NCBI GenBank assembly: GCA_026214975.1
Contig: CM047809.1
Coordinates: 25,704,241-25,768,240 of the forward strand
DNA: 64,000 nucleotides
Direction: 5' to 3'
Source: Gentiana macrophylla
Taxonomy: Eukaryota; Streptophyta; Magnoliopsida; Gentianales; Gentianaceae
How positions within the stretch are numbered: position 1 is the stretch's first letter; each line of letters starts with the position of its first letter. Of this stretch, positions 1 through 64,000 are shown piece by piece. Both the position numbers and the translations under genes were made by a program. A model generated the notes under the pieces. It was not told the origin of the DNA. It was given only the letters and a program-made list of their open reading frames with translations, and made no database searches.

Positions 1-1639
1 AAGGCCTCCTAGAACACGTGTATGAGCAGCCACAGCCTTCCAACGTGTGTCTCCCAGTAACACCAGGTGGATGGTGTTTCCCGCCGCCGGACCTCCATGA
101 TATGCTACATGAATAATCCCGAAGATTATTCCAACTCGAAACCCAAAATACTTGGTCAAAATATCAACCCAAGTATTTGTCATTAATGGCGTGATTTATG
201 TGTGTCAAAAGGCTTGGAAGAACTCTCTTTATATAGGAGAGTAAACTTAACCTCCAAGGATTAAATAATTAAGAGATTATTATTACATTAATCCTTTATT
301 CCAAATAAAAGATAAATAAAATGATTATCCCAAACAAATTAAATAAATCAAATTATTATCTAATATTCCATGAATTATCAATTAACAAATAAAAGATAAA
401 TCACATGTCAAACAATTATCCAAGAAAACTAATTTCTTAATAATTGTGTGACAAAAAATGCGCCCCAAATACCCTAGAAATAAGGGCCACGCATTTTACA
501 CACATATTGGGCCGAGCCCACGAAAAATTTCTTTTGCCGTGTATTTAATTATCTAGTCCAACTAAACAATTAATCCATATGTCAAATTGAATAGTCCAAT
601 CCACTATTTAATTATAATTGAGGTGAAACGACGAGAAATCCAATTATGCTATTTTGGGAGCCACGTCGGGGACTATGGACCCATATTCAGTAGCTACAAT
701 AAATTAGATAAAATTATTTGTCAGACAGAATAATTATATCCAACCTATTAATTCCGGGATTACACCACCATAAACCCGAAACTGAACTCTATCGAATATA
801 GATAACTTACACTCAATTTATGAGTCGAAAGCGTCCACTGATATAATCATTACATACGGATAAATCCTCCATAGAATTTTCACTTCGATTCGGGATATTT
901 CCGTAAACCCTTCTCGAAACATATTATCCTTATTTACCATTAACCCCCTAGTGATCAATTAGTTCATAACCAATATAATATGAACTTGGCCGATCGATCA
1001 GTTTCTAGGGTTAACAAATAAGGGAACTGTCTGTCTACTTCCCGAGGGAAGGAATGGATTCCATATCTGTGATTACACAGACTACTCACTCATTCTAGAA
1101 TAGAGCCAACGAGAAGTGTTGGACCACATACTACGAAATGATCCTTACTAACACATCAAACCCTACCCCGTCTAAGCGTTAAATGCAGCAGATCACCTCA
1201 GGATTGAGATTAATCCATATATGATCATCTTGTGATTCGATAAGACTTCTCAATCACGGAATTATATCGAGAACTCAAATCAAATCTGTCCAGCCCTATA
1301 TGATTACCATCATATACAAATGCCTCACTAGGTACCCTATTACCGACAGTCCGGATAAGACTGTCACACCTTAAAGTGTTCTGGGCGCATTATTAGCATA
1401 TTAATCATGAGACCCGTACTCAGATTAATCAACGCTACGGACTAAGTTAATTTTAAGTACATCTCACTAACTCAATCCTCTTGTGTATAGCCATACACTG
1501 AGTTATGTGATTACATAAATGAGGTACTTAGGGTTTTCAGTAGTGTCTTAATTATAAGCACACATGCATATAATAAGATGACTTATTAATTCTGTCCTAA
1601 AAAAATTACATAATTGTCTTTCGGGCACTACACCTAACA
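1..1639 (-). repeat. 3' LTR of LARD-A copy 1, cut by the window edge
   Basis: It is colinear with 7466-9102 with scattered substitutions and small indels. About 160 bp of its outer end are missing because the window starts inside it. In element orientation it begins TGTTAGGTG. The promoter-like TTTATATA (minus strand TATATAAA) is at about 228-235. Confidence 0.9.
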
Positions 1640-1726
1640 ATCTCCCACTTGCACGAAAGGCAAGTGGATTAATTGTTTCATAGCACACCCTATATTTCTA
1701 TATCTACAACATTCTCCCGCTTGCTC
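1640..1726 (-). promoter_or_regulatory. Duplicated polypurine tract of LARD-A copy 1
   Basis: The minus strand reads GCAAGTGGGAGATT up to the LTR boundary (1640-1652), the primer for plus-strand synthesis. A second copy, GAGCAAGCGGGAGAA, lies about 70 bp upstream in element orientation (1712-1726). The terminal tract overlaps the 3' arm of a hairpin with arms CCACTTG (1645-1651) and CAAGTGG (1661-1667). LARD-B has the same two-copy layout. Confidence 0.7.
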
Positions 1727-4540
1727 AAAACAAGTGAGACATGTCCCTAAGATTCATACCCTCCAAGCGCATCCAAGTAATTCACGTTTCCATGTACGAC
1801 CGGAGTATGCCGCCGTAGGGTAGGTCATTGACCCGGCGCGTACTTAAAACTGAACACCATGTGACTTGGTACACTGATCAGGTAGGTTGGCAGCTTGAGT
1901 CGATCTTTGGGATCAAAATGTCGCCTTTCCATCTAATCAGGTGGTACGATTTCAATATGCCTTTGATTCAACACTGAGGACTAGATCGACTTAACGATCA
2001 TCCTTAATCTGACCTAAAGCCAGAATCAGTGTTTATCACTTATATTCTAGTTTGCACCTGAGTATACTAGCATATTATTCCTCATTCTCCTGAAGATACT
2101 TGAGGGTTCACTAAACATCCCATTTCGTACTCATCCTCAGGTTTAGATAACCATTCCTGAGAGGTAGGGTAGACTACATCGTTGAATGTTGCATAAATTC
2201 AAGAATATCTTAACTAGGTGAATGGATGGGATTTCCAATGATCGATTCTCACGAATTTGAGCAAATCAAATCCTATAGAATGAATCCCGATGGCATGTCA
2301 GACTCTGACTTCAGATAACACACCCATGTTGTTTCCAACTGTTTCAGTGTTACCATTCACAAACACTAATCTACATACTACTTTACTAATATTGATGCCC
2401 TGTCTACAAAAGACATATAAATATTTTGGTCAAGTCCACATATTTAAAATATATGACTTTGAAATGACCTAGAGGTTTGCTTTAATCCCCGAAGGATGTA
2501 AGCTGTGGCAGGCAACCTACCACAGGTTCTATCTGAATAAATTAAGATACCGTTAGTCTCGCAAAAGGTCTTAGGGAATCACCCCTATTTTCTGCTTTGT
2601 AACGAATCCGTTATTTATTCTTAGCTAAAACCCTTCTATTCTGAATGAATTCAGATTCCGTTGTTCGGCAAGGAAGTCTTAGGGAATCACCCATATTTCC
2701 CGCTTTACGACGAAAATCATGCAAGATCGAGTGGTAAGAGATCACGGTCCGGTTAACTCTCTACCTTTCAGGAATCACCCTAAGTTACTCACTTTGCGTT
2801 GAAAGTTAAACTTTCCTATTCATTCGACTCTTCTCCGTGTAGTTCCAATTACTCCCACTGGGCCTGTGATACTCAGGTGGTTCTACAAGAGTTTCAACAG
2901 AACTGAGTATCAAACTCCATTCACAGGGTTATAGCTTTTAAACCAACCTCTATGATCAAGATCCTACACAGCCCACGAAGGACTATAGGTCATCAATCTA
3001 CCCTATAGACCGTAAGGTCCTGCAATAGGTAATGGACAAATCATACTCCCACTGCGTTCGGGGTGGATCGATATACTGATCTAGTTTAGTAGTTTTTATT
3101 AATGTTTTCACCAACTGCCGGTGTTGGATATGGACTGAACAAATCCGTTAGTAACATCTTGAGTACAAATACTTCAAGATCCAATGTTGTTATTTATAGA
3201 CTCTATCAGACCGAGTTTGACAGTATAACTATGATTTTCTGATTTTACGAGTTTTATAACCAACCTTTACTCAATGCTTTAAGATATTTCACCCTCTAAA
3301 CGTGCACACAAAATTTCCAGTCCTACCTTCAAGCACTCGGTGCTAAATGCCTCTATTTACGGAAGTGGGGTGAACCGAATTCACTCCTTATCCACAAATT
3401 CGTAGGCATCTTTTAGGTAGACTTCTCGGTTTTCATAAACCGTTATTTTGCAACCAATATCTTAAATGAGTTCATCAGCGTATCGTAGCACATCAATAAC
3501 TATGTAAGGCAAATTTGTGGTGTATCCCTTAGTGAAAACATTCCTCTGGGAGGCAGGCCGAGAATTAGTCCCGAAGACTACGCAATAACCTATTTCAGAG
3601 TATGGAATACTCTATCTCTGGTGAAATCAGAGATTTCCTCCAAATATTTTGGATAAACTTACCGGAGTTTCGAGTAGTTATCAGACAATATGTCACTACT
3701 CCGAAAGACTCCCACTAGCTTGTATCTGTCATAAGACCCTGAAGGTCGATATGAACAGGCTATGTAACTTCTTTAAATCTATTACCCTTTCCCGATTGAA
3801 AGGAAACTTAGTCATTGTTCCTTTGAGACAGTGTTCTTTTTGACTGGGAGATAGGAATCACCCTAAGCCCGTCTTCAGATCTTGTCGTTGGGGAATACGC
3901 ACTAATTAATAGTATATAAAGAAGTGTTTATCTAAATACGGAAACCATTTGCGTTTATATTGTTTAAGATGTGTTAAATATACCTATTCAGCATTTCTTA
4001 GTGGTTCTGACTTTATTAAACAAAAGTCCGAGTCTTGGGTTCGTGCTACGAATATTATATTTATCGTCAATAAGACAAACAAATTATCCTATTGAAAATG
4101 AATACGTTCGTTCCAACGAATCCGAAAATAGAAAATGAAATTTCTGTGATACTCAAGAATTGAGTCCGAGATTCATTTCCTTATATCACTCACACTAGTC
4201 TATCTGAAATAACTGCCCATTGTCTATTTTATTTATCGTTTAATGCAAAGCTACCTAGTTCTTACAAAGAACTTTAGCTTTTTGAGAAAATTGCTATGGA
4301 TGCATTGGTCAGTGATCCGAAATCACTTTCCTTATCCTCTAATTTCCAATTCATTAATTTTCGGTTTAGCCTTAAAACTACTTAGTTTAGATGACTAACA
4401 CGTATAAACATTCTTTCCCATTCTCGACTTTCCTTAAATGGAAACAGTCTTGAACTAGCAGTTCGTTTGAGTAGTCACTACTCTTGAACTGTGGGATGTT
4501 CAGTGTTACTTGCTTGGACTATCGATTTTTCTAATCATCA

Positions 4541-4925
4541 AATCACAAGACCAAAGCTCCCACTAGTTTATCGGTTCCAAATACCGTCTAACTAGCAACA
4601 CTTTGTATTCATGATTTTTCAAAGATTAGAACATCGCCTAGAACTAAGCTCCCACTAGTTTATCAGTTCCAAATACTGTCTAACTAGCAATGCTGTGTTC
4701 ATGATGTTTCAAAGATTATAAAATCTCCAGAACTAAGCTCCCACTAGTTTATCAGTTCCAAATATTGTCTAACTAGTAATGCTTTATTCTTGTTTTTCCA
4801 ATGAATGGAAAAACTCTTGTGCAGTCCATTACACATTTCTAATGATTCAGAAAAACAAAAAATCATAAGACTAAGGCTCCCACTAGTTTATCAGTTCCAA
4901 ATACCGTCTAACTAGCAACGCCTTA
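4541..4925 (-). repeat. Degenerate tandem repeats built on CTCCCACTAGTTTATC
   Basis: Four units start near 4555, 4647, 4737 and 4876. Each has the core GCTCCCACTAGTTTATC followed by GTTCCAAATA and GTCTAACTAGCAA, with a variable spacer that resembles 'catgattttcaaagatt'. In element orientation the core reads AAACTAGTGGGAGC, which resembles the polypurine tract AAGTGGGAGA. The same array is present in LARD-A copy 2 and in LARD-B. Confidence 0.85.
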
Positions 4926-6854
4926 TGTATATGATTTTCCAATTTTTCAATTTAGAAATTTGTTGTGTAATTACACCTTTTTAAATTCATTAAATGAATT
5001 TATCTGATAGTCCTATATCATCTTTTGTAAACTATGTATGGTCGTCTCTCGTTCAACACGAGTGACATCCGTGACATACCTATACTATGTCACTTAAGTT
5101 TTTAAAGGCTCAAGGGAAAAAATCTTTTCCGAAAAATTAACTGCATTTATTGATAATTACAACGTACTTGTTACTTTCCACATTTTGAATGAAGTCCAAT
5201 TACTAACAGTTTAGTAGCCTAGAGATTTAGTTGTAAACAAAATGACAGAAACTGAAATTCAAAAAATAAATTTTCACCACTAGATTTTTATTTTAGGAAT
5301 TATAAACTATAAAAAAAGTTTATCCTACCATTCGAAGGATTTAATCTCACACCTCAGTGCCACCGCAAGGTCAGTCAAAGAGGTGACGATTAAACTGAGA
5401 CACTCTCTCTCAATGATTGAACTTTGAGAATCAAACATCTCACAGGAATCAGACATCCCGGTCTTTAATCATTGATTACCTTCCTTTTCTAGCCTAGATA
5501 TTTCGAAAATATCCATAAAGAGTGTGACCTACTATATCAGATCTCAAAGTACGCCCCGAGTGTGCCGCCGCAGGGTCGGTTAGTGACTCAACGAGTACCC
5601 GAAATCCTATCCTTTCGGAAACCAAGCCTAGAATTTTGATAGGGGTTAACACCACCCGAAGGGGGCCGGAATCAAAGCGGCTCGAGACGTCACCCTTCTC
5701 TCACGTGCTTGCATTTATAGTAGAGGCCGTAGGGTTGGCTGTCGCCTTCCCCGCTCCCACTCAATATTTTGAAAAATGGTGGGTTTACTAATTACGGTTG
5801 CGGTCTTGACAATAAGAAACAACAAATCAAAGTACTCCGAATAGGGTCGGTTATGTAGGCAAGCCTACGCCGTCTTATTCGTTGGAACATATGTGACAGT
5901 TTAGGCCAATCCGGCAAGAGAAGCCCCGTTTAGCCCGAAGGCTTATCGGCTATGCTAAGTCTGTCGAATCTGGCCATAACGTGCATCACACATGGAGGGG
6001 AGTCGATTAAGCCGAAGCTCGGTTGAACTCGCCCAACCATGGTTAGACCATTTCCGAACCCATGTACTAAGATTCTCCGATTTCTAAATTGTCACCCAAA
6101 GCGTAATCACGTTTCTGTTTAAGGTGGGTTTACTAAGAAGCCATCACCGAAAAGCTCAACGATTTATCCAAGTGGGATTCACCGAGAATCCATCACTAAA
6201 ATCGTAACGATTGACAAAACCCGGGTCCTCGGTTTTTATAATTAGCTACTTATTATTTAACTACCACATATTAAATTAAAAAGCATTCATACTAATTGTT
6301 CAAGTTATACACGTCTATTTTAATTCGAAATTAAAAAACTACGTGTATGCATTGGAGTTGAATCATGAAGATGCAAGTCATGGCAATTTTCCGGTTTTAA
6401 GCACGTAATCTTGATCAAACACAAAATTATACCAAAAAGTAAACACCGAGATGGACCGTTGGTACCCCCGACTAACTATTTTCTACGGAAAAGTAAAACT
6501 TAATCTATTTCTTCGAGTCTTGATCTTCAAATCTTGAACTCGAATCGCCGGATCACGAACCACGAACACCCGAGAGGAGAAAAGACTTATTAATTAAATA
6601 AACAAATATTATTATAATTATCAAAAACCTTTTTTTTTTTTTTTATTATTATTAGGTGCGGATGTATAATAAAAAAAACAGATTTTTTTTTGATATTGTC
6701 GGCTGTTTTTAAATTATTTCCAAAAAATTTTAAATTTTTTTTTTCTTTTTTTTTCTGCCATACGGCAGATGTTATACAAAAAACTTAACAATAAAAAAAA
6801 AATATTGACAGCCGCCAAAAGAAACCCTAGCCGCATGCAAGTTTCTAACAAACA

Positions 6855-6890
6855 GACTTATAGCGACGCTTTTCAGCGTCGCAGAAAGTC
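6855..6890 (-). other. Leader hairpin with GAAA tetraloop, LARD-A copy 1
   Basis: In element (minus) orientation there is an outer stem GACTT/AAGTC, a 3x3 internal loop TCT/TAT, an inner 8-bp stem GCGACGCT/AGCGTCGC and a GAAA loop. It lies about 400 nt downstream of the primer-binding site. The same 36 nt are identical at 52141-52176 in copy 2, although neighbouring sequence differs. The position suits a packaging or dimerisation signal (inference). Confidence 0.7.
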
Positions 6891-7291
6891 CTGTAGCGCA
6901 GAATTTTAATTATTAAATATCAGGTTTTTAGCCGTTTCTCCTCGTTCATACATTGGGTTTCACCTTGATCTTCATCTTTTCAGCAAGATCTTCATATATC
7001 GAGCCCGGAATAACAAAATTACAATAAAAGATGCTACTTTTACATTGAATTTCGAAAAATACATGAAAAAATACAATTTCTATGCTCAATTGTTACTAAA
7101 CAAAGGAGCTACAAAATAGATCTACGGGTAAACAATACCAACCTCAATCCATCTCTTCAACCACAACATTCACAAGCATACAACATGATTAAATTCGAAT
7201 TTTACCAACAAAAAAAAACGAAATAAAACATCTAAAACATGCTTTTCCACTCCAAGATCTAAAATTCATATACTTTGATCATTAGATCAAA

Positions 7292-7304
7292 GGCTCTGAT
7301 ACCA
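7292..7304 (-). other. Primer-binding site (tRNA-iMet), LARD-A copy 1
   Basis: The minus strand reads TGGTATCAGAGCC, complementary to the 3' end of plant initiator tRNA-Met. It lies two nucleotides inside the LTR end at 7307 and fixes the orientation of the element. Confidence 0.92.
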
Positions 7305-7306
7305 CT

Positions 7307-9102
7307 TGTTATAAGTAATATCGTCGGATCAATCATAGATTGACCCGATTACGCAGCGGAAGTATCGGATCTAGATCTAAACGAAACGAAGAACATAAAT
7401 TAAAGATCTAAACCTACAAGGGGGTTTAGAAGCCAACCTTTTTATGGTGCTTAACTCCAAGAACAAAGGCCTCCTAGAACACGTGTATGAGCAGCCACAG
7501 CCTTCCAACGTGTGTCTCCCAGCAACACCAGGTGGATGGTGTTTCCCGCCGCCGGACCTCCTTGATATGCTACCGGAATAATCCCGAAGATTATTCCAAC
7601 TCGAAACCCAAAATACTTGGTCGAAATATCAACCCAAGTATTTGTCATTAATGGCGTGATTTATTGTGTCAAAAGGCTTGGAAGAACTCTCTTTATATAG
7701 GAGAGTAAAACTTAACATCCAAGGATTAAATAATTAAAAGATAATTATTACATTAATCCTTTATTCCAAATAAAAGATAAATAAAATGATTATCCCAAAC
7801 AAATTAAGATAAATCAAATTATTATCTAATATTCAATGAATTATCAATTAACAAATAAAAGATAAATCACATGTCAAACAAATATCCAAGAAAACTAATT
7901 TCTTAATAATTGTGTGACAAAAAATGCGCCCCAAATACCCTAGAAATAAGGGCCACGTATTTTACACACATATTGGGCCGAGCCCATGAAAAATTTCTTT
8001 TCCCGTGTATTAATTATCTAGTCCAACTAAACAATTAATCCACATACCAATTTAAATAGTCCAATGCACTATTTAATTATAATTGAGGTGAAAAGACGAG
8101 AAATCCAATTATGCTATTTTGGGAGCCACGTCGGGGACCATGGACCCTTATTCAGTAACTACAATAAATTAGATAAAATTATTCGTCGATGCGAAATAAT
8201 TATATCCAACCTATTAATTCGGGATTACACCACCATAAACCCGAAACTGAACACTATCGAATATAGATAACTTACACTCAATTTATGAGTCGAAAGCGTC
8301 CACTGATATAATCATTACATACGGATAAATCCTCCATAGACTGTTCACTTCGATTCGGGATATTTCCGTAAACCCTTCTCGAAACATTTTATCCTTATTT
8401 ACCATTAACCCCCTAGTGATCAATTAGTTCATAACCAATATAATATGAACTCGGTCGATCGATCAGTTTCTAGGGTTAACAAATAAGAGAACTGTCTGTC
8501 TACTTCCCGAGGAAAGGAATGGATTCCATCTCTGTGATAACATAGACTACTCACTCATTCTAGAATAGAGCCAACGAGAAGTGTTGGACCACATACTACG
8601 AAGTGATCCTCACTAACACATCAAACCCTACCCCAGTCTAAGCAGTCGTCTGTGATCACCTCAGGATTGAGATTAATCCATATATGATCATCTTGTGATT
8701 CGATAAGACTTCTCGATCATGGAATTATATCGAGAACTCAAATCAAATTGGTCCAGCCCTATATGATTACCATCATATATAAATGCCCCACTAGGTACCC
8801 TATTACCGACAGTCCGGATAAGACTGTCACACCTTAATGTGTTCTGGGCGCATTATTAGCATATTAATCATGAGACCCGTACTCAGATTAATCAACGCTA
8901 CGGACTAAGTTAATTTTAAGTAAATCTCACTAACTCAATCCTCTTGTGTATAGCCATACACTGAGTTATGTGATTACATAAATGAGGTACTTAGGGTTTT
9001 CAGTAGTGTCTTAATTATAAGCACACATGCATATAATAAGATGAATTATTAATTCTGTCCTAAAACAATTACATAATTGTCTTTCGGGCACTACACCTAA
9101 CA
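7307..9102 (-). repeat. 5' LTR of LARD-A copy 1
   Basis: This complete 1796-bp LTR begins TGTTAGGTG and ends TAACA in element orientation. The TATA box (TATATAAA, minus strand) is at 7692-7699, so the transcript would start just below that point. The long U5-like part (about 7310-7650) is well conserved against positions 1-180. The sequence is also closely related to the 35473-37266 LTR. Confidence 0.92.
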
Positions 9103-10375
9103 TGTTGAATCCTCGTATGTAGGAGGTCTTGAAAAATGATGTGATCAAAATGCTCGAGATGGGTATCATTTATGCTATCAGTGACAGTGAGTGGGTCAGC
9201 CCGACACAGGTTGTACCGAAGAAAGGAGGAATGACGGTGCAGCCCAATGAATATAATGAGCTTGTTCCGACTCGACTAGTCACCGGATACCGCGTTTGCA
9301 TAGACTACCGAAGGCTGAATGATGCTACACGTAAGGATCCCTTCCCTTTACCTTTTATTGAACAAATGTTGGAACGTTTGAGTGGACATGCTTTTTATTG
9401 TTTTCTAGATGGATTTAGTGGTTATTATCAGATTCTTATCGACCTTAAAGACCAAGAAAAGACAAATTTTACGTGTCTGTATGGCACTTTTGCATACACT
9501 CGGATGCCGTTTGGGTTATGTAACGCCCAACGACCTTCCAGCATTGCATGACTGCCGTATTTTCTGATATGATTGAGAATTTTTTAGAAGTGCTTATGGA
9601 TGATTTCAGTGTCTTTGGTGATTCTTTCTATGATTGTTTAGATAATCTTGATAAAGTGTTGCAATGTTGTGAGGAAACTAATCTCGTGTTAAATAGGGAG
9701 AATGTCACTTTATGGTAGAAGAGGGTATCATGTTAGGGCATAAGATATCGAGGAGAGGTATTGAGGTAGATCGAGCAAAAGTTGAGGCTATTGAACGATT
9801 GCCACCTCCCACGAACTTGAAAACGCTTAGAGGTTCCCTTGGACACGCAGGTTTTTATTGACGGTTTATACAGGATTTTTCGAAATGTGTTAAATCTCTT
9901 ACGCATTTACTTTCGAAAGATGTGCCCTTTGTGTTTGATGATTCTTGTTTAGATTAAACATTTATTAGTGATTGCCCCGATTTAGATAGCACCGGATTGG
10001 AGTCAGGAATTTGAAGTTATGTGTGACGCTAGTGATATGGAAATTAGGGTCGTATTGGGCTAGAAATGCGATAAACTGTTCAAGCCTATCTACTATGCAA
10101 GTCATACTTTGAATCCAGCTCAAATCAATTATGCAACCACTAAGAAGGAATTGCTAGTGATAGTTTACGCCTTTTATAAGTTTCGTTCATATTTGATTGG
10201 TTCGAAGGTTGTAGTTCACACTGATCATGCGGCACTGAAATATCTTCTGAATAAGAAAGATGCGAAACCTCGACTCTTGAGATGGGTACATTTACTCTAA
10301 GAGTTTGACGTTGTAATTAAAGACCCTAAGGGCTATGAGAATGTGGTTGCGGACCACCTTAGTCGCTTACAGTTG
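9103..10375 (+). pseudogene. Athila reverse transcriptase and RNase H (degenerate)
   Basis: The RT starts abruptly at the LARD-A boundary with the motif MLEMGIIYAISDSEWVSPTQ, followed by RLVTGYRVCIDYRRLN and YCFLDGFSGYYQI. After a frameshift near 9530 the catalytic box appears as VLMDDFSVFG. Further frameshifts follow near 9710, and stop codons lie near 9860 and 9955. RNase H is recognisable from CDAS (about 10024) through KKELL and [12 protein letters not shown] to NVVADHLSRL, so its acidic residues are largely retained. A functional enzyme would make and degrade the RNA/DNA hybrid in a cytoplasmic particle; this copy cannot. Confidence 0.9.
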
Positions 10376-11777
10376 ACCCCTGATGTTATTGCACGAGAGA
10401 GAGTGATAAATGACGAGTTTCTAGATGAAAAGTTGTTTGCTATACATACGGTTATTCTAGAAATGAAAGAGAGCCCTCTGATTCACGGAAAGTTTGGTAA
10501 CCCGTGGTACGCTTCTTTTGTGAATTATCTTGCGTGTGAGTATTTAGAACCCGACTTGACTTACCAACAACGTAAGAAATTTTTCAGTGATCTAAAGTAT
10601 TACCACTGGGATGACCCGTATCTATTTCATAGATTTTCTGACGGTATAATTCGTAGATGTGCTCATGATGGCGAGATACCGAGCATTTTTTCGTTTTGTC
10701 ACGACAAGGAGACCGGTGGCCATTATTCCGGAAACCGAACAGCTTTGAAGGTTCTCCAGAGTGGTTTTTATTTGCCCTCGATCTTTCATGATTCACACAA
10801 GTATGTAAGTATATGTGATGCTTGTCAAAGATCGGGGAGAAACTCGAGACATTTTTAAATGCCTATGCAACCGATCCTCGAGTGTGAGATTTTCGATGTT
10901 TGGGGAATCGAGTTTATGGGACCGTTCCCGTCCTCCAACAATAACAAGTACATTCTTGTAGCGGTGGATTACGTCTCGGTCGAAGCAATGGCTTCTCCTA
11001 CTAATGGCCGTAATGTAGTCATCCGTTTCTTGAAAAAGCATATTTTCACGAGGTTCGGAGTTCCTCAATCGATGATTAGTGACAATGGTAGTCACTTTCA
11101 AAATCAGCTTTTCAGCAAACTTCTGACCAAATACGGAGTTTGACACAAGTTGGGAACCTCGTATCATCCCCAAACGAGGGGGCAGGTCGAGGTTTCGAAT
11201 AGAGGGATTAAACGATTGGGCTAAAAAGCTCGATGATGCAGTTTGGGCCCATCGGACTGCTATTAAGACCCCGATAGGGATGTTCTCATACCAGTTGGTG
11301 TTCGGTAAGACCTGTCACTTACCAGTCGAGTTGGAACAATGATCATATTGGCCGACTCGGTTCCTAAATTTCGACGAGACATCCGTAGGTGAGAAATTGT
11401 TGTCACAGTTGGCTGAACTCGATGAGTTCCAATTGCAATCTTACGAGTGTGCTCGTAATTATAAAGAAAAGACTAAGATTCTCCACCATGCTAAGATCAA
11501 AAAGTGTGAGTTTAAAGATGGAGACGACGTCTTACTTTATAACACTCGTTTACACTTTTTTCAGGGTAAGTTGAAGTCTCGGTGGATGGGGCCGTATAGA
11601 GTTTCTAAAGTGTTTCTGTCTGGAGCTGTTGAAGTGACTCATGAAACCAAGGGGACGTTTTTGACAAACGCCCTTCGGTTGAAAATATATGAGAAATCTT
11701 ACTTCGACACTAATCTCGTATTCGTGAACTTGGAAGATCCTCCTCCATGTCCTGAGGATTGTGAGTCATGTATATGA
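10376..11777 (+). pseudogene. Athila integrase (degenerate)
   Basis: The HHCC zinc finger is visible around GGHYSGNRTA and CDACQRSG (10710-10840). The catalytic core follows: the first acidic position reads WGIEFMGPF, Glu where WGIDFMGPF is usual; the second is ISDNGSHF; the third is in GQVEVSNR. Stops occur at about 10858 and 11143. The segment around 11200-11230 has lost about 20 codons. The C-terminal part, from LAELDEFQLQSYE to RWMGPYRVSKVF, is open and ends at 11777. It would insert cDNA into chromosomes; it is inactive here. Confidence 0.9.
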
Positions 11778-11912
11778 CACGATTCACCCATAATCTCTCG
11801 TCTCGGTGTCAATTCCCGAATAGTCCAAAATTTCCTCGCCTAACGCCAATGAATAAGAATCCGTTGACGTTCCTATAATCCATTTCCACATTTCTTTCTA
11901 TTGAATCATCAC

Positions 11913-12162
11913 GTCGATCTAACAACGTTAAACAACAGTGCTTTGTGGGGAAATTTGTTAGAATACCACTACTTTGAACAACTATTTGTGAGAATACCTT
12001 TTATTTGTTAGAATACCACTCCCCCATTTCTGCAAGACACATTTTTTACATACCTATGGAGTGCTATTCTAACAAATAAATGGTATTCTCACAAATAGTG
12101 GTTCAAAGTAGTGGTATTCTAACAAAATTCCCCGCTTTTCCGCTTTGTGGGAGGCAACCCAT
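11913..12162 (+). promoter_or_regulatory. Post-integrase hairpin module, split by a MITE
   Basis: The piece GTCGATCTAACAAC (11913-11926) and the near-palindrome GTGGGAGGCAACCCAT (12147-12162) match the module at 42914-42961 of the other Athila element in the same order. The MITE at 11947-12133 separates the two halves. The module lies between integrase and ORF3 in both families. Its role is unknown; an RNA structure controlling ORF3 expression is one inference. Confidence 0.6.
11947..12133. mobile_element. MITE with long terminal inverted repeats
   Basis: The left arm begins GGGGAAATTTGTTAGAATAC and the right arm is its reverse complement with a few mismatches. Arms are about 65-70 bp around a short centre that includes CATTTCTGCAAGACAC. 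Imperfect copies of GCTTTGT flank it on both sides, fitting a 7-9 bp target duplication as made by Mutator-like or hAT transposases (family uncertain). It has no coding capacity. Confidence 0.85.
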
Positions 12163-12169
12163 GTTTAAA

Positions 12170-12271
12170 TTGATTTTTAGGAGTCTCGGGAAAGTCTCGT
12201 AGGTCGAAACACCCCGAAAATTGAGTTTTAGGAGTCTTGGGGAAGTCTCGTAGGTCGAAACACCCCGAAAA
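12170..12271 (+). repeat. 51-bp tandem duplication
   Basis: Two adjacent 51-bp units (12170-12220 and 12221-12271) share GGTCGAAACACCCCGAAAA and differ at only a few positions. They lie in the Athila spacer between integrase and ORF3. Confidence 0.9.
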
Positions 12272-12305
12272 GTCGATTTTTCATGACCCTAGCCTTTTTT
12301 TACGC

Positions 12306-12420
12306 CAGGCGCACGCCTAAAGGTCATTTTTGGTGCCAAACATGCACATCGTGTTTTGCCAATTTCAGCTCGTATTTTGCTTGATAGGCACACGCCTAGA
12401 AAATGCCAGGCACACGCCTA
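12306..12420 (+). promoter_or_regulatory. Palindrome array upstream of Athila ORF3
   Basis: Three 14-bp palindromes occur: CAGGCGCACGCCTA (12306-12319), TAGGCACACGCCTA (12385-12398) and CAGGCACACGCCTA (12407-12420). They are copies of the motif amplified upstream of the TATA box in this element's own LTR (16603-16817). The array occupies the same place as the TGGACG-type array at 42554-42760 in the other Athila family. Confidence 0.75.
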
Positions 12421-12881
12421 CGGTCCCTTAAAAAATCCGATTTCTTTTTTCCTCACTTCTTCCCTTTCTCCTTCTTCAACCCTTCTTCTCTCACCGTCGG
12501 CACCAAGAAAAATCCGGCCCCCTCCTTCAAATTCCACCATTAAACCACCCCAAAATCTTACCTTTAATACCTTAGAATAATCCCTACCCTTCCCTCTCTT
12601 CATCTCACCAAATTTTTGGGCACCCACTCCACTTTTGTGGAAGTTTAAGGCGGCCTTTCACAAACTCCGGCGGAGCACCATTGTTTCCGGTCAAGCTTCT
12701 TTTGTAGTGTGTTAAGGGTGGCTCCCTTGTCTTTATTTTCGTTTTGAAACCCCTAATCAACCCCTCTTCGATTTAAATTTGTTTAATTCACTTGTTTTTG
12801 TTTTTATTATTTTATCTTTAAAGAAAAACTTATGAATAATTTCTTGTTGTTGTGGGTGTTGGGTGTTCTTTGTGTAGCATA

Positions 12882-14398
12882 ATGACTGGTGGGAATACGA
12901 AAAGAAAGACCCCTTATGTGCCCGGTAGTCGAAAGGGTAGTGGTAGTGGTGGTGGTCGTAAGAGAGGTGGTGGTGGCAGCCGTGGTGGGACTGCACCATC
13001 TGGTGAGAATGAACCTGTTAGAATGTGGTTGAGTTGCCTGAAGAAGAGCCCACGGGAGAACAACGAGCCGACCCCCCTAGGCAAGAACGTAACCGGGATA
13101 CTTTGAACCATTTCATAGATGAGGCCCTGGACCACTTCAATGATAAATTTAGGTCCAAAACCGTGCTCATAGAGATAGAGTTGCTTAGGGCTGATGTGAG
13201 TGAAATATTCTGGACAAACGTACAAGAACGAGGATGGGGAAATCTTACTACGGTTAAGCCCGAGCCAATCAATCTGTCCATGGTTAGGGAATTTTTCTCG
13301 AATGCTAAAACCATAGGGGCAGCTGCTAATTTCATCCTGTTTAGAGGTCAGAGACTTAATATTAGCCGTGAGGGAATAGCTAACCATTTCTGACTCCCGA
13401 GTGTACCGTTTGATGAAGAGTACACCCAAGTATTTGCTAGGATTTCCCAACAACAACCCCCGGTTGATGTCCTTGAAATGGAAAAATGAGCCATCTGTCC
13501 CAACTGCGAGTGGATCCCAAGTAACACCAATAATAGACATGATATTAATACGTCCCAGTGGGATCCACCCGAGAAACTAGTCGTCAAGTTTGTCACTTAC
13601 CGTCTTTATCCTACTTCTCAGTCCACCACGATAAGCTCCAAACTTCTTAAGATTGTCTACGCCATCCTTCACAATATCCCGGTTGACGCAGCAAAGATCA
13701 TTAGGGATAAGCTCACCTCATATATCGGGAAGCAAACTCCTAATATGGTTTTTCCATGTATGATCACGGATATGGCCATTACTTCAGGTTTAGACAACAT
13801 GCCTGGTGATTTTTTAATTTATAGAAAATTCCCACCTATTGTCGAGAAGTCCAGTCTCGCGAGACATGGAGTGCAACACCAACCTCAACCACCTCGCAAA
13901 CCAACTAGGGTTGCCCGCTCTAATCAAGAACAAGTTACCTTTGCCGCCCTAGGAGCTCAATGAGATTGGTTCTATGACAACCATCTAGCAATGTTGCCAT
14001 TACGAACAATCAGTGACGAGGTTGCCAAACGTCATGACATCGCTACATCGCACCTCCCAAATGTTTCTCAAAGGCCTTATCAATATCCACCCTTTGTCCA
14101 AGAATTTGTCCCGGACTTTCCACATCAGATCTTTGTGGAATTTCAGCAACCTTTTGAGGGTGGGGGACCTAACCTCGGAGGTGAGTCGAGTGGGGCTGCG
14201 TTTGGAGATGTTGGTGGTTCGAGTGGAGGTGGTGTTTGAGGTGTTGGTCCGAGTGGAGGTGGTTTTGATGATTTCGGTTTGGCGCCTACACTAGGGACGG
14301 ATTTAAAGATGGATCCCGAGGATTATTTGTACGATAACATCAGCACTCAACAAGGACAGGGGGCGGAGCAACGTGATTTAGAGACAGATGAGGAGTAA
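12882..14398 (+). pseudogene. Athila ORF3 (plant-transposon-domain protein), degenerate
   Basis: The start ATG at 12882 opens a Gly/Arg/Lys-rich N-terminus (MTGGNTKRKTPYVPGSRKG). A frameshift near 13025 leads into a helical segment (DTLNHFIDEALDHFNDKFRS) and a domain with VREFFSNAKT and ILFRGQRLNISREGIANHF. This resembles the VREFYAN...VRGVEVPFTPEVIN domain of the other Athila ORF3. Stops interrupt at 13391 and 13960. The tail is Gly/Pro-rich with an acidic end, stopping at 14398. This position is the env-like slot of Athila elements; the family's function is not established. I saw no signal peptide or convincing membrane segment in what remains. Confidence 0.75.
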
Positions 14399-16244
14399 GC
14401 CGAAGAGAGGAAGATAGAATTTTCTAGCATTCATTTTGCGGTTTCATATTATTTTGCTACTTTTTCTAATGATTGAAAAAGTACGTTTTGGAAAACTTTG
14501 TGGCTTTTGCATAGTTTATTAGACTATGTTGGAGATTATTTTGTAAGCCCGGAGGGCGAAGACTTGTTTCTTTTTGTTCAGTTTTTTCTTTTCTGCACAT
14601 GATTATATACTTTTGTCGACTTTTGGTAGGCCGTATTCAGCCTCATTTTGACTTGGTTTAGGCCTTGTTTTTTTGCCCCTTTTTTAATATATTCAGTTTG
14701 TTGATTTGTACATGATGTATAGTACTTTTTGTGTGATGCGCCGAGCACATTTTGAAATTTTGTAGCATCCCCAATCATTTGTATATGTATACTCCATACC
14801 TGTCTACTTGTGTTTGGTAGAGTGTGTTGTTGATAGTACAGGTATCCTGAGAGTCCATATTACGGATGCTACATGCTGAAATTCCGTTGTTTTCCGGGCT
14901 ACAGCTAAGCCTTTAATCCTCGGTTTTGTTTATTTAAACACCGAGGACGGTGTTCATTTTTAAGTAGGGGGTGGAGGCTAGTTAGCACATTTTTTCAGGT
15001 TTTATTTTTCTCGAGTCGTGACTTAGTTTTTATCGCCTTTGTGTGAAATTTCGGGCGAATTTTTTTCAAATTTTTATAGTATCGATGATGTCTATTGTAT
15101 CACAAGTTTTCATATCTTGTAGTAAGGTATGTGTAGCTACTCGAATACATTTTACTTTGTAGTGTCTATCGTGTGTTGAAAATTGAAACAATTTCACGTA
15201 ATAGCTTCAACGTCATTGAATACTCGATTAGTGAACGATTATAGTTGTGTTATGACCCGATTACCTAGAACTTATATTAGTAACTTTGAGGCGAAATAGA
15301 AAGGTCATCGTGGTTAGGTACAGGATGACGGTTTTGGCATTTATTTTGACCCGATCAGAGCCAAAATCCATCCTTATATGTTTATCCACAGTTACCCCTC
15401 TCAGCCTTTTGTAGGGTGGCCAGACCTCCACCCGAACTAGCTGTTCGTGTTACTAACCCGTAATTACCGATGCCCTAAGCATTATTTCGGTCTACATACC
15501 CTTGATCACCTTGCATTTGAGCTTTTAGTTCCGCACATTTCTTATACGATGTAGCAAGGTATCATTGAGACATGGATTATGATATGGTGTCGTAAGTTAC
15601 GAGTTGTTGGGAAAGAGGATGGTAACAATGTGCCAGTTGTGGCTATTGATCAAAATTTTGATGTATAGTATCTACTCATGTTTTTGTATCTATCTTTTCT
15701 CAATCAAAAAAAAAACAACAGAGTATATATATGTATGTATACAATTATCAGTCCAAATAAAAGGAACTAAAGTGTGTAACGAAAAAAAAAAGGAATTTTT
15801 GAGTTAGGGTTCGTGTTGGTCTCGGAAATGTATAGAGTCAAGAGATTGAAGTAGTAGTTGTTACCGAGTTTCATGATTATATTTAACTTGGTTAAAGCTC
15901 ATTTGCACTTTCTTTTTCTATTTTTCCGTAAATATCCTTTCGTAGCCCGAACCCTAGCCTAACGATATAACCCTTCAAGTCCTGCTTGACCGTACTGGAC
16001 GACGTTAGACCTCGATTACTGGAGATGTTTACGACGTATAAGCCTATGGTGTAACCCTGGTAAGTACGCGTCTATAAACCGAACCGGTCGTTAGTAATTA
16101 ATGTCGGAGAAGCAATTTTCACACACACATCTTTATTATTCAACACAAGGTAGAACCAACGTTTTATGTATTCGTGTTTTTACTTTTGCATATCTATTTG
16201 CTACGGGAGATTCGTCATACAGTGACAATGTTGACTCTATTTCT
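14399..16244 (+). other. Athila 3' non-coding region
   Basis: About 1.85 kb lie between ORF3 and the 3' polypurine tract. It holds an internal polypurine tract with hairpin at 14937-14976 and several T-rich runs. No coding similarity was recognised; the ORF at 15604-15807 looks accidental. A long 3' region of this kind also exists in the 37384-51843 element. Confidence 0.7.
14937..14976 (+). promoter_or_regulatory. Internal polypurine tract preceded by GAGGAC-loop hairpin
   Basis: A perfect stem AACACC/GGTGTT (14937-14942 and 14949-14954) closes the loop GAGGAC. It is followed by TCATTTTTAAGTAGGGGGTGG, a purine tract like the one at the 3' LTR. The homologous site in the other Athila family has stem CAACAT/ATGTTG with the same loop. 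It may prime a second plus strand, like a central polypurine tract (inference). Confidence 0.7.
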
Positions 16245-16286
16245 GTTTGGATGCTCGGGGCAAGCAAACGCTAAGTAGGGGGTAGT
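16245..16286 (+). promoter_or_regulatory. 3' polypurine tract of Athila with upstream stem-loop
   Basis: The tract CTAAGTAGGGGGTAGT directly abuts the LTR start TGATGAG at 16287. Upstream, GTTTG (16245-16249) can pair with CAAAC (16265-16269) around a GCTCGGGGC centre, a weakened version of the TTTTGCTC-GGGAC-GAGCAAAA hairpin at the same place in the other Athila element. Confidence 0.75.
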
Positions 16287-17833
16287 TGATGAGAGTCAAC
16301 TCAACCCTATTTTCCTACGGATTTTATACCCGTGACGACTCACTTTGTACAATTCCGGGAGTTTTTTGCTATGTTTTGGTGCATTTTACACCGTCTTGCT
16401 ATTTACAAGGTTTGGATATACAATCCGGGAATCTCGGTTTTTTCGGTGTTTTGAATTCATTCTCTGTCACCCTAGTGTCCCATAGGGGTTACTTTTGGTA
16501 TGTGTTTTGATGCTTTTCAGGAACTAGGTGTTCGAGAATGCCCGGGAAACGTGATACGGAGCTTCGGGACGCTTGGTTGCTCACTTTGGGGATAAAACAT
16601 GCTAGCCGCACGCCTAGAATTTACCATGCACACGCCTGAGGGTCTGAAATGGGGCAAAGTTTCAGTCAATGTTTCTTAAATGCTAGGTGCACGTAGCAAA
16701 TGCCAGGCGCACGCCTACCTTGAAAATGCCAGGCGTACGCCTACCTAGTGCTCTGCAGGCTGAGATATTTTGGATATTTTCTAGGCGTGCGCATGCCTTT
16801 TCCTAGGCACACGCCTAGCAGTCAACCTTCCCTAACACTATAAAGGCCTAAATATTTGTGGAGGTTGGATATATATCATCTTCTACAACATTTCCTGGCG
16901 ATTTTCAATCCCCAAAAATCACCATAGATACATTTTAAGTTTTTATAACATCTTTTTTTGTAATAAGCACTTGGATCAATCTGGGATTTTATATATTTGA
17001 AGTTAGTTTTCTCGATTTCGATCTTTCTTCCGGTTTTTCTCTACATAGGTATTTCAAAACATGATCTTTTGTTTTTATGTTCTTGTCCTATGATGAAATC
17101 TAGTGTTATTGTAGTTAATATGAGTAGCTAATCGCATTATAGCCGAGTTATGCGATAATCATCGAAACCGGATCCTAGCTTGTTCATGTGTTGTTCTTGA
17201 TGTTTGATTTGATTATTCTTGATGTGTTTATAGTCCTAGAACTTATACTTAACCATGTTTGTTGAATTGGCCATTTGATAATCGTATTACACTTATCTTC
17301 TTTACATATGTATTTTGCTAGAGGGTACGGGAACCGGGGTTCTTGGATCACCCTGTAAACCGACTGCGTTGCTTAGATTCGGTTTCGTGTGTGAGGTTTA
17401 TATCGACTCGTCGAGCGTTTCATTGACCATAGACCGTGTTGGGTTAGTTAAATCCGGTCAGCAGACTTTTGAACCTGACATAGGAGGGTAGATTATTGAA
17501 GTAGGAAACGACACCCTACGTATGACATCGAGACGTTTAGGTGAATCAAGAATACCTCCGGACTTAGCTAGGGTTTGGTAAGTAGTTGATTGGATCATAG
17601 CTCGACTATCGCTTTTAATCGTTTAAAATCTCGTTTTAATTCTGTCATCGAAGAAATAGCACGTTGTAGTATAATAACCTTTCCAAAAATCGTGTTGATC
17701 TGAACTAGAGATGACGCTAGCTTTGGTACTTAACTAGATTCCCTGTGGGATTATGACCTTGCTCACTAGTTTTATACTACAACCGACTCGGTACTCTGTC
17801 GGTCAAAGTTGGTATACTATAAAACAGCCATCA
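16287..17833 (+). repeat. 3' LTR of the + strand Athila element
   Basis: It starts TGATG right after the polypurine tract and ends CATCA, giving 1547 bp, close to the 1551-1553 bp of the other Athila LTRs. A TATA box (CTATAAAG) is at 16838-16845. The palindrome array lies upstream of it. There is no partner LTR in the window, so boundaries rest on the termini, the tract and the resumption of family C sequence at 17834. Confidence 0.82.
16603..16845 (+). promoter_or_regulatory. Palindrome array and TATA box of the Athila LTR
   Basis: Seven copies of a 14-bp palindrome (16603, 16625, 16684, 16704, 16730, 16782, 16804) centre on TAGGCG-NN-CGCCTA. The best are CAGGCGTACGCCTA and TAGGCACACGCCTA. 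The last copy ends about 20 bp before CTATAAAG at 16838. The placement suggests binding sites for a dimeric regulator of LTR transcription, or RNA hairpins if transcribed (inference). Confidence 0.75.
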
Positions 17834-18350
17834 CGGACCGCTCCTCTTAGCAATCCTTAACGAACACATCAAACCCTATCCTGAAACAAGTAGGAGTATG
17901 CAATAACTTCAGGATTAAGGTTAATCCATAAATGATCATCTTGTGATTAATAAGATTTCTCAATCATGGAATTATATGAGAAAAGAAAATTAAATCGGTC
18001 TAGTCCTATATGACTACATCATATATAAATGCCCTACTTAGATATCAAATATCGACGGTCCGGATAAGACGGTCAAACTATAAAGTGTTCTGGGCGCATT
18101 AATAGTGGTTTAATCAATAGACCCCATACTTTGATTAAGTTCACCACGGACTAATAGTTCAAGTGTATCACCATAAACTTAATCCTCACGTGTGACACAC
18201 ACTAAGTTATATGGCTACATATGATACGACTTGGGGTTTTCAGCGGTGTATTACATATAAGCACGAAGCAAATAATAAGATGAGAATAAATCTATCATTT
18301 ATTAATTATAAAAACAATTACATAATTGTCTTTCGATTCTACTTCCAACA
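17834..18350 (-). repeat. LTR remnant of family C, related to LARD-A
   Basis: It is colinear with part of the LARD-A LTR (compare 8585-9102) but much diverged. Shared words include AACACATCAAACCCTA, TGTTCTGGGCGCATTA and ACAATTACATAATTGTC, and it ends in CCAACA at 18350. The rest lies left of the Athila insertion, outside the window. Copia RT resumes immediately at 18351, so this is a genuine element terminus. Confidence 0.8.
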
Positions 18351-18717
18351 ATAGTTGCTACTAGAAGTTCTACATCTCATATTCAGTAGGTTATTGACCA
18401 TGTTGGTCAGCGGTTTTCTATTACGGACCTTGGGGTGTTATCATATTTTCTTGGTTTTGAGGTTACCCCCAACTCCTATGTGGGTTTTTACTTAGTAAAA
18501 CTAAATATAAGGTGTGATGGGAAATGCCATGAGAAGCAAGGAAATGACGTAAGACAATATAATCAGTGCCATTATCAGAGTAAAGAATTTTAATTGGAGT
18601 TGAAAAAATCTTATACACTTATAATTTGACTTTAATGAAGATTTCGTTAGTTTCTCTGTAAAGTTAACATGCAGGAATCCAATCTTGTTACCACACCACT
18701 TTCGCCAGATGTGATTT
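18351..18717 (+). pseudogene. Ty1/copia RT fragment, left piece
   Basis: The + strand frame reads IVATRSSTSHIQ, then DHVGQRFSITDLGVLSYFLG, typical of copia RT just after the YVDD box, which would lie left of the family C insertion. After an inverted integrase insert (18512-18653) the RT resumes as LCKVNMQESNLVTTPLSPDV up to the Sirevirus insertion. The protein continues at 29450. An in-frame stop is present at about 18391. Confidence 0.85.
18512..18653 (-). pseudogene. Inverted copia integrase fragment inside the RT
   Basis: The minus strand reads TPIKILYSDNGTDYIVLRHF then LASHGISHHT, the conserved segment around the second catalytic Asp of copia integrase. It replaces only the few residues between KLNIR and LCKVNM of the + strand RT. 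It is therefore an insertion of about 142 bp in opposite orientation, probably from another copia copy. Confidence 0.8.
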
Positions 18718-20085
18718 TGTTGGTCCCAGAGCAAGGTAAAACCATAGTCAGAGGGGGGGTGAATGACTATAGTGGAGTTTCAAAAACTTTTCTTGTATTT
18801 AAAAGCTTTTGGGCAGTGGATAAGTCTCTTCTTTATTTATTCGATCACGAATATAGAGTATGCAATGAAATAAGTGCTGTAAAGTAAATTGCTGAAAGTA
18901 AATAGACACAAAGGTTTATGTGGTTCAGGGTGGAATAATCCCTTAATCCACTCTTCTCCTGTGATGATTGGAGGAATTCACTATTGTTTTCACAAATAAA
19001 ATAGCATGATTGTCCTTGGCTACACAAGCTTCACAATCTGCAAGACTATCATTCCCTGGCTTCAAAACCTGTAGTGACTCAGTCTTTATCACTGCTCCTT
19101 GAGAACAAACCTTTCAGCAGCTATCACAAAGGTTGCAACTCCTTCTCAGATTCCTCTGATTCAATTGCCTCAGTTGATGTGAATTGGACTCACAGGCTAT
19201 TGATCAATCTTAGTGCTTGATGTGCAATTTGAGCTCTGATTTCTGAGTTGATCTCTAGATGTTTCTTGTAAGTACATATAAAAGGCTTTTCAAATTGATG
19301 GAGTTTTTGCTTGTTTCTTATCAGATTCAATCGTTGTTTTTCTTGTCTGTCAATGCCTTTCATTTATAGCCTTGATAATCCTTGATTTGAATTTCCGTCC
19401 GTTGGCTATTTAATGTGGAGAATAATCCTTGATTTTACTCTTGATTCCCATTTATTTATATTCTCCTTGATTTCAGTGATCTGATTTTTTTTCAAACGTT
19501 TATCAGAAAATCCGTCCTTGATTGATCCTCAATTGATTGTGCATTTAATGCTTGATCTTCATCTTTTGAAATCTGAATGTGTAAAGTTTACTTGGCCATT
19601 TCCTGAACGGTTAAGCGATTCTTCTGACTTGGCTGTTTGGTTCTTCCTTCACTGCTTTGTCTTTACTCAGCCGAAAGTCAGTTTACTTTGCCGGTTCACT
19701 GCATTGTTATTTTCTTTGATTCTTTCAAGTACATTTTGTATTTCATTGATCCTTGATTTGGGTGAGATTAGTGTACACCATATTTGACAATGTGTTTCAT
19801 CATCTGAATTATAACTTAGACTTATCCAAGGTCATCACAGACTTCTTTGGTTATAAGTCACACCACACTGTCTTCATGTTTCTCTGCTGGTACTTGGATG
19901 GCTTCACTCTGCTGGATATCTGTTTTACTTTGCTGTCCTACCAACCAATACAATACTTGTCTGACTCAACTTATACAACATGTCAGACTCTAAGTAAAGA
20001 CTTATACAGAGAATTCTAACTTATTTCAGGTGTGCTATAACAGCTAGTATGGCCATCATCAAAACATAATAAAATGTTCCTAACA
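18718..20085 (-). repeat. 3' LTR of the Sirevirus-like element
   Basis: This 1368-bp LTR reads TGTTGGTCCC to CCTAACA on the + strand and pairs with 28075-29449. It contains no gene; ORFs on either strand are accidental. Confidence 0.93.
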
Positions 20086-20106
20086 ATTTCCCCCTTTTTG
20101 ATGATG
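20086..20106 (-). promoter_or_regulatory. Polypurine tract of the Sirevirus-like element
   Basis: The minus strand reads CATCATCAAAAAGGGGGAAAT immediately before the 3' LTR, a long A/G tract of the form usual for Sireviruses. It defines the plus-strand primer. Confidence 0.9.
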
Positions 20107-20183
20107 CCAAAACCCTCATAAGCCTGAACATAAGTATGCATAATTTTCACAATAAACAACAGAACATAACACATAAATTTTAT

Positions 20184-22163
20184 TCATCCATTCAAGGGCA
20201 ATAAGATATTGCATCTTTTTAATAAAGTCAGAGGCATAGAATTAATTAAATAAGATTCAACAAAAGGGCTACTTCTTCTTTTCTTCAAACCTGATGCCTT
20301 TGCCTTTGATTCCCTTGCCTTTTTCTGTTGGGATTTCCTTCTTTCCACTGGAGCTTTCGGGCTTTGAGCTTCCTTCCCCCTTTTTGGTAGCATCAAACAT
20401 CAAGAATGTTGTTTGCTGCCTTAGACTCTGGGAGAGGACCATACCTTTTTCTCCAGAATTGTGTTATTTGCTTCAGTGACATTTGTGAGAATGTTGAGTT
20501 GTTGGCCAGAGTAGTCCATAACCACATCCAGATGGTGGATTTGTTGTGTGTGAGCATTCAAGGTATCCACTAATGGTTTGAGATTGTCATCAATTTTGTC
20601 ACCAAGAAACTCAAGGCTGGTCTGGTTATGATAGGGGATGAGATGTTGTAGGTTGCAAAGTAAGTTGCCATGTTTCTCCATTACCTCATCTTGAACCTTA
20701 ATGTGGCTGATGAGGGCCTCCATTTTGTGGTTTAAGGAGGTTGCATCACTCCTTAAGGCAAGTTTCAGGCTTTGCATGCTTTGGTATTGCCTCTCCATGT
20801 CCACAATGAGGGGTTGAATGTCCAGATTGAAGATTCTATCTGGATCAACTTCTGCTGGTGCTGAGGCATCATCCTCATTGTCTTCACCTTCCTCATTCTC
20901 TTCCTCTTCTTTTTCTGCTTCCTTTTCTTTCTCTTCTTATTTTTCTTCTTATTTCTCTTCTTCACCAATCTTAGGATCAGAGGGAGGTTGCTGGGAGGTG
21001 TTTGCTATTCCCTGACCCTGAGAGAGCTGATTTTCCTTTCCATCTACCGGAGTCCGAACATACTCTATTTTTGTTCACCTTTGTCCACCTCACTTTCAGT
21101 AGCATATGCTTCACCTTCAATCTCTTCTTCATCAGATGAAGTAAGATGATATCCTTCTTCACCTTCTTCTAGACAGGTGGCTTGTTCTTGTTTCTCTTCC
21201 TTAGTTGTTGTATCATCACTAATCACCACGAGGTTATCCTGGTTGCTGTTTTCAGTCACAAGGGTGCCATCCTGTGCCTTTGAGATCTGGTTCTTCTCCC
21301 CACTCCTGATCTGCTGCCTTCAGGCTCTTTTCTTTTACGTCCGGGAGTGGGTTTGGGTTTCTAGGATGCCTTTACATAAGTGAACATTACCTTGGCCTTA
21401 TGTGGGGGATGCAGATTGATGGGTTTCACCTTCAATTTATCAAACAGGTGTTGAAGAGGGAACCCATAAGATTTTCTTTCCCAGAAGTCACCTTTCTTCT
21501 GCAAACTCTGGCTTGGTGCCATGATTTCCAGATCAATTTCCTTCTGGATTTGGCCTTTCAACCTATTGAAAACAAACTGTGACTAGTTAAAGAGAATACC
21601 TTGATAGATAATCGCCATTAACTTGACCCATAGCTCAGTCAGGTTCTCCATCGACCCTTTTCTTCCTTCAATGTTTTTGGTGAATACTGGTGCAAACTCA
21701 GCAAAAGGACGTTTGAGTGCTAATTTGGGGAGGTTGTATGTCTTGTTGTTCTTTCTGGGATTCTTGGCTATTTCGGTCCAGAATGTGTTGATGTCGATCT
21801 GTATGTTTTTCACATCAACCTGACCAGTGCTAGGAAGATTGAGAAATCGGTTTAGAAGACCAGGTGTGATAACCACTTCTTTACCTAATATTGTACTCTT
21901 AATGCAATTTGGATCTCTTTTCTTTGTGCTGAGGACAAACTTTGCATTTTTCCAAAATGCAATCAGGTTCTCATAGCATATCCCAGTGATTGGGGGTTTA
22001 GGAAGGTCATTAACCTTAGATTAGTACAGCCATCAACTAATCGTCTGGCTTGTGCATCATTGTCAAAGAAGGAGAGATAGTGTTCAGGCCTGAAAAACGA
22101 TCCAGTGATCATCGATATTTCGAAGTATTGTTCTGTGGTAGAAATTGAAGAGGATGAGGCCAT
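20184..22163 (-). pseudogene. Sirevirus-like ORF3 (env-like position), degenerate
   Basis: The ATG at 22163 opens MASSSSISTTEQYFEIS and a globular region continuing, across frame changes, through VVITPGLLNRFLNLPSTGQV and WVKLMAIIYQG (21876-21583), a motif style seen in plant-transposon-domain proteins. Next come basic proline-rich and acidic stretches (EEGEEGYHLTSSDEEEIEGE, 21160-21100), a very acidic run near 20880-20960, and a helical, coiled-coil-like segment (20804-20421). The end is Lys/Ser-rich (RRKSQQKKARESKAKASG, 20340-20280). It lies between RNase H and the 3' LTR, where Sireviruses carry an env-like gene. I found no clear transmembrane helix, so an envelope role is unsupported. Confidence 0.7.
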
Positions 22164-22829
22164 TGTTGGATGGGATTGAGATTTTGAAGAGAAAGCTTTG
22201 ATTTTTCAGAGAGAAAGCGAAGTAGGGTTTATGATTTTCAAAAGAGCGTAAAGATTTCTGAAAAACCACTAAGTGTGGTTTATATAGGATGAATTTTTTG
22301 TAGTGTGAACGTTGTTGAATATGGAAGGATTTTGTGACATAATGGCATGATTTTGTGTATGTAAATCAAGGTGTTTGAGTGAAGTGGGAGAGTGGATTGA
22401 GGCAAGTAATGATAAATCCCGGATATCGAGGCGTTTGTAATTCAAAAATATTATAGTTACCTCCACGATTATGAATTGATCTCCACGTGTGTAATCCTCC
22501 ACAGTATAATCCTCCATAACTTCTTTATTTTCCACATGTATAAAAATGATTTAGTTCACACTTTGGTTTGCTGTTTACTCCAATGTATATTTTGGTGGAG
22601 TGACTTGGCTGGTCACTAAGCCGGTGTAGTGACTTCTTCACTAAGCTGCTGTATATAATTGTTCCTAACAATCAGTGTAGTTGACTTCGCCGAGTACCAG
22701 TTCCTTACCTGCCAAATGAGCTCACCCATAACGGCAAAGTTTCCGTCAGCTGGTGAAGTTACTTAGCTGATTACTCCAGTTAGCTGCTCCTTAGTACTTA
22801 GTCAATTTCTATCATTCCCAAGTCAGTTC
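22164..22829 (-). other. Spacer between RNase H and ORF3
   Basis: About 670 bp without recognised coding similarity. It is likely the ORF3 5' untranslated region, with a TATA-like ATATAAACC on the minus strand near 22283 that could serve ORF3 (weak). Repeated AGTCACT/AGTGACTT words near 22600-22660 are noted. Confidence 0.5.
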
Positions 22830-24467
22830 TCAACTTGCTAAATCCTTCATGGCTGAGTGGTTTTGTGAAATGTCAGCCAATTGATCTTCAGTAGGTATGT
22901 ATCTGAGAATGACATCCCTTTTTCAACATGATCTCTGATAAAATTATGTCTTGCATCAATATGCTTTGTTCTTGAATGCAATACTGGATTTTCAGTGATA
23001 GATATTGCACTTGTGTTGTCACCCATAATTGGAATTGTCTTCTCCTCTATTCTATAATCCCTTAGCTGTTGTCTAATCCATAGTACTTGTGCACAGCAAC
23101 TGCATGTTGCTATATATTATGCTTCAGTTGTTGATGTGGATATAGAGTTTTGCTTTTTGCAAACCATGATACTAGTCTGCTGCCTAACATTTGACAGATT
23201 CCAGAGGTGCTTTTTCTATCTATCTTGCATCCAGCATAGTCAGAGTCTGAATATGATATTAGCTTGAATCCTCCATCTTTTGGATACCAAATTCCAACAT
23301 TGATGGTGTTCTTCAGGTATTTGATTATTCTTTTGGCTCCTAGAAGGTGTGATTCCTTTGGTTGAGCTTGAAATATTGCACATACTCCTTCTCCATAAGC
23401 TAGTCAGGTATGCTTACAGTTAGATAGGGTAGGGATCCAATGATTCCTCTATAAAGCTTCTGATCAACATCCTTTCCACTTTCATATTTTCCAAGAATAA
23501 CCTTTGCACACATTGTTGTATCTGATGTGCCACTTGTGTCCATACCATACTTGTGTATCAAGTCTTTTGTGTACTTGGCTTGATTAAAGAAGATGCCATC
23601 TTTCATTTGCTTTATTTGTAGACCAAGAAAGTAATTTAGTTCCCCCATCATGCTCATACGAAATTTTCTTTTCATTAAGTTTGAAAATTTCTCACATAGC
23701 TTTTCACCTTCTGATCCAAAGATAATGTCATCAACATAGATTTGGACTAACAAGGTGCTTGATCCTTCCTCTAGCTTGAAAAGAGTCTTATCAATAGTTC
23801 ATTTGTTGAATCCATTGTTGGTTAAGAATTGTGAAAGTGTCTCATACCAAGCTCTGGGTGCCTGTTTAAGTCTAAAAAGTTCCTTTTTGAGCTTGTATAC
23901 TTTATCTTCTTTCCCTTTTAGTTGAAAACTATGAGGTTGTTCCACATATATTTCTTCTTCTAAAAGTCCATTCAGAAATGCACTCTTGACATCCATTTGA
24001 TAAACTTTAAAGTCTTTGTGGCCTGCAAAAGCTAGAAAGAGTCTGAGTGCTTCCAATCTTGCTACTGGTGCAAAGGTTTCATCATAATCTATTCCTTCAG
24101 CTTGAGAATAGCCTTTTGCAACTAGCCTTGCTTTGTTTCTGACAACTGTCCCTTGTTCATCCAACTTGTTTTTGAATACCCATTTTGTTCCAATGATGTT
24201 GGCTATGTCTGGTCTGTCAACAAGTTCCCAGACCTCATTTCTTTCAAATTCATTTAGTTCTTCTTGCATGGCTGTAATCCAATCAGCATCTTGGATTGCA
24301 TCATCTATTGTTTTGGGTTCTACTTGTGATAGAAAGCTTGTTAACATATTCTCCAGTTGCCTTCTGGTTTTGACTCCTGTGTGAATACCTCCAATAACTT
24401 GATCTTCAGGATGGTCTCTGAGCCAGTTGAGGTTAGGTTGAAGTTTCTCTTGAATTAGTGCTTCCAC
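22830..24467 (-). pseudogene. Copia reverse transcriptase and RNase H (degenerate)
   Basis: From 24467 the frame shows [55 protein letters not shown] and [19 protein letters not shown] single in-frame stop near 23798 precedes LLVQIYVDDIIFG, so the catalytic YVDD box is intact. NYFLGLQIKQMKDG and KYTKDLIHKYGM follow. RNase H is broken but visible: SYSDSDYAGCKIDRKSTSG (about 23230) and, in other frames, HSRTKHIDARHNFI and PTEDQLADI down to about 22830. It would copy the element RNA to cDNA. Confidence 0.9.
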
Positions 24468-25500
24468 AACTTTAGTTTGTGCATTAGCTTCATGTTCTTG
24501 TGCTGGTGCCTCTTATGTTGTATTGACTGGTGGCTCATCTTGATTTTCAAAATTGTGATTCATAATGGTAGCTGGTACTGTTGTATTCATATAAACATGT
24601 CTTTGACCTACCTCTCCTTCAAGTTCTTGAAGGCTTTCACCATTTGTGTTTGGTTCATCAAAGACTACATGAATTGATTCTTCAATCACCAAAGTTCTTT
24701 TGTTGAGCACTCTAAAAGCTTTTCTAGCGTCTGAGTATCCCATAAAGATTGATTCATCAGCTTTTTCATCAAAAGTATGTAACTGATTCTGTTCAAAACA
24801 AACATTTAGGTCCAAACATATGCAAATGTGAGATGTTAGGTTTTCTTCCATTCCATATTTCATATGGAGTTTTTCCATGATGTTTGTTGATGATTGATCT
24901 GTTTTGAGTATAGCATGTTGTATTTGCTGCTTCAGCCCAAAATCTCTTTGGCAAGCATGCTTCTGCAATCATTGTTCTGACTGCTTCTTTGAGTGTCCTA
25001 TTTCTTATTTCTGCTAAACCATTCTGTTGTGGAGTCCCTACTGCCGATAGTTGATGCAATACTCCATTTTCTTCACAGTGGGTTATGATAATTTCATTTA
25101 GAAACTCTGTGCCTCTGCCTGATCTGATCTTTATGATCTTCAGTTCCTTCTCATTTTGAATTCTTCTTAGCAAATCTAGAAACTTTTTGAGTGTCTCTCT
25201 TTTCTTATTCATGAATATGGTCCAGGTGAATTTGGAAAAGTCATCCACCACTACTAAAGTATATTTCTTTCAACTTACACTGACTGGTCCAAAAAGATCC
25301 ATATGTAACAGATGTAAAATTCTTGTTGTTGATTGATAGGGCTTTGACTTGAAAGAGCTTTTAATTTGCTTCCCTTTTTGACATGCATCACAGAGACTTT
25401 CCTTTTTGAATGTGATCTCTGGTAAGCCTTCAACTAGCTTGTTCATTGACAGTGTGTTGATGGTTTTGAAGTTGAGATGATTCATGGTTTTGATTGCTTA
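24468..25500 (-). pseudogene. Copia integrase with altered catalytic residue
   Basis: A zinc-binding segment (MNHLNFKT...CDACQKGKQ, 25485-25370) leads to LLHMDLFGPVS, holding the first catalytic Asp. The core continues as MVDDFSKFTWTIFM from 25251. The second catalytic position reads IRSGRGTEF, where IRSDRGTEF is expected, so Asp is replaced by Gly. The third acidic residue is in TPQQNGLAEIRNRTL. After FWAEAANTTCYTQNR and TPYEIWNGRKPNISHLHMFG the frame shifts into CFEQNQLHTFDEKADESIFM near 24800. The region down to 24468 is the linker to RT. Confidence 0.88.
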
Positions 25501-25597
25501 TTTTTGACAAGCAAACATGTTTCGATGATTGATACATACATGTTATCTTCTCTTCTTCTGCAAGAGCAACTGTGTTGGTTTGGTTGTGAATAACTTT

Positions 25598-25873
25598 TCA
25601 CCCTTCCTTGTTGAAGTGCACATTGTAGCCTTTGTCACAGAATTGACTAATGCTTAGTAGATTGAAATTCAGTCCTTTAACATAAGCAACATTTTGAATC
25701 TTCAAACTGTTTTTGAGCATTATGCCTTTCCCCTTAATTTTACCAGGGTTTTCTTTGCCTCCAAAAGTAACTTTGGGTCCATCAAAAGCTTTAAAGTCAG
25801 TGAGCCATCCCTTGTTCCCTGTCATGTGTCTGGAACATCCACTGTCTATATACCAGACATCCTACAAAACCAA
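25598..25873 (-). pseudogene. Copia aspartic protease
   Basis: The minus strand reads DVWYIDSGCSRHMTGNKG around 25865-25810, with the active-site D-S-G, then GKIKGKGIMLKN and LNFNLLSISQFCDKGY. Copia proteases act as dimers to cut the polyprotein. The stop near 25873, just upstream, separates it from gag in this copy. Confidence 0.88.
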
Positions 25874-27946
25874 TTAATTATGTTTAGGTACCCAACACTG
25901 TTTGGGTCCATACCTGTTAGCAGTCATGCCTCCTACTCCTAGTGTGTATCCAAAGGATCTTCTTTTAGGATAATTGAAGTCATCAACTTCATATGTATAA
26001 GGCATGGCAGAATAGCTTCTAATATTTCTACTAAAGGTATTCTGATACTTTTCTCTACTTTTTGGTGCATTTACATCCTTTTTCACTCTCCAATATGTAG
26101 AAGGAAACTTATTTCCATGCTGCTTATTGTGTCCAAGATTATGCCTTAGCTGGCTTTTCTTGAACACATGATGCATGGCATGAAATGGTTTCTTCTTGTA
26201 TTTTAGGGGTGTGATATTCCAATCATCCTCAGAAGGGTAAAGTCTTCCCTTACCTTTCTGAACTCCTTTGCCTTTATTTGGCTGGATTGATGATTTATTC
26301 TGCTATTTCACTACACTGGGTTTTGACTTCACCGGTACAGGATGAGTGGTTGAAACTATGGTCTGTCCTTTTCTGAATTTTGGCCCAGGCTTGGTCCTTG
26401 AATCAGAATTGTGGTGTCCATTGTTTATAATTTCATCCTGATTGTTGTAGCCAAGACCAGATCTGGATCCAAACCTTTTTGGGGGTTTGTAAGCTGGTGC
26501 ATTAAGTGGTGCAGTGGAGTTCTTAACTAGTATGGATATTTTTTCAGGTGGTCTTTCAACATTAGATGAGTGATCATCTGCTGCTTGTTGATCAGTTGAG
26601 TGAATCTCCTTACTAGTTTGCTCAGCTTTTATTTCTTCCAGTTCTTTCTTAAATCTTTTATTTTCCTTTCTCAGATTCTCACATTCTAGTTCCAGAATTT
26701 CATGATTTGCTTGAATTTCTTCAAATTTGCTCATGAGATTTTGAATTAGTTTTGCGGAAGGAATAATAGAAGATCGTGCAGTGTCAGATGTGGATGCACT
26801 AGATGATGAGTATGAGCTGGATGTTACCTCAGTTTCATTTGACTCTTTAGCTATAAGGCATAGGTATGCCTTTTCATTGTCTAAGATGTCAGCTTCATCA
26901 TCATCAGAATCATTTTTAGATGATTCTTCATTCTTTTCACTGCAAGATTCATCTTTGAGTGCCTTCTTGATCTTTTTCTTTTCAGTTGTCTTGTACTTTT
27001 TCTTGTCCTCATCTTTGTCTTTTCAGGGAAATCAGCCTTGAAATGACCTTTCTTCTTGCAGTTGAAGCATCTGTATTCATCATCCATTTTCTTCATGTCT
27101 TTGCTTGAGCTAGACTTCTTGTTTGATGATGAGCTTCCTCTAAATTTCTTTTTTTGCTAAACTTGTCAAAGCATTTAATTAGTAGAGCTACCTGTTCTTT
27201 TAGCTCCAGTGTCTCTTTGCTGCTTGAGTTAGCTGTTTTACTTTGCTCGGGTGCAACCAGTGCACTGGCCTTATGTACCTCTACTGGTGCATTATCTTCA
27301 CCGTTCAACTCAAATTTATGAGCCTTTAGTTGAGACATCAAATCAAAGTGTCAGTGTTTGCAAGGTTTGTTGTTACTCTAAGCACTGATGAGATGATCTT
27401 CCATCTTTCAGGTAGGTCTCTGAATATCTTCAGACATACTTCCTTCTGAGGATATGTATGTCCAAGTTGTTGCAGTTCACTAATGATGCTTGAAAATCTA
27501 TTATCCATTTGATCAATGGATTCACCAGTCTTCATTTTAAAGTTCTCAAATTTCTATTTTGCAACAGATAATTTATTCTCTTTAACTGCTTCTAATCCTT
27601 CATTGAACAGTGCCAACTTGTCCCACATCTCCTTTACTGTTTTGCAATCTTTGATCCTCATAAATATGTTGATGTCCAGAGTCTTCAAAATCATATCTTT
27701 TGCAACAAAGTCTAGATTTTCTCTTCTCCTGTCATCCTTGGTCCAATCTTTCTTTAGTTTATCGGTTTCTTTTCCTTGATCTGCTCCTGTGGTTATCATA
27801 GTTGTGATCTTGATTGCTTTATCATTGATTACATCCAGCATCTCCTCATGAGTTGCTGCAAGATGAGAATACATCCTTATTTTATATTCATCAAAATTAT
27901 TAACATTGAATACAGGTACCTTTGACATGAAATTTGAGGAATCCAT
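25874..27946 (-). pseudogene. Sirevirus-like gag (degenerate)
   Basis: The ATG at 27946 lies about 115 bp inside the primer-binding site. The N-terminal gag region shows FNVNNFDEYKIRMYSHLAA, MILKTLDINIFMRIKDCKTV and KEMWDKLALFNEG, then, after frame breaks, MDNRFSSIISELQQLG and IFRDLPERWKIISS, typical of the UBN2-type gag of copia elements. A zinc knuckle appears as YRCFNCKKKGHFKADFPE, with the last Cys replaced by Phe. A helical segment (26734-26600, LELECENLRKENKRFKKELE) and the motif GPKQCWVPKHN just before protease follow. It would form the particle shell and bind RNA. Confidence 0.85.
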
Positions 27947-28060
27947 AAGTACAAATAAGAGATATTTATAGAAAGCACAAATTCAAAAACTACTTTGAAA
28001 ATATATGATCTCTTTGTTACAAGAAATTAGATCTGAACAGGTTCTGATGCTAGGAACACT

Positions 28061-28072
28061 GCTCCGATACCA
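28061..28072 (-). other. Primer-binding site of the Sirevirus-like element
   Basis: The minus strand reads TGGTATCGGAGC two bases inside the LTR. It matches the initiator tRNA-Met site TGGTATCAGAGC with one change. Confidence 0.85.
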
Positions 28073-28074
28073 AT

Positions 28075-29449
28075 TGTTGGTCCCAGAGAAGGGTAATACT
28101 ATAGTCAGAGGGGGGGTGAATGACTATAGTGGAGTTTCAAAAACTTTTCTTGTATTTAAAATCTTTTGGGCAGCGGATAAGTCCCGTCTTTAAATGTTGG
28201 TTCAAAGTAGATTATTCGATCACAGATATAGAGTATGCAATGAAATAAAGTGTTGTAAAGTAAATTGCTGAAAGTAAATAGACAAAAAGGTTTATAGTGG
28301 TTCAGGGTGGTGTAATCCCTTAATCTACGCTTCTCCTGTGATGATTGGAGGAATTCACTATTTTTTTCACAATTACAATAGCACGATTGTCCTTGGCTAC
28401 ACAAGCTTCACAATCTGCAAGACTATCACTCCATGGCTTCAAAACCTTCAGTGACTCAGTCTCTATCATTGCTTATTGAGAACAAATCTTTCAGCAGCTT
28501 TCACAAAGGTTGCAACTCTTTCTCAGATTCCTCTGATTCATTTGCCTCATTTGATGTGAATTGGATTCACAGACTTGTGATCAATCTCAGTGCTTGCTGT
28601 GGAATTTGAGCTCTGATTTCTGAGTTGATCTCTAGATGTTTATTGTAAGTATAGATAGAAGGCTTTTCAAATTGACAGAGTTTTTGCTTGTTTCTATCAG
28701 ATTCAATCGTTGTTTTTCTTGTCTGTCAATGCCTTTCATTTATAGCCTTGATAATCCTTTATTTGAATTTCGGTCCGTTGGCTATTTAATGTTGTGAATA
28801 AACCTTGATTCCCCTTTAATTATATTCACCTTGATTTCGGTGATCGGATTTTTCTTCAAACGTTTATCAGAAAATCCGTCATTAATTGATCCTCAATTGA
28901 TTGTGCATTTAATGCTTGATCTTCATCTTTTGAAATCTGAATGAGTAAAGTTTACTTGGCCGTTCCCTGAACGGTTAAGTGATTCTTCTGACTTGGCTGT
29001 TTGGTTCTTCCTTCACAGCTCTGTCTTTACTCAGCCAAAAGTTAGTTTACTTTGCTGGTTCACTGCATTGTTATTTTCTTTAATTCTTTCAAGTACATTT
29101 TGTATTTCACTGATCCTTGATTTGGGTGAGATCAGTGTACACCATATTTGACAATGTATTTCATCATCTGAATTATAACTTAGACTTATCCAAGGTCATC
29201 ACAGACTTCATTGGTAATAAGTAAGACCACACTGTCTTCATGCTTATCTGTTGGTACTTGGCTGGCTTCACTCTGCCGGATATCTGTTTTACTTTGCCGT
29301 CCTACCAACTAGTACAATACTTGTCTGACTCAACTTATACAACATGTCAGACTCTAAGTAAAGACTTATACAGAGAATTCTAACTTATTTCAGGCTTGCT
29401 ATAACAGCTAGTATGGCCATCATCAAAACATAATAAAATGTTCCTAACA
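28075..29449 (-). repeat. 5' LTR of the Sirevirus-like element
   Basis: This 1375-bp LTR pairs with 18718-20085, with frequent substitutions and small indels between the two, so the insertion is not recent. It ends CCTAACA at 29449, followed by flank GTTTT. Confidence 0.93.
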
Positions 29450-30162
29450 GTTTTCCTCTAGTGATGTTACGGCCCCTCCTTATTCCAATGGTACTCAATT
29501 CCGTCAGGTTCCTGGTGCATTGTGGTACCTTTTGTTTACACGCCCAGATATTGCTCATGTTGTTAATAAACTCTCACAATACAACATTCCCACACGGATT
29601 ATCATTGGGTCCTTGTCAAGTGTTATTTAGGTGGTTCAATGCATGAGGACCTCCAGTTTTTCTCCGCATCTCCTCTTGCCCTTCATGCCTTTTCCGATGT
29701 TTATTGGGGCACCAACAAAGATGGTGATTATTCCGCTACCACAGCTTATTTAGATTTTCTTGGTCAAAATCTTATGTCGTGGAGCTCTAAGAAGCAATCA
29801 TCCATTGCTCGTTCTTCGATTAAGCCGAATATCGTTTCGTTGTTGCAACTGCTGCTGAACTGGCCGCATGGGTTTCCTATTTACTGGCCGCCTTGGTTTT
29901 ACGCCTTTGACCACTCCCGTTATTTTTTGTGATAGTGCTGGTGCTACGTAGTTATGTGCCAACATGGTCTTCCATTCTCGCATGAAGCATGTCATGATTG
30001 ATTGTCACTTTATTCGTGATCAAATGCAACATGGTCTAATTCGGGTTTCGCATGTCTCCAGTTCTGATCAGCTCGCTGATGCCTTAACCAAACAATAGCC
30101 TCGTCTTCCCTTTGCTCATTTAAGTTCAAGTAGGGCCTTCACTCCCATCGTCCCGCATGAGG
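29450..30162 (+). pseudogene. Ty1/copia RT end and RNase H, right piece
   Basis: The frame resumes with SDVTAPPYSNGTQFRQVPGA, then FTRPDIAHVVNKLSQY. RNase H follows: LHAFSDVYWGTNKDGDYSAT, LMSWSSKKQSSIARSS and, after a frameshift, [30 protein letters not shown] and [17 protein letters not shown]. The family usually has a second Asp where SDVYWG reads here (usual form SDADWG). The pieces 18654-18717 and 29450 onwards are one protein split by the Sirevirus-like insertion. Confidence 0.9.
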
Positions 30163-30307
30163 TGCGTATTAGGTTATTAGTAATTTTGTAATTATATTTG
30201 TAATTATATTTATAGGCTCTAGAATATTCCAAAATACTCTCTTAAAATGTATATATAACAAGTACTGTAATCACAACTGATCAATGAACGTCACTTTTCG
30301 TCAAACA
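30163..30307 (+). repeat. Probable 3' LTR of the + strand copia element
   Basis: Right after the pol end, TGCGTATTAGG opens a stretch with TATATTTATAGGCTCTAGAATA, ATGTATATATAACAAG and ATCAATGAACGTCAC, and TCAAACA at its end. This is the style of short copia LTRs. Without its partner the ends are uncertain; it may run to about 30329. Confidence 0.55.
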
Positions 30308-30414
30308 TATGTGTTCAGTGTTCTTTACATAGAGAATGTAATAGGGATAAGACAGTACATAAACATGCATAGAAAACCCTAAAGGCCTAATCTATTCAGT
30401 GACTTGTTGCGTAG

Positions 30415-30597
30415 CAGGGACGGAACTCAGGGGCCGGCTATATAGTGTGGGCGCAGCCCATCCGGTTTTTATTCTCGGTACATCTAAAACATTATGTAAT
30501 TAAGTCCAACAAAATTAGTTGTCTTAATCTAGCCCACCCTACTCTACAAATATAGTCTATTAACCCACCCGACCACCAATTCTTGATTCCGTCTATG
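30415..30597. mobile_element. hAT-like MITE
   Basis: The ends CAGGGACGGAACTCA and, inverted, CATAGACGGAATCAA form imperfect terminal repeats starting with the CA-G typical of hAT elements. The 8-bp flanks TTGCGTAG (30407-30414) and TTGCCCAG (30598-30605) match at six of eight positions. At 183 bp it is non-coding. Confidence 0.65.
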
Positions 30598-30605
30598 TTG
30601 CCCAG

Positions 30606-30823
30606 GCATCGGCTGTGGCATCACTAGAAGGCTCGACAATGCATATGGAGTTTTAAAATAAAGAAACGAATAAATGAACTTTTTTTAAGAAAATGTGTAG
30701 ACTTTTAAATGTTGAAATGAATTTGATGGTAGAGAACAATCAGAGAGAATGGTAGTTTAGTAAAATGTACATGCATTTTTTTAATTTAGAAAAAAATAGA
30801 GATGTTTGATAACCATTGAATCA

Positions 30824-30825
<2 letters not shown>
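30606..30825. other. Short unique-looking stretch
   Basis: AT-rich sequence leading into the TA microsatellite. I see no gene or element in it. Confidence 0.5.

Positions 30826-30900
<75 letters not shown>
30826..30900. repeat. (TA)n microsatellite, left half
   Basis: About 37 uninterrupted TA units. It is matched by a second TA tract at 33267, the other side of the Helitron-like element. Confidence 0.97.
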
Positions 30901-30901
<1 letters not shown>

Positions 30902-33263
30902 TAGAGCCGAAAACATGCGATGCACGTTTTTCCCCTAGTTTTTGCGGTTTTTTGTGTGCGTAAATTATACAGGTAAGTTCTGAGGCTTTTGTTAGATGCG
31001 TGTAAGCGTAATTATATAAACAACCTAAGTGTTTTTGCAGTTGGTATTACATAGGCGAGATGAATTACATTCTAGGACAAAATAGTTACAGAAGGTGCCC
31101 ACTGGTGTTGTAGGTTATTGGGTGCATATTCTCTAAATAACATAAGAACTGCAGATGGACAAAAGCATGACATTCTGTCAAATTTAGTTATCAAAGTAAA
31201 GGCCCGGTTATAAACCTAAAAAGAAATGAAACAAGACGAAAGAAATTAGAGCAGAGGTTTATTTGATTCGAGAAATTAGGCACATCTTGGCTTTCGGGGA
31301 TAAACATGCCATTAGAGTAGCAGCGGCATTTCGAGCATTGTTTTCTTCAATAAAACTGATGGTGGAGTTGATGATAAACAAGTGCAAGATACCGACAAAA
31401 CCATAAATATCTGAACCTTTACCGTGTAAAAACAATAGTTTTCCATGTTAAAGCAAATTTGTTTTTAGTTTTTTATTTGTAAACACAATCTACCGATTGG
31501 GGCAAATTGAGAGAGCTTGAAACAACAAATTTGGAAAACTGAGGCCGCTGTCGCAACGACAGGCCGTCTCGTGCTTATGTTTAATGTTTTTGTATCTTGG
31601 GGTTTTAAGCTTCGGGACCATATAAAGTCGATTATAGACCATATAATTGACTTTCAAAATCAACAACTAAAACTACGAAATCACACAAAGCAAGAAAACA
31701 CCGAAACACATACTCAGAGGCTGCAACAAATGGGGTTTCAGAAGCATTGGTAGCTAATTTATATCATAACTATTTTCTGTAGAAGCATATAGTTCAAATG
31801 ATATCATCTTATAGCATTTTCAAAAGTAAGTTCTTAAAACTTCTTTAGCATAGAGCATCATACACAGCTTATTAGATCTTCCACACCATAATCAATTACA
31901 TCACTGTGAAAAGCTTTCAACTTTAAGACACCAAAAATCTATAAACCCCAAAAGCTGAGAATTTAGAATTTTACCATAAAAAAAGGCAAAAAGATAAGAA
32001 TTTCCGGCTAAAAAAAGGTCACCTTTCGATTCAATACCCCATCAAATATAAATACAAAAAATAATATTATACTTGCTTTGAGAAACAACGTAGATCTGAC
32101 CCTTAATAGGCATAAGCAAAGGCTTTTTAGAATCAGACCCATCATACAACTTTAATTCCTCTTCAATTACCTCTCCAAGCTGAACAAGACATGCAATGAT
32201 TTTGCACACCACCGGATGATGAACACTCATACAATTTCACAATATTCCAAACCAAATACAATATATGAAGCTATTGTGGACAACCTTACATTTCATCACA
32301 CCCTACATACGAAGCTATTGTGGACCAAACAAGGCATGCAATTTAACAATCGGTCAAATCAACCTGAATAGATAATAAATACCCACCTTGAAAAAGAACA
32401 TAAGAAACATAAATGAAAATATACTCACCTATAACCCAATAGACGGAGAATCACAACCTGATGGGAAATTGACAGGCTCAACAACTTAAAAAATCAACAA
32501 ACCAAAAGAATTTGCGTTACCCAAAACGTAATAAAAGCAAAATCACAGTTGATTCCTTTAGCTGAGTGAAGGAAGTCTTAGATTAAAACGCCTTGTTGCC
32601 TCTCTCTCCCGTCTCGTCCTCCGAAAAACACACAATTGACAGGAACTCAAGTCGCAGAGACTTTATGAATCATAGTAGTGAATCATTTTCACAGACATGC
32701 ATCAGCCAACATCGAAGCAGTAAAGAATTCAATTTGAAGATCCACAAACACCAATTGACACCAAATTGGAAAAGAATAGAACCGCACCAAACACAAGCAC
32801 AACAGACACGGAGAAAACAAAGCACACCACCAATTAACAGTAAGAAGAGGGAGAATTTACCAGTGTATAGACAATAGAAAGTCGTCAGAATGTCTTCCGA
32901 CAATAGCTTTGGTGATTACAGGTGTCAGAATTATGAAATAGTCGATGCAGTGGAAATGGAAGGAGCGAAGCCCATACCAGTCAGACATGGGGCCTATATA
33001 TACTATCTGAATATATATCCAGTCGGTACATACGCTTAGTGGAGCCTCCACTACAGCTAACACCTATGTGCTGAGGCGGTGGTGGGTTACTCCACTGAGA
33101 AGTAGATGGCAAATTGAGAATAGCTCCACGTAGAAGGCCATGGAATGGCAAGAGACGACTCGTTTTGCTCGCAGGTTTTTCTTAAAAAAAAAAAAAAAAA
33201 AAAACAGCATAAGAGGACAAAATTGTCGTACCAAGATGGAAATTTAATATATACTCCATAGTA

Positions 33264-33266
<3 letters not shown>
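30901..33266 (-). mobile_element. Probable non-autonomous Helitron
   Basis: On the minus strand the segment begins TCATACTATGGAG after an A and ends GGCTCTAG before a T, fitting Helitron ends (5' TC, 3' CTRR, insertion between A and T). Twelve bases before the 3' end lies a hairpin with arms ACGTGC/GCATGT and loop ATC (30913-30927), as the family requires. The element splits a (TA)n tract. I see no Rep/helicase, so it is non-autonomous. Short minus-strand ORFs (32042-32230, 32857-33063) may be captured gene pieces, but I cannot name them. A 21-bp A run is at about 33184-33204. Confidence 0.68.

Positions 33267-33338
<72 letters not shown>
33267..33338. repeat. (TA)n microsatellite, right half
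   Basis: About 36 TA units directly abut the Helitron 5' end. Confidence 0.97.
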
Positions 33339-33343
<5 letters not shown>

Positions 33344-34567
33344 ACAGTAGCCCTAGACTTCACAAATTTTGTGTTTTGAGTTTTTTTGTTAAGGCTTTGC
33401 CGCTGCCCAAGCCTTCTCTCGAGAAAGCGGCCGGAATGATCTACAGACTAAGTTTCTGGAGCAGTCTGGTTGGTTTCTGGGATCCTTTAGCACCAGTTTC
33501 AATTTCCAGCAGCACTTTTAGGCTTTGAATCTCTTTTTGAAAGTAAAATCTAATCTTTTCGTAGTTGTTTTGGCTTTGATCTTTGTAGGTTAGATTCTTG
33601 TAAGATTTGTGTTAGATTCATTGTCGGTTTGTAGATTCACATAAGATTCATAAGTTAGTTGTTGTTTGGTTCGTTTGTTTGGCTCATTTACAAGGTAAGA
33701 AGTTTTTTTTGTCAAAAGATTTCAAATTTTTGGAGTTTATGTTTTAAGTCGTTTTGTTCTGTTTTCTTGATGAAACTGCACAAAATTGGACGTATCTATG
33801 TGTTAGGGTTATGTCGGGAAGCTGTAAGACCAGACGTTAAATCTTTGGCTAAATCCTTTGCCGATGTCTCATCCTTCTACTTGAGAAAGCGTCTGGATGA
33901 CTCTTAGACTCAGATTTTAGGTGTTTTGTGTTCAGAAACTTAGTATGGAGATAAAGCTTGGGTCATTGTCCCTAGCCTGCTCTCGGTAAAGCACCCCAAC
34001 TGATCCTTAGACTTAGTTTCTGGGCTTCCTATGTTGACAATAAGGTTTTCAGAAAGTTGTTTTAAGTGCTAGTTACATTTCTAGTCTTGTTTTCATGTTA
34101 TTAGTAGAGGTATGATGGTAGTTCGGTGTGGTTATGGCTGTTGTATTCCCCTATAGGTTAGCATGTACTTTAACATGAACTCTATGCGCTTTGTGTGCTC
34201 CTACGCGTTTGTAGTTAGTGTCTCACAATGTATTGAGAGGAGTACTATGGGTTTTATGTCCTGTGTCGGAGGTATGACAAGTTGTGCTCACCGTGTCGTT
34301 ATCGAGACGACAATTTCAAGTCCCGTGGGTTTTAAGTCCTATCATTGGAGGTATGGTTAGGCATATTAGCCATGTTGCACCAATCATTTATGTTGAGTCT
34401 CGTGGGTTTTAAGTCTCATGATAAGTTAGTAAGAAACATGAGCCTTTATGCTAAGTCCCATGGGTTTTAAGTCCTATGATTGGAACATGGCAGACAAGAC
34501 ATGAACATGATATGGTTAGTAGGTAAGTAAGATATGGTTAGTAGGTAAGTAAGGCATGGGTTGGTAT
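33339..34567. other. Non-coding stretch with degenerate short repeats
   Basis: Two repeat types recur. The first, around 33395-33465, 33845-33915 and 33960-34025, has the order TTTGCCG, CCTTCT, GAGAAAGCG and CAGACTAAGTTT. The second, at about 34250, 34320, 34405 and 34465, has the core GTGGGTTTTAAGTCCTAT. The word GATATGGTTAGTAGGTAAGTA is duplicated in tandem at about 34508-34552. No protein similarity is convincing; the ORF at 33659-33907 spans one repeat unit. Confidence 0.55.
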
Positions 34568-35089
34568 GGCTCCGTTTGTTTTGGGTTTGGTTTAGTTTTG
34601 GGGTTGGTTTTATTTACTAGCAGATAATAAAATATGATAAAAATGATTGAAGTAATGATTAGCAAGTTAAAATGTTTTTTTTGAAATTTGTGTAGATAAA
34701 GAAATGATTGGTGAGAGAAATCAAAATAAAGTAGTATAATAAATAAAAGGGGTCAGAGTCCATAAGGACAGGTTTTAAACTTAAATGGTTGAGAAGGACA
34801 GTCTCTACATATGTTACTACATTTTTGTACATGTGTTACTACATGTGTTACTACATGTTTTTCCTTCTTAACCATTTTAGATTAAAACATGTCCTATACA
34901 ACCTTTAACCTTAAATAAAATAATGGTGAAAAAAAGGTAATAAAGTAAATAAAATGAAATGGTGAGAGATAATGTAATATTTTTTATTTTCAGTTGTAGA
35001 AATGATTGATGAGAGAAATTGTAAGAAATGATATGTGAAGTGATATAAAATAAACTCAAACACAAACCCAAACCAAAACAAACGGAGGC
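34568..35089. mobile_element. Tourist/Harbinger-like MITE
   Basis: The left end GGCTCCGTTTGTTTTGG is matched by the inverted right end GCCTCCGTTTGTTTTGG. The body is AT-rich and non-coding. The 3-bp flanks TAT and TAG could be a decayed TA-type duplication of PIF/Harbinger. A smaller inverted-repeat element sits within it. Confidence 0.68.
34762..34898. mobile_element. Small inverted-repeat element nested in the MITE
   Basis: The arms at 34762-34798 and 34862-34898 are near-perfect reverse complements, for example AATGGTTGAGAAGGA against TCCTTCTTAACCATT. The centre repeats the word ACATGTGTTACT. The RNA or single strand would fold into a long hairpin. Confidence 0.75.
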
Positions 35090-35472
35090 TAGAGGGCTTC
35101 CGTAAGTTTGATCATCGGACTAATCATAGTAAGTAATTAACGAACGAACATGTATGTGCTATATGACCTGAACGAAGTTAATATGCATGTTTTTCTATGC
35201 ATTGTTTAAAAATCGGTTTTAAAGTGGATTCCCTTGTATCACTAGACCTGTTTTCAAAGTGGTTTTTATTGAAATAGTGTCATAAACCCAATCGGGTTGG
35301 ACCAAATCTGACCGGTTCGGGTCAATTACAGTCTATTTAGTTCATGTAATAATATTATTATGAATAATAAAAGCACTTTTGTTTTTATAAGTTCTGTTAA
35401 TTTATTATTGTATATATATGATAACGTTCATAGTATTAAACTGTGATAGAGAAACCATGATAGTGATTATGG
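35090..35472. other. Unassigned sequence left of LARD-A copy 2
   Basis: About 380 bp of AT-rich sequence with no recognised gene or repeat. It is the target into which LARD-A copy 2 inserted; the flank is TATGG. Confidence 0.5.
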
Positions 35473-37266
35473 TGTTAGGTGTAGTGCCCGAAAGACAATT
35501 ATGTAGTTGTTTTAGGACAGAATTAATAATTCATCTTATTATATGCATGTGTGCTTATAATTAAGACACTACTGAAAACCCTAAGCACCTCGTTTATGTA
35601 ATCACATAACTCAGTGAATTAGTGAGATGTACTTAAAATTAACTTAGTCCGTAGCGTTGATTAATCTGAGTACGGGTCTCATGATTACTATGCTAATAAT
35701 GCGCCCAGAACACTTTACGGTGTGATAGTCTTATCCGGACTGTCGGTAATAGGGTACCTAGTGAGGCATTTATATATGATGATAATCATATAGGGCTGGA
35801 ACGATTTGATTTGAGTTCTCGGTATAATTCCGTGATAGAGAAGTCTTATCGAATCACAAGATGATCATATATGGATTAATCTCAATCCTGAGGTGATCAC
35901 AGACGACTGCATAGACTGGGGTAGGGTTTGATGTGTTAGTAAGGATCACTTCGTTGTATGTGGTCCAACACTTCTCGTTGGCTCTATTCTAGAATGAGTG
36001 AGTAGTCTGTGTTATCACAGATATGGAATCCATTCCTTCCCTCGGGAAGTAGACAGACAGTTCCCTTATTTGTTAACCCTAGAAACTGATCGATCGGCTG
36101 AGTTCATATTATATTGGATATGAACTAATTGATCGCTAGGGGTTAATGGTAAATAAGGATAATATGTTTCGAGAAGGGTTTACGGAAATATCCCGAATCG
36201 AAGTGAACAGTCTATGGAGGATTTATCCGTATGTAATGATTATATCAGTGGACGCTTTCGACTCATAAATTGAGTGTAAGTTATCTATATTCGATAGAGT
36301 TCAGTTTCGGGTTTATGGTGGTGTAATCCCGGAATTAATAGGTTGGATATAATTATTCTGTCTGATGAATAATTTTTTATTAGATTTATTGTAGATACTG
36401 AATATGGGTCCATGGTCCCCGACGTGGCTCCTAATATAGCATATAGGTTTCTCATCGTTGCACCTCATTTATAATTAAATAGTGGATTAGGCTATTTAAT
36501 TTAATATGTGGATTAATTATTTAGTTGGAGTAAATTATTAAATACACGGAAAATACATTTTTCGTGGACTCGGCCCAAATTAGTGTGTTGACCTTTTGAC
36601 CTAATTGGTCAAATATAGGAAATATGCGTGTGAACATTTTTAATAAAAAGGTGGCGCCATTTGATGTTAATAATTATTAAGGAATTAGTTTTCTTGGATA
36701 ATTATTTAAAATGTGACTTTTATTTGTTAATTGATAATTCATGGAATATTAGATAATAATATGATTTATCGTAATTTGTTTGGGATAATTATTTTATTTA
36801 TCTTTTATTTGGAAAAATGATTAATGTAATAATTATCTCTTAATTATTTAATCATTGGAGGTTAAGTTTTACTCTCCTATATAAAGAGAGTTCTTCTAAG
36901 CCTTTTGACACACATAATTCACGCCATTATTGACAAATACTTGGGTTGATATTTCGACCAAGTTTTTTGGGTTTCAAGTTGGAATAATCTTCGGGATTAT
37001 TCCGGTAGCATATCAAGGAGGTCCGACGGCGGGAAACACCATGCACCTGGTGTTGCTGGGAGACACACATTGGAAGGATGTGGCTTCTCAACTTGCATAG
37101 ATACTACTTTGTTCTTGGAGTTAAGCACCATAAAAAGGTAAAAATCCAAACTTCCTTGTAGTTTGATCTTTTATTTATGTATTTTGTTTCGTTTAGATCT
37201 AGATCCGATACTTCCGCTGCGTAATCGGGTCAATCTATGATTGATCCGACGATATTACATCTAACA
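35473..37266 (+). repeat. 5' LTR of LARD-A copy 2
   Basis: A 1794-bp LTR reading TGTTAGGTG to CTAACA. The TATA box TATATAAA is at 36878-36885, with the sequence after it (AGAGAGTTCTTC) conserved in copy 1 and LARD-B. Confidence 0.92.
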
Positions 37267-37268
37267 AG

Positions 37269-37281
37269 TGGTATCAGAGCC
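37269..37281 (+). other. Primer-binding site (tRNA-iMet), LARD-A copy 2
   Basis: TGGTATCAGAGCC, two bases after the LTR, identical to copy 1. Confidence 0.93.
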
Positions 37282-37383
37282 TTTGATCTAACGATCAAAG
37301 TATATGAATTTTAGATTTAGGAGTGGAAAAGCATGTTTTAGGTGTTTTTATTTCGTTTTTTGGTAAATTCTAAATTTAATCAT

Positions 37384-38936
37384 TGTCACGGATTTTATTA
37401 ACACAAAACAAACAAGTAATAATCCGGTTAACGTCAAGTATAAGGATCGTAGTAATAGTGGTTAATGCCGGGTCGATCTTACGGGGAACTGGCGATTGCT
37501 AACCTTAGTTTTTGTTTAACTAACTAACCTATGTCACGATTACTAAACTAAACAGATATGAAACAGTAAATAATTCACAAGAAAGATAGCAATAACGTAA
37601 ACTGGACAGAAGATCGAGATCTAAAGCCAGGAAAAGTACGGGTTGCGAACTATTAAACTTAAACTAATTATGAAATATAAGTAACTAAACTAGGCAATTC
37701 AAGTTTCACGGGATTAAATTCAGATTTTAACGAACAAACGAGCGATTGATCCACCTATCCTAACAAGTATCAATTCATATCTCGATTATATTGCGTTTTC
37801 TAACCAAGTTGTGGTTTTACCTTGTCTAAAGCATGAACCCTAATCTCTTAGGTGATTCACTTATTAATCTATATCTTTCGATCTAAGATTAACGATTTTA
37901 CTAATCAAAGGTGTGAACTTTAACCTAGCAATTTGACCTATTAACTCTCGTTATGATAGATTAAACAAACATTCCTTATCATGATGATCTAAGGTTTATA
38001 GAGATTTTCATCAACACAAAACAATCATAACATGCAAGTCTTTCGATACAATTGCAATTAAACAATATAAACAATGATAAAGGAAACAACTTTAGATAAA
38101 ACTCACAATATGATCGCAGAAACGGAATCAAAACGTGTCGGATGGCTTCACAATGCTCGTTTGATAAGGCTTTAGCCTCTCAACATTACTTGATCAACTC
38201 GAAAAGCTTGAGAAAAGTACATAAATTTGAAGGTGTTTATCTAGAAATTAAAAGCATAAAAACTGGATGAAAACTAAAGTAAATCGCAGCTAAGCCGCCC
38301 CTAGGTTTAGGGTTTGAGTAATGTATTCTTATTGTGGAGAAAATACGCTGCCTTATATAGAATTCGAAGGCGGTTCAGCTAAGTCGGCTACCGGACGCCC
38401 GTCTGGAAAGGGTGAACGCCCGTCCACTCTTCAATAAAACTTCAAATCGGGCCGAGTCATGACCAGACGCCCGTCCATCCAGCGTCCACTCCAGCGTCCA
38501 AACTTCCTGAATCAAAGATGTCATCCTGGACGCTCGTTCACTTCATCAGACGCCCGTCCACTGGACGGAGATTCTGGACGCCAGTCCAACATGATCGAAT
38601 TCTGATCTCTTTGATCTTTATCTCTTTTCTTCTTGTCAATTCCTTCATTATCTCTTTTATCATCAATTAGCTCTAACTTAATCGACTTTTGATCATCTTT
38701 TGAGCCTCAACCATGTATCTATAACACATGAAAACATCGCAAAATGTAATAATGTCCAAATAATCGAAAATTCACAATTAAAACACATAAATCAACCTAT
38801 TTTGCGATTAACTCATTTAAAATGTCATTTACTCAATAAATCCATTAAACACTCGTTTCTTATACAAATTAATATAAATATGAAGGAAATTATCATAAAA
38901 TATAGCGTTATAAATCGTATAAATTCACCCTTAACA
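37384..38936 (-). repeat. 3' LTR of the - strand Athila element
   Basis: A 1553-bp LTR, TGTCACGG to TTAACA on the + strand, nearly identical to 50293-51843. The TATA box is at 38353-38360 (minus strand CTATATAA). Palindromes at 38392-38588 lie upstream of it. Confidence 0.95.
38392..38588 (-). promoter_or_regulatory. Palindrome array upstream of the LTR TATA box
   Basis: Full 14-bp palindromes start at 38392, 38413, 38464, 38527, 38547 and 38575, for example CAGACGCCCGTCCA and TGGACGCCAGTCCA, with half sites (AGCGTCCA, TGGACG) between. The array ends about 30 bp upstream of the TATA box. The same array is in the other LTR at about 51300-51496. Confidence 0.78.
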
Positions 38937-38974
38937 ACTCCCCCACACTTAGCTTTTGCTCGTCCCGAGCAAAA
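38937..38974 (-). promoter_or_regulatory. 3' polypurine tract with GGGAC-loop hairpin
   Basis: In element orientation a perfect 8-bp stem TTTTGCTC/GAGCAAAA with loop GGGAC (38954-38974) is followed by GCTAAGTGTGGGGGAGT, which abuts the 3' LTR. The tract primes plus-strand synthesis; the hairpin is conserved in weaker form at 16245-16269. Confidence 0.82.
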
Positions 38975-40437
38975 CAAGACAGAATAAAGGCTCGAGAAAA
39001 GATAGACATCTAGACATATATAACACATATTCAATAAATCAGAAGTTCACCAGTGTGTGTGTGCAAAGCCATAGAAAACTTCCACTGAATCCAAACTTGA
39101 GAAACTCAAAGCAAAACTAGCTAATACCCCCTCGTAGACTAGCGATAAATGACACTTATAAGATGCACCCTACAAACGTGGCATATCCCGAAAAGGATGA
39201 TAGAACATATCTAGGGCCTTTCTGGAATACTCAGAGGATAATCCCTACAGCATATCTGTCAGTTTTTACTGGGGATAAGATAGACGATAACTTAGTCTCT
39301 TATTCATTTCATAACAATTCTTATATGAGTTGATTCAACTATTTCACTTTTAAACACACATCAGAATGAGCTCTTGCCCTGTCATAGCAGAATAGGATAT
39401 TCGTGATATACCCTACCTTACTCCAATCATAAGGCAGCTTTTTCTGATTGTCGTGAGCTTTTGGTCATCATAGTGGTATAGGACATACGTGGTATACCCT
39501 ATCGCACTCAAATCATCGACTAGCTTTCGACACACCCAAGTAATTCATTTAATTTAACTTTTCATTTGACATTAAGTTACGTGTTACTTATCACATTCAA
39601 ACCTTAGATATTCACAGTATAACATACTTTGGATCTAAATACAAACTATCATAAATCTCAAGATATATACGTAGCACTAAGCACAAGACTTATAAGATAA
39701 TCAGAAATCACTTGTCGAAAAGGGGTATAACTGTATAAACTAGCTCATCATTTACTATGGCTCGTGAAAAAAATAGATCTCAGGTGAAACAACTAACTCA
39801 TCAAACATATGATATACAGCTTAAATGACTATAAAAATAACGAACATAGATCTGAATTGCCTATTCGGGACAAAACAAAAACAAAAGTGTCGAAAAATTT
39901 CGAAAATTTTAGCTCATTTTGCATAGAAACATTACGAATTAAGCAAATGTATAGATACATAACGAATCATTCCCCTCCCCCACACTTAAAAATCAACATG
40001 TCCTCATGTTGTGCAGAACGAAAGAAAAAGGAAAAGACTTAGCTGATTTCACCCGATACATGACTCGTCGGTCAGGCCGGAGCCTACATATTGACACTGG
40101 AAACTCGTAACCATACAATGTAACTCGATAAAACCGCTAAAAATATACCTGCACGACTTGACAAACACGGAACCATCTCGGGGAAAACGGGGAATTATAC
40201 CAGAATGAAAAGAAATAATAAAAAACGAGTATTACCAAAAGATAAAGCATTGAATACATTCACCAGTCGAAAGAAAATATGAAATAAAAGTTCTGATGCC
40301 TTATGGCTTACATGATCCATCGGAAAGAATAACCAGTAGCTAAATACGAAACACAATGAATCACGTAATCAAAAGTAGCAAAAATATACAATCACAGTAT
40401 CTAGGGCAAATCAAAATCGAAAAATGGACAAATGAAA
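38975..40437 (-). other. 3' non-coding region of the - strand Athila element
   Basis: About 1.5 kb without recognised genes. It contains an internal polypurine tract with a GAGGAC-loop hairpin at 39972-40011 and repeated motifs (ATTCGTGATATACCCTACC near 39400 and ACGTGGTATACCCTATCG near 39490) that form a diverged duplication. Confidence 0.65.
39972..40011 (-). promoter_or_regulatory. Internal polypurine tract with GAGGAC-loop hairpin
   Basis: In element orientation the stem CAACAT/ATGTTG closes the loop GAGGAC (39994-40011), followed by ATTTTTAAGTGTGGGGGAGG. It matches 14937-14976 in spacing, loop and purine tract, but with a different, compensated stem. Confidence 0.75.
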
Positions 40438-41936
40438 TCATGACTGCCCCGGAGCCGGAGGATCATCAGCCGGAGGATCGGAAGAGGGTCCAGGTGGTGG
40501 AGCCGTAGTCCTATCCACTGAGTCAGGCTGCTCCTTATCAGACGACTCAGACTCGTGAAGAACATCTGCGATGGCCTGCTCAATCTCGTCAGAATAATGG
40601 TAATCAATGATGCTCGGACTGAAGATCCTGTCATCCCTTGGCCGTCGGCCTTCACTGATACACTGCAGAATCGTCAAAATGTTATTCTGAGAAGTCCGAA
40701 TGTCCTCCATCTAGTTTCGAACACTGTTGGCCATACTCAACCTCATCCGGACTGAGGGAGATAAAGTAGGAAGTGAGGATGCTGGAGGCGGTGCTGATGA
40801 CGTACCAGGCTCACGCGGTGCCCCTGACTCTGACTGACCCGAAGGCTTACCCTTCTCTCTCTGTATAGGCCTCGGGTTCTTTGGTCTGTGATCGGCTCCA
40901 TACTCAGGCACACCGGCATCAATACAGTGTGGATCAGGTGAGGGATAATCAGGCAACGAGTATAGATCTTCTGATTAATAGCCACCTCATCGTACAACGC
41001 CTGTCTCACATCCACATTCAGGCCAAACGTCAACGCATAAAGCATGCCTAGGTCACCAATATGAAAGTGTGTCAGGTTGTTCTTAGGCAACAACCGACTA
41101 TGAATAAATCGACACTGGACTTTCCAATCCTCCGTCCAGGTCGTGGTAACCAACTCTTTCCGGTCTCCTCCCGGTCTTAACGTCCAAGCCACATCCGGGC
41201 AAACTCTCAACCTTAACTCCTCCAAAGGATCCTGCCCCAAACTCTGTCTATGTACAATCTCCTCATTATAATCTCGACCCTCAAAAGCTGCCAACCCATA
41301 CTTCGCATTGATCACCTCCGGTGTAAACGGAACTTCTACCCCTCGAACCACAACTACCTTCGTCTCCAAGTCGGTTTCTGAACAATTGGCATAAAATTCC
41401 CGAACCAAGGAACCATTGACCGGGGTAGTCGGGATCGTCATCAAGGCATCCCATTTCCGGTCTCTTAGCAACTTGACAAACCCTGGATCTACCTTAGCTT
41501 CCAACGTAGCCCTTTCTATCAACATCGTTCTCGAGAAATAATGCTTAGTATAGGCGTCGTGGGCCCTAGGATTCACGAATCTACGAGGCAGAGGCATAGG
41601 AGGTACGGTCTTGGCTTTCTTTCTAGGTTGGGTAGCCCTAGTTTCAACCGGTTCCTCTTCCTGAGAAGCATCTACAATTTCCTCAGCTCTAGATGATCCT
41701 CCACCTCGGGGAACCCTATGCATCCGTGCCAATGGTACATCCTCATCCGTCTCAGAGTCCGAGGTTGGGTCATCTCTTAAGGTTGCCCTAGTTTGGGTGG
41801 CTCTAGGGGGTTGCTCCCGAATACTAACACCCCGGTTAGGATCAACTAAGGTAGGATCAATCTCTTTACGCTTCTTCCCGGCCTCCCGGGCCACTTCCTT
41901 ACCATGCCTCTTCACCACTGCCTTCTTATGAACCAT
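40438..41936 (-). pseudogene. Athila ORF3 (plant-transposon-domain protein), nearly intact
   Basis: The ATG at 41936 opens a Lys/Arg-rich N-terminus (MVHKKAVVKRHGKEVAREAG), then a low-complexity linker. A folded domain of about 200 residues follows, with RRFVNPRAHDAYTKHYFSR, SLVREFYANCSETD, VVVRGVEVPFTPEVINAKYG and NNLTHFHIGDLGMLYALTFG. This is the plant-transposon domain common in Athila ORF3. A frameshift near 40950 moves the Pro-rich C-terminus (PDYPSPDPHCIDAG) to another frame, and a stop lies at about 40708. The end is acidic and Pro-rich (DEIEQAIADVLHESESSDKE). Function is not established. It has its own upstream palindromes and TATA-like box at 42538-42760. Confidence 0.8.
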
Positions 41937-42113
41937 TATCCAAGCTTAGACTAAACCAAACAATCCCAATTCGCACAAAAGATACCCGTTTAACATCCAA
42001 AGCGGGATTTCAAAACAACCACAACCACAACCATAATCATCACCAAATAACCCATTCATCACCCATCACAACACCATATCACCATAACAGAGCATAAAGA
42101 AACACAAAACCAG

Positions 42114-42150
<37 letters not shown>

Positions 42151-42537
42151 GAATTAAGGTAATATTCAAGTGAACGAGCCGACCCAAAGATCGAACTTGC
42201 AAAAACGTGAATAAAAACTAGAAAAGCTGTTACTAACTTACCAAGTAGGGTGAGTAGATGTTGATCGAGATGAAAGGGAGTCCAAACAACACAAATATGG
42301 CCTCCAAAATTGAATTTTTTTCCAAAAAGTCGGACTGCAATGGAGCTTGATTCTCCTAAAATATGGCGTGTTGGGGAATTTGGTTATGAAAATCGAAAAG
42401 AGGGTGCCAAGAGCGGTCTATAGCACTTGGAATCGCCCAAAAAGGTTTAGAATTGAAGATTTTAGGGCAAAAGGAGGGAAAAATTCGGTTTATCGCGTTT
42501 GAAAATCTGAAAAATGAATGTTCATCGAAGGAGGGGG
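41937..42537 (-). other. Leader of ORF3
   Basis: Six hundred bases between the TATA-like box and the ORF3 start. It includes an A run of about 35 bases on the + strand (about 42114-42149), which reads as a T run in the element and could be part of a splice acceptor region (inference). Confidence 0.5.
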
Positions 42538-42760
42538 TATATATAGACAGATGTTGGACACTCGTCCAACTCAGTGGACGGGCGTCCACTGGGAAACTAG
42601 ATGAACTGGACGGGCGTCCTGATTACCAGACGCTCGTCCAAACATTCAAATCACATAAAGGATTGGAGGGAATAAAGCGGACGGGCGTCCAGGCTTAGTG
42701 GACGTTCGTCCACTAATTGGTCATGGCGGACGGGCGTCCAGACATCCGGACGGCCGTCCA
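42538..42760 (-). promoter_or_regulatory. Palindrome array and TATA-like box upstream of ORF3
   Basis: Eight palindromes start at 42554, 42574, 42607, 42627, 42678, 42698, 42727 and 42747. Several are perfect, for example GTGGACGGGCGTCCAC, GTGGACGTTCGTCCAC and TTGGACACTCGTCCAA. In element orientation the array is followed at once by CTATATATA (42538-42546). This copies the layout of the LTR promoter and suggests a separate ORF3 transcript (inference). Confidence 0.75.
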
Positions 42761-42913
42761 AGGTGGAAGAATGCAAAAATCATAAAAATTTATACAATTT
42801 AAATTCAAATTCGCACTTTCTTATTAAACTTAATCAAAAATTCAAAAATACAACTCTAAATCGACGAAGTACATAAAATTACTAGAAAACAAAATAAAAA
42901 CAGATAGAAAACA

Positions 42914-42961
42914 GTGGGTTGCCTCCCACTCAGCGCTTTTGTTTTACGTCGTTTGCTCGAC
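42914..42961 (-). promoter_or_regulatory. Intercistronic hairpin module, copy 2
   Basis: In element orientation it reads GTCGAGCAAACGAC, then AAAACAAAAGCGC, then the near-palindrome GTGGGAGGCAACCCAC. It starts about 17 nt after the stop of the 137-residue ORF. A diverged copy follows integrase at 43494-43538. Confidence 0.7.
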
Positions 42962-42978
42962 GAAACATCCTAAGAACG

Positions 42979-43392
42979 CTAGTCATCGTAAATTGCCGAC
43001 CAATCTACCACTCGAATGAGACGGCGGAGCATGTCAATCGCCGGAGGGAAGTCATACTCATCTTGCAAACCCCAATCCTCACCAGCTACATCAACACCTC
43101 GAAAATGCTCAGCTTGCAGCACTAGCGCTAAATCTGTCAGCATCGGATCATTGAGGATCGTGTACGGACGTCCTAGAGCTGCCTGTAACTCCACAGTAGT
43201 AAAGTCTCCACCTCCCGAACAACGGGGAACAATGAGAACATAGGTGACCATCTTGATGCGGGTACTAATGTTGAAGTCTACGTGCAAAACAATGGTTCCT
43301 CCCGGTCCGTCATCTACAGTGATTAGTGGGATCTTCGTAAGGAAAGGTAACTCCTCTGGCTGAACACCGAAATCCATATCTAGAAAGCACAA
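42979..43392 (-). CDS. Unrecognised 137-residue ORF between integrase and ORF3
   Basis: The open frame runs from ATG at 43392 to TAG at 42979 with no interruption, although neighbouring genes are broken. It has segments such as MCFLDMDFGVQPEELPFLTK, VDDGPGGTIVLHVDFN, IKMVTYVLIVPRC and LGRPYTILNDPMLTDLALVL, ending RLIRVVDWSAIYDD. It looks like a small soluble alpha/beta protein with no signal peptide or membrane helix. I do not recognise the family. The + strand Athila element lacks it. Two copies of a hairpin module bracket it, as if it were added as a cassette. Confidence 0.55.
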   Translation of the reverse strand: MCFLDMDFGVQPEELPFLTKIPLITVDDGPGGTIVLHVDFNISTRIKMVTYVLIVPRCSGGGDFTTVELQAALGRPYTILNDPMLTDLALVLQAEHFRGVDVAGEDWGLQDEYDFPPAIDMLRRLIRVVDWSAIYDD

Positions 43393-43493
43393 CTAACTGA
43401 CAGATAAAACAAAAACTTAGTAAGGCTAAAACTTAATAAACTAAACTTAAATACTAAAGCATAAAACAAGAATAACTAAAAGAACGATATCTA

Positions 43494-43538
43494 GGTTTGC
43501 CCTTGGTGGCGCTTTTTAGTTAATGTCGTTAGCTCGAC
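43494..43538 (-). promoter_or_regulatory. Intercistronic hairpin module, copy 1
   Basis: In element orientation it reads GTCGAGCTAACGAC, then ATTAACTAAAAAGCGC, then CACCAAGGGCAAACC. It begins about 13 nt after the integrase stop at 43551. It is a diverged copy of 42914-42961. Confidence 0.65.
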
Positions 43539-43550
43539 ACCGTTTAAAGC

Positions 43551-45590
43551 TCAGCCTGGATCAGGCCATTTGACTTTTCTGCCAGCCACTACCTCGTGTA
43601 AGCTCTGATTAGTAGTGTGGCTGCAGAAACAGCATCTCACACATGGGATGAAATCTTTAACAGTTTTCCAAATACGCGTAAACTTCCCCATGACTGACCT
43701 CTTCCTCTTCTGATTCTCCTGATGACGTTTCAGTTGACGCTCCCTCCAATACTCTTCCATATCCCAACTACCCGCTAGAACTTCTTCAGATCGACCACTA
43801 CCGTCATCCTCTGAAAACAGGTCGGGTGAAAACTCGTCAAATTCTTCGACTTCCGTAACACCACACCCGAGGATATCGAGGAAACGGACACTCAAAGGTT
43901 TCTCTTTAGGCTCACCAATATAGTGCTTGCACCTTTGACCATTCACTCGAAACGGTTGGTCACCATAACCTCGTAGTTCTAGAACGCCTCCAGGAATAAT
44001 TTGGAGAATTTCGAAGGGACCGGACCAACGTGTCCTCAACTTTCCAGGAAACAGATGTAACCTAGAATTGTATAGAAGAACTTGTTCTCCGACTTGGAAT
44101 TCTCTTTTCTTAATCTTAGCATCGTGGAGGAGTTTCATCTTATCTTTACTAATCCTGGCACTTTCATAGGCTTGGAGTCTGAATTCGTCCAATTCATGCA
44201 ACTGCTGCAGTCGATGTTTTCCACAAGATTGGGAATCAAAGTTCAGAAACTTGGTAGCCCAATAGGCTCTATGCTCTAACTCGACTGGCAGATGACATGG
44301 CTTTCCATAGACCATTTGATATGGAGATGTACCTATAGGGGTTTTATAGGCAGTTCTGTATGCCCATAGTACATCATCCAACTTCAAACTCCAGTCCTTT
44401 CTATGACTGTTTACCGTTTTCTCCAGGATTTTCTTAATGCTTTGGTTGCTTCTTTCAACCTGACCACTAGTCATCGGATGGTATGGTGTGCCAGTTCTGT
44501 GACGAACACCATACTTTTCAAGCACTTTCTCCAGAGGTCGGTTGCAGAAATGCGTCCCTTCATCACTGATCAAGGCACGTGGACATCAAAACCGTACAAA
44601 GATGTTCTTCTTTAAGAATTTCATGACCGTCTTATAATCATTGTGAGGAGTGGCTTGAGCCTCCACCCATTTAGACACGTAGTCTACGCAGACTAAGATG
44701 TATTTATTACCGCAAGATGATGGGAATGGTCCCATAAAATCGATACCCCATACATCAAAGACCTCGCATTCTAGGATGGGTTTCAAAGGCATGTCAAAAC
44801 GCCTCGTCAGAGTACCGGTTCGTTGGCATCTATCACAAGCTTTACAGAAAGCTTCTGTGTCCTTAAAGATCGTAGGCCAATAGAAACCGGATTGGAAGAT
44901 CTTAGCAACGGTTTTCCACGGACCAAAGTGACCTCCAGTGGGTCCACTGTGGCATTGCTCAATAATATCACGTTGCTCAGATTCGGGAACACATCTTCTA
45001 AGCAGACCATCTTTACAGATCTTAAAAAGATAAGGTTCATCCCAAACGAAAGATTTCAAATCAGAGAAGAACTTTTTCTTCTCCTGATAAGACATTTCCG
45101 GATCGAGATATCGGGCAAGAAGGTAATTTACAATGGAAGAATACCATGGAACATCAGGAGGACAACCGTCTATTAGCATAATGTTCTCTAGAGGAAAGTA
45201 AATATCTATATCATCTGGACCATCCTTTTCCTCACTTAACATTCTAGAAACATGATCAGCTACTACGTTTTCACTTCCCTTTTTGTCCTTAATTTGAACG
45301 TCAAACCCTTGTAGGGTCAGTATCCAACGCAGTAGGCGTGGTTTGGCCTCTTTCTTAGTCATCGATATACATAGCGGCGTGATCGATCCACACACGATCA
45401 CTTGAGCTCCTAACAAGTAACTACGAAACTTGTCCATAGCAAAGACTACGGCCAGTAGTTCCTTTTCAGTAGTATTATAGTTAACTTGAGAGGGGTTCAA
45501 TGTGTGACTGGCGTAATAGATAGGCTGGAATTTCCCTTTGATCTTTTGTCCTAGAACAGCACCAACCGCATAGTTCGATGCGTCGCACAT
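43551..45590 (-). pseudogene. Athila RNase H and integrase
   Basis: RNase H runs from [14 protein letters not shown] through [20 protein letters not shown]. The block holding the usual TDHAA reads in a shifted frame (45361-45402), so the catalytic Asp is lost although the ORF stays open. Integrase follows with [10 protein letters not shown] and CKACDRCQ (zinc finger), [17 protein letters not shown] and SGQVERSNQ, so all three catalytic acids are present. One TGA stop at about 44585 (a Gly codon in relatives) splits it. The C-terminus has [10 protein letters not shown] and a long charged tail ([20 protein letters not shown]) ending at 43551. Confidence 0.92.
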
Positions 45591-45679
45591 AAGCTCAAAA
45601 GGTATATTCCGGTCGAAGCGATAAGAATTGAAGCAGATATTAAACGATCCTTAAGCTCCTCAAACGCTTGCTTGCAGCT
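45591..45679 (-). other. Frameshifted joint between RT and RNase H
   Basis: About 90 bp that still resemble the connection domain in shifted frames. They separate two otherwise open pieces of pol and explain why the polyprotein is broken here. Confidence 0.6.
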
Positions 45680-46867
45680 CTAATCAAAATTGAACTCAAC
45701 GTCTTCCTTTAGTAAAGTAGACAGGGGCTTGGCTATCTTGGAGAAATCTTGAATGAATCTTCTGTAGAAACCGACATGTCCAAGAAAGCTTCTAACTTCA
45801 CGCACATTCTTAGGATAGCTCATCTTCTCGATAGCTTCTACTTTTGCCCTGTCAACTTCTATACCTTTGGCGGAGATTTTGTGGCCCAGAACTATTCCCT
45901 CATCTACCATAAAATGGCATTTTTCCCAATTGAGTACTAAGTTCTTTTCCACACATCTGGATAACACTTGATCAAGATTGTCAAGGCAATCATCAAAAGA
46001 CTGACCAAAAACCGAAACATCGTCCATAAAAATCTCCATACACTTTTCTACGAGCCCGTCAAAGATAGCCAGCATACATCTCTGAAATGTAGCTGGGGCA
46101 TTGCAGAGACCAAATGGCATTCGCCTGTAAGCGAATGTACCATATGGGCAGGTAAAAGTGGTCTTTTCTTGGTCAGCTGGATCTATGGGTATTTGGAAGT
46201 ATCCTGAATAGCCATCTAGGAAACAGTAGAATGCGTGTCCCGCCAGACGCTCAAGCATCTAATCAATGAATGGAAGGGGGAAGTGATCTTTCATGGTTAC
46301 CTCATTGAGCTTTCTATAATCGATGCAGACTCTGTAACCAGTGACAAGTCTCAATGCTATTTCCTCTCCCTTCTCATTTTTCTCAATCGTAATTCCACCT
46401 TTCTTGGGAACTACCTGAGTCGGGGAAACCCATTCACTATCAGCGATGGCATAGATAATTCCCATGTCCAGAAGTTTGAAAATTTCTTTCTTAACTACTT
46501 CTTGCATATGAGGGTTGAGCCTCCTCTGGGGCTGTCGTACACATTTCGCACCCTCATTTGTCTTGATCTTATGCATACAGATGTCAGGAGATATCCCTCT
46601 GATATCTCCTACTTGCCAACCAAAAGCTTTTTCATTTCGTTTCAAGACGTTGATCAATTTCATCTCTTCTAGTCGAGACAGCTTGGCGGATATGATTAAC
46701 GGAAGCCTGTCGCCTTCTCTTAAAAACACATACTTTAGATGTTTGGGCAACGGCTTCAGAACCAAATCAGTAGGGGGGTCTTCCAAACTTGACTTAAGAT
46801 CTCCACTTTTTAACTCAACATCACTGAGCTTACTCAGTGGTCCCACTGCCTTGACTTCTTCTCTCAA
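45680..46867 (-). pseudogene. Athila reverse transcriptase
   Basis: The frame shows LKYVFLREGDRLPLIISAKL, EMKLINVLKRNEKAFGWQVG, ISPDICMHKI, LLDMGIIYAIADSEWVSPTQ and GYRVCIDYRKLNEVT. A TAG stop at about 46260 replaces the Gln of FIDQMLERL. The rest is open: YCFLDGYSGYFQIPIDPADQ, RRMPFGLCNAPATFQRCM, then the catalytic box EIFMDDVSVFG and FLGHVGFYRRFIQDFS. Except for that stop, the polymerase core is intact. Confidence 0.93.
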
Positions 46868-46883
46868 CAGTTCTTCCTCAAAA

Positions 46884-47510
46884 TCAGCTGCTTAATTGAT
46901 CTAGATTAACCACACCATGAGTATTTAGATTATCAACCAATTGCTCATATTCAGCTTCTACAACCATGACTTGCTTATCCATATAATCGGTGAAATCATC
47001 TGTCATATAATCAATGGAGAAGCCGGTTGGAGGGCCAGAGGGTACTTGAATGGACTTTAAGACATTGTAACTCACCTCTTGATCACCAACTCGGATAGTC
47101 ACTTGCCCACCATCGCAATCGATGAGGGCTCTAGCTGTAGATAAGAAAGGTCTTCCAAGAATCAGGGGGACGTTTTCATATTTCTCCATATCTAAAACAT
47201 ACCAATCGACTGGAAAGGTAAATCTGTCAATCTGAACCAAAACGTCTTTCAGGATCCCTGAAGCTTTCTTAGAAGATCTATCAACGAATTGTAGACTCAT
47301 AGTAGTGGGTTCTAGAAGGCTTTGTAAACCGAAATGTTGCATCTGAGACATTGGCATAAGACTTATAGAGGCACCTAGATCACACAAAGAATTAGGGAAG
47401 ACTAGACCTCCCATTAATCTTGTAAGTACGAACTTGCCAGGGTCACCTCTTTTAATTGGTAAGTTTTCATAATTAATCATGGAGCAATCCTCACCAATTT
47501 GCCTTTCCAT
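46884..47510 (-). pseudogene. Athila aspartic protease
   Basis: The open frame holds the retropepsin active site as NSLCDLGASISLMP, the flap region and the ILGRPFLSTARALID motif. It is part of the gag-pol polyprotein, preceded by a gag frame broken near 47520 and followed by RT. The domain itself has no stop, so the break is outside it. Confidence 0.9.
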
Positions 47511-49523
47511 GCCTGCTAATTTCTTTTCAAAGACACAACATCCTTAATGAATTTTGTATACTTAGGCATTTCAACCAAGACTTCGATAATGGAAGATTTA
47601 CTCGAGTATTTTTCAAAAGGTTCAAGACCTTTCCATACTTTTGTCTTCAATCAAGGAATGTTGCTCTTTCTCGGTGGAAATGGAAGCTTCTTAAGGTCAC
47701 TCTCAGAAAAGACTTTCTTTGAGGATGCACTTACAGCTTTGTCTTCCAGATCCTTCCAACGAACAGCTTTTTCAGATTTTTTTGTAGTCAGGGGATCAGC
47801 CTCCTGACTTTCACTCGCTTTTTCAGTTCTCAAGGGATCAGCCACTTGAGGGTCTCCAACTTCTTCACCTCTCAGGGGTTCAGCCACCTGAGTCTTTTCT
47901 TGCAGTTGAGGGGAGTGTAGGTGCTCGGCTTCCCCTCATGCCTTATCAATGGCAGGAGGGGCTAGTGGTTTCCCTGATGGGAAGGACCACTAACTTGAGT
48001 TCCGCTTCTAAGGTTCATCGCACTGGCCTCTTCTTTACCGTATTGAATTGATGGCACGTGGTTAGTACATGGGCCTTTGTTCAAGTCAGCTTGAGCAACT
48101 TGACCACCCTTTGGATTCTTCTCGGTGAAACTGGGCAGCTGCCCTGGGGGTCTAGAAGCTAACTGTTCAGCCAGTTGCCTAATTTGTCTCTCAAGATTCT
48201 TCATTGATCTACTTTGCTCCACCAACTTAGCTTCAAGATTGTTAGACTGGGAGGGGCTTTGAGAGTTTTGAAAATTTTGAGCATAGGGCTGGTTGGGCCG
48301 ACTTTGGACTGCAGGATTTGAATTGGAAGGCCAATTCTGATTTAACCTTTGAGTAGGATTGGAAAAAATTCGAGTTCGGGTTCTGATTAAAACCAGGGTT
48401 TCTATTGAAATTTTGATTCGAATTAAAACTCGAATTAGGATTAAAATTTGAAGATGGATTAAACCCTTGGTTTTGAAAATTGTTCTGGCCAGAGAACTGA
48501 TTGAACCTTTGATTGTTCTGGCCATAGAATGCATTCACTTCAGCATTATGTCCGTTCATAGGACAGAATCTAGAAGTGTGCCCCACCTCGTCACAATTCT
48601 GACATGTGATTTGATTGTACTGTCCATAATCATGAACAGCATTCACTTGATAAGGTGCAGGGGGATTAAATTGACATTGGCCATTCATATGGGCAAATCG
48701 GCAAAGAAGCGCATGTCTGAACTCGAGGTTACTGCGGAAAAGAAGAAGTTTGATTTGCCGGATTTGAAACTTGAGGTGTTGCCATCTGCTTCTGCAGCAT
48801 GGCGATCAAACTTTGCAAATTGACTTCCTCAACCTTGGGAGGAGGAGGTGCTTGGATTGCTTGATAAGAGGGGGCATAATTATACTTTGCAATGTCCTCA
48901 AACAATGCCCATCCCTCTTCAGGTGTTTTCTTCAGAAATGCCCCACCAGAAGAACTATTGACCATGCCTTTGGTAAGCTCGGTCAATCCACTAAAGAAGG
49001 TGTTGACTTGCTTTTCCAAAGGGCGAGGCCATGGTGGGGACACTTTCTAAGAAGAGACTTGAATCTCTTCCAAAGATTCGAAGAAGGATTCATTCTCTTT
49101 CTGATAGAAAGTGAATATTTCATTTAAACACTGGGCTGTCTTTGAAGGTGGAAAATATTGACTCAAGAACTCCTTTTCGAGTTCTTCCCAGGTAGTGATA
49201 GATTCAGAGGGGAGAGAGGTGTACCACTCTTTAGCCTCTCCTTTCAAAGAAAATAGAAAAAGTTTTAGCTTGATAGCATCCTCACTTACTCCTTGGATGT
49301 GTGTAGTACCGCATATCTCTAAGAACGTATGTAAGTGGGTATGCGGATTCTCTGATTGATAGCCATGAAAAATTGATGCGTGCTGCATCATCTGGATAAG
49401 TCCTGGCTTTAGCTCAAAGGTTTGTGCAGTAATGGCTGGAATAACAATAGCCGGGTTGACTTTGACTTCGCCTGGCATGGCGTAGTCTACCAACGTACGT
49501 CTATTGTTAGCGGCCATTATCAC
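47511..49523 (-). pseudogene. Athila gag
   Basis: The ATG at 49523 begins MIMAANNRRTLVDYAMPGEV. The Retrotrans_gag-type domain follows (GYQSENPHTHLHTFLEICGT, LKGEAKEWYTSLPSESITTW, FLSQYFPPSKTAQCLNEIFT). Stops or shifts occur at about 49045 and 48730. An intact zinc knuckle, CQNCDEVGHTSRFC (CX2CX4HX4C), is at about 48610-48570. An Asn-rich stretch (48520-48380) and a predicted coiled segment (MKNLERQIRQLAEQL, 48205-48160) follow. Gag would form the particle and bind RNA. Confidence 0.9.
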
Positions 49524-49797
49524 AAAATCAGTGATTTCCTTTGCTAGTTGATCTTCAAGATCTTGCTCGGCTCTGTCGCGTAACCGCGAAACGGAAAATC
49601 CGCTGTTTGGCGGACTACGGTTCGCTCGGGTCGTGGGTGTATAATAACGGTCCTTTTGACTCGAGTTTGCATAAACCGGACCAAAAACAAGTGAAGCGAA
49701 GCCTAAAAACTAAGAAATTAAAAGCCTAAACTAAAATTAAAAACCTAAAGAAAAGAAAGGAAAGAAAAAGGAAACAAAATTATTGAAGAAAAGGGGC

Positions 49798-49997
49798 CAG
49801 ACGGACGTCCAAGGTTTGGGCGGGCGTCCGGTGAATTTGATCGACGGGCGCGTTTAGTGTTCCAAACGCTCGTCTGAAAGGCAGAATACTTGAACGGGCG
49901 TCCAAATCTTATGGACGCTCGTCTAAGTGAATAAAAACAGAACAGAATCGATAATTTTCCAGCGGACGGGCGTCCAAGATATTCAGACGCCCGTTTG
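49798..49997 (-). promoter_or_regulatory. Palindrome array in the 5' leader
   Basis: Eight palindromes of the same TGGACG-NN-CGTCCA type occur between the primer-binding site and gag, for example CAGACGGACGTCCA (49798), TGAACGGGCGTCCA, CGGACGGGCGTCCA and CAGACGCCCGTTTG. This array is in the RNA leader, unlike the LTR array, so its copies would be transcribed. Confidence 0.75.
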
Positions 49998-50269
49998 GTA
50001 GCGGGAAAACTAGAACAGAAGCAGAAATTTGCAGAAAAGAAAAGAAGGTAAGACAGAAAGACAGAAAAACAGAAAGAAAGACGATCCAATCTCAAAGGAA
50101 ACTACTAAGGGAAGGTCTTAAACCCTAACTAAACCCTAATTATCTACTTAGCAACTACCTAAAACAATTATCAACTAAAAATAGGAATTTAAAACGAAAT
50201 AAAAACAGGAAAAACAGAAACAAACAGAAAAAAAAAAACAAAAAACAAAAACTAGACAACCGTCCGGTT

Positions 50270-50286
50270 CCCCGGCAACGGCGCCA
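50270..50286 (-). other. Primer-binding site (tRNA-Asp) of the Athila element
   Basis: The minus strand reads TGGCGCCGTTGCCGGGG, complementary to the 3' end of plant tRNA-Asp. It lies six bases inside the 5' LTR. Confidence 0.92.
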
Positions 50287-50292
50287 AAAACT

Positions 50293-51843
50293 TGTCACGG
50301 ATTTTATTAACACAAAACAAACAAGTAATAATCCGGTTAACCTCAAGTATAAGGATCGTAGTAATAGTGGTTAATGCCGGGTCGATCTTACGGGGACTGG
50401 CGATTGCTAACCCTAATTTTGTTTAACTAACTAACCTATGTCACGATTACTAAACTAAACAGATATGAAAACAGTAAATAATTCACAAGAAAGATAGCAA
50501 TAACGTAAAGCCGGATGGAAGATCGAGATCTAAAGCCGAAAAAAGTACGGGTTGCGAACTATTAAACTTAAACTAATTATGAAATAAAAGTAACTAAACT
50601 AGGCAATTCGAGTTTCACGGGATTAAATTCAGATTTTAACGAACAAACGAGCGATTGATCCACCTATCCTAACAAGTATCAATTCCTATCTCGATTATAT
50701 TGCGTTTTCTAACCAAGTTGTGGTTTTACCTTGTCTAAAGCATGAACCCTAATCTCTTAGGTGATTCACTTATTAATCTATATCTTTCGATCTAAGATTA
50801 ACGATTTTACTAATCAAAGGTGTGAACTTTAACCTAGCAATTTGACCTATTAACTCTCGTTATGATAGATTAAACAACCATTCCTTATCATGATGATCTA
50901 AGGTTTATAGAGATTTTCATCAACACAAAACAATCATAACATGCAAGTCTTTCGATACAATTGCAATTAAACAATATAAACAATGATAAAGGAAACAACT
51001 TTAGATAAAACTCACAATATAATCACAGAAACGGAATCAAAACGTGTCGGATGGCTTCACAATGCTCGTTTGATAAGGCTTTAGCCTCTCAACATTACTT
51101 GATCAACTCGAAAAGCTTGAGAAAAGTACATAAATTTGAAGGTGTTTATCTAGAAATTAAAAGCATAAAAACTGGATGAAAACTAAAGTAAATCGCAGCT
51201 AAGCCGCCCCTAGGTTTAGGGTTTGAGTAATGTATTCATATTGTGGAGAAAATACGCTGCCTTATATAGAATTCGAAGGCGGTTCAGCTAAGTCGGCTAC
51301 CGGACGCCCGTTTGGAAAGGGTGAACGCCCGTCCACTCTTCAATAAAACTTCGAATCGGGCCGAGTCATGACCAGACGCCCGTCCATGCAACGTCCACTC
51401 CAGCGTCCAAACTTCGTGAATCAAAGATCATCCTAGACGCTCGTTCACTTCATCAGACGCCCGTCCACTGGACGGAGATTCTGGACGCCAGTCCAACATG
51501 ATCGAATTCTGATCTCTTTGATCTTTATCTCTTTTCTTCTTGTCAATTCCTTCATTATCTCTTTTATCATCAATTAGCTCTAACTTAATCGACTTTTGAT
51601 CATCTTTTGAGCCTCAACCATGTATCTATAACACATGAAAACATCGCAAAATGTAATAATGTCCAAATAATCGAAAAATCACAATTAAAACACATAAATC
51701 AACCTATTTTGCGATTAACTCATTTAAAATGTCATTTACTCAATAAATCCATTAAACACTCGATTCTTATACAAATTAATATAAATATGAAGGAAATTAT
51801 CATAAAATATAGCGTTATAAATCGTATAAATTCACCCTTAACA
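50293..51843 (-). repeat. 5' LTR of the - strand Athila element
   Basis: A 1551-bp LTR nearly identical to 37384-38936. The TATA box is at 51262-51269 and palindromes are at about 51300-51496. It is followed by the target duplication ATCAT at 51844-51848. Confidence 0.95.
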
Positions 51844-52140
51844 ATCATGTTGTATGCTTGTGAATGTTGTGGTTGAAGAGATGGATTGGGGTTGGTATTG
51901 TTTACCCGTAGATCTATTTTGTAGCTCCTTTGTTTAGTAACAATTGAGCATAAGATTTGTATCTTTAATTATGCAATTTTCGAAATTCCATGTAAAAGTA
52001 GCATCTTTTATTGTAATTTTGATGTTCCGGGCTCGAAAATATGAAGATCTTGCTGAAAAGTTGAAGATCAAGGCGAAACCCAAGGTATGAACGAGGAGAA
52101 ACGGTTAAAAACCTTTTTTTTTAATAAAAAACTGCTACAA

Positions 52141-52176
52141 GACTTTCTGCGACGCTGAAAAGCGTCGCTATAAGTC
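52141..52176 (+). other. Leader hairpin with GAAA tetraloop, LARD-A copy 2
   Basis: Stem GACTT/AAGTC (52141-52145, 52172-52176), internal loop TCT/TAT, stem GCGACGCT/AGCGTCGC (52149-52156, 52161-52168) and loop GAAA. Identical to 6855-6890 in copy 1. Without the insertions it lies about 400 nt after the primer-binding site. Confidence 0.75.
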
Positions 52177-54062
52177 TGTTTTTTACTATAAACTAGCATG
52201 CGGCTAGGGTTTTTTGGCGGCTGAATCAAATGTTTTTTGGTTATCAAATTTTCTTTATACATTCAACGTATTGGCAGAAAATATTGGCAGAAAAAAATTT
52301 CTTATGGAATTATTTTTTTTATATACAGCCGGAACAACAAAAAAAAAATTAAAAGGGTTTTTAATAATTATAATAATATTTGTTTATTTAACTAAAAAGC
52401 CTATCTCCTCTCGGGTGTTCGTGGTTCGTGATCCGGCGGTTCGAGTTCAAGATTCGAAGATCAAGACTCGAAGACATAGTATAAATTTTACTTTTCCTTA
52501 GAAAATAGTTAGTTGGGGGTACCAACGGTCCATCTCGGTGTTTACTTTTCGGTATAATTTTGTGTTTGATCCAAATTACGTGCTTAAAACCGGAAAATTG
52601 CCATGACTTGCATCTTCATGATTCCACTCCAATGCATACACGTAGTTTTTTAATTTTGAATTAAAATAGACGTGTATAACTAGAATAATTAGTGTGAATG
52701 CTTATTAATTTAATATGTGGTAGTTAAATAATAAGTAGCTAATTATAAAAACCGAGGACCCGGGTTTTTGTCAATCATTACGATTTTAGTGATGGATTCT
52801 CGGTGAATCCCACTTGGATAAATCGTTGAGCTTTTCGGTGATGGCTTCTCAGTGAACCCACCTTAAACAAAAACGAGATTACGCTTTCGGTGACAATTTA
52901 GAAATCGGAGAATCTTAGTACATGGGTTCGGAAATGGTCTAACCATGGTTGGACGAGTTCAACCGACTTCGGCTCAATCGACTCCCCTCCACGTGTGATG
53001 TACGTTACAGCAATCCGACAGGACTTAGCATAGCCGATAAGCCTTCGGGCTAAACGGGGCTTCTCTTGCCGGATTGGCATGAACTGTCACATATGTTCCA
53101 ACGAATAAGACGGCGTAGGCTTGCCTACATACCCGACCCTATTCGGAGTACTTTGATTCATTGTTTCTTATTGTCAAGGCCAAAAACCGTAATTAGTAAA
53201 CCCACCACTTTTTCAAAATATTGAGTGGGAGCGGGGAAGGCGACAGCCAACCCCACGGCCTCTACTATAGATGCAAGCACGTGAGAGAAGGGTGACGCCT
53301 CGAGCCACTTTGATTTTGGCCCCCTACGGATGGTGTTCACCCCTATCAAAATTCAAGGCTTGGTCTCCGAAAGGATAGGATTTTGGGTACTCGTCGGGTC
53401 ACTGACCGACCCTACGGCGGCATACTCGGGGCGTACTTTGAGATCTGATATAGTAGGTCACACTCTTATGGATATTTTCGAAATATCTAGGCTAAAAAGG
53501 AAGGTAATCGATGATTAATGTCCGGGATGTTTGATTCCCGCGAGATGTTCGATTCTCGAAGTTTAATCATTGAGAGAGATTGTCTCAGTTTAACCGTCAC
53601 CTCTTTGACCTACCCTACGGCGGCACTGAGGTGCGAGGTTAAATCCTTGGAATGGTAGGATAATTTTTTTTAAGTTTATAATTCCTAAAATAAAAATCTA
53701 GTAGTGAAATTTTAATTTTTAATTTAACTTTCTGTCATGTTTATTTACAACTTTAATCTCTAGGCTACTAAACTGTTAGTACTAATAGGACTTCATTAAA
53801 AAATGTGGAAAGTAACAAGTACGTTGTAAATTATCAAACAAGGCATTTACTTTTTCGGAAGAGATTTATTATCTTCAGCCTTTAAAAACTTAAGTGACAT
53901 ATTAGAGGTATGTCACGGGTGTCACTCGTGTTGAACGAGAGATGACCATACTTTGTTTACAAAAGATGACATAGGACTATCAGATAAAATTCATTTAGTG
54001 AATTTTAAAAGTGTATTTACACAACAAATTTCTAAATTGAAAAATTGGAAAATCATATACAT

Positions 54063-54440
54063 AAGGCGTTGCTAGTTAGACGGTATTTGGAACCGATAAA
54101 CTAGTGGGAGCCTTAGTCTTATGATTTTTTCTGAATCAACAGAAATGTGTAATGGACTGCACAAGAGTTTCTCCATTTATTGGAAAAACAAGAATGAAGC
54201 GTTACTAGTTAGACAATATTTGGAACTGATAAACTGGTGGGAGCTTAGTTCTGGAGATTTTATAATCTTTGAAACATCATGAACATTGCATTGCTAGTTA
54301 GACAGTATTTGAACTGATAAACTAGTGGGACCTTAGTTCTAGGTGATGTTCTAATCTTTGGAAAAATCATAAATACAAAGTATTGCTAGTTAGACGGTAT
54401 TTGGAACCGATAAACTAGTGGGAGCTTTGGTCTTATGATT
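54063..54440 (+). repeat. Tandem array of GATAAACTAGTGGGAGC units
   Basis: Four units, each with TTGCTAGTTAGAC, TATTTGGAAC and GATAAACTAGTGGGAGC. It corresponds to the array at 4541-4925 in copy 1. Confidence 0.85.
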
Positions 54441-54579
54441 TGACGATTAGAAAAATCGATAGTCCAAGCAAGTAACACTGAACATCCCACAATTCAAGAG
54501 TAGTGTCTACTCAAACGAGCTGCTAGTTCAAGACTGTTTCCATCTAAGGAAAGTCGAGAATGGGAAAGAACGTTTATAT

Positions 54580-56424
54580 TGTTAGTAATACCATCCGCAA
54601 CGGAAGCGATTTAAGGATCTAGATCTATAAATTACACGTAATAAAATAACTAGATCTATATCTACAAGGGGGTTGTAGATCATACCTCTTGGATCTCTAA
54701 ATCCAAGTTGAAGAACCGCAAGAGAAAGATTGCAAGAAGATGTGAAGAGCACCACGATCTTCCGCACGTGTGATCAGAGCAATTCCCGGTGGAAGGAATT
54801 CTCGACTCGAACCCTTCCGATATGCTACCCGGAAAAATCTCCAAGATTTTCCCCTTGTCTCCCCTTGGCCGAAATTTTCTTTCTCCTCTCTAAGAGGTGA
54901 AAGTCGAAAATTGTAGTGTGTAATTTGGCTTGGGAGAACTCTCTTTATATATGAGAGTAAAACTTAAGCCCCAAGGATTTTATAATTAATACAAAATCAA
55001 TTATGATAATCCTATTAAATAAAAGATAATCCCAAAATATTCTAGAACAAATCTAGAATAATCTTTATCTTTATTTCTTACCATAAATATTTATCCAATA
55101 AATATTTTATGCACATGTCTTATTAATCACAAGAAAACTAATTTCTTGTAGACTAATATATGCTTGGGTCGAAATTATCATTCTTGTGACCTAGTCACAA
55201 AATTCGACCAACACACTAATTTTGGGCCAAGATTATGAAAAATGTCTTTTCCACATATTTAATTATTTAGCCCAACTAATTTAATAGTCCACTAAACAAT
55301 TAATTCACATATCGTTTTAATAAAGTCCAATAAGAACTAAATTAATATTATTAGGATTCGACGTCCGAGAATAGCTATGCTATATTAGGAGGCACGTCGG
55401 GGACCATGGACTAATAATCAATGGCTCCGATAAATCAAATAAATAATTATCTTACGAATGTAATAATTATATTTGATAAATCAATCACGAGAATATGCCA
55501 CCATAATCCCGTGATCGCACTCCTCCGATTATGAGATTATATTTATCTCCTCACGAGAATAATAATAAGCGTCCATTGATATAATCATTACATATGGATT
55601 AATCCTCCATAGATCGCTCATTCTAAATCGGGAAGTTACCGTTAACCCTTTTTAGAACCTCTTATCCTTATTTACCATTAACCCCTAGTGATCAATTAAT
55701 TCATACAACTCACTTGGTAGCTAATCGATGCAATATGAACTCGCGCGATCGATCGCTTCTAGGATTAACAAATAAGTGGAATCGTTTATCTGCTTCCACA
55801 AATGGAAGGAATGGATTCCGTATCTGTGATAACACGGACTACTCACTCAATCCAAGATACAATGCCAAGATGGGGTAATTCGGATCACGGACTCGGTGTA
55901 ATCCTTAACCGTCAAGTCAAACCTCATACTTGATTCAAGCGCTTGATCGTGATCACCTCAGATTAAGATATATCCATAAATATGATCATCCATTGATTCG
56001 ATAAGACTTCTCGATTACGGAATTATATCGTGAACTCTAATCAAATCGGTCCAAATTTCTATATGATATATCTATCATATATAAATGCCCCATTAGGTTC
56101 TCTTAACCGAAAGTCCGGATAAGACAATCACACCTATTGTGTTCTCAGGCGCATTAATAGCACGTTAAAGGAGAGACCCGATACTCTCGATTAACTTTAC
56201 TACGGGCTAATTGTATTTTAAGTACATCTTCACTAACTCAATCCTCCCGTATATACCATACACCGAGTTAAGTTATTACATAAACGATATACTTAGGGTT
56301 TTCTGCAGTGTAAATACTATTGTCACATCGGTGATTATGAGAATAATAAATATGAATAATAATATCATTTCATTTATTAAATAAAACAATTACAAAAATT
56401 GTCTTTCGGGCATCACACCTAACA
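54580..56424 (-). repeat. 3' LTR of LARD-B
   Basis: A 1845-bp LTR colinear with 62097-63926, with several small indels between them. The TATA box (minus strand) is at 54954-54961. Confidence 0.93.
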
Positions 56425-56516
56425 ATCTCCCACTTGCACGAAAGCATGTGATTAATTGTTTTAGAGCACACCCTATTATTTAAAATACAACAAACTACAT
56501 CTCCCACTTGCTCTAA
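56425..56516 (-). promoter_or_regulatory. Duplicated polypurine tract of LARD-B
   Basis: GCAAGTGGGAGATT ends at the LTR, and GAGCAAGTGGGAGATG lies about 75 bp upstream in element orientation. The upstream copy follows a stem TTGCT/AGCAA with loop TTAG. Confidence 0.7.
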
Positions 56517-59383
56517 AGCAATGGAGACTCATCCCGTATTCTAGTACCCACTAAGCATGTCATAACCATTTCAGATTCCAAAGTACACTCCGAGTATGCC
56601 GTCGTAGGATAGGTCAGTGACTCGGGGAGCACCTACATCTAAATGTCACGGGTCTTAATGATTAGTCAGGTTGTCGGCTCGAGACGATCCATAGAATCGA
56701 AACGTTACCGGTCCATCTAATCATGTGGTACTGAGTAAACACTAAGCCCGAGATCGACTTAACGATCATCCTCAATCTGACTTAAAGTCAAAATCAGTGT
56801 ATCACACATATCCAAGTTCACACATGAATATGTCCGCATATTATTCCTCGTTCTCTTCAAGATACTAAAGGACATACTAAACTTGCTTTGTTAACTGCCG
56901 AATCTAAGATTCGATCAAAATTGACGTTCAATAACCTGACTATCTCTTACTAGAAAGAGAATCTATCCCATTTCTCTTGATCCGAAGATTTAGAGAGTCA
57001 TTCCTGAGGCATAGGGTAGAACTTCCTCGTTGAATGTTGCATACACAGATGCATCATCTTAACCAATAAGATGGATGGGAAACCAAATGGATCGATTCTA
57101 ATGAATTCGACCGAGTCAAACTCTTAAGAATGTTGTCCAAATCTCTGCTGCAGAGAATGGGCATTGTCGGTCGACTTCAGATAACACACCAATGTTGATT
57201 CCAACTGGTGCAGTGTTATCCTTCACAAAACACTAATATATGTATATATTCGCTACTGTACTAAAATTGATATCCAGTCTACAAAAGACTTATCAATATT
57301 CTGGTCAAATCCACATATTGTAGAAATATATGACTTCCAATGACCGAGAGGTTTGCTTTTTATCCATAAAAGGACATAAGCCTTGACAGTCATCCTGTCA
57401 TGAGTTCATAAGGCATTACCCTTTTGTTCCGAATGAATCCAGACTCCGTTTGTTTGGCAAGAAAGTGTCAGGGAATCACCCCTATTTTCTGCTTTTGAAC
57501 GAAATCATGCAATACTAAGTGGTAAGAGAGTTCAAGGTCTGATTAACTCTCTACTGCTTGGGAATTACCTGAGACCACTCAATCTTTGCTCTGAAGATAA
57601 ACTTTCCTATGCATTCTACTCTTTTCGTGTAGATCCAATTACTCCCACTTGGGCTGAGACACACTCGGTGGTTCTACAAGAGTATGAACAACTCTGGAGT
57701 ACCAAACTCCATTCACGGGGTTATGGCTTGTAAACCAACCTCTATTATCGTAATCCCATACGCTCTCACAAAAGAGCCATAGGTCATCGATCGATCCTTA
57801 GACTACAAAGTCTACGTAACTCGTAACGGGTAATGGATAAACCATACTCCCACTACATTCTGGGTGGATCGAAATTCTGATCTAGTTTAGTAGTATTTAG
57901 TGTTATCACCAACAACCGATGTTGGATGTGGTCTGATTTTAATCAGTTAGTAACTACCTTGAGTAAACGTACTTCAAGGTTCAAGGTATCGATGTTCATG
58001 GACTCTATCAGGAAGGACACAACAGTATAACTGTCCCTTCCCGATTTCAAGAATCTTATACCAAACCTTTTTCTCAATGCTACAAGATATATAACGATTG
58101 GTCACTGACCGAACGTGTTCGCGAAATTTCCAGACCTACCTTCAAGCACCGTGTGCTAAATGCTTATATTTATAGAAGTGGGGTGAACCGAATTCACACC
58201 TTATCCGTAAATTCCAAAGCATATTCTAGGTAGACTTCTCGGCCTTACATTTCAATGTAAACCGAAATTTCGCTTCTAATATCTTTATTGAGTGAAGCAG
58301 TGTATTATAGCACATCTACAACTATGTAAAGCAATTCAACGGTTTCTCCCTTAGTGAAAGCATTTCACTATGAGGCAGGCCGAGCATCAGTCCCTAGGAC
58401 TATGTGATGGCCCATTTTTGAGTAGAGAATACTCCATCTCCGACAAAATCAGAGACACCTCAGAATATTTTGGATAAACTTACCGGAGTGTTTGAATAGT
58501 TATCACACAAGAAGTCACTACTGGAAGCTCCTACTAGCTTGTATCTTTCATCGACCTCGAAGTCGTCATGAACAAGCTATGTTACTTCTTTATATCCATT
58601 ATCCTTTCCCGATTGAAAGGAAACTTAGTCATTGAACCTTTGAGACAATATAACCAGACTGGGAGAAAGGAATCACCCTGAGCCAGTCTTCAGGTCTTGT
58701 CTTTTAGGGACTATGCACTAACTATGGAATAGGAAGAAGCGTTTATCTAAATATAGAAACCAATTGCTCTTAATAGTTCTTAAGATGTGTTTTATATACA
58801 TATTTCAAATGATTCTAAGTGGTTTTTGACTTTATCAAACAAAAGTCCGAGTCTTGGATTAAATACTACAAATGGTATATTCACTTTCTATCGACAAACA
58901 AATTATCGAATAGAAGGTAAACCCATTCGTTCCAACGAATCGTAAACGGAAAATAATTTTCCAGCGATATTCAAGGATTGAATCCGAGATTCATTACCTT
59001 ATATCACTCCCACTTTTCTAGCTAAAATTAACTGCCCGTTGTTTACTCTTTTAATCGTTAAATGCACCGCTACCTTGTTCTTCCAAAGAACTTAGCTCGA
59101 GAAAATCGCCAAGGATTCATAGGTTGGTGATCCAAAATCACCGCCCTTATCCTATGATTTTCGATTAATTAATTTTCGATTCGACTTTAAAGTTTTCTCG
59201 CTTTAGATGACTAACACTTTTAGACATATTCTCCCATTCTTGACTTTCCGTGAATGGAAACAGTCTTGAACCAAATGGTTCGCTTGAGTAGACACTACTC
59301 TTGAACCGTGGGATGTCTATTTCTAGTGTTACTGTCGGGACTTCTCGATTTTCTAATATACCAGAAAAACAACAAATCATAAC

Positions 59384-59700
59384 ATTAAAGCTCCCACTAG
59401 TTTATCGGTTCCAAATACCGCCTAACGAGCAATGCTTTATTTTTATGATTTTCCGATTTTTTCGATTAGAAAATCTTTCGTACATAGTTCTATTGTTTCC
59501 GGAAAAACAACAAATCATAGAAACTCCCACTAGTTCATCGATTGCAAATATCGCCTAACTAGCAACATTTCATGACTTTCCGGTTTTTCAATTAGAACGA
59601 TTCGTGTGTAGTAGTCGATTACACTTTTCTAATGTTCTAGAAAAACAACAAATCATAAAGCTCCCACTAGTTCATCGATTCCAAATATCGTCCAACTAGT
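59384..59700 (-). repeat. CTCCCACTAGTT repeat array of LARD-B
   Basis: Three clear units start near 59391, 59523 and 59659. They share CTCCCACTAGTT, TTCCAAATA or TGCAAATA, and CTAACTAGCAA-like words with the LARD-A arrays. Confidence 0.8.
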
Positions 59701-61872
59701 AACACTTCATGATTTTCCGATTTTTCAATTAGAAAATTACTCGTGTAATCACTACACACTCAAAATTCACTAGAAGAATTTTAAAGCCCGAAATCACCTA
59801 AGTTTGTCTCCCGTTTGACACGAGTGACACTAGTGACATACCTATATGTCACTCTGGTTTTTAAAAGGCTTAAGAGAAAATATCTCTTTCGAAAAATAAT
59901 TGCATTATCGATTAACTAGTTCAACGTCCTAGTTACTTTCCAATTTTTAAAGAAGTCAATACTAGTCAATTATAAATTTTAAGCAATTTAGTAAGGGATA
60001 TAATGTTGTAAATAAAATGACATATATTAATTCAACTTTAACACTACTATATTATTTTATTTTAGGAATTGTAAACTATAAGTAAGTCTACTCTACCATT
60101 CCAAGGTTTTAACCTCGCATCTCAGTGCCGCCGTAGGGTAGGTCAAAGAGATGACGGTTAAATCGAGACAATCTCATCAATGAATAACCTGTGAGAATCG
60201 AACATCCCACGAGAATCTAACATCCCTTTATTCATTGACTACCTTCCTTTTTTAGCCTAGGTATTATCAAAAATACCTATGATGAGTGTGACCTACTATA
60301 TCGGATCTCTTAGGTACGCCCGAGTATGCCGTCTTAGGATAGGTCGGTGACCGACGAGTACCGGAAATCCTATCCTTTCGGAGACCAAGCCATGAATGTT
60401 GATAGGGGCGAACACCATCCTTAGGGGGACGAAATCAAAGCGCCGCGAGGCGTCACCCTTCTCTCACTTACTTGTATCTATAGTAGAGGCCGTGGGGTTG
60501 GCTGTCGCCTCCCCCGCTCCCACTCAATATTTTGGAAGTGGTGGTGGGTTAACTAACCACGTCTTTTTGATGTTAACATAAAAGCACATCAAATCAAGGA
60601 TTCCGAATGGTGTCGGTAACGTAGGCAAGCCTACCCGTCCTATTCGTTGGAACATATGTGACAGTCGGACGAAATCGGGTCAAGAGAGCCCTATTGAGAT
60701 TAGAAGGAATCACCCCTCCGCTCTCGGTTTGGCTTAGTCTTGCCGGACCCCCGTGCATACATCACACTAGGAGGGATAAGTCTGTCGAGCCTAGCTCAGT
60801 TGACCACCCAACCTATAGGCGAACCGTTTTTATCCAAGATTTATTGTTCTTTTACCATCATTCAATCTCGTAGACACTACGAATCGAAAACGTGATCTCG
60901 TTTGTGCTTTAAGGCGGTTCACCGAGAACACACACCGAAAGGCTTAACGATTTCATAACCCGTCCTCGGATCTTTAATTAGTTACTAAATTAAATTAATT
61001 ACCAAATATTAATAAAATTTCAACTAATTACGCGAGTTTGTATACATGCCTATTTTAATTACCAAAATTAAAATTCTACATGTATGCATGGAGTGGATTT
61101 ATAATATGATGCATGTCATGGCAATTCCGGTTTTATATCTATTTTATGATCAAACACATAAAAAATAAATGCGGAAAATTTAAACACCGAGATGGATCGT
61201 TGGCAACCCCGTATCTAATCTATTAGAAAATAAAAAAACAACCAAAACCCTAACTAGGGTTTACTACTTTCTAACTAAATCTGCAGCTGTTCGAACTCTT
61301 CGACGATCGGCATAACAAACGAACTCGGATCGGGACGAAACTTTCCAGATCATATCTTCAATTCTTGAAATTCAATATGGACGGTTGGATCGGTGCTTTG
61401 ACTTACCAATTTTCTCCAGTAAACCGCCAAACTTGCTGATGAATCTGACTTTGACTGCACTGCATCAAGGACTTCCTGAGGCAGATCGGGAATCGAGATG
61501 AATCCCGATCGACCTAAAATTTTTATGGTACGTCTAAAACTCCAAGTTGATCAATATGAACGGTCGGATTTGCGTTTCAACGGTCCAAACTCTCCCAGAA
61601 AATCGAGGAAGTCACAGGTAGTGTTTCTGTGAATCCTGCGTTTTTCTGTTACAGCAGCCTCTTCGCAGCATCAAACGGATATTGAAACGGACTCTGATCG
61701 ACGGCAAAATTTGTGGATTTGATCATCATCTTCTAATCTTGATTCTGACCGGAGGGATCTTTGTTTCAACGGTTCGATCAACGGGAAAGGAAAAAATACT
61801 AAAACAGCTACTAACTAGATCTATTTGCTGGAAATTAAACTTGCAATAAAGATAAATTACATAATTTCCTAT

Positions 61873-61907
61873 ACTCATATGAACGAATTTTCATCGTTCA
61901 TATGAGT
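61873..61907 (-). other. Leader hairpin of LARD-B
   Basis: Perfect 14-bp arms ACTCATATGAACGA (61873-61886) and TCGTTCATATGAGT (61894-61907) with a 7-nt loop. It is about 175 nt downstream of the primer-binding site in element orientation. It shares no sequence with the LARD-A hairpin. Confidence 0.75.
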
Positions 61908-62080
61908 GTAAAATAGATCTAACGGGTAAACAATGCCAACCCCAATCCATCTCTTCAACCACAACAATCGCAACAACATAAAAAAAATATGTAAACATGC
62001 ATCGGCCAAAATTTAAAATAAAAGCTACATGTTTTCCACTCCTAGATTTAATATTTTATACGAATAAATATAGATCCCCT

Positions 62081-62095
62081 TGGCGACTGATACCA
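62081..62095 (-). other. Primer-binding site of LARD-B
   Basis: The minus strand reads TGGTATCAGTCGCCA. The first nine bases match the initiator tRNA-Met site and the rest deviate. Confidence 0.8.
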
Positions 62096-62096
62096 C

Positions 62097-63926
62097 TGTT
62101 AGTAATACCATCCGCAACGGAAGCGATTTAAGGATCTAGATCTATAAATTACACGTAATAAAATAACTAGATCTATATCTACAAGGGGGTTGTAGATCAT
62201 ACCTCTTGGATCTCTAAATCCAAGTTGAAGAACCGCAAGAGAAAGATTGCAAGAAGATGTGAAGAGCACCACGATCTTCCGCGCGTGATCGAGCAATTCC
62301 CGTGGAAGGAATTCTCACTCGAACCCTTCCGATATATACTTCGGAAAAATCTCCAAGATTTTCCCTTGTCTCCCCTTGGTCGAAATTTTCTTTCTCCTCT
62401 CTAAGAGGTGAAAGTCGAAATTGTAGTGTGTAATTTGGCTTGGAGAACTCTCTTTATATATGAGAGTAAAACTTAAGCCCCAAGGATTTTATAATTAATA
62501 CAAAATCAATTATGATAATCCTATTAAATAAAAGATAATCCCAAAATATTCTAGAACAAATCAAGAATAATCTTTATCTTTATTTCTTACCATAAATATT
62601 TATCCAATAAATATTTTATGCACATGTTTTATTAATCACAAGAAAACTAATTTCTTGTAGACTAATATATGCTTGGGTCGAAATTATCATTCTTGTGACC
62701 TAGTCACAAAATTCACCAACACACTAATTTTAGCCAAGATTATGAAAAATGTCTTTTCCACATATTTAATTATTTAGCCCAACTAATTTAATAGTCCACT
62801 AAACAATTAATTCACATATCGTTTTAATAAAGTCCAATAAGAACTAAATTAATATTATTAGGATTCGACGTCCGAGAATAGCTATGCTATATTAGGAGCA
62901 CGTCGGGGACCATGGACTAATAATCAATGGCTCCGATAAATCAAATAAATAATTATCTTACGAATGAATAATTATATTTGATAAATCAATCACAGAATAT
63001 GCCACCATAATCCCGTGATCGCACTCCTCCGATTATGAGATTATATTTATCTCCTCACGAGAATAATAATAAGCGTCCATTGATATAATCATTACATATG
63101 GATTAATCCTCCATAGATGCTTCATTCTAAATCGGGAAGTTACCGTTAACCCTTTTTAGAACCTCTTATCCTTATTTACCATTAACCCCTAGTGATCAAT
63201 TAATTCATACAACTCACCGGTAGCTAATCGATGCAATATGAACTCGCGCGATCGATCGCTTTCTAGGATTAACAAATAAGTGGAATCGTTTCTATCCGCT
63301 TTCCATAAATGGAAGGAATGGATTCCGTATCTGTGATAAATACGGACTACTCACTCAATCCAAGACAATGCCAAGATGGGGTAATTCGATCACAGACTCG
63401 TGTAATCCTTAACCGTCAAGTCAAACCTCATACCGATTCAAGCGCTTGGTATGTGATCACCTCAGATTAAGATATATCCATAAATATGATCATCAATTGA
63501 TTCGATAAGACTTCTCGATTACGGAATTATATCGTGAACTCTAATCAAATCGGTCCAAACATATGATATATCTATCATATATAAATGCCCCATTAGGTTC
63601 TCTTAACCGAAAGTCCGGATAAGACAATCACACCTATTGTGTTCTCAGGCGCATTAATAGCACGTTAAAGGAGAGACCCGATACTCTCGATTAACTTTAC
63701 TACGGGCTAATTGTATTTTAAGTACATCTTCACTAACTCAATCCTCCCGTGTATATACCATACACTGAGTTAAGTTATTACATAAACGATATACTTAGGG
63801 TTTTCTGTAGTGTAAATACTATTGTCACATCGGTGATTATGAGAATAATAAATATGAATAATAATATCATTTCATTTATTAAATAAAACAATTACAAAAA
63901 TTGTCTTTCGGGCATCACACCTAACA
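62097..63926 (-). repeat. 5' LTR of LARD-B
   Basis: A 1830-bp LTR with its TATA box at 62453-62460 on the minus strand. The TATAT target duplication follows at 63927-63931. Confidence 0.93.
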
Positions 63927-63931
63927 TATAT

Positions 63932-64000
63932 GTGTTAGTCGTCTAAACTACGTAGTTTTAAGGCTAAACCGGAAAATTAATAAATTGGAGATTTGAGGAT
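63932..64000 (+). other. Internal domain of LARD-A copy 2 resumes
   Basis: GTGTTAGTCGTCTAAACTA matches the minus strand of copy 1 near 4400, directly continuing from 54574. It runs off the window. Confidence 0.88.

Follow-up and report, generated by a model that had tools for sequence, protein, structure and literature searches.

Two Athila-like elements in the window

The window analysed here, a stretch of 64,000 nt, holds two Athila-like Ty3/gypsy elements, E1 on the plus strand and E2 on the minus strand (Table 1). E1 is 5′-truncated in the window and keeps pol remnants, remnants of a PF20167 gene and its 3′ LTR. E2 is flanked at both outer ends by a 5-bp ATCAT repeat, as read from the sequence, and its Pfam domains run along the minus strand in the order gag-protease-RT-RNase H-integrase (the protease match is weak, E 2.2e-4). 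Its primer-binding site, TGGCGCCGTTGCCGGGGA, is presumably of the tRNA-Asp type, a type that we take to be linked to Athila. The domain order, the primer-binding site and a sense PF20167 gene after pol, as in sunflower Athila, are the Athila-like features of E2. Comparison of the E1 and E2 LTRs by blastn gave zero matches at E 0.05.

Two smaller features were seen in E1. A 51-bp tandem repeat of 2.1 copies (12167-12271) lies immediately upstream of the internal palindrome array, and a 220-codon open frame without a Pfam match (12917-13576, minus strand) runs antisense to the broken PF20167 gene.

Table 1. Coordinates of the features of E1 and E2 in the window
Feature	Position	Strand	Details
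E1 pol remnants	9105..11690	+	tblastn matches to the RT, RNase H and integrase of E2; 2 of 3 pieces carry Pfam RVT_1 and Integrase_H2C2
E1 internal array	12306..12420	+	3 sites (12306, 12385, 12407) downstream of pol, ahead of accessory gene; motif scan
E1 accessory gene remnants, PF20167, frames broken	13025..13765	+	Pfam matches in two pieces (E 2e-6 and 2.2e-10), neither reaching curated cut-off; tblastn 25% to E2 protein
E1 LTR array	16603..16817	+	6 sites YAGGCG-NN-CGCCTR (16603, 16625, 16704, 16730, 16782, 16804), ≤2 mismatches to YAGGCGNNCGCCTR
E1 LTR TATA box CTATAAAG	16838..16845	+	20 bp past last E1 LTR site
E2 whole element	37384-51843	-	both LTRs present
E2 3′ LTR	37384..38936	-	98.07% identical to 5′ LTR; exact ends read from sequence
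E2 3′ LTR TATA TATATAAGG	38359-38351	-	32 bp past array
E2 3′ LTR array	38392..38588	-	6 sites YRGACG-NN-CGTCYR; motif scan
E2 accessory ORF, 397 aa, PF20167 (Transposase_32)	40743..41936	-	Pfam E 5.1e-23; after pol, sense
TATATATA, putative internal promoter of E2	42538..42545	-	9 bp past last internal site
E2 internal array	42555..42760	-	8 sites, 2 perfect palindromes, between pol and PF20167 gene; motif scan
E2 gag-pol region, several frames	43554..49709	-	Pfam: gag, protease, RT, RNase H, integrase
E2 leader array	49798..49997	-	7 sites, primer-binding site to gag frame; motif scan
E2 primer-binding site TGGCGCCGTTGCCGGGGA	50269..50286	-	adjoins 5′ LTR
E2 5′ LTR	50293..51843	-	98.07% identical to 3′ LTR
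E2 5′ LTR TATA TATATAAGG	51268-51260	-	32 bp past array
E2 5′ LTR array	51301..51495	-	same 6 sites as 3′ LTR; motif scan

Six arrays of one palindromic site

The palindrome array that a preliminary description reported in the E1 LTR is genuine and is one of six in the window. Arrays lie in the E1 LTR, in the interior of E1, in both E2 LTRs, in the interior of E2 and in the E2 leader, and their sites share the general fit YRGRCG-NN-CGYCYR. The preliminary description counted seven palindromes ending about 20 bp before the TATA box; the cluster and its distance from CTATAAAG stand, but it comprises six sites at ≤2 mismatches. Perfect palindromes of the TAGGCG type do not occur in E1, where no site has all six arm pairs matched. 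The related palindrome noted at the equivalent place in the second Athila family was found again, upstream of the TATA box in both E2 LTRs. The LTR arrays were recognized in that description; the internal arrays of both families, the E2 leader array and the pairing of sites 19-22 bp apart had been overlooked.

Motif density was compared with that of dinucleotide shuffles. At ≤1 mismatch, YRGRCGNNCGYCYR occurs five times in the E1 LTR array (shuffle mean 0.043), three times in the E1 internal array (0.034), six times in each E2 LTR array and eight times each in the E2 internal and leader arrays. In each of the six regions, none of 1000 shuffles reached the observed count (shuffle means 0.017-0.045). 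The same pattern had 0 matches in six other segments of 8953, 10387, 8101, 12151, 6156 and 2670 bases; the array regions and these segments, to which the test applies, make up part of the window rather than the whole. Both the motif pattern and the spacing class used below were defined after inspection of the data, and both families come from one window. The motif is fitted to the data, yet the pattern originally proposed gives the same picture: at ≤2 mismatches it has 39 matches in the window, 32 of them inside the six arrays, and the seven outside compare with a shuffle mean of 7.46.

A motif-free count, which accepted any 6+2+6 palindrome in which 5 or more of the 6 arm pairs match and used 2000 shuffles, found seven palindromes in the E1 LTR stretch against a shuffle mean of 1.31 (four of the seven are the motif) and eight in the E2 internal array; no shuffle reached either number. 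The other arrays were moderately above shuffles, with three palindromes in the E1 internal array (49/2000 shuffles reaching this), five in the E2 leader (9/2000), four in the E2 3′ LTR (27/2000) and three in the E2 5′ LTR (138/2000). At a strict cluster threshold (4 copies, GC-rich arms), three of the arrays were the only clusters in the window, and 30 shuffles produced none. The arrays in the E2 LTRs and in the interior of E1 stay below this threshold. At four looser settings, non-array regions accounted for 7/12, 1/6, 4/7 and 6/9 of the listed regions. Apart from two AT runs of 7 copies, these clusters held 3-4 copies, and one lay inside an 89-bp tandem repeat; as they are mostly this small, only GC-rich, many-copy clusters are special.

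Anatomy of the sites and the difference between families

The half-site is YAGGCG in E1 and YRGACG in E2, inverted around a 2-bp centre. A profile of 21 E2 sites (42 half-sites, the 5′ LTR copy omitted) gave 0.91-2.00 bits per position in the arms, 0.34 for the base directly inside, 0.23 for the base directly outside and 0.02-0.12 for the next seven. The idea that the two-base centre is free while the arms are kept fails in E1: the centre is CA in seven of nine LTR and internal sites (TA and TG occur once each), and the left arm varies beside a right arm that is CGCCTA in 7/7 tabulated sites (two weaker sites omitted).

In E2 the commonest half-sites are TGGACG (19 of 42), CAGACG (7) and CGGACG (6), and the inner CG is intact in 40/42. 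The first two positions read TG in 25 half-sites, CA in nine, CG in six, and TA and AG in one each; T/C at position 1 and G/A at position 2 are associated (Fisher p 0.00012 across 41 half-sites, which are not independent). This spectrum is what the decay of methylated CpG would give, the 34 half-sites that start with TG or CA being possibly derived from CG. The older E2 half-site may therefore have been CGGACG, which would lie near the CGG-CCG core of Sirevirus motifs. Half-sites starting with CG number 0/18 in E1.

Between the families, half-sites differ at essentially one position, the fourth, where G stands in 17/18 half-sites of E1 and A in 41/42 of those in E2. The switch affects the two arms alike and extends to every array, whether in an LTR, in the interior or in the leader. 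Linked change between families comes down essentially to this position because position 2 is already polymorphic within E2.

Arm covariation, folding and CpG content

Arm positions 2 and 4 had been proposed to change together with their partners. Within families they do not. The E1 arms (seven sites, two weaker ones omitted) show eight one-sided deviations and 0 compensated ones, and the 21 E2 sites show 24 one-sided and five pair-kept deviations, a paired-cell count matched in 1342/5000 arm permutations. What survives of the proposal is the fixed between-family difference at position 4. The lack of within-family covariation, together with a single change between families, favours two half-sites read by the same type of subunit and disfavours selection for base pairing.

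RNA folding was computed for three of the six arrays. The E1 LTR array (z -3.45) and the E2 internal array (z -7.60) each folded better than 200/200 shuffles, and the E2 3′ LTR array was unremarkable (z -1.24), with 22/200 shuffles as good. A hairpin or cruciform as the main function was rejected on the lack of within-family compensation and on this last fold. The sites were originally read as either dimer-bound or cruciform-forming; the sharp edges of the E2 motif, the independent half-sites, the spacing of about two turns and the both-arm switch speak for the dimer.

The observed/expected CpG ratio is 0.80 and 0.89 in the E1 arrays versus 0.79 in the window. In E2 it is 1.63 in the leader array, 1.12 in the 3′ LTR array and 1.11 in the internal array, and 1.20 in the tested rest of the 3′ LTR. 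A reading of the arrays as CpG islands was rejected for want of an excess in E1.

Spacing and origin of the arrays

Sites are often paired about two helical turns apart. Neighbour spacings of 19-22 bp make up 12/25 (9/18 in E2 and 3/7 in E1, the 5′ LTR copy omitted); random placement in the same spans gives a mean of 3.34 such spacings and reaches 12 in 2/100000 runs, or in 12/100000 runs when the best of any 4-bp spacing window is taken. Spacings of 51-52 bp occur four times, a number reached in 70/100000 random runs. At a period of 10.5 bp the phase value is moderately high (0.46, reached in 737/100000 random runs), and spacings of 26, 28, 46 and 79 bp are off helical phase, so the helical rule is not obeyed by all sites.

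The flanks of the E2 sites are unrelated, with 6/420 comparisons reaching at least 7/10 versus ~1.1% at random. Those of the E1 sites are partly common (16/72 versus ~1.7%), and AAATGC precedes three of them, one internal and two in the LTR. Because these flanks are shared between LTR and internal copies, the E1 arrays arose partly by duplication of short pieces, and their sites are not independent. Simple tandem duplication is ruled out for E2 by its unrelated flanks and is retained as a contributor in E1. Despite LTRs that do not align, the arrays sit at matching places in the two elements.

TATA boxes and probable promoters beside the arrays

TATA boxes lie within 9-32 bp after 3/4 arrays at promoter positions (the E2 LTRs counted once), the chance of TATAWA within 40 bp being ~0.095 each. 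Downstream of the E1 internal array there is no good TATA box, only TTAAAAAA. The E2 leader array has no TATA box after it in the stretch examined and does not stand beside a promoter. For the PF20167 gene of E2, TATATATA suggests a putative internal promoter. Such a promoter is reasonable and has precedent, since the ENV ORF of Athila6A of Arabidopsis has a promoter inside the element with described transcription start sites (PMC4977677). The third gene could instead be expressed via a splice acceptor, a route predicted in print for Athila and mentioned in PMC2829016.

The PF20167 accessory protein

A PF20167 gene or its remnants follow the internal array in both elements. The identity between E1 and E2 is 25% for PF20167 and 52-83% for the pol pieces (tblastn). 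In a Pfam scan of the E2 accessory protein PF20167 is the only family at E ≤ 0.01, and the N-terminal third of this protein contains NLS-like basic runs by sequence reading; for a PF20167 protein of sunflower Athila, an NLS and a location in the nucleus are predicted (PMC11728184). A search with the E2 protein matched 0/5429 candidates at 1e-3, and one with a three-row PF20167 alignment 0/8000 at 1e-5; a search with a pol piece matched 7999/8000. As the protein search needs shared 5-residue words, the null result for PF20167 shows divergence, not absence. Two AlphaFold2 models of PF20167 proteins were unusable (mean pLDDT 33 and 39).

Search for other carriers

A pattern scan of IMG/VR returned 7 loci of high GC (61-73%), none plant-like; scans of the same database with pol yielded 6 and 11 matches to the pattern, and no relative was among them. 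A scan of genome contigs found three loci (L008, L009 and L010) of plant-like DNA inside bacterial assemblies. L008 and L009 share 99.6% identity across 9025 bp, so these loci amount to two families. Motif arrays and GC-rich clusters were absent from the stretches examined of both families, in which the LTRs are only partly covered; at one loose setting L008 had a single 3-copy AT-rich cluster, inside the gag-pol frame. PF20167 was likewise absent from the examined stretches of L008 and L010, with the same partial cover of the LTRs. In an RNase H-integrase tree, L008 and L010 fall outside the group of E1 and E2, in a different subclade (support 93/95 and 90/91). The group that holds E1 and E2 (support 85/89) is drawn open, and the tree places these two elements among plant relatives without lineage names. 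As the examined stretches of two related families contain no arrays, it would be premature to call the arrays a general feature of the lineage. Their presence may follow that of PF20167, judging from two elements against two.

Two observations concern the contigs themselves. L008 and L009 stand in CPCC-named assemblies (Solirubrobacter and Geminicoccus), and their near-identity as plant-like contigs points to probable contamination of reference genomes. In L010, a plant-like gypsy contig of a bacterial MAG, the accessory ORF after pol (1787-2347) matches PF05515 Viral_NABP, a viral nucleic-acid binding family, above the curated cut-off (E 3.5e-8).

Comparison with known systems

The literature covered on Athila palindromes, internal promoters and LTR motif arrays, most subscription papers lying outside its scope, held no report of such arrays. 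Sirevirus palindromes are reportedly taken up in a Genome Res follow-up of 2016, and Gomez-Orte 2013 is said to treat the accessory genes of Grande/Retand in the pol-LTR region. The closest parallel is in the Sireviruses, in which family-specific palindromes are repeated upstream of the LTR TATA and 5′ of env (Bousios 2010, PMC2829016); that study compared the motifs with classic Ty1/copia elements and called them Sirevirus-specific. E1 and E2 share with them the multi-copy palindromes before the LTR TATA, further copies 5′ of the third gene (in E1 without a clear TATA) and a consensus specific to the family. Sireviruses, however, are Ty1/copia elements, whereas E2 is Ty3/gypsy (RT/RNase H, then integrase) with a primer site that we take to be of the tRNA-Asp type. 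E1 and E2 also differ in their fixed 14-bp site with a 2-bp centre, in the 19-22 bp pairing and in the leader array of E2. Pairing and leader arrays are unmentioned for Sireviruses in the part of PMC2829016 drawn on, and the E1 arrays show no clear sign of the CpG islands that this paper describes. As far as our searches reach, the architecture is known in kind, as the Sirevirus layout, and new in lineage (Ty3/gypsy) and in detail.

Other systems share single features. Athila6A, itself an Athila element, has a promoter in its interior ahead of the third gene, and the consulted sections of PMC4977677 describe no motifs shared with the LTR. VANDAL elements carry dense, family-specific arrays of a short noncoding motif and encode the protein, VANC, that binds them (PMC5735166, PMC10398659); they are, however, DNA transposons, their 9-bp motif YAGTATTAY is non-palindromic by our own reading and lies in one orientation, binding is shown for VANC, and PF20167 is not known to be related to VANC. 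The Grande/Retand elements have an accessory gene downstream of pol that may have a promoter of its own and a DNA-binding product, but these genes are mostly antisense and carry TRP28, and tandem repeats rather than palindrome arrays are described in the portion of PMC11963269 used here.

Models for the function of the arrays

On balance, the arrays are probably clusters of paired dimer-binding sites that form a shared promoter code, through which both promoters of an element are regulated together. Each site, with two inverted half-sites around a 2-bp centre, would be bound by a dimeric, sequence-specific DNA-binding protein, and pairs 19-22 bp apart would place two dimers on the same face of the helix. 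One type of site would thus act as a common cis code: ahead of the genomic-RNA promoter in the LTR, ahead of the promoter for the PF20167 gene in the interior, and in E2 in the leader too. The bound protein would most likely activate transcription, or keep silencing marks off, at both promoters at once.

It is very improbable that the arrays are neutral, one short palindromic unit having multiplied inside each element through slippage or gene conversion. Common flanks in E1, such as the AAATGC before three sites, and the recurrence of spacings of 51-52 and 28 between arrays fit such a spread, but the E2 arms are kept amid unrelated flanks, arrays hold equivalent places in two families without LTR alignment, and clusters above the strict threshold are confined to three of the arrays, the E2 LTR and E1 internal arrays being weaker. 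We also think it improbable that the palindromes work as cruciforms or, in RNA, as hairpins, feeding small-RNA production or serving as silencing targets, as proposed for the LTR palindromes of maize Sireviruses. Sirevirus palindromes are hotspots of small-RNA mapping (PMC5311732), and the E1 LTR and E2 internal arrays outfold all their shuffles; good folding is automatic for repeated palindromes, however, and the E2 3′ LTR array shows little of it. The arms show no within-family compensation, no E1 site has perfect arms, and DCL3-RdDM target elements had no correlation with palindromes or inverted repeats (data not shown in PMC4977677).

If the arrays are dimer-binding clusters, the protein could come from the host or from the element. 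Capture of host transcription-factor sites as an enhancer, like the repeated boxes in Tnt1, with different paralogues of one factor family behind the family difference, is a serious possibility, although we lean slightly against it. We know of no plant factor with the half-site YRGRCG, which counts against a host factor, and a one-base switch in all arrays of one family would be easier with a private one. Sirevirus repeated motifs, on the other hand, correspond in PLACE mainly to stress-related factor sites, and 12/13 of those tabulated bear the CGG-CCG signature (PMC2829016); the CGGACG in 6/42 E2 half-sites is as expected of a common host factor. More doubtful is the proposal of an element-encoded factor, in which the PF20167 protein would recognize the palindromes at the LTR promoters and at the promoter of its own gene, in the manner of VANC for VANDAL transposons, for self-activation or sequence-specific anti-silencing, protein and sites diverging together. 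In E1 and E2 alike PF20167 comes after the internal array, it diverges more than pol by both identity and database matches, and the stretches examined of two relatives have neither arrays nor PF20167. Nuclear location is predicted in sunflower, VANC binds arrays of a short noncoding motif that differs between families (PMC5735166), and one sunflower Athila clade has a drop in LTR methylation in all contexts (PMC12844716). Against this stand the unusable models, from which no DNA-binding fold is demonstrable, a fast divergence equally expected of an env-like gene without such constraint, the broken E1 gene, and a correlation of two elements against two in which the array-less pair belongs to another subclade. 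An element-encoded factor may co-evolve with its sites. Rather unlikely, in our estimate, is the full circuit in which an Athila clade encodes its own regulator in PF20167, which would bind palindromes paired two helical turns apart at the promoter in the LTR, the internal promoter of its own gene and the leader, for positive feedback or anti-silencing, with a one-base specificity switch and family-private activation. Were PF20167 such a regulator, protein and half-site would co-evolve and each family would activate only itself.

Whichever protein would bind them, the paired spacing and the one-base family switch provide a concrete, cheap handle on the binding partner and may help to reveal what PF20167 accessory proteins do. 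That a Ty3/gypsy lineage has the Sirevirus layout suggests that env-class plant retroelements came to use palindromic promoter arrays by convergence or hold that use in common.

A common block past the end of pol

Although their LTRs do not align, E1 and E2 have in common a block, TGGGAGGCAACCCA, past the end of pol (12148-12161 on the plus strand and 42915-42902 on the minus strand), within a 27-bp match of 89%. A similar block, GACGTAAAAC...TTGGGAGGAAACCCATG, lies at 6127-6162 of L008, directly after the stop of its gag-pol frame.
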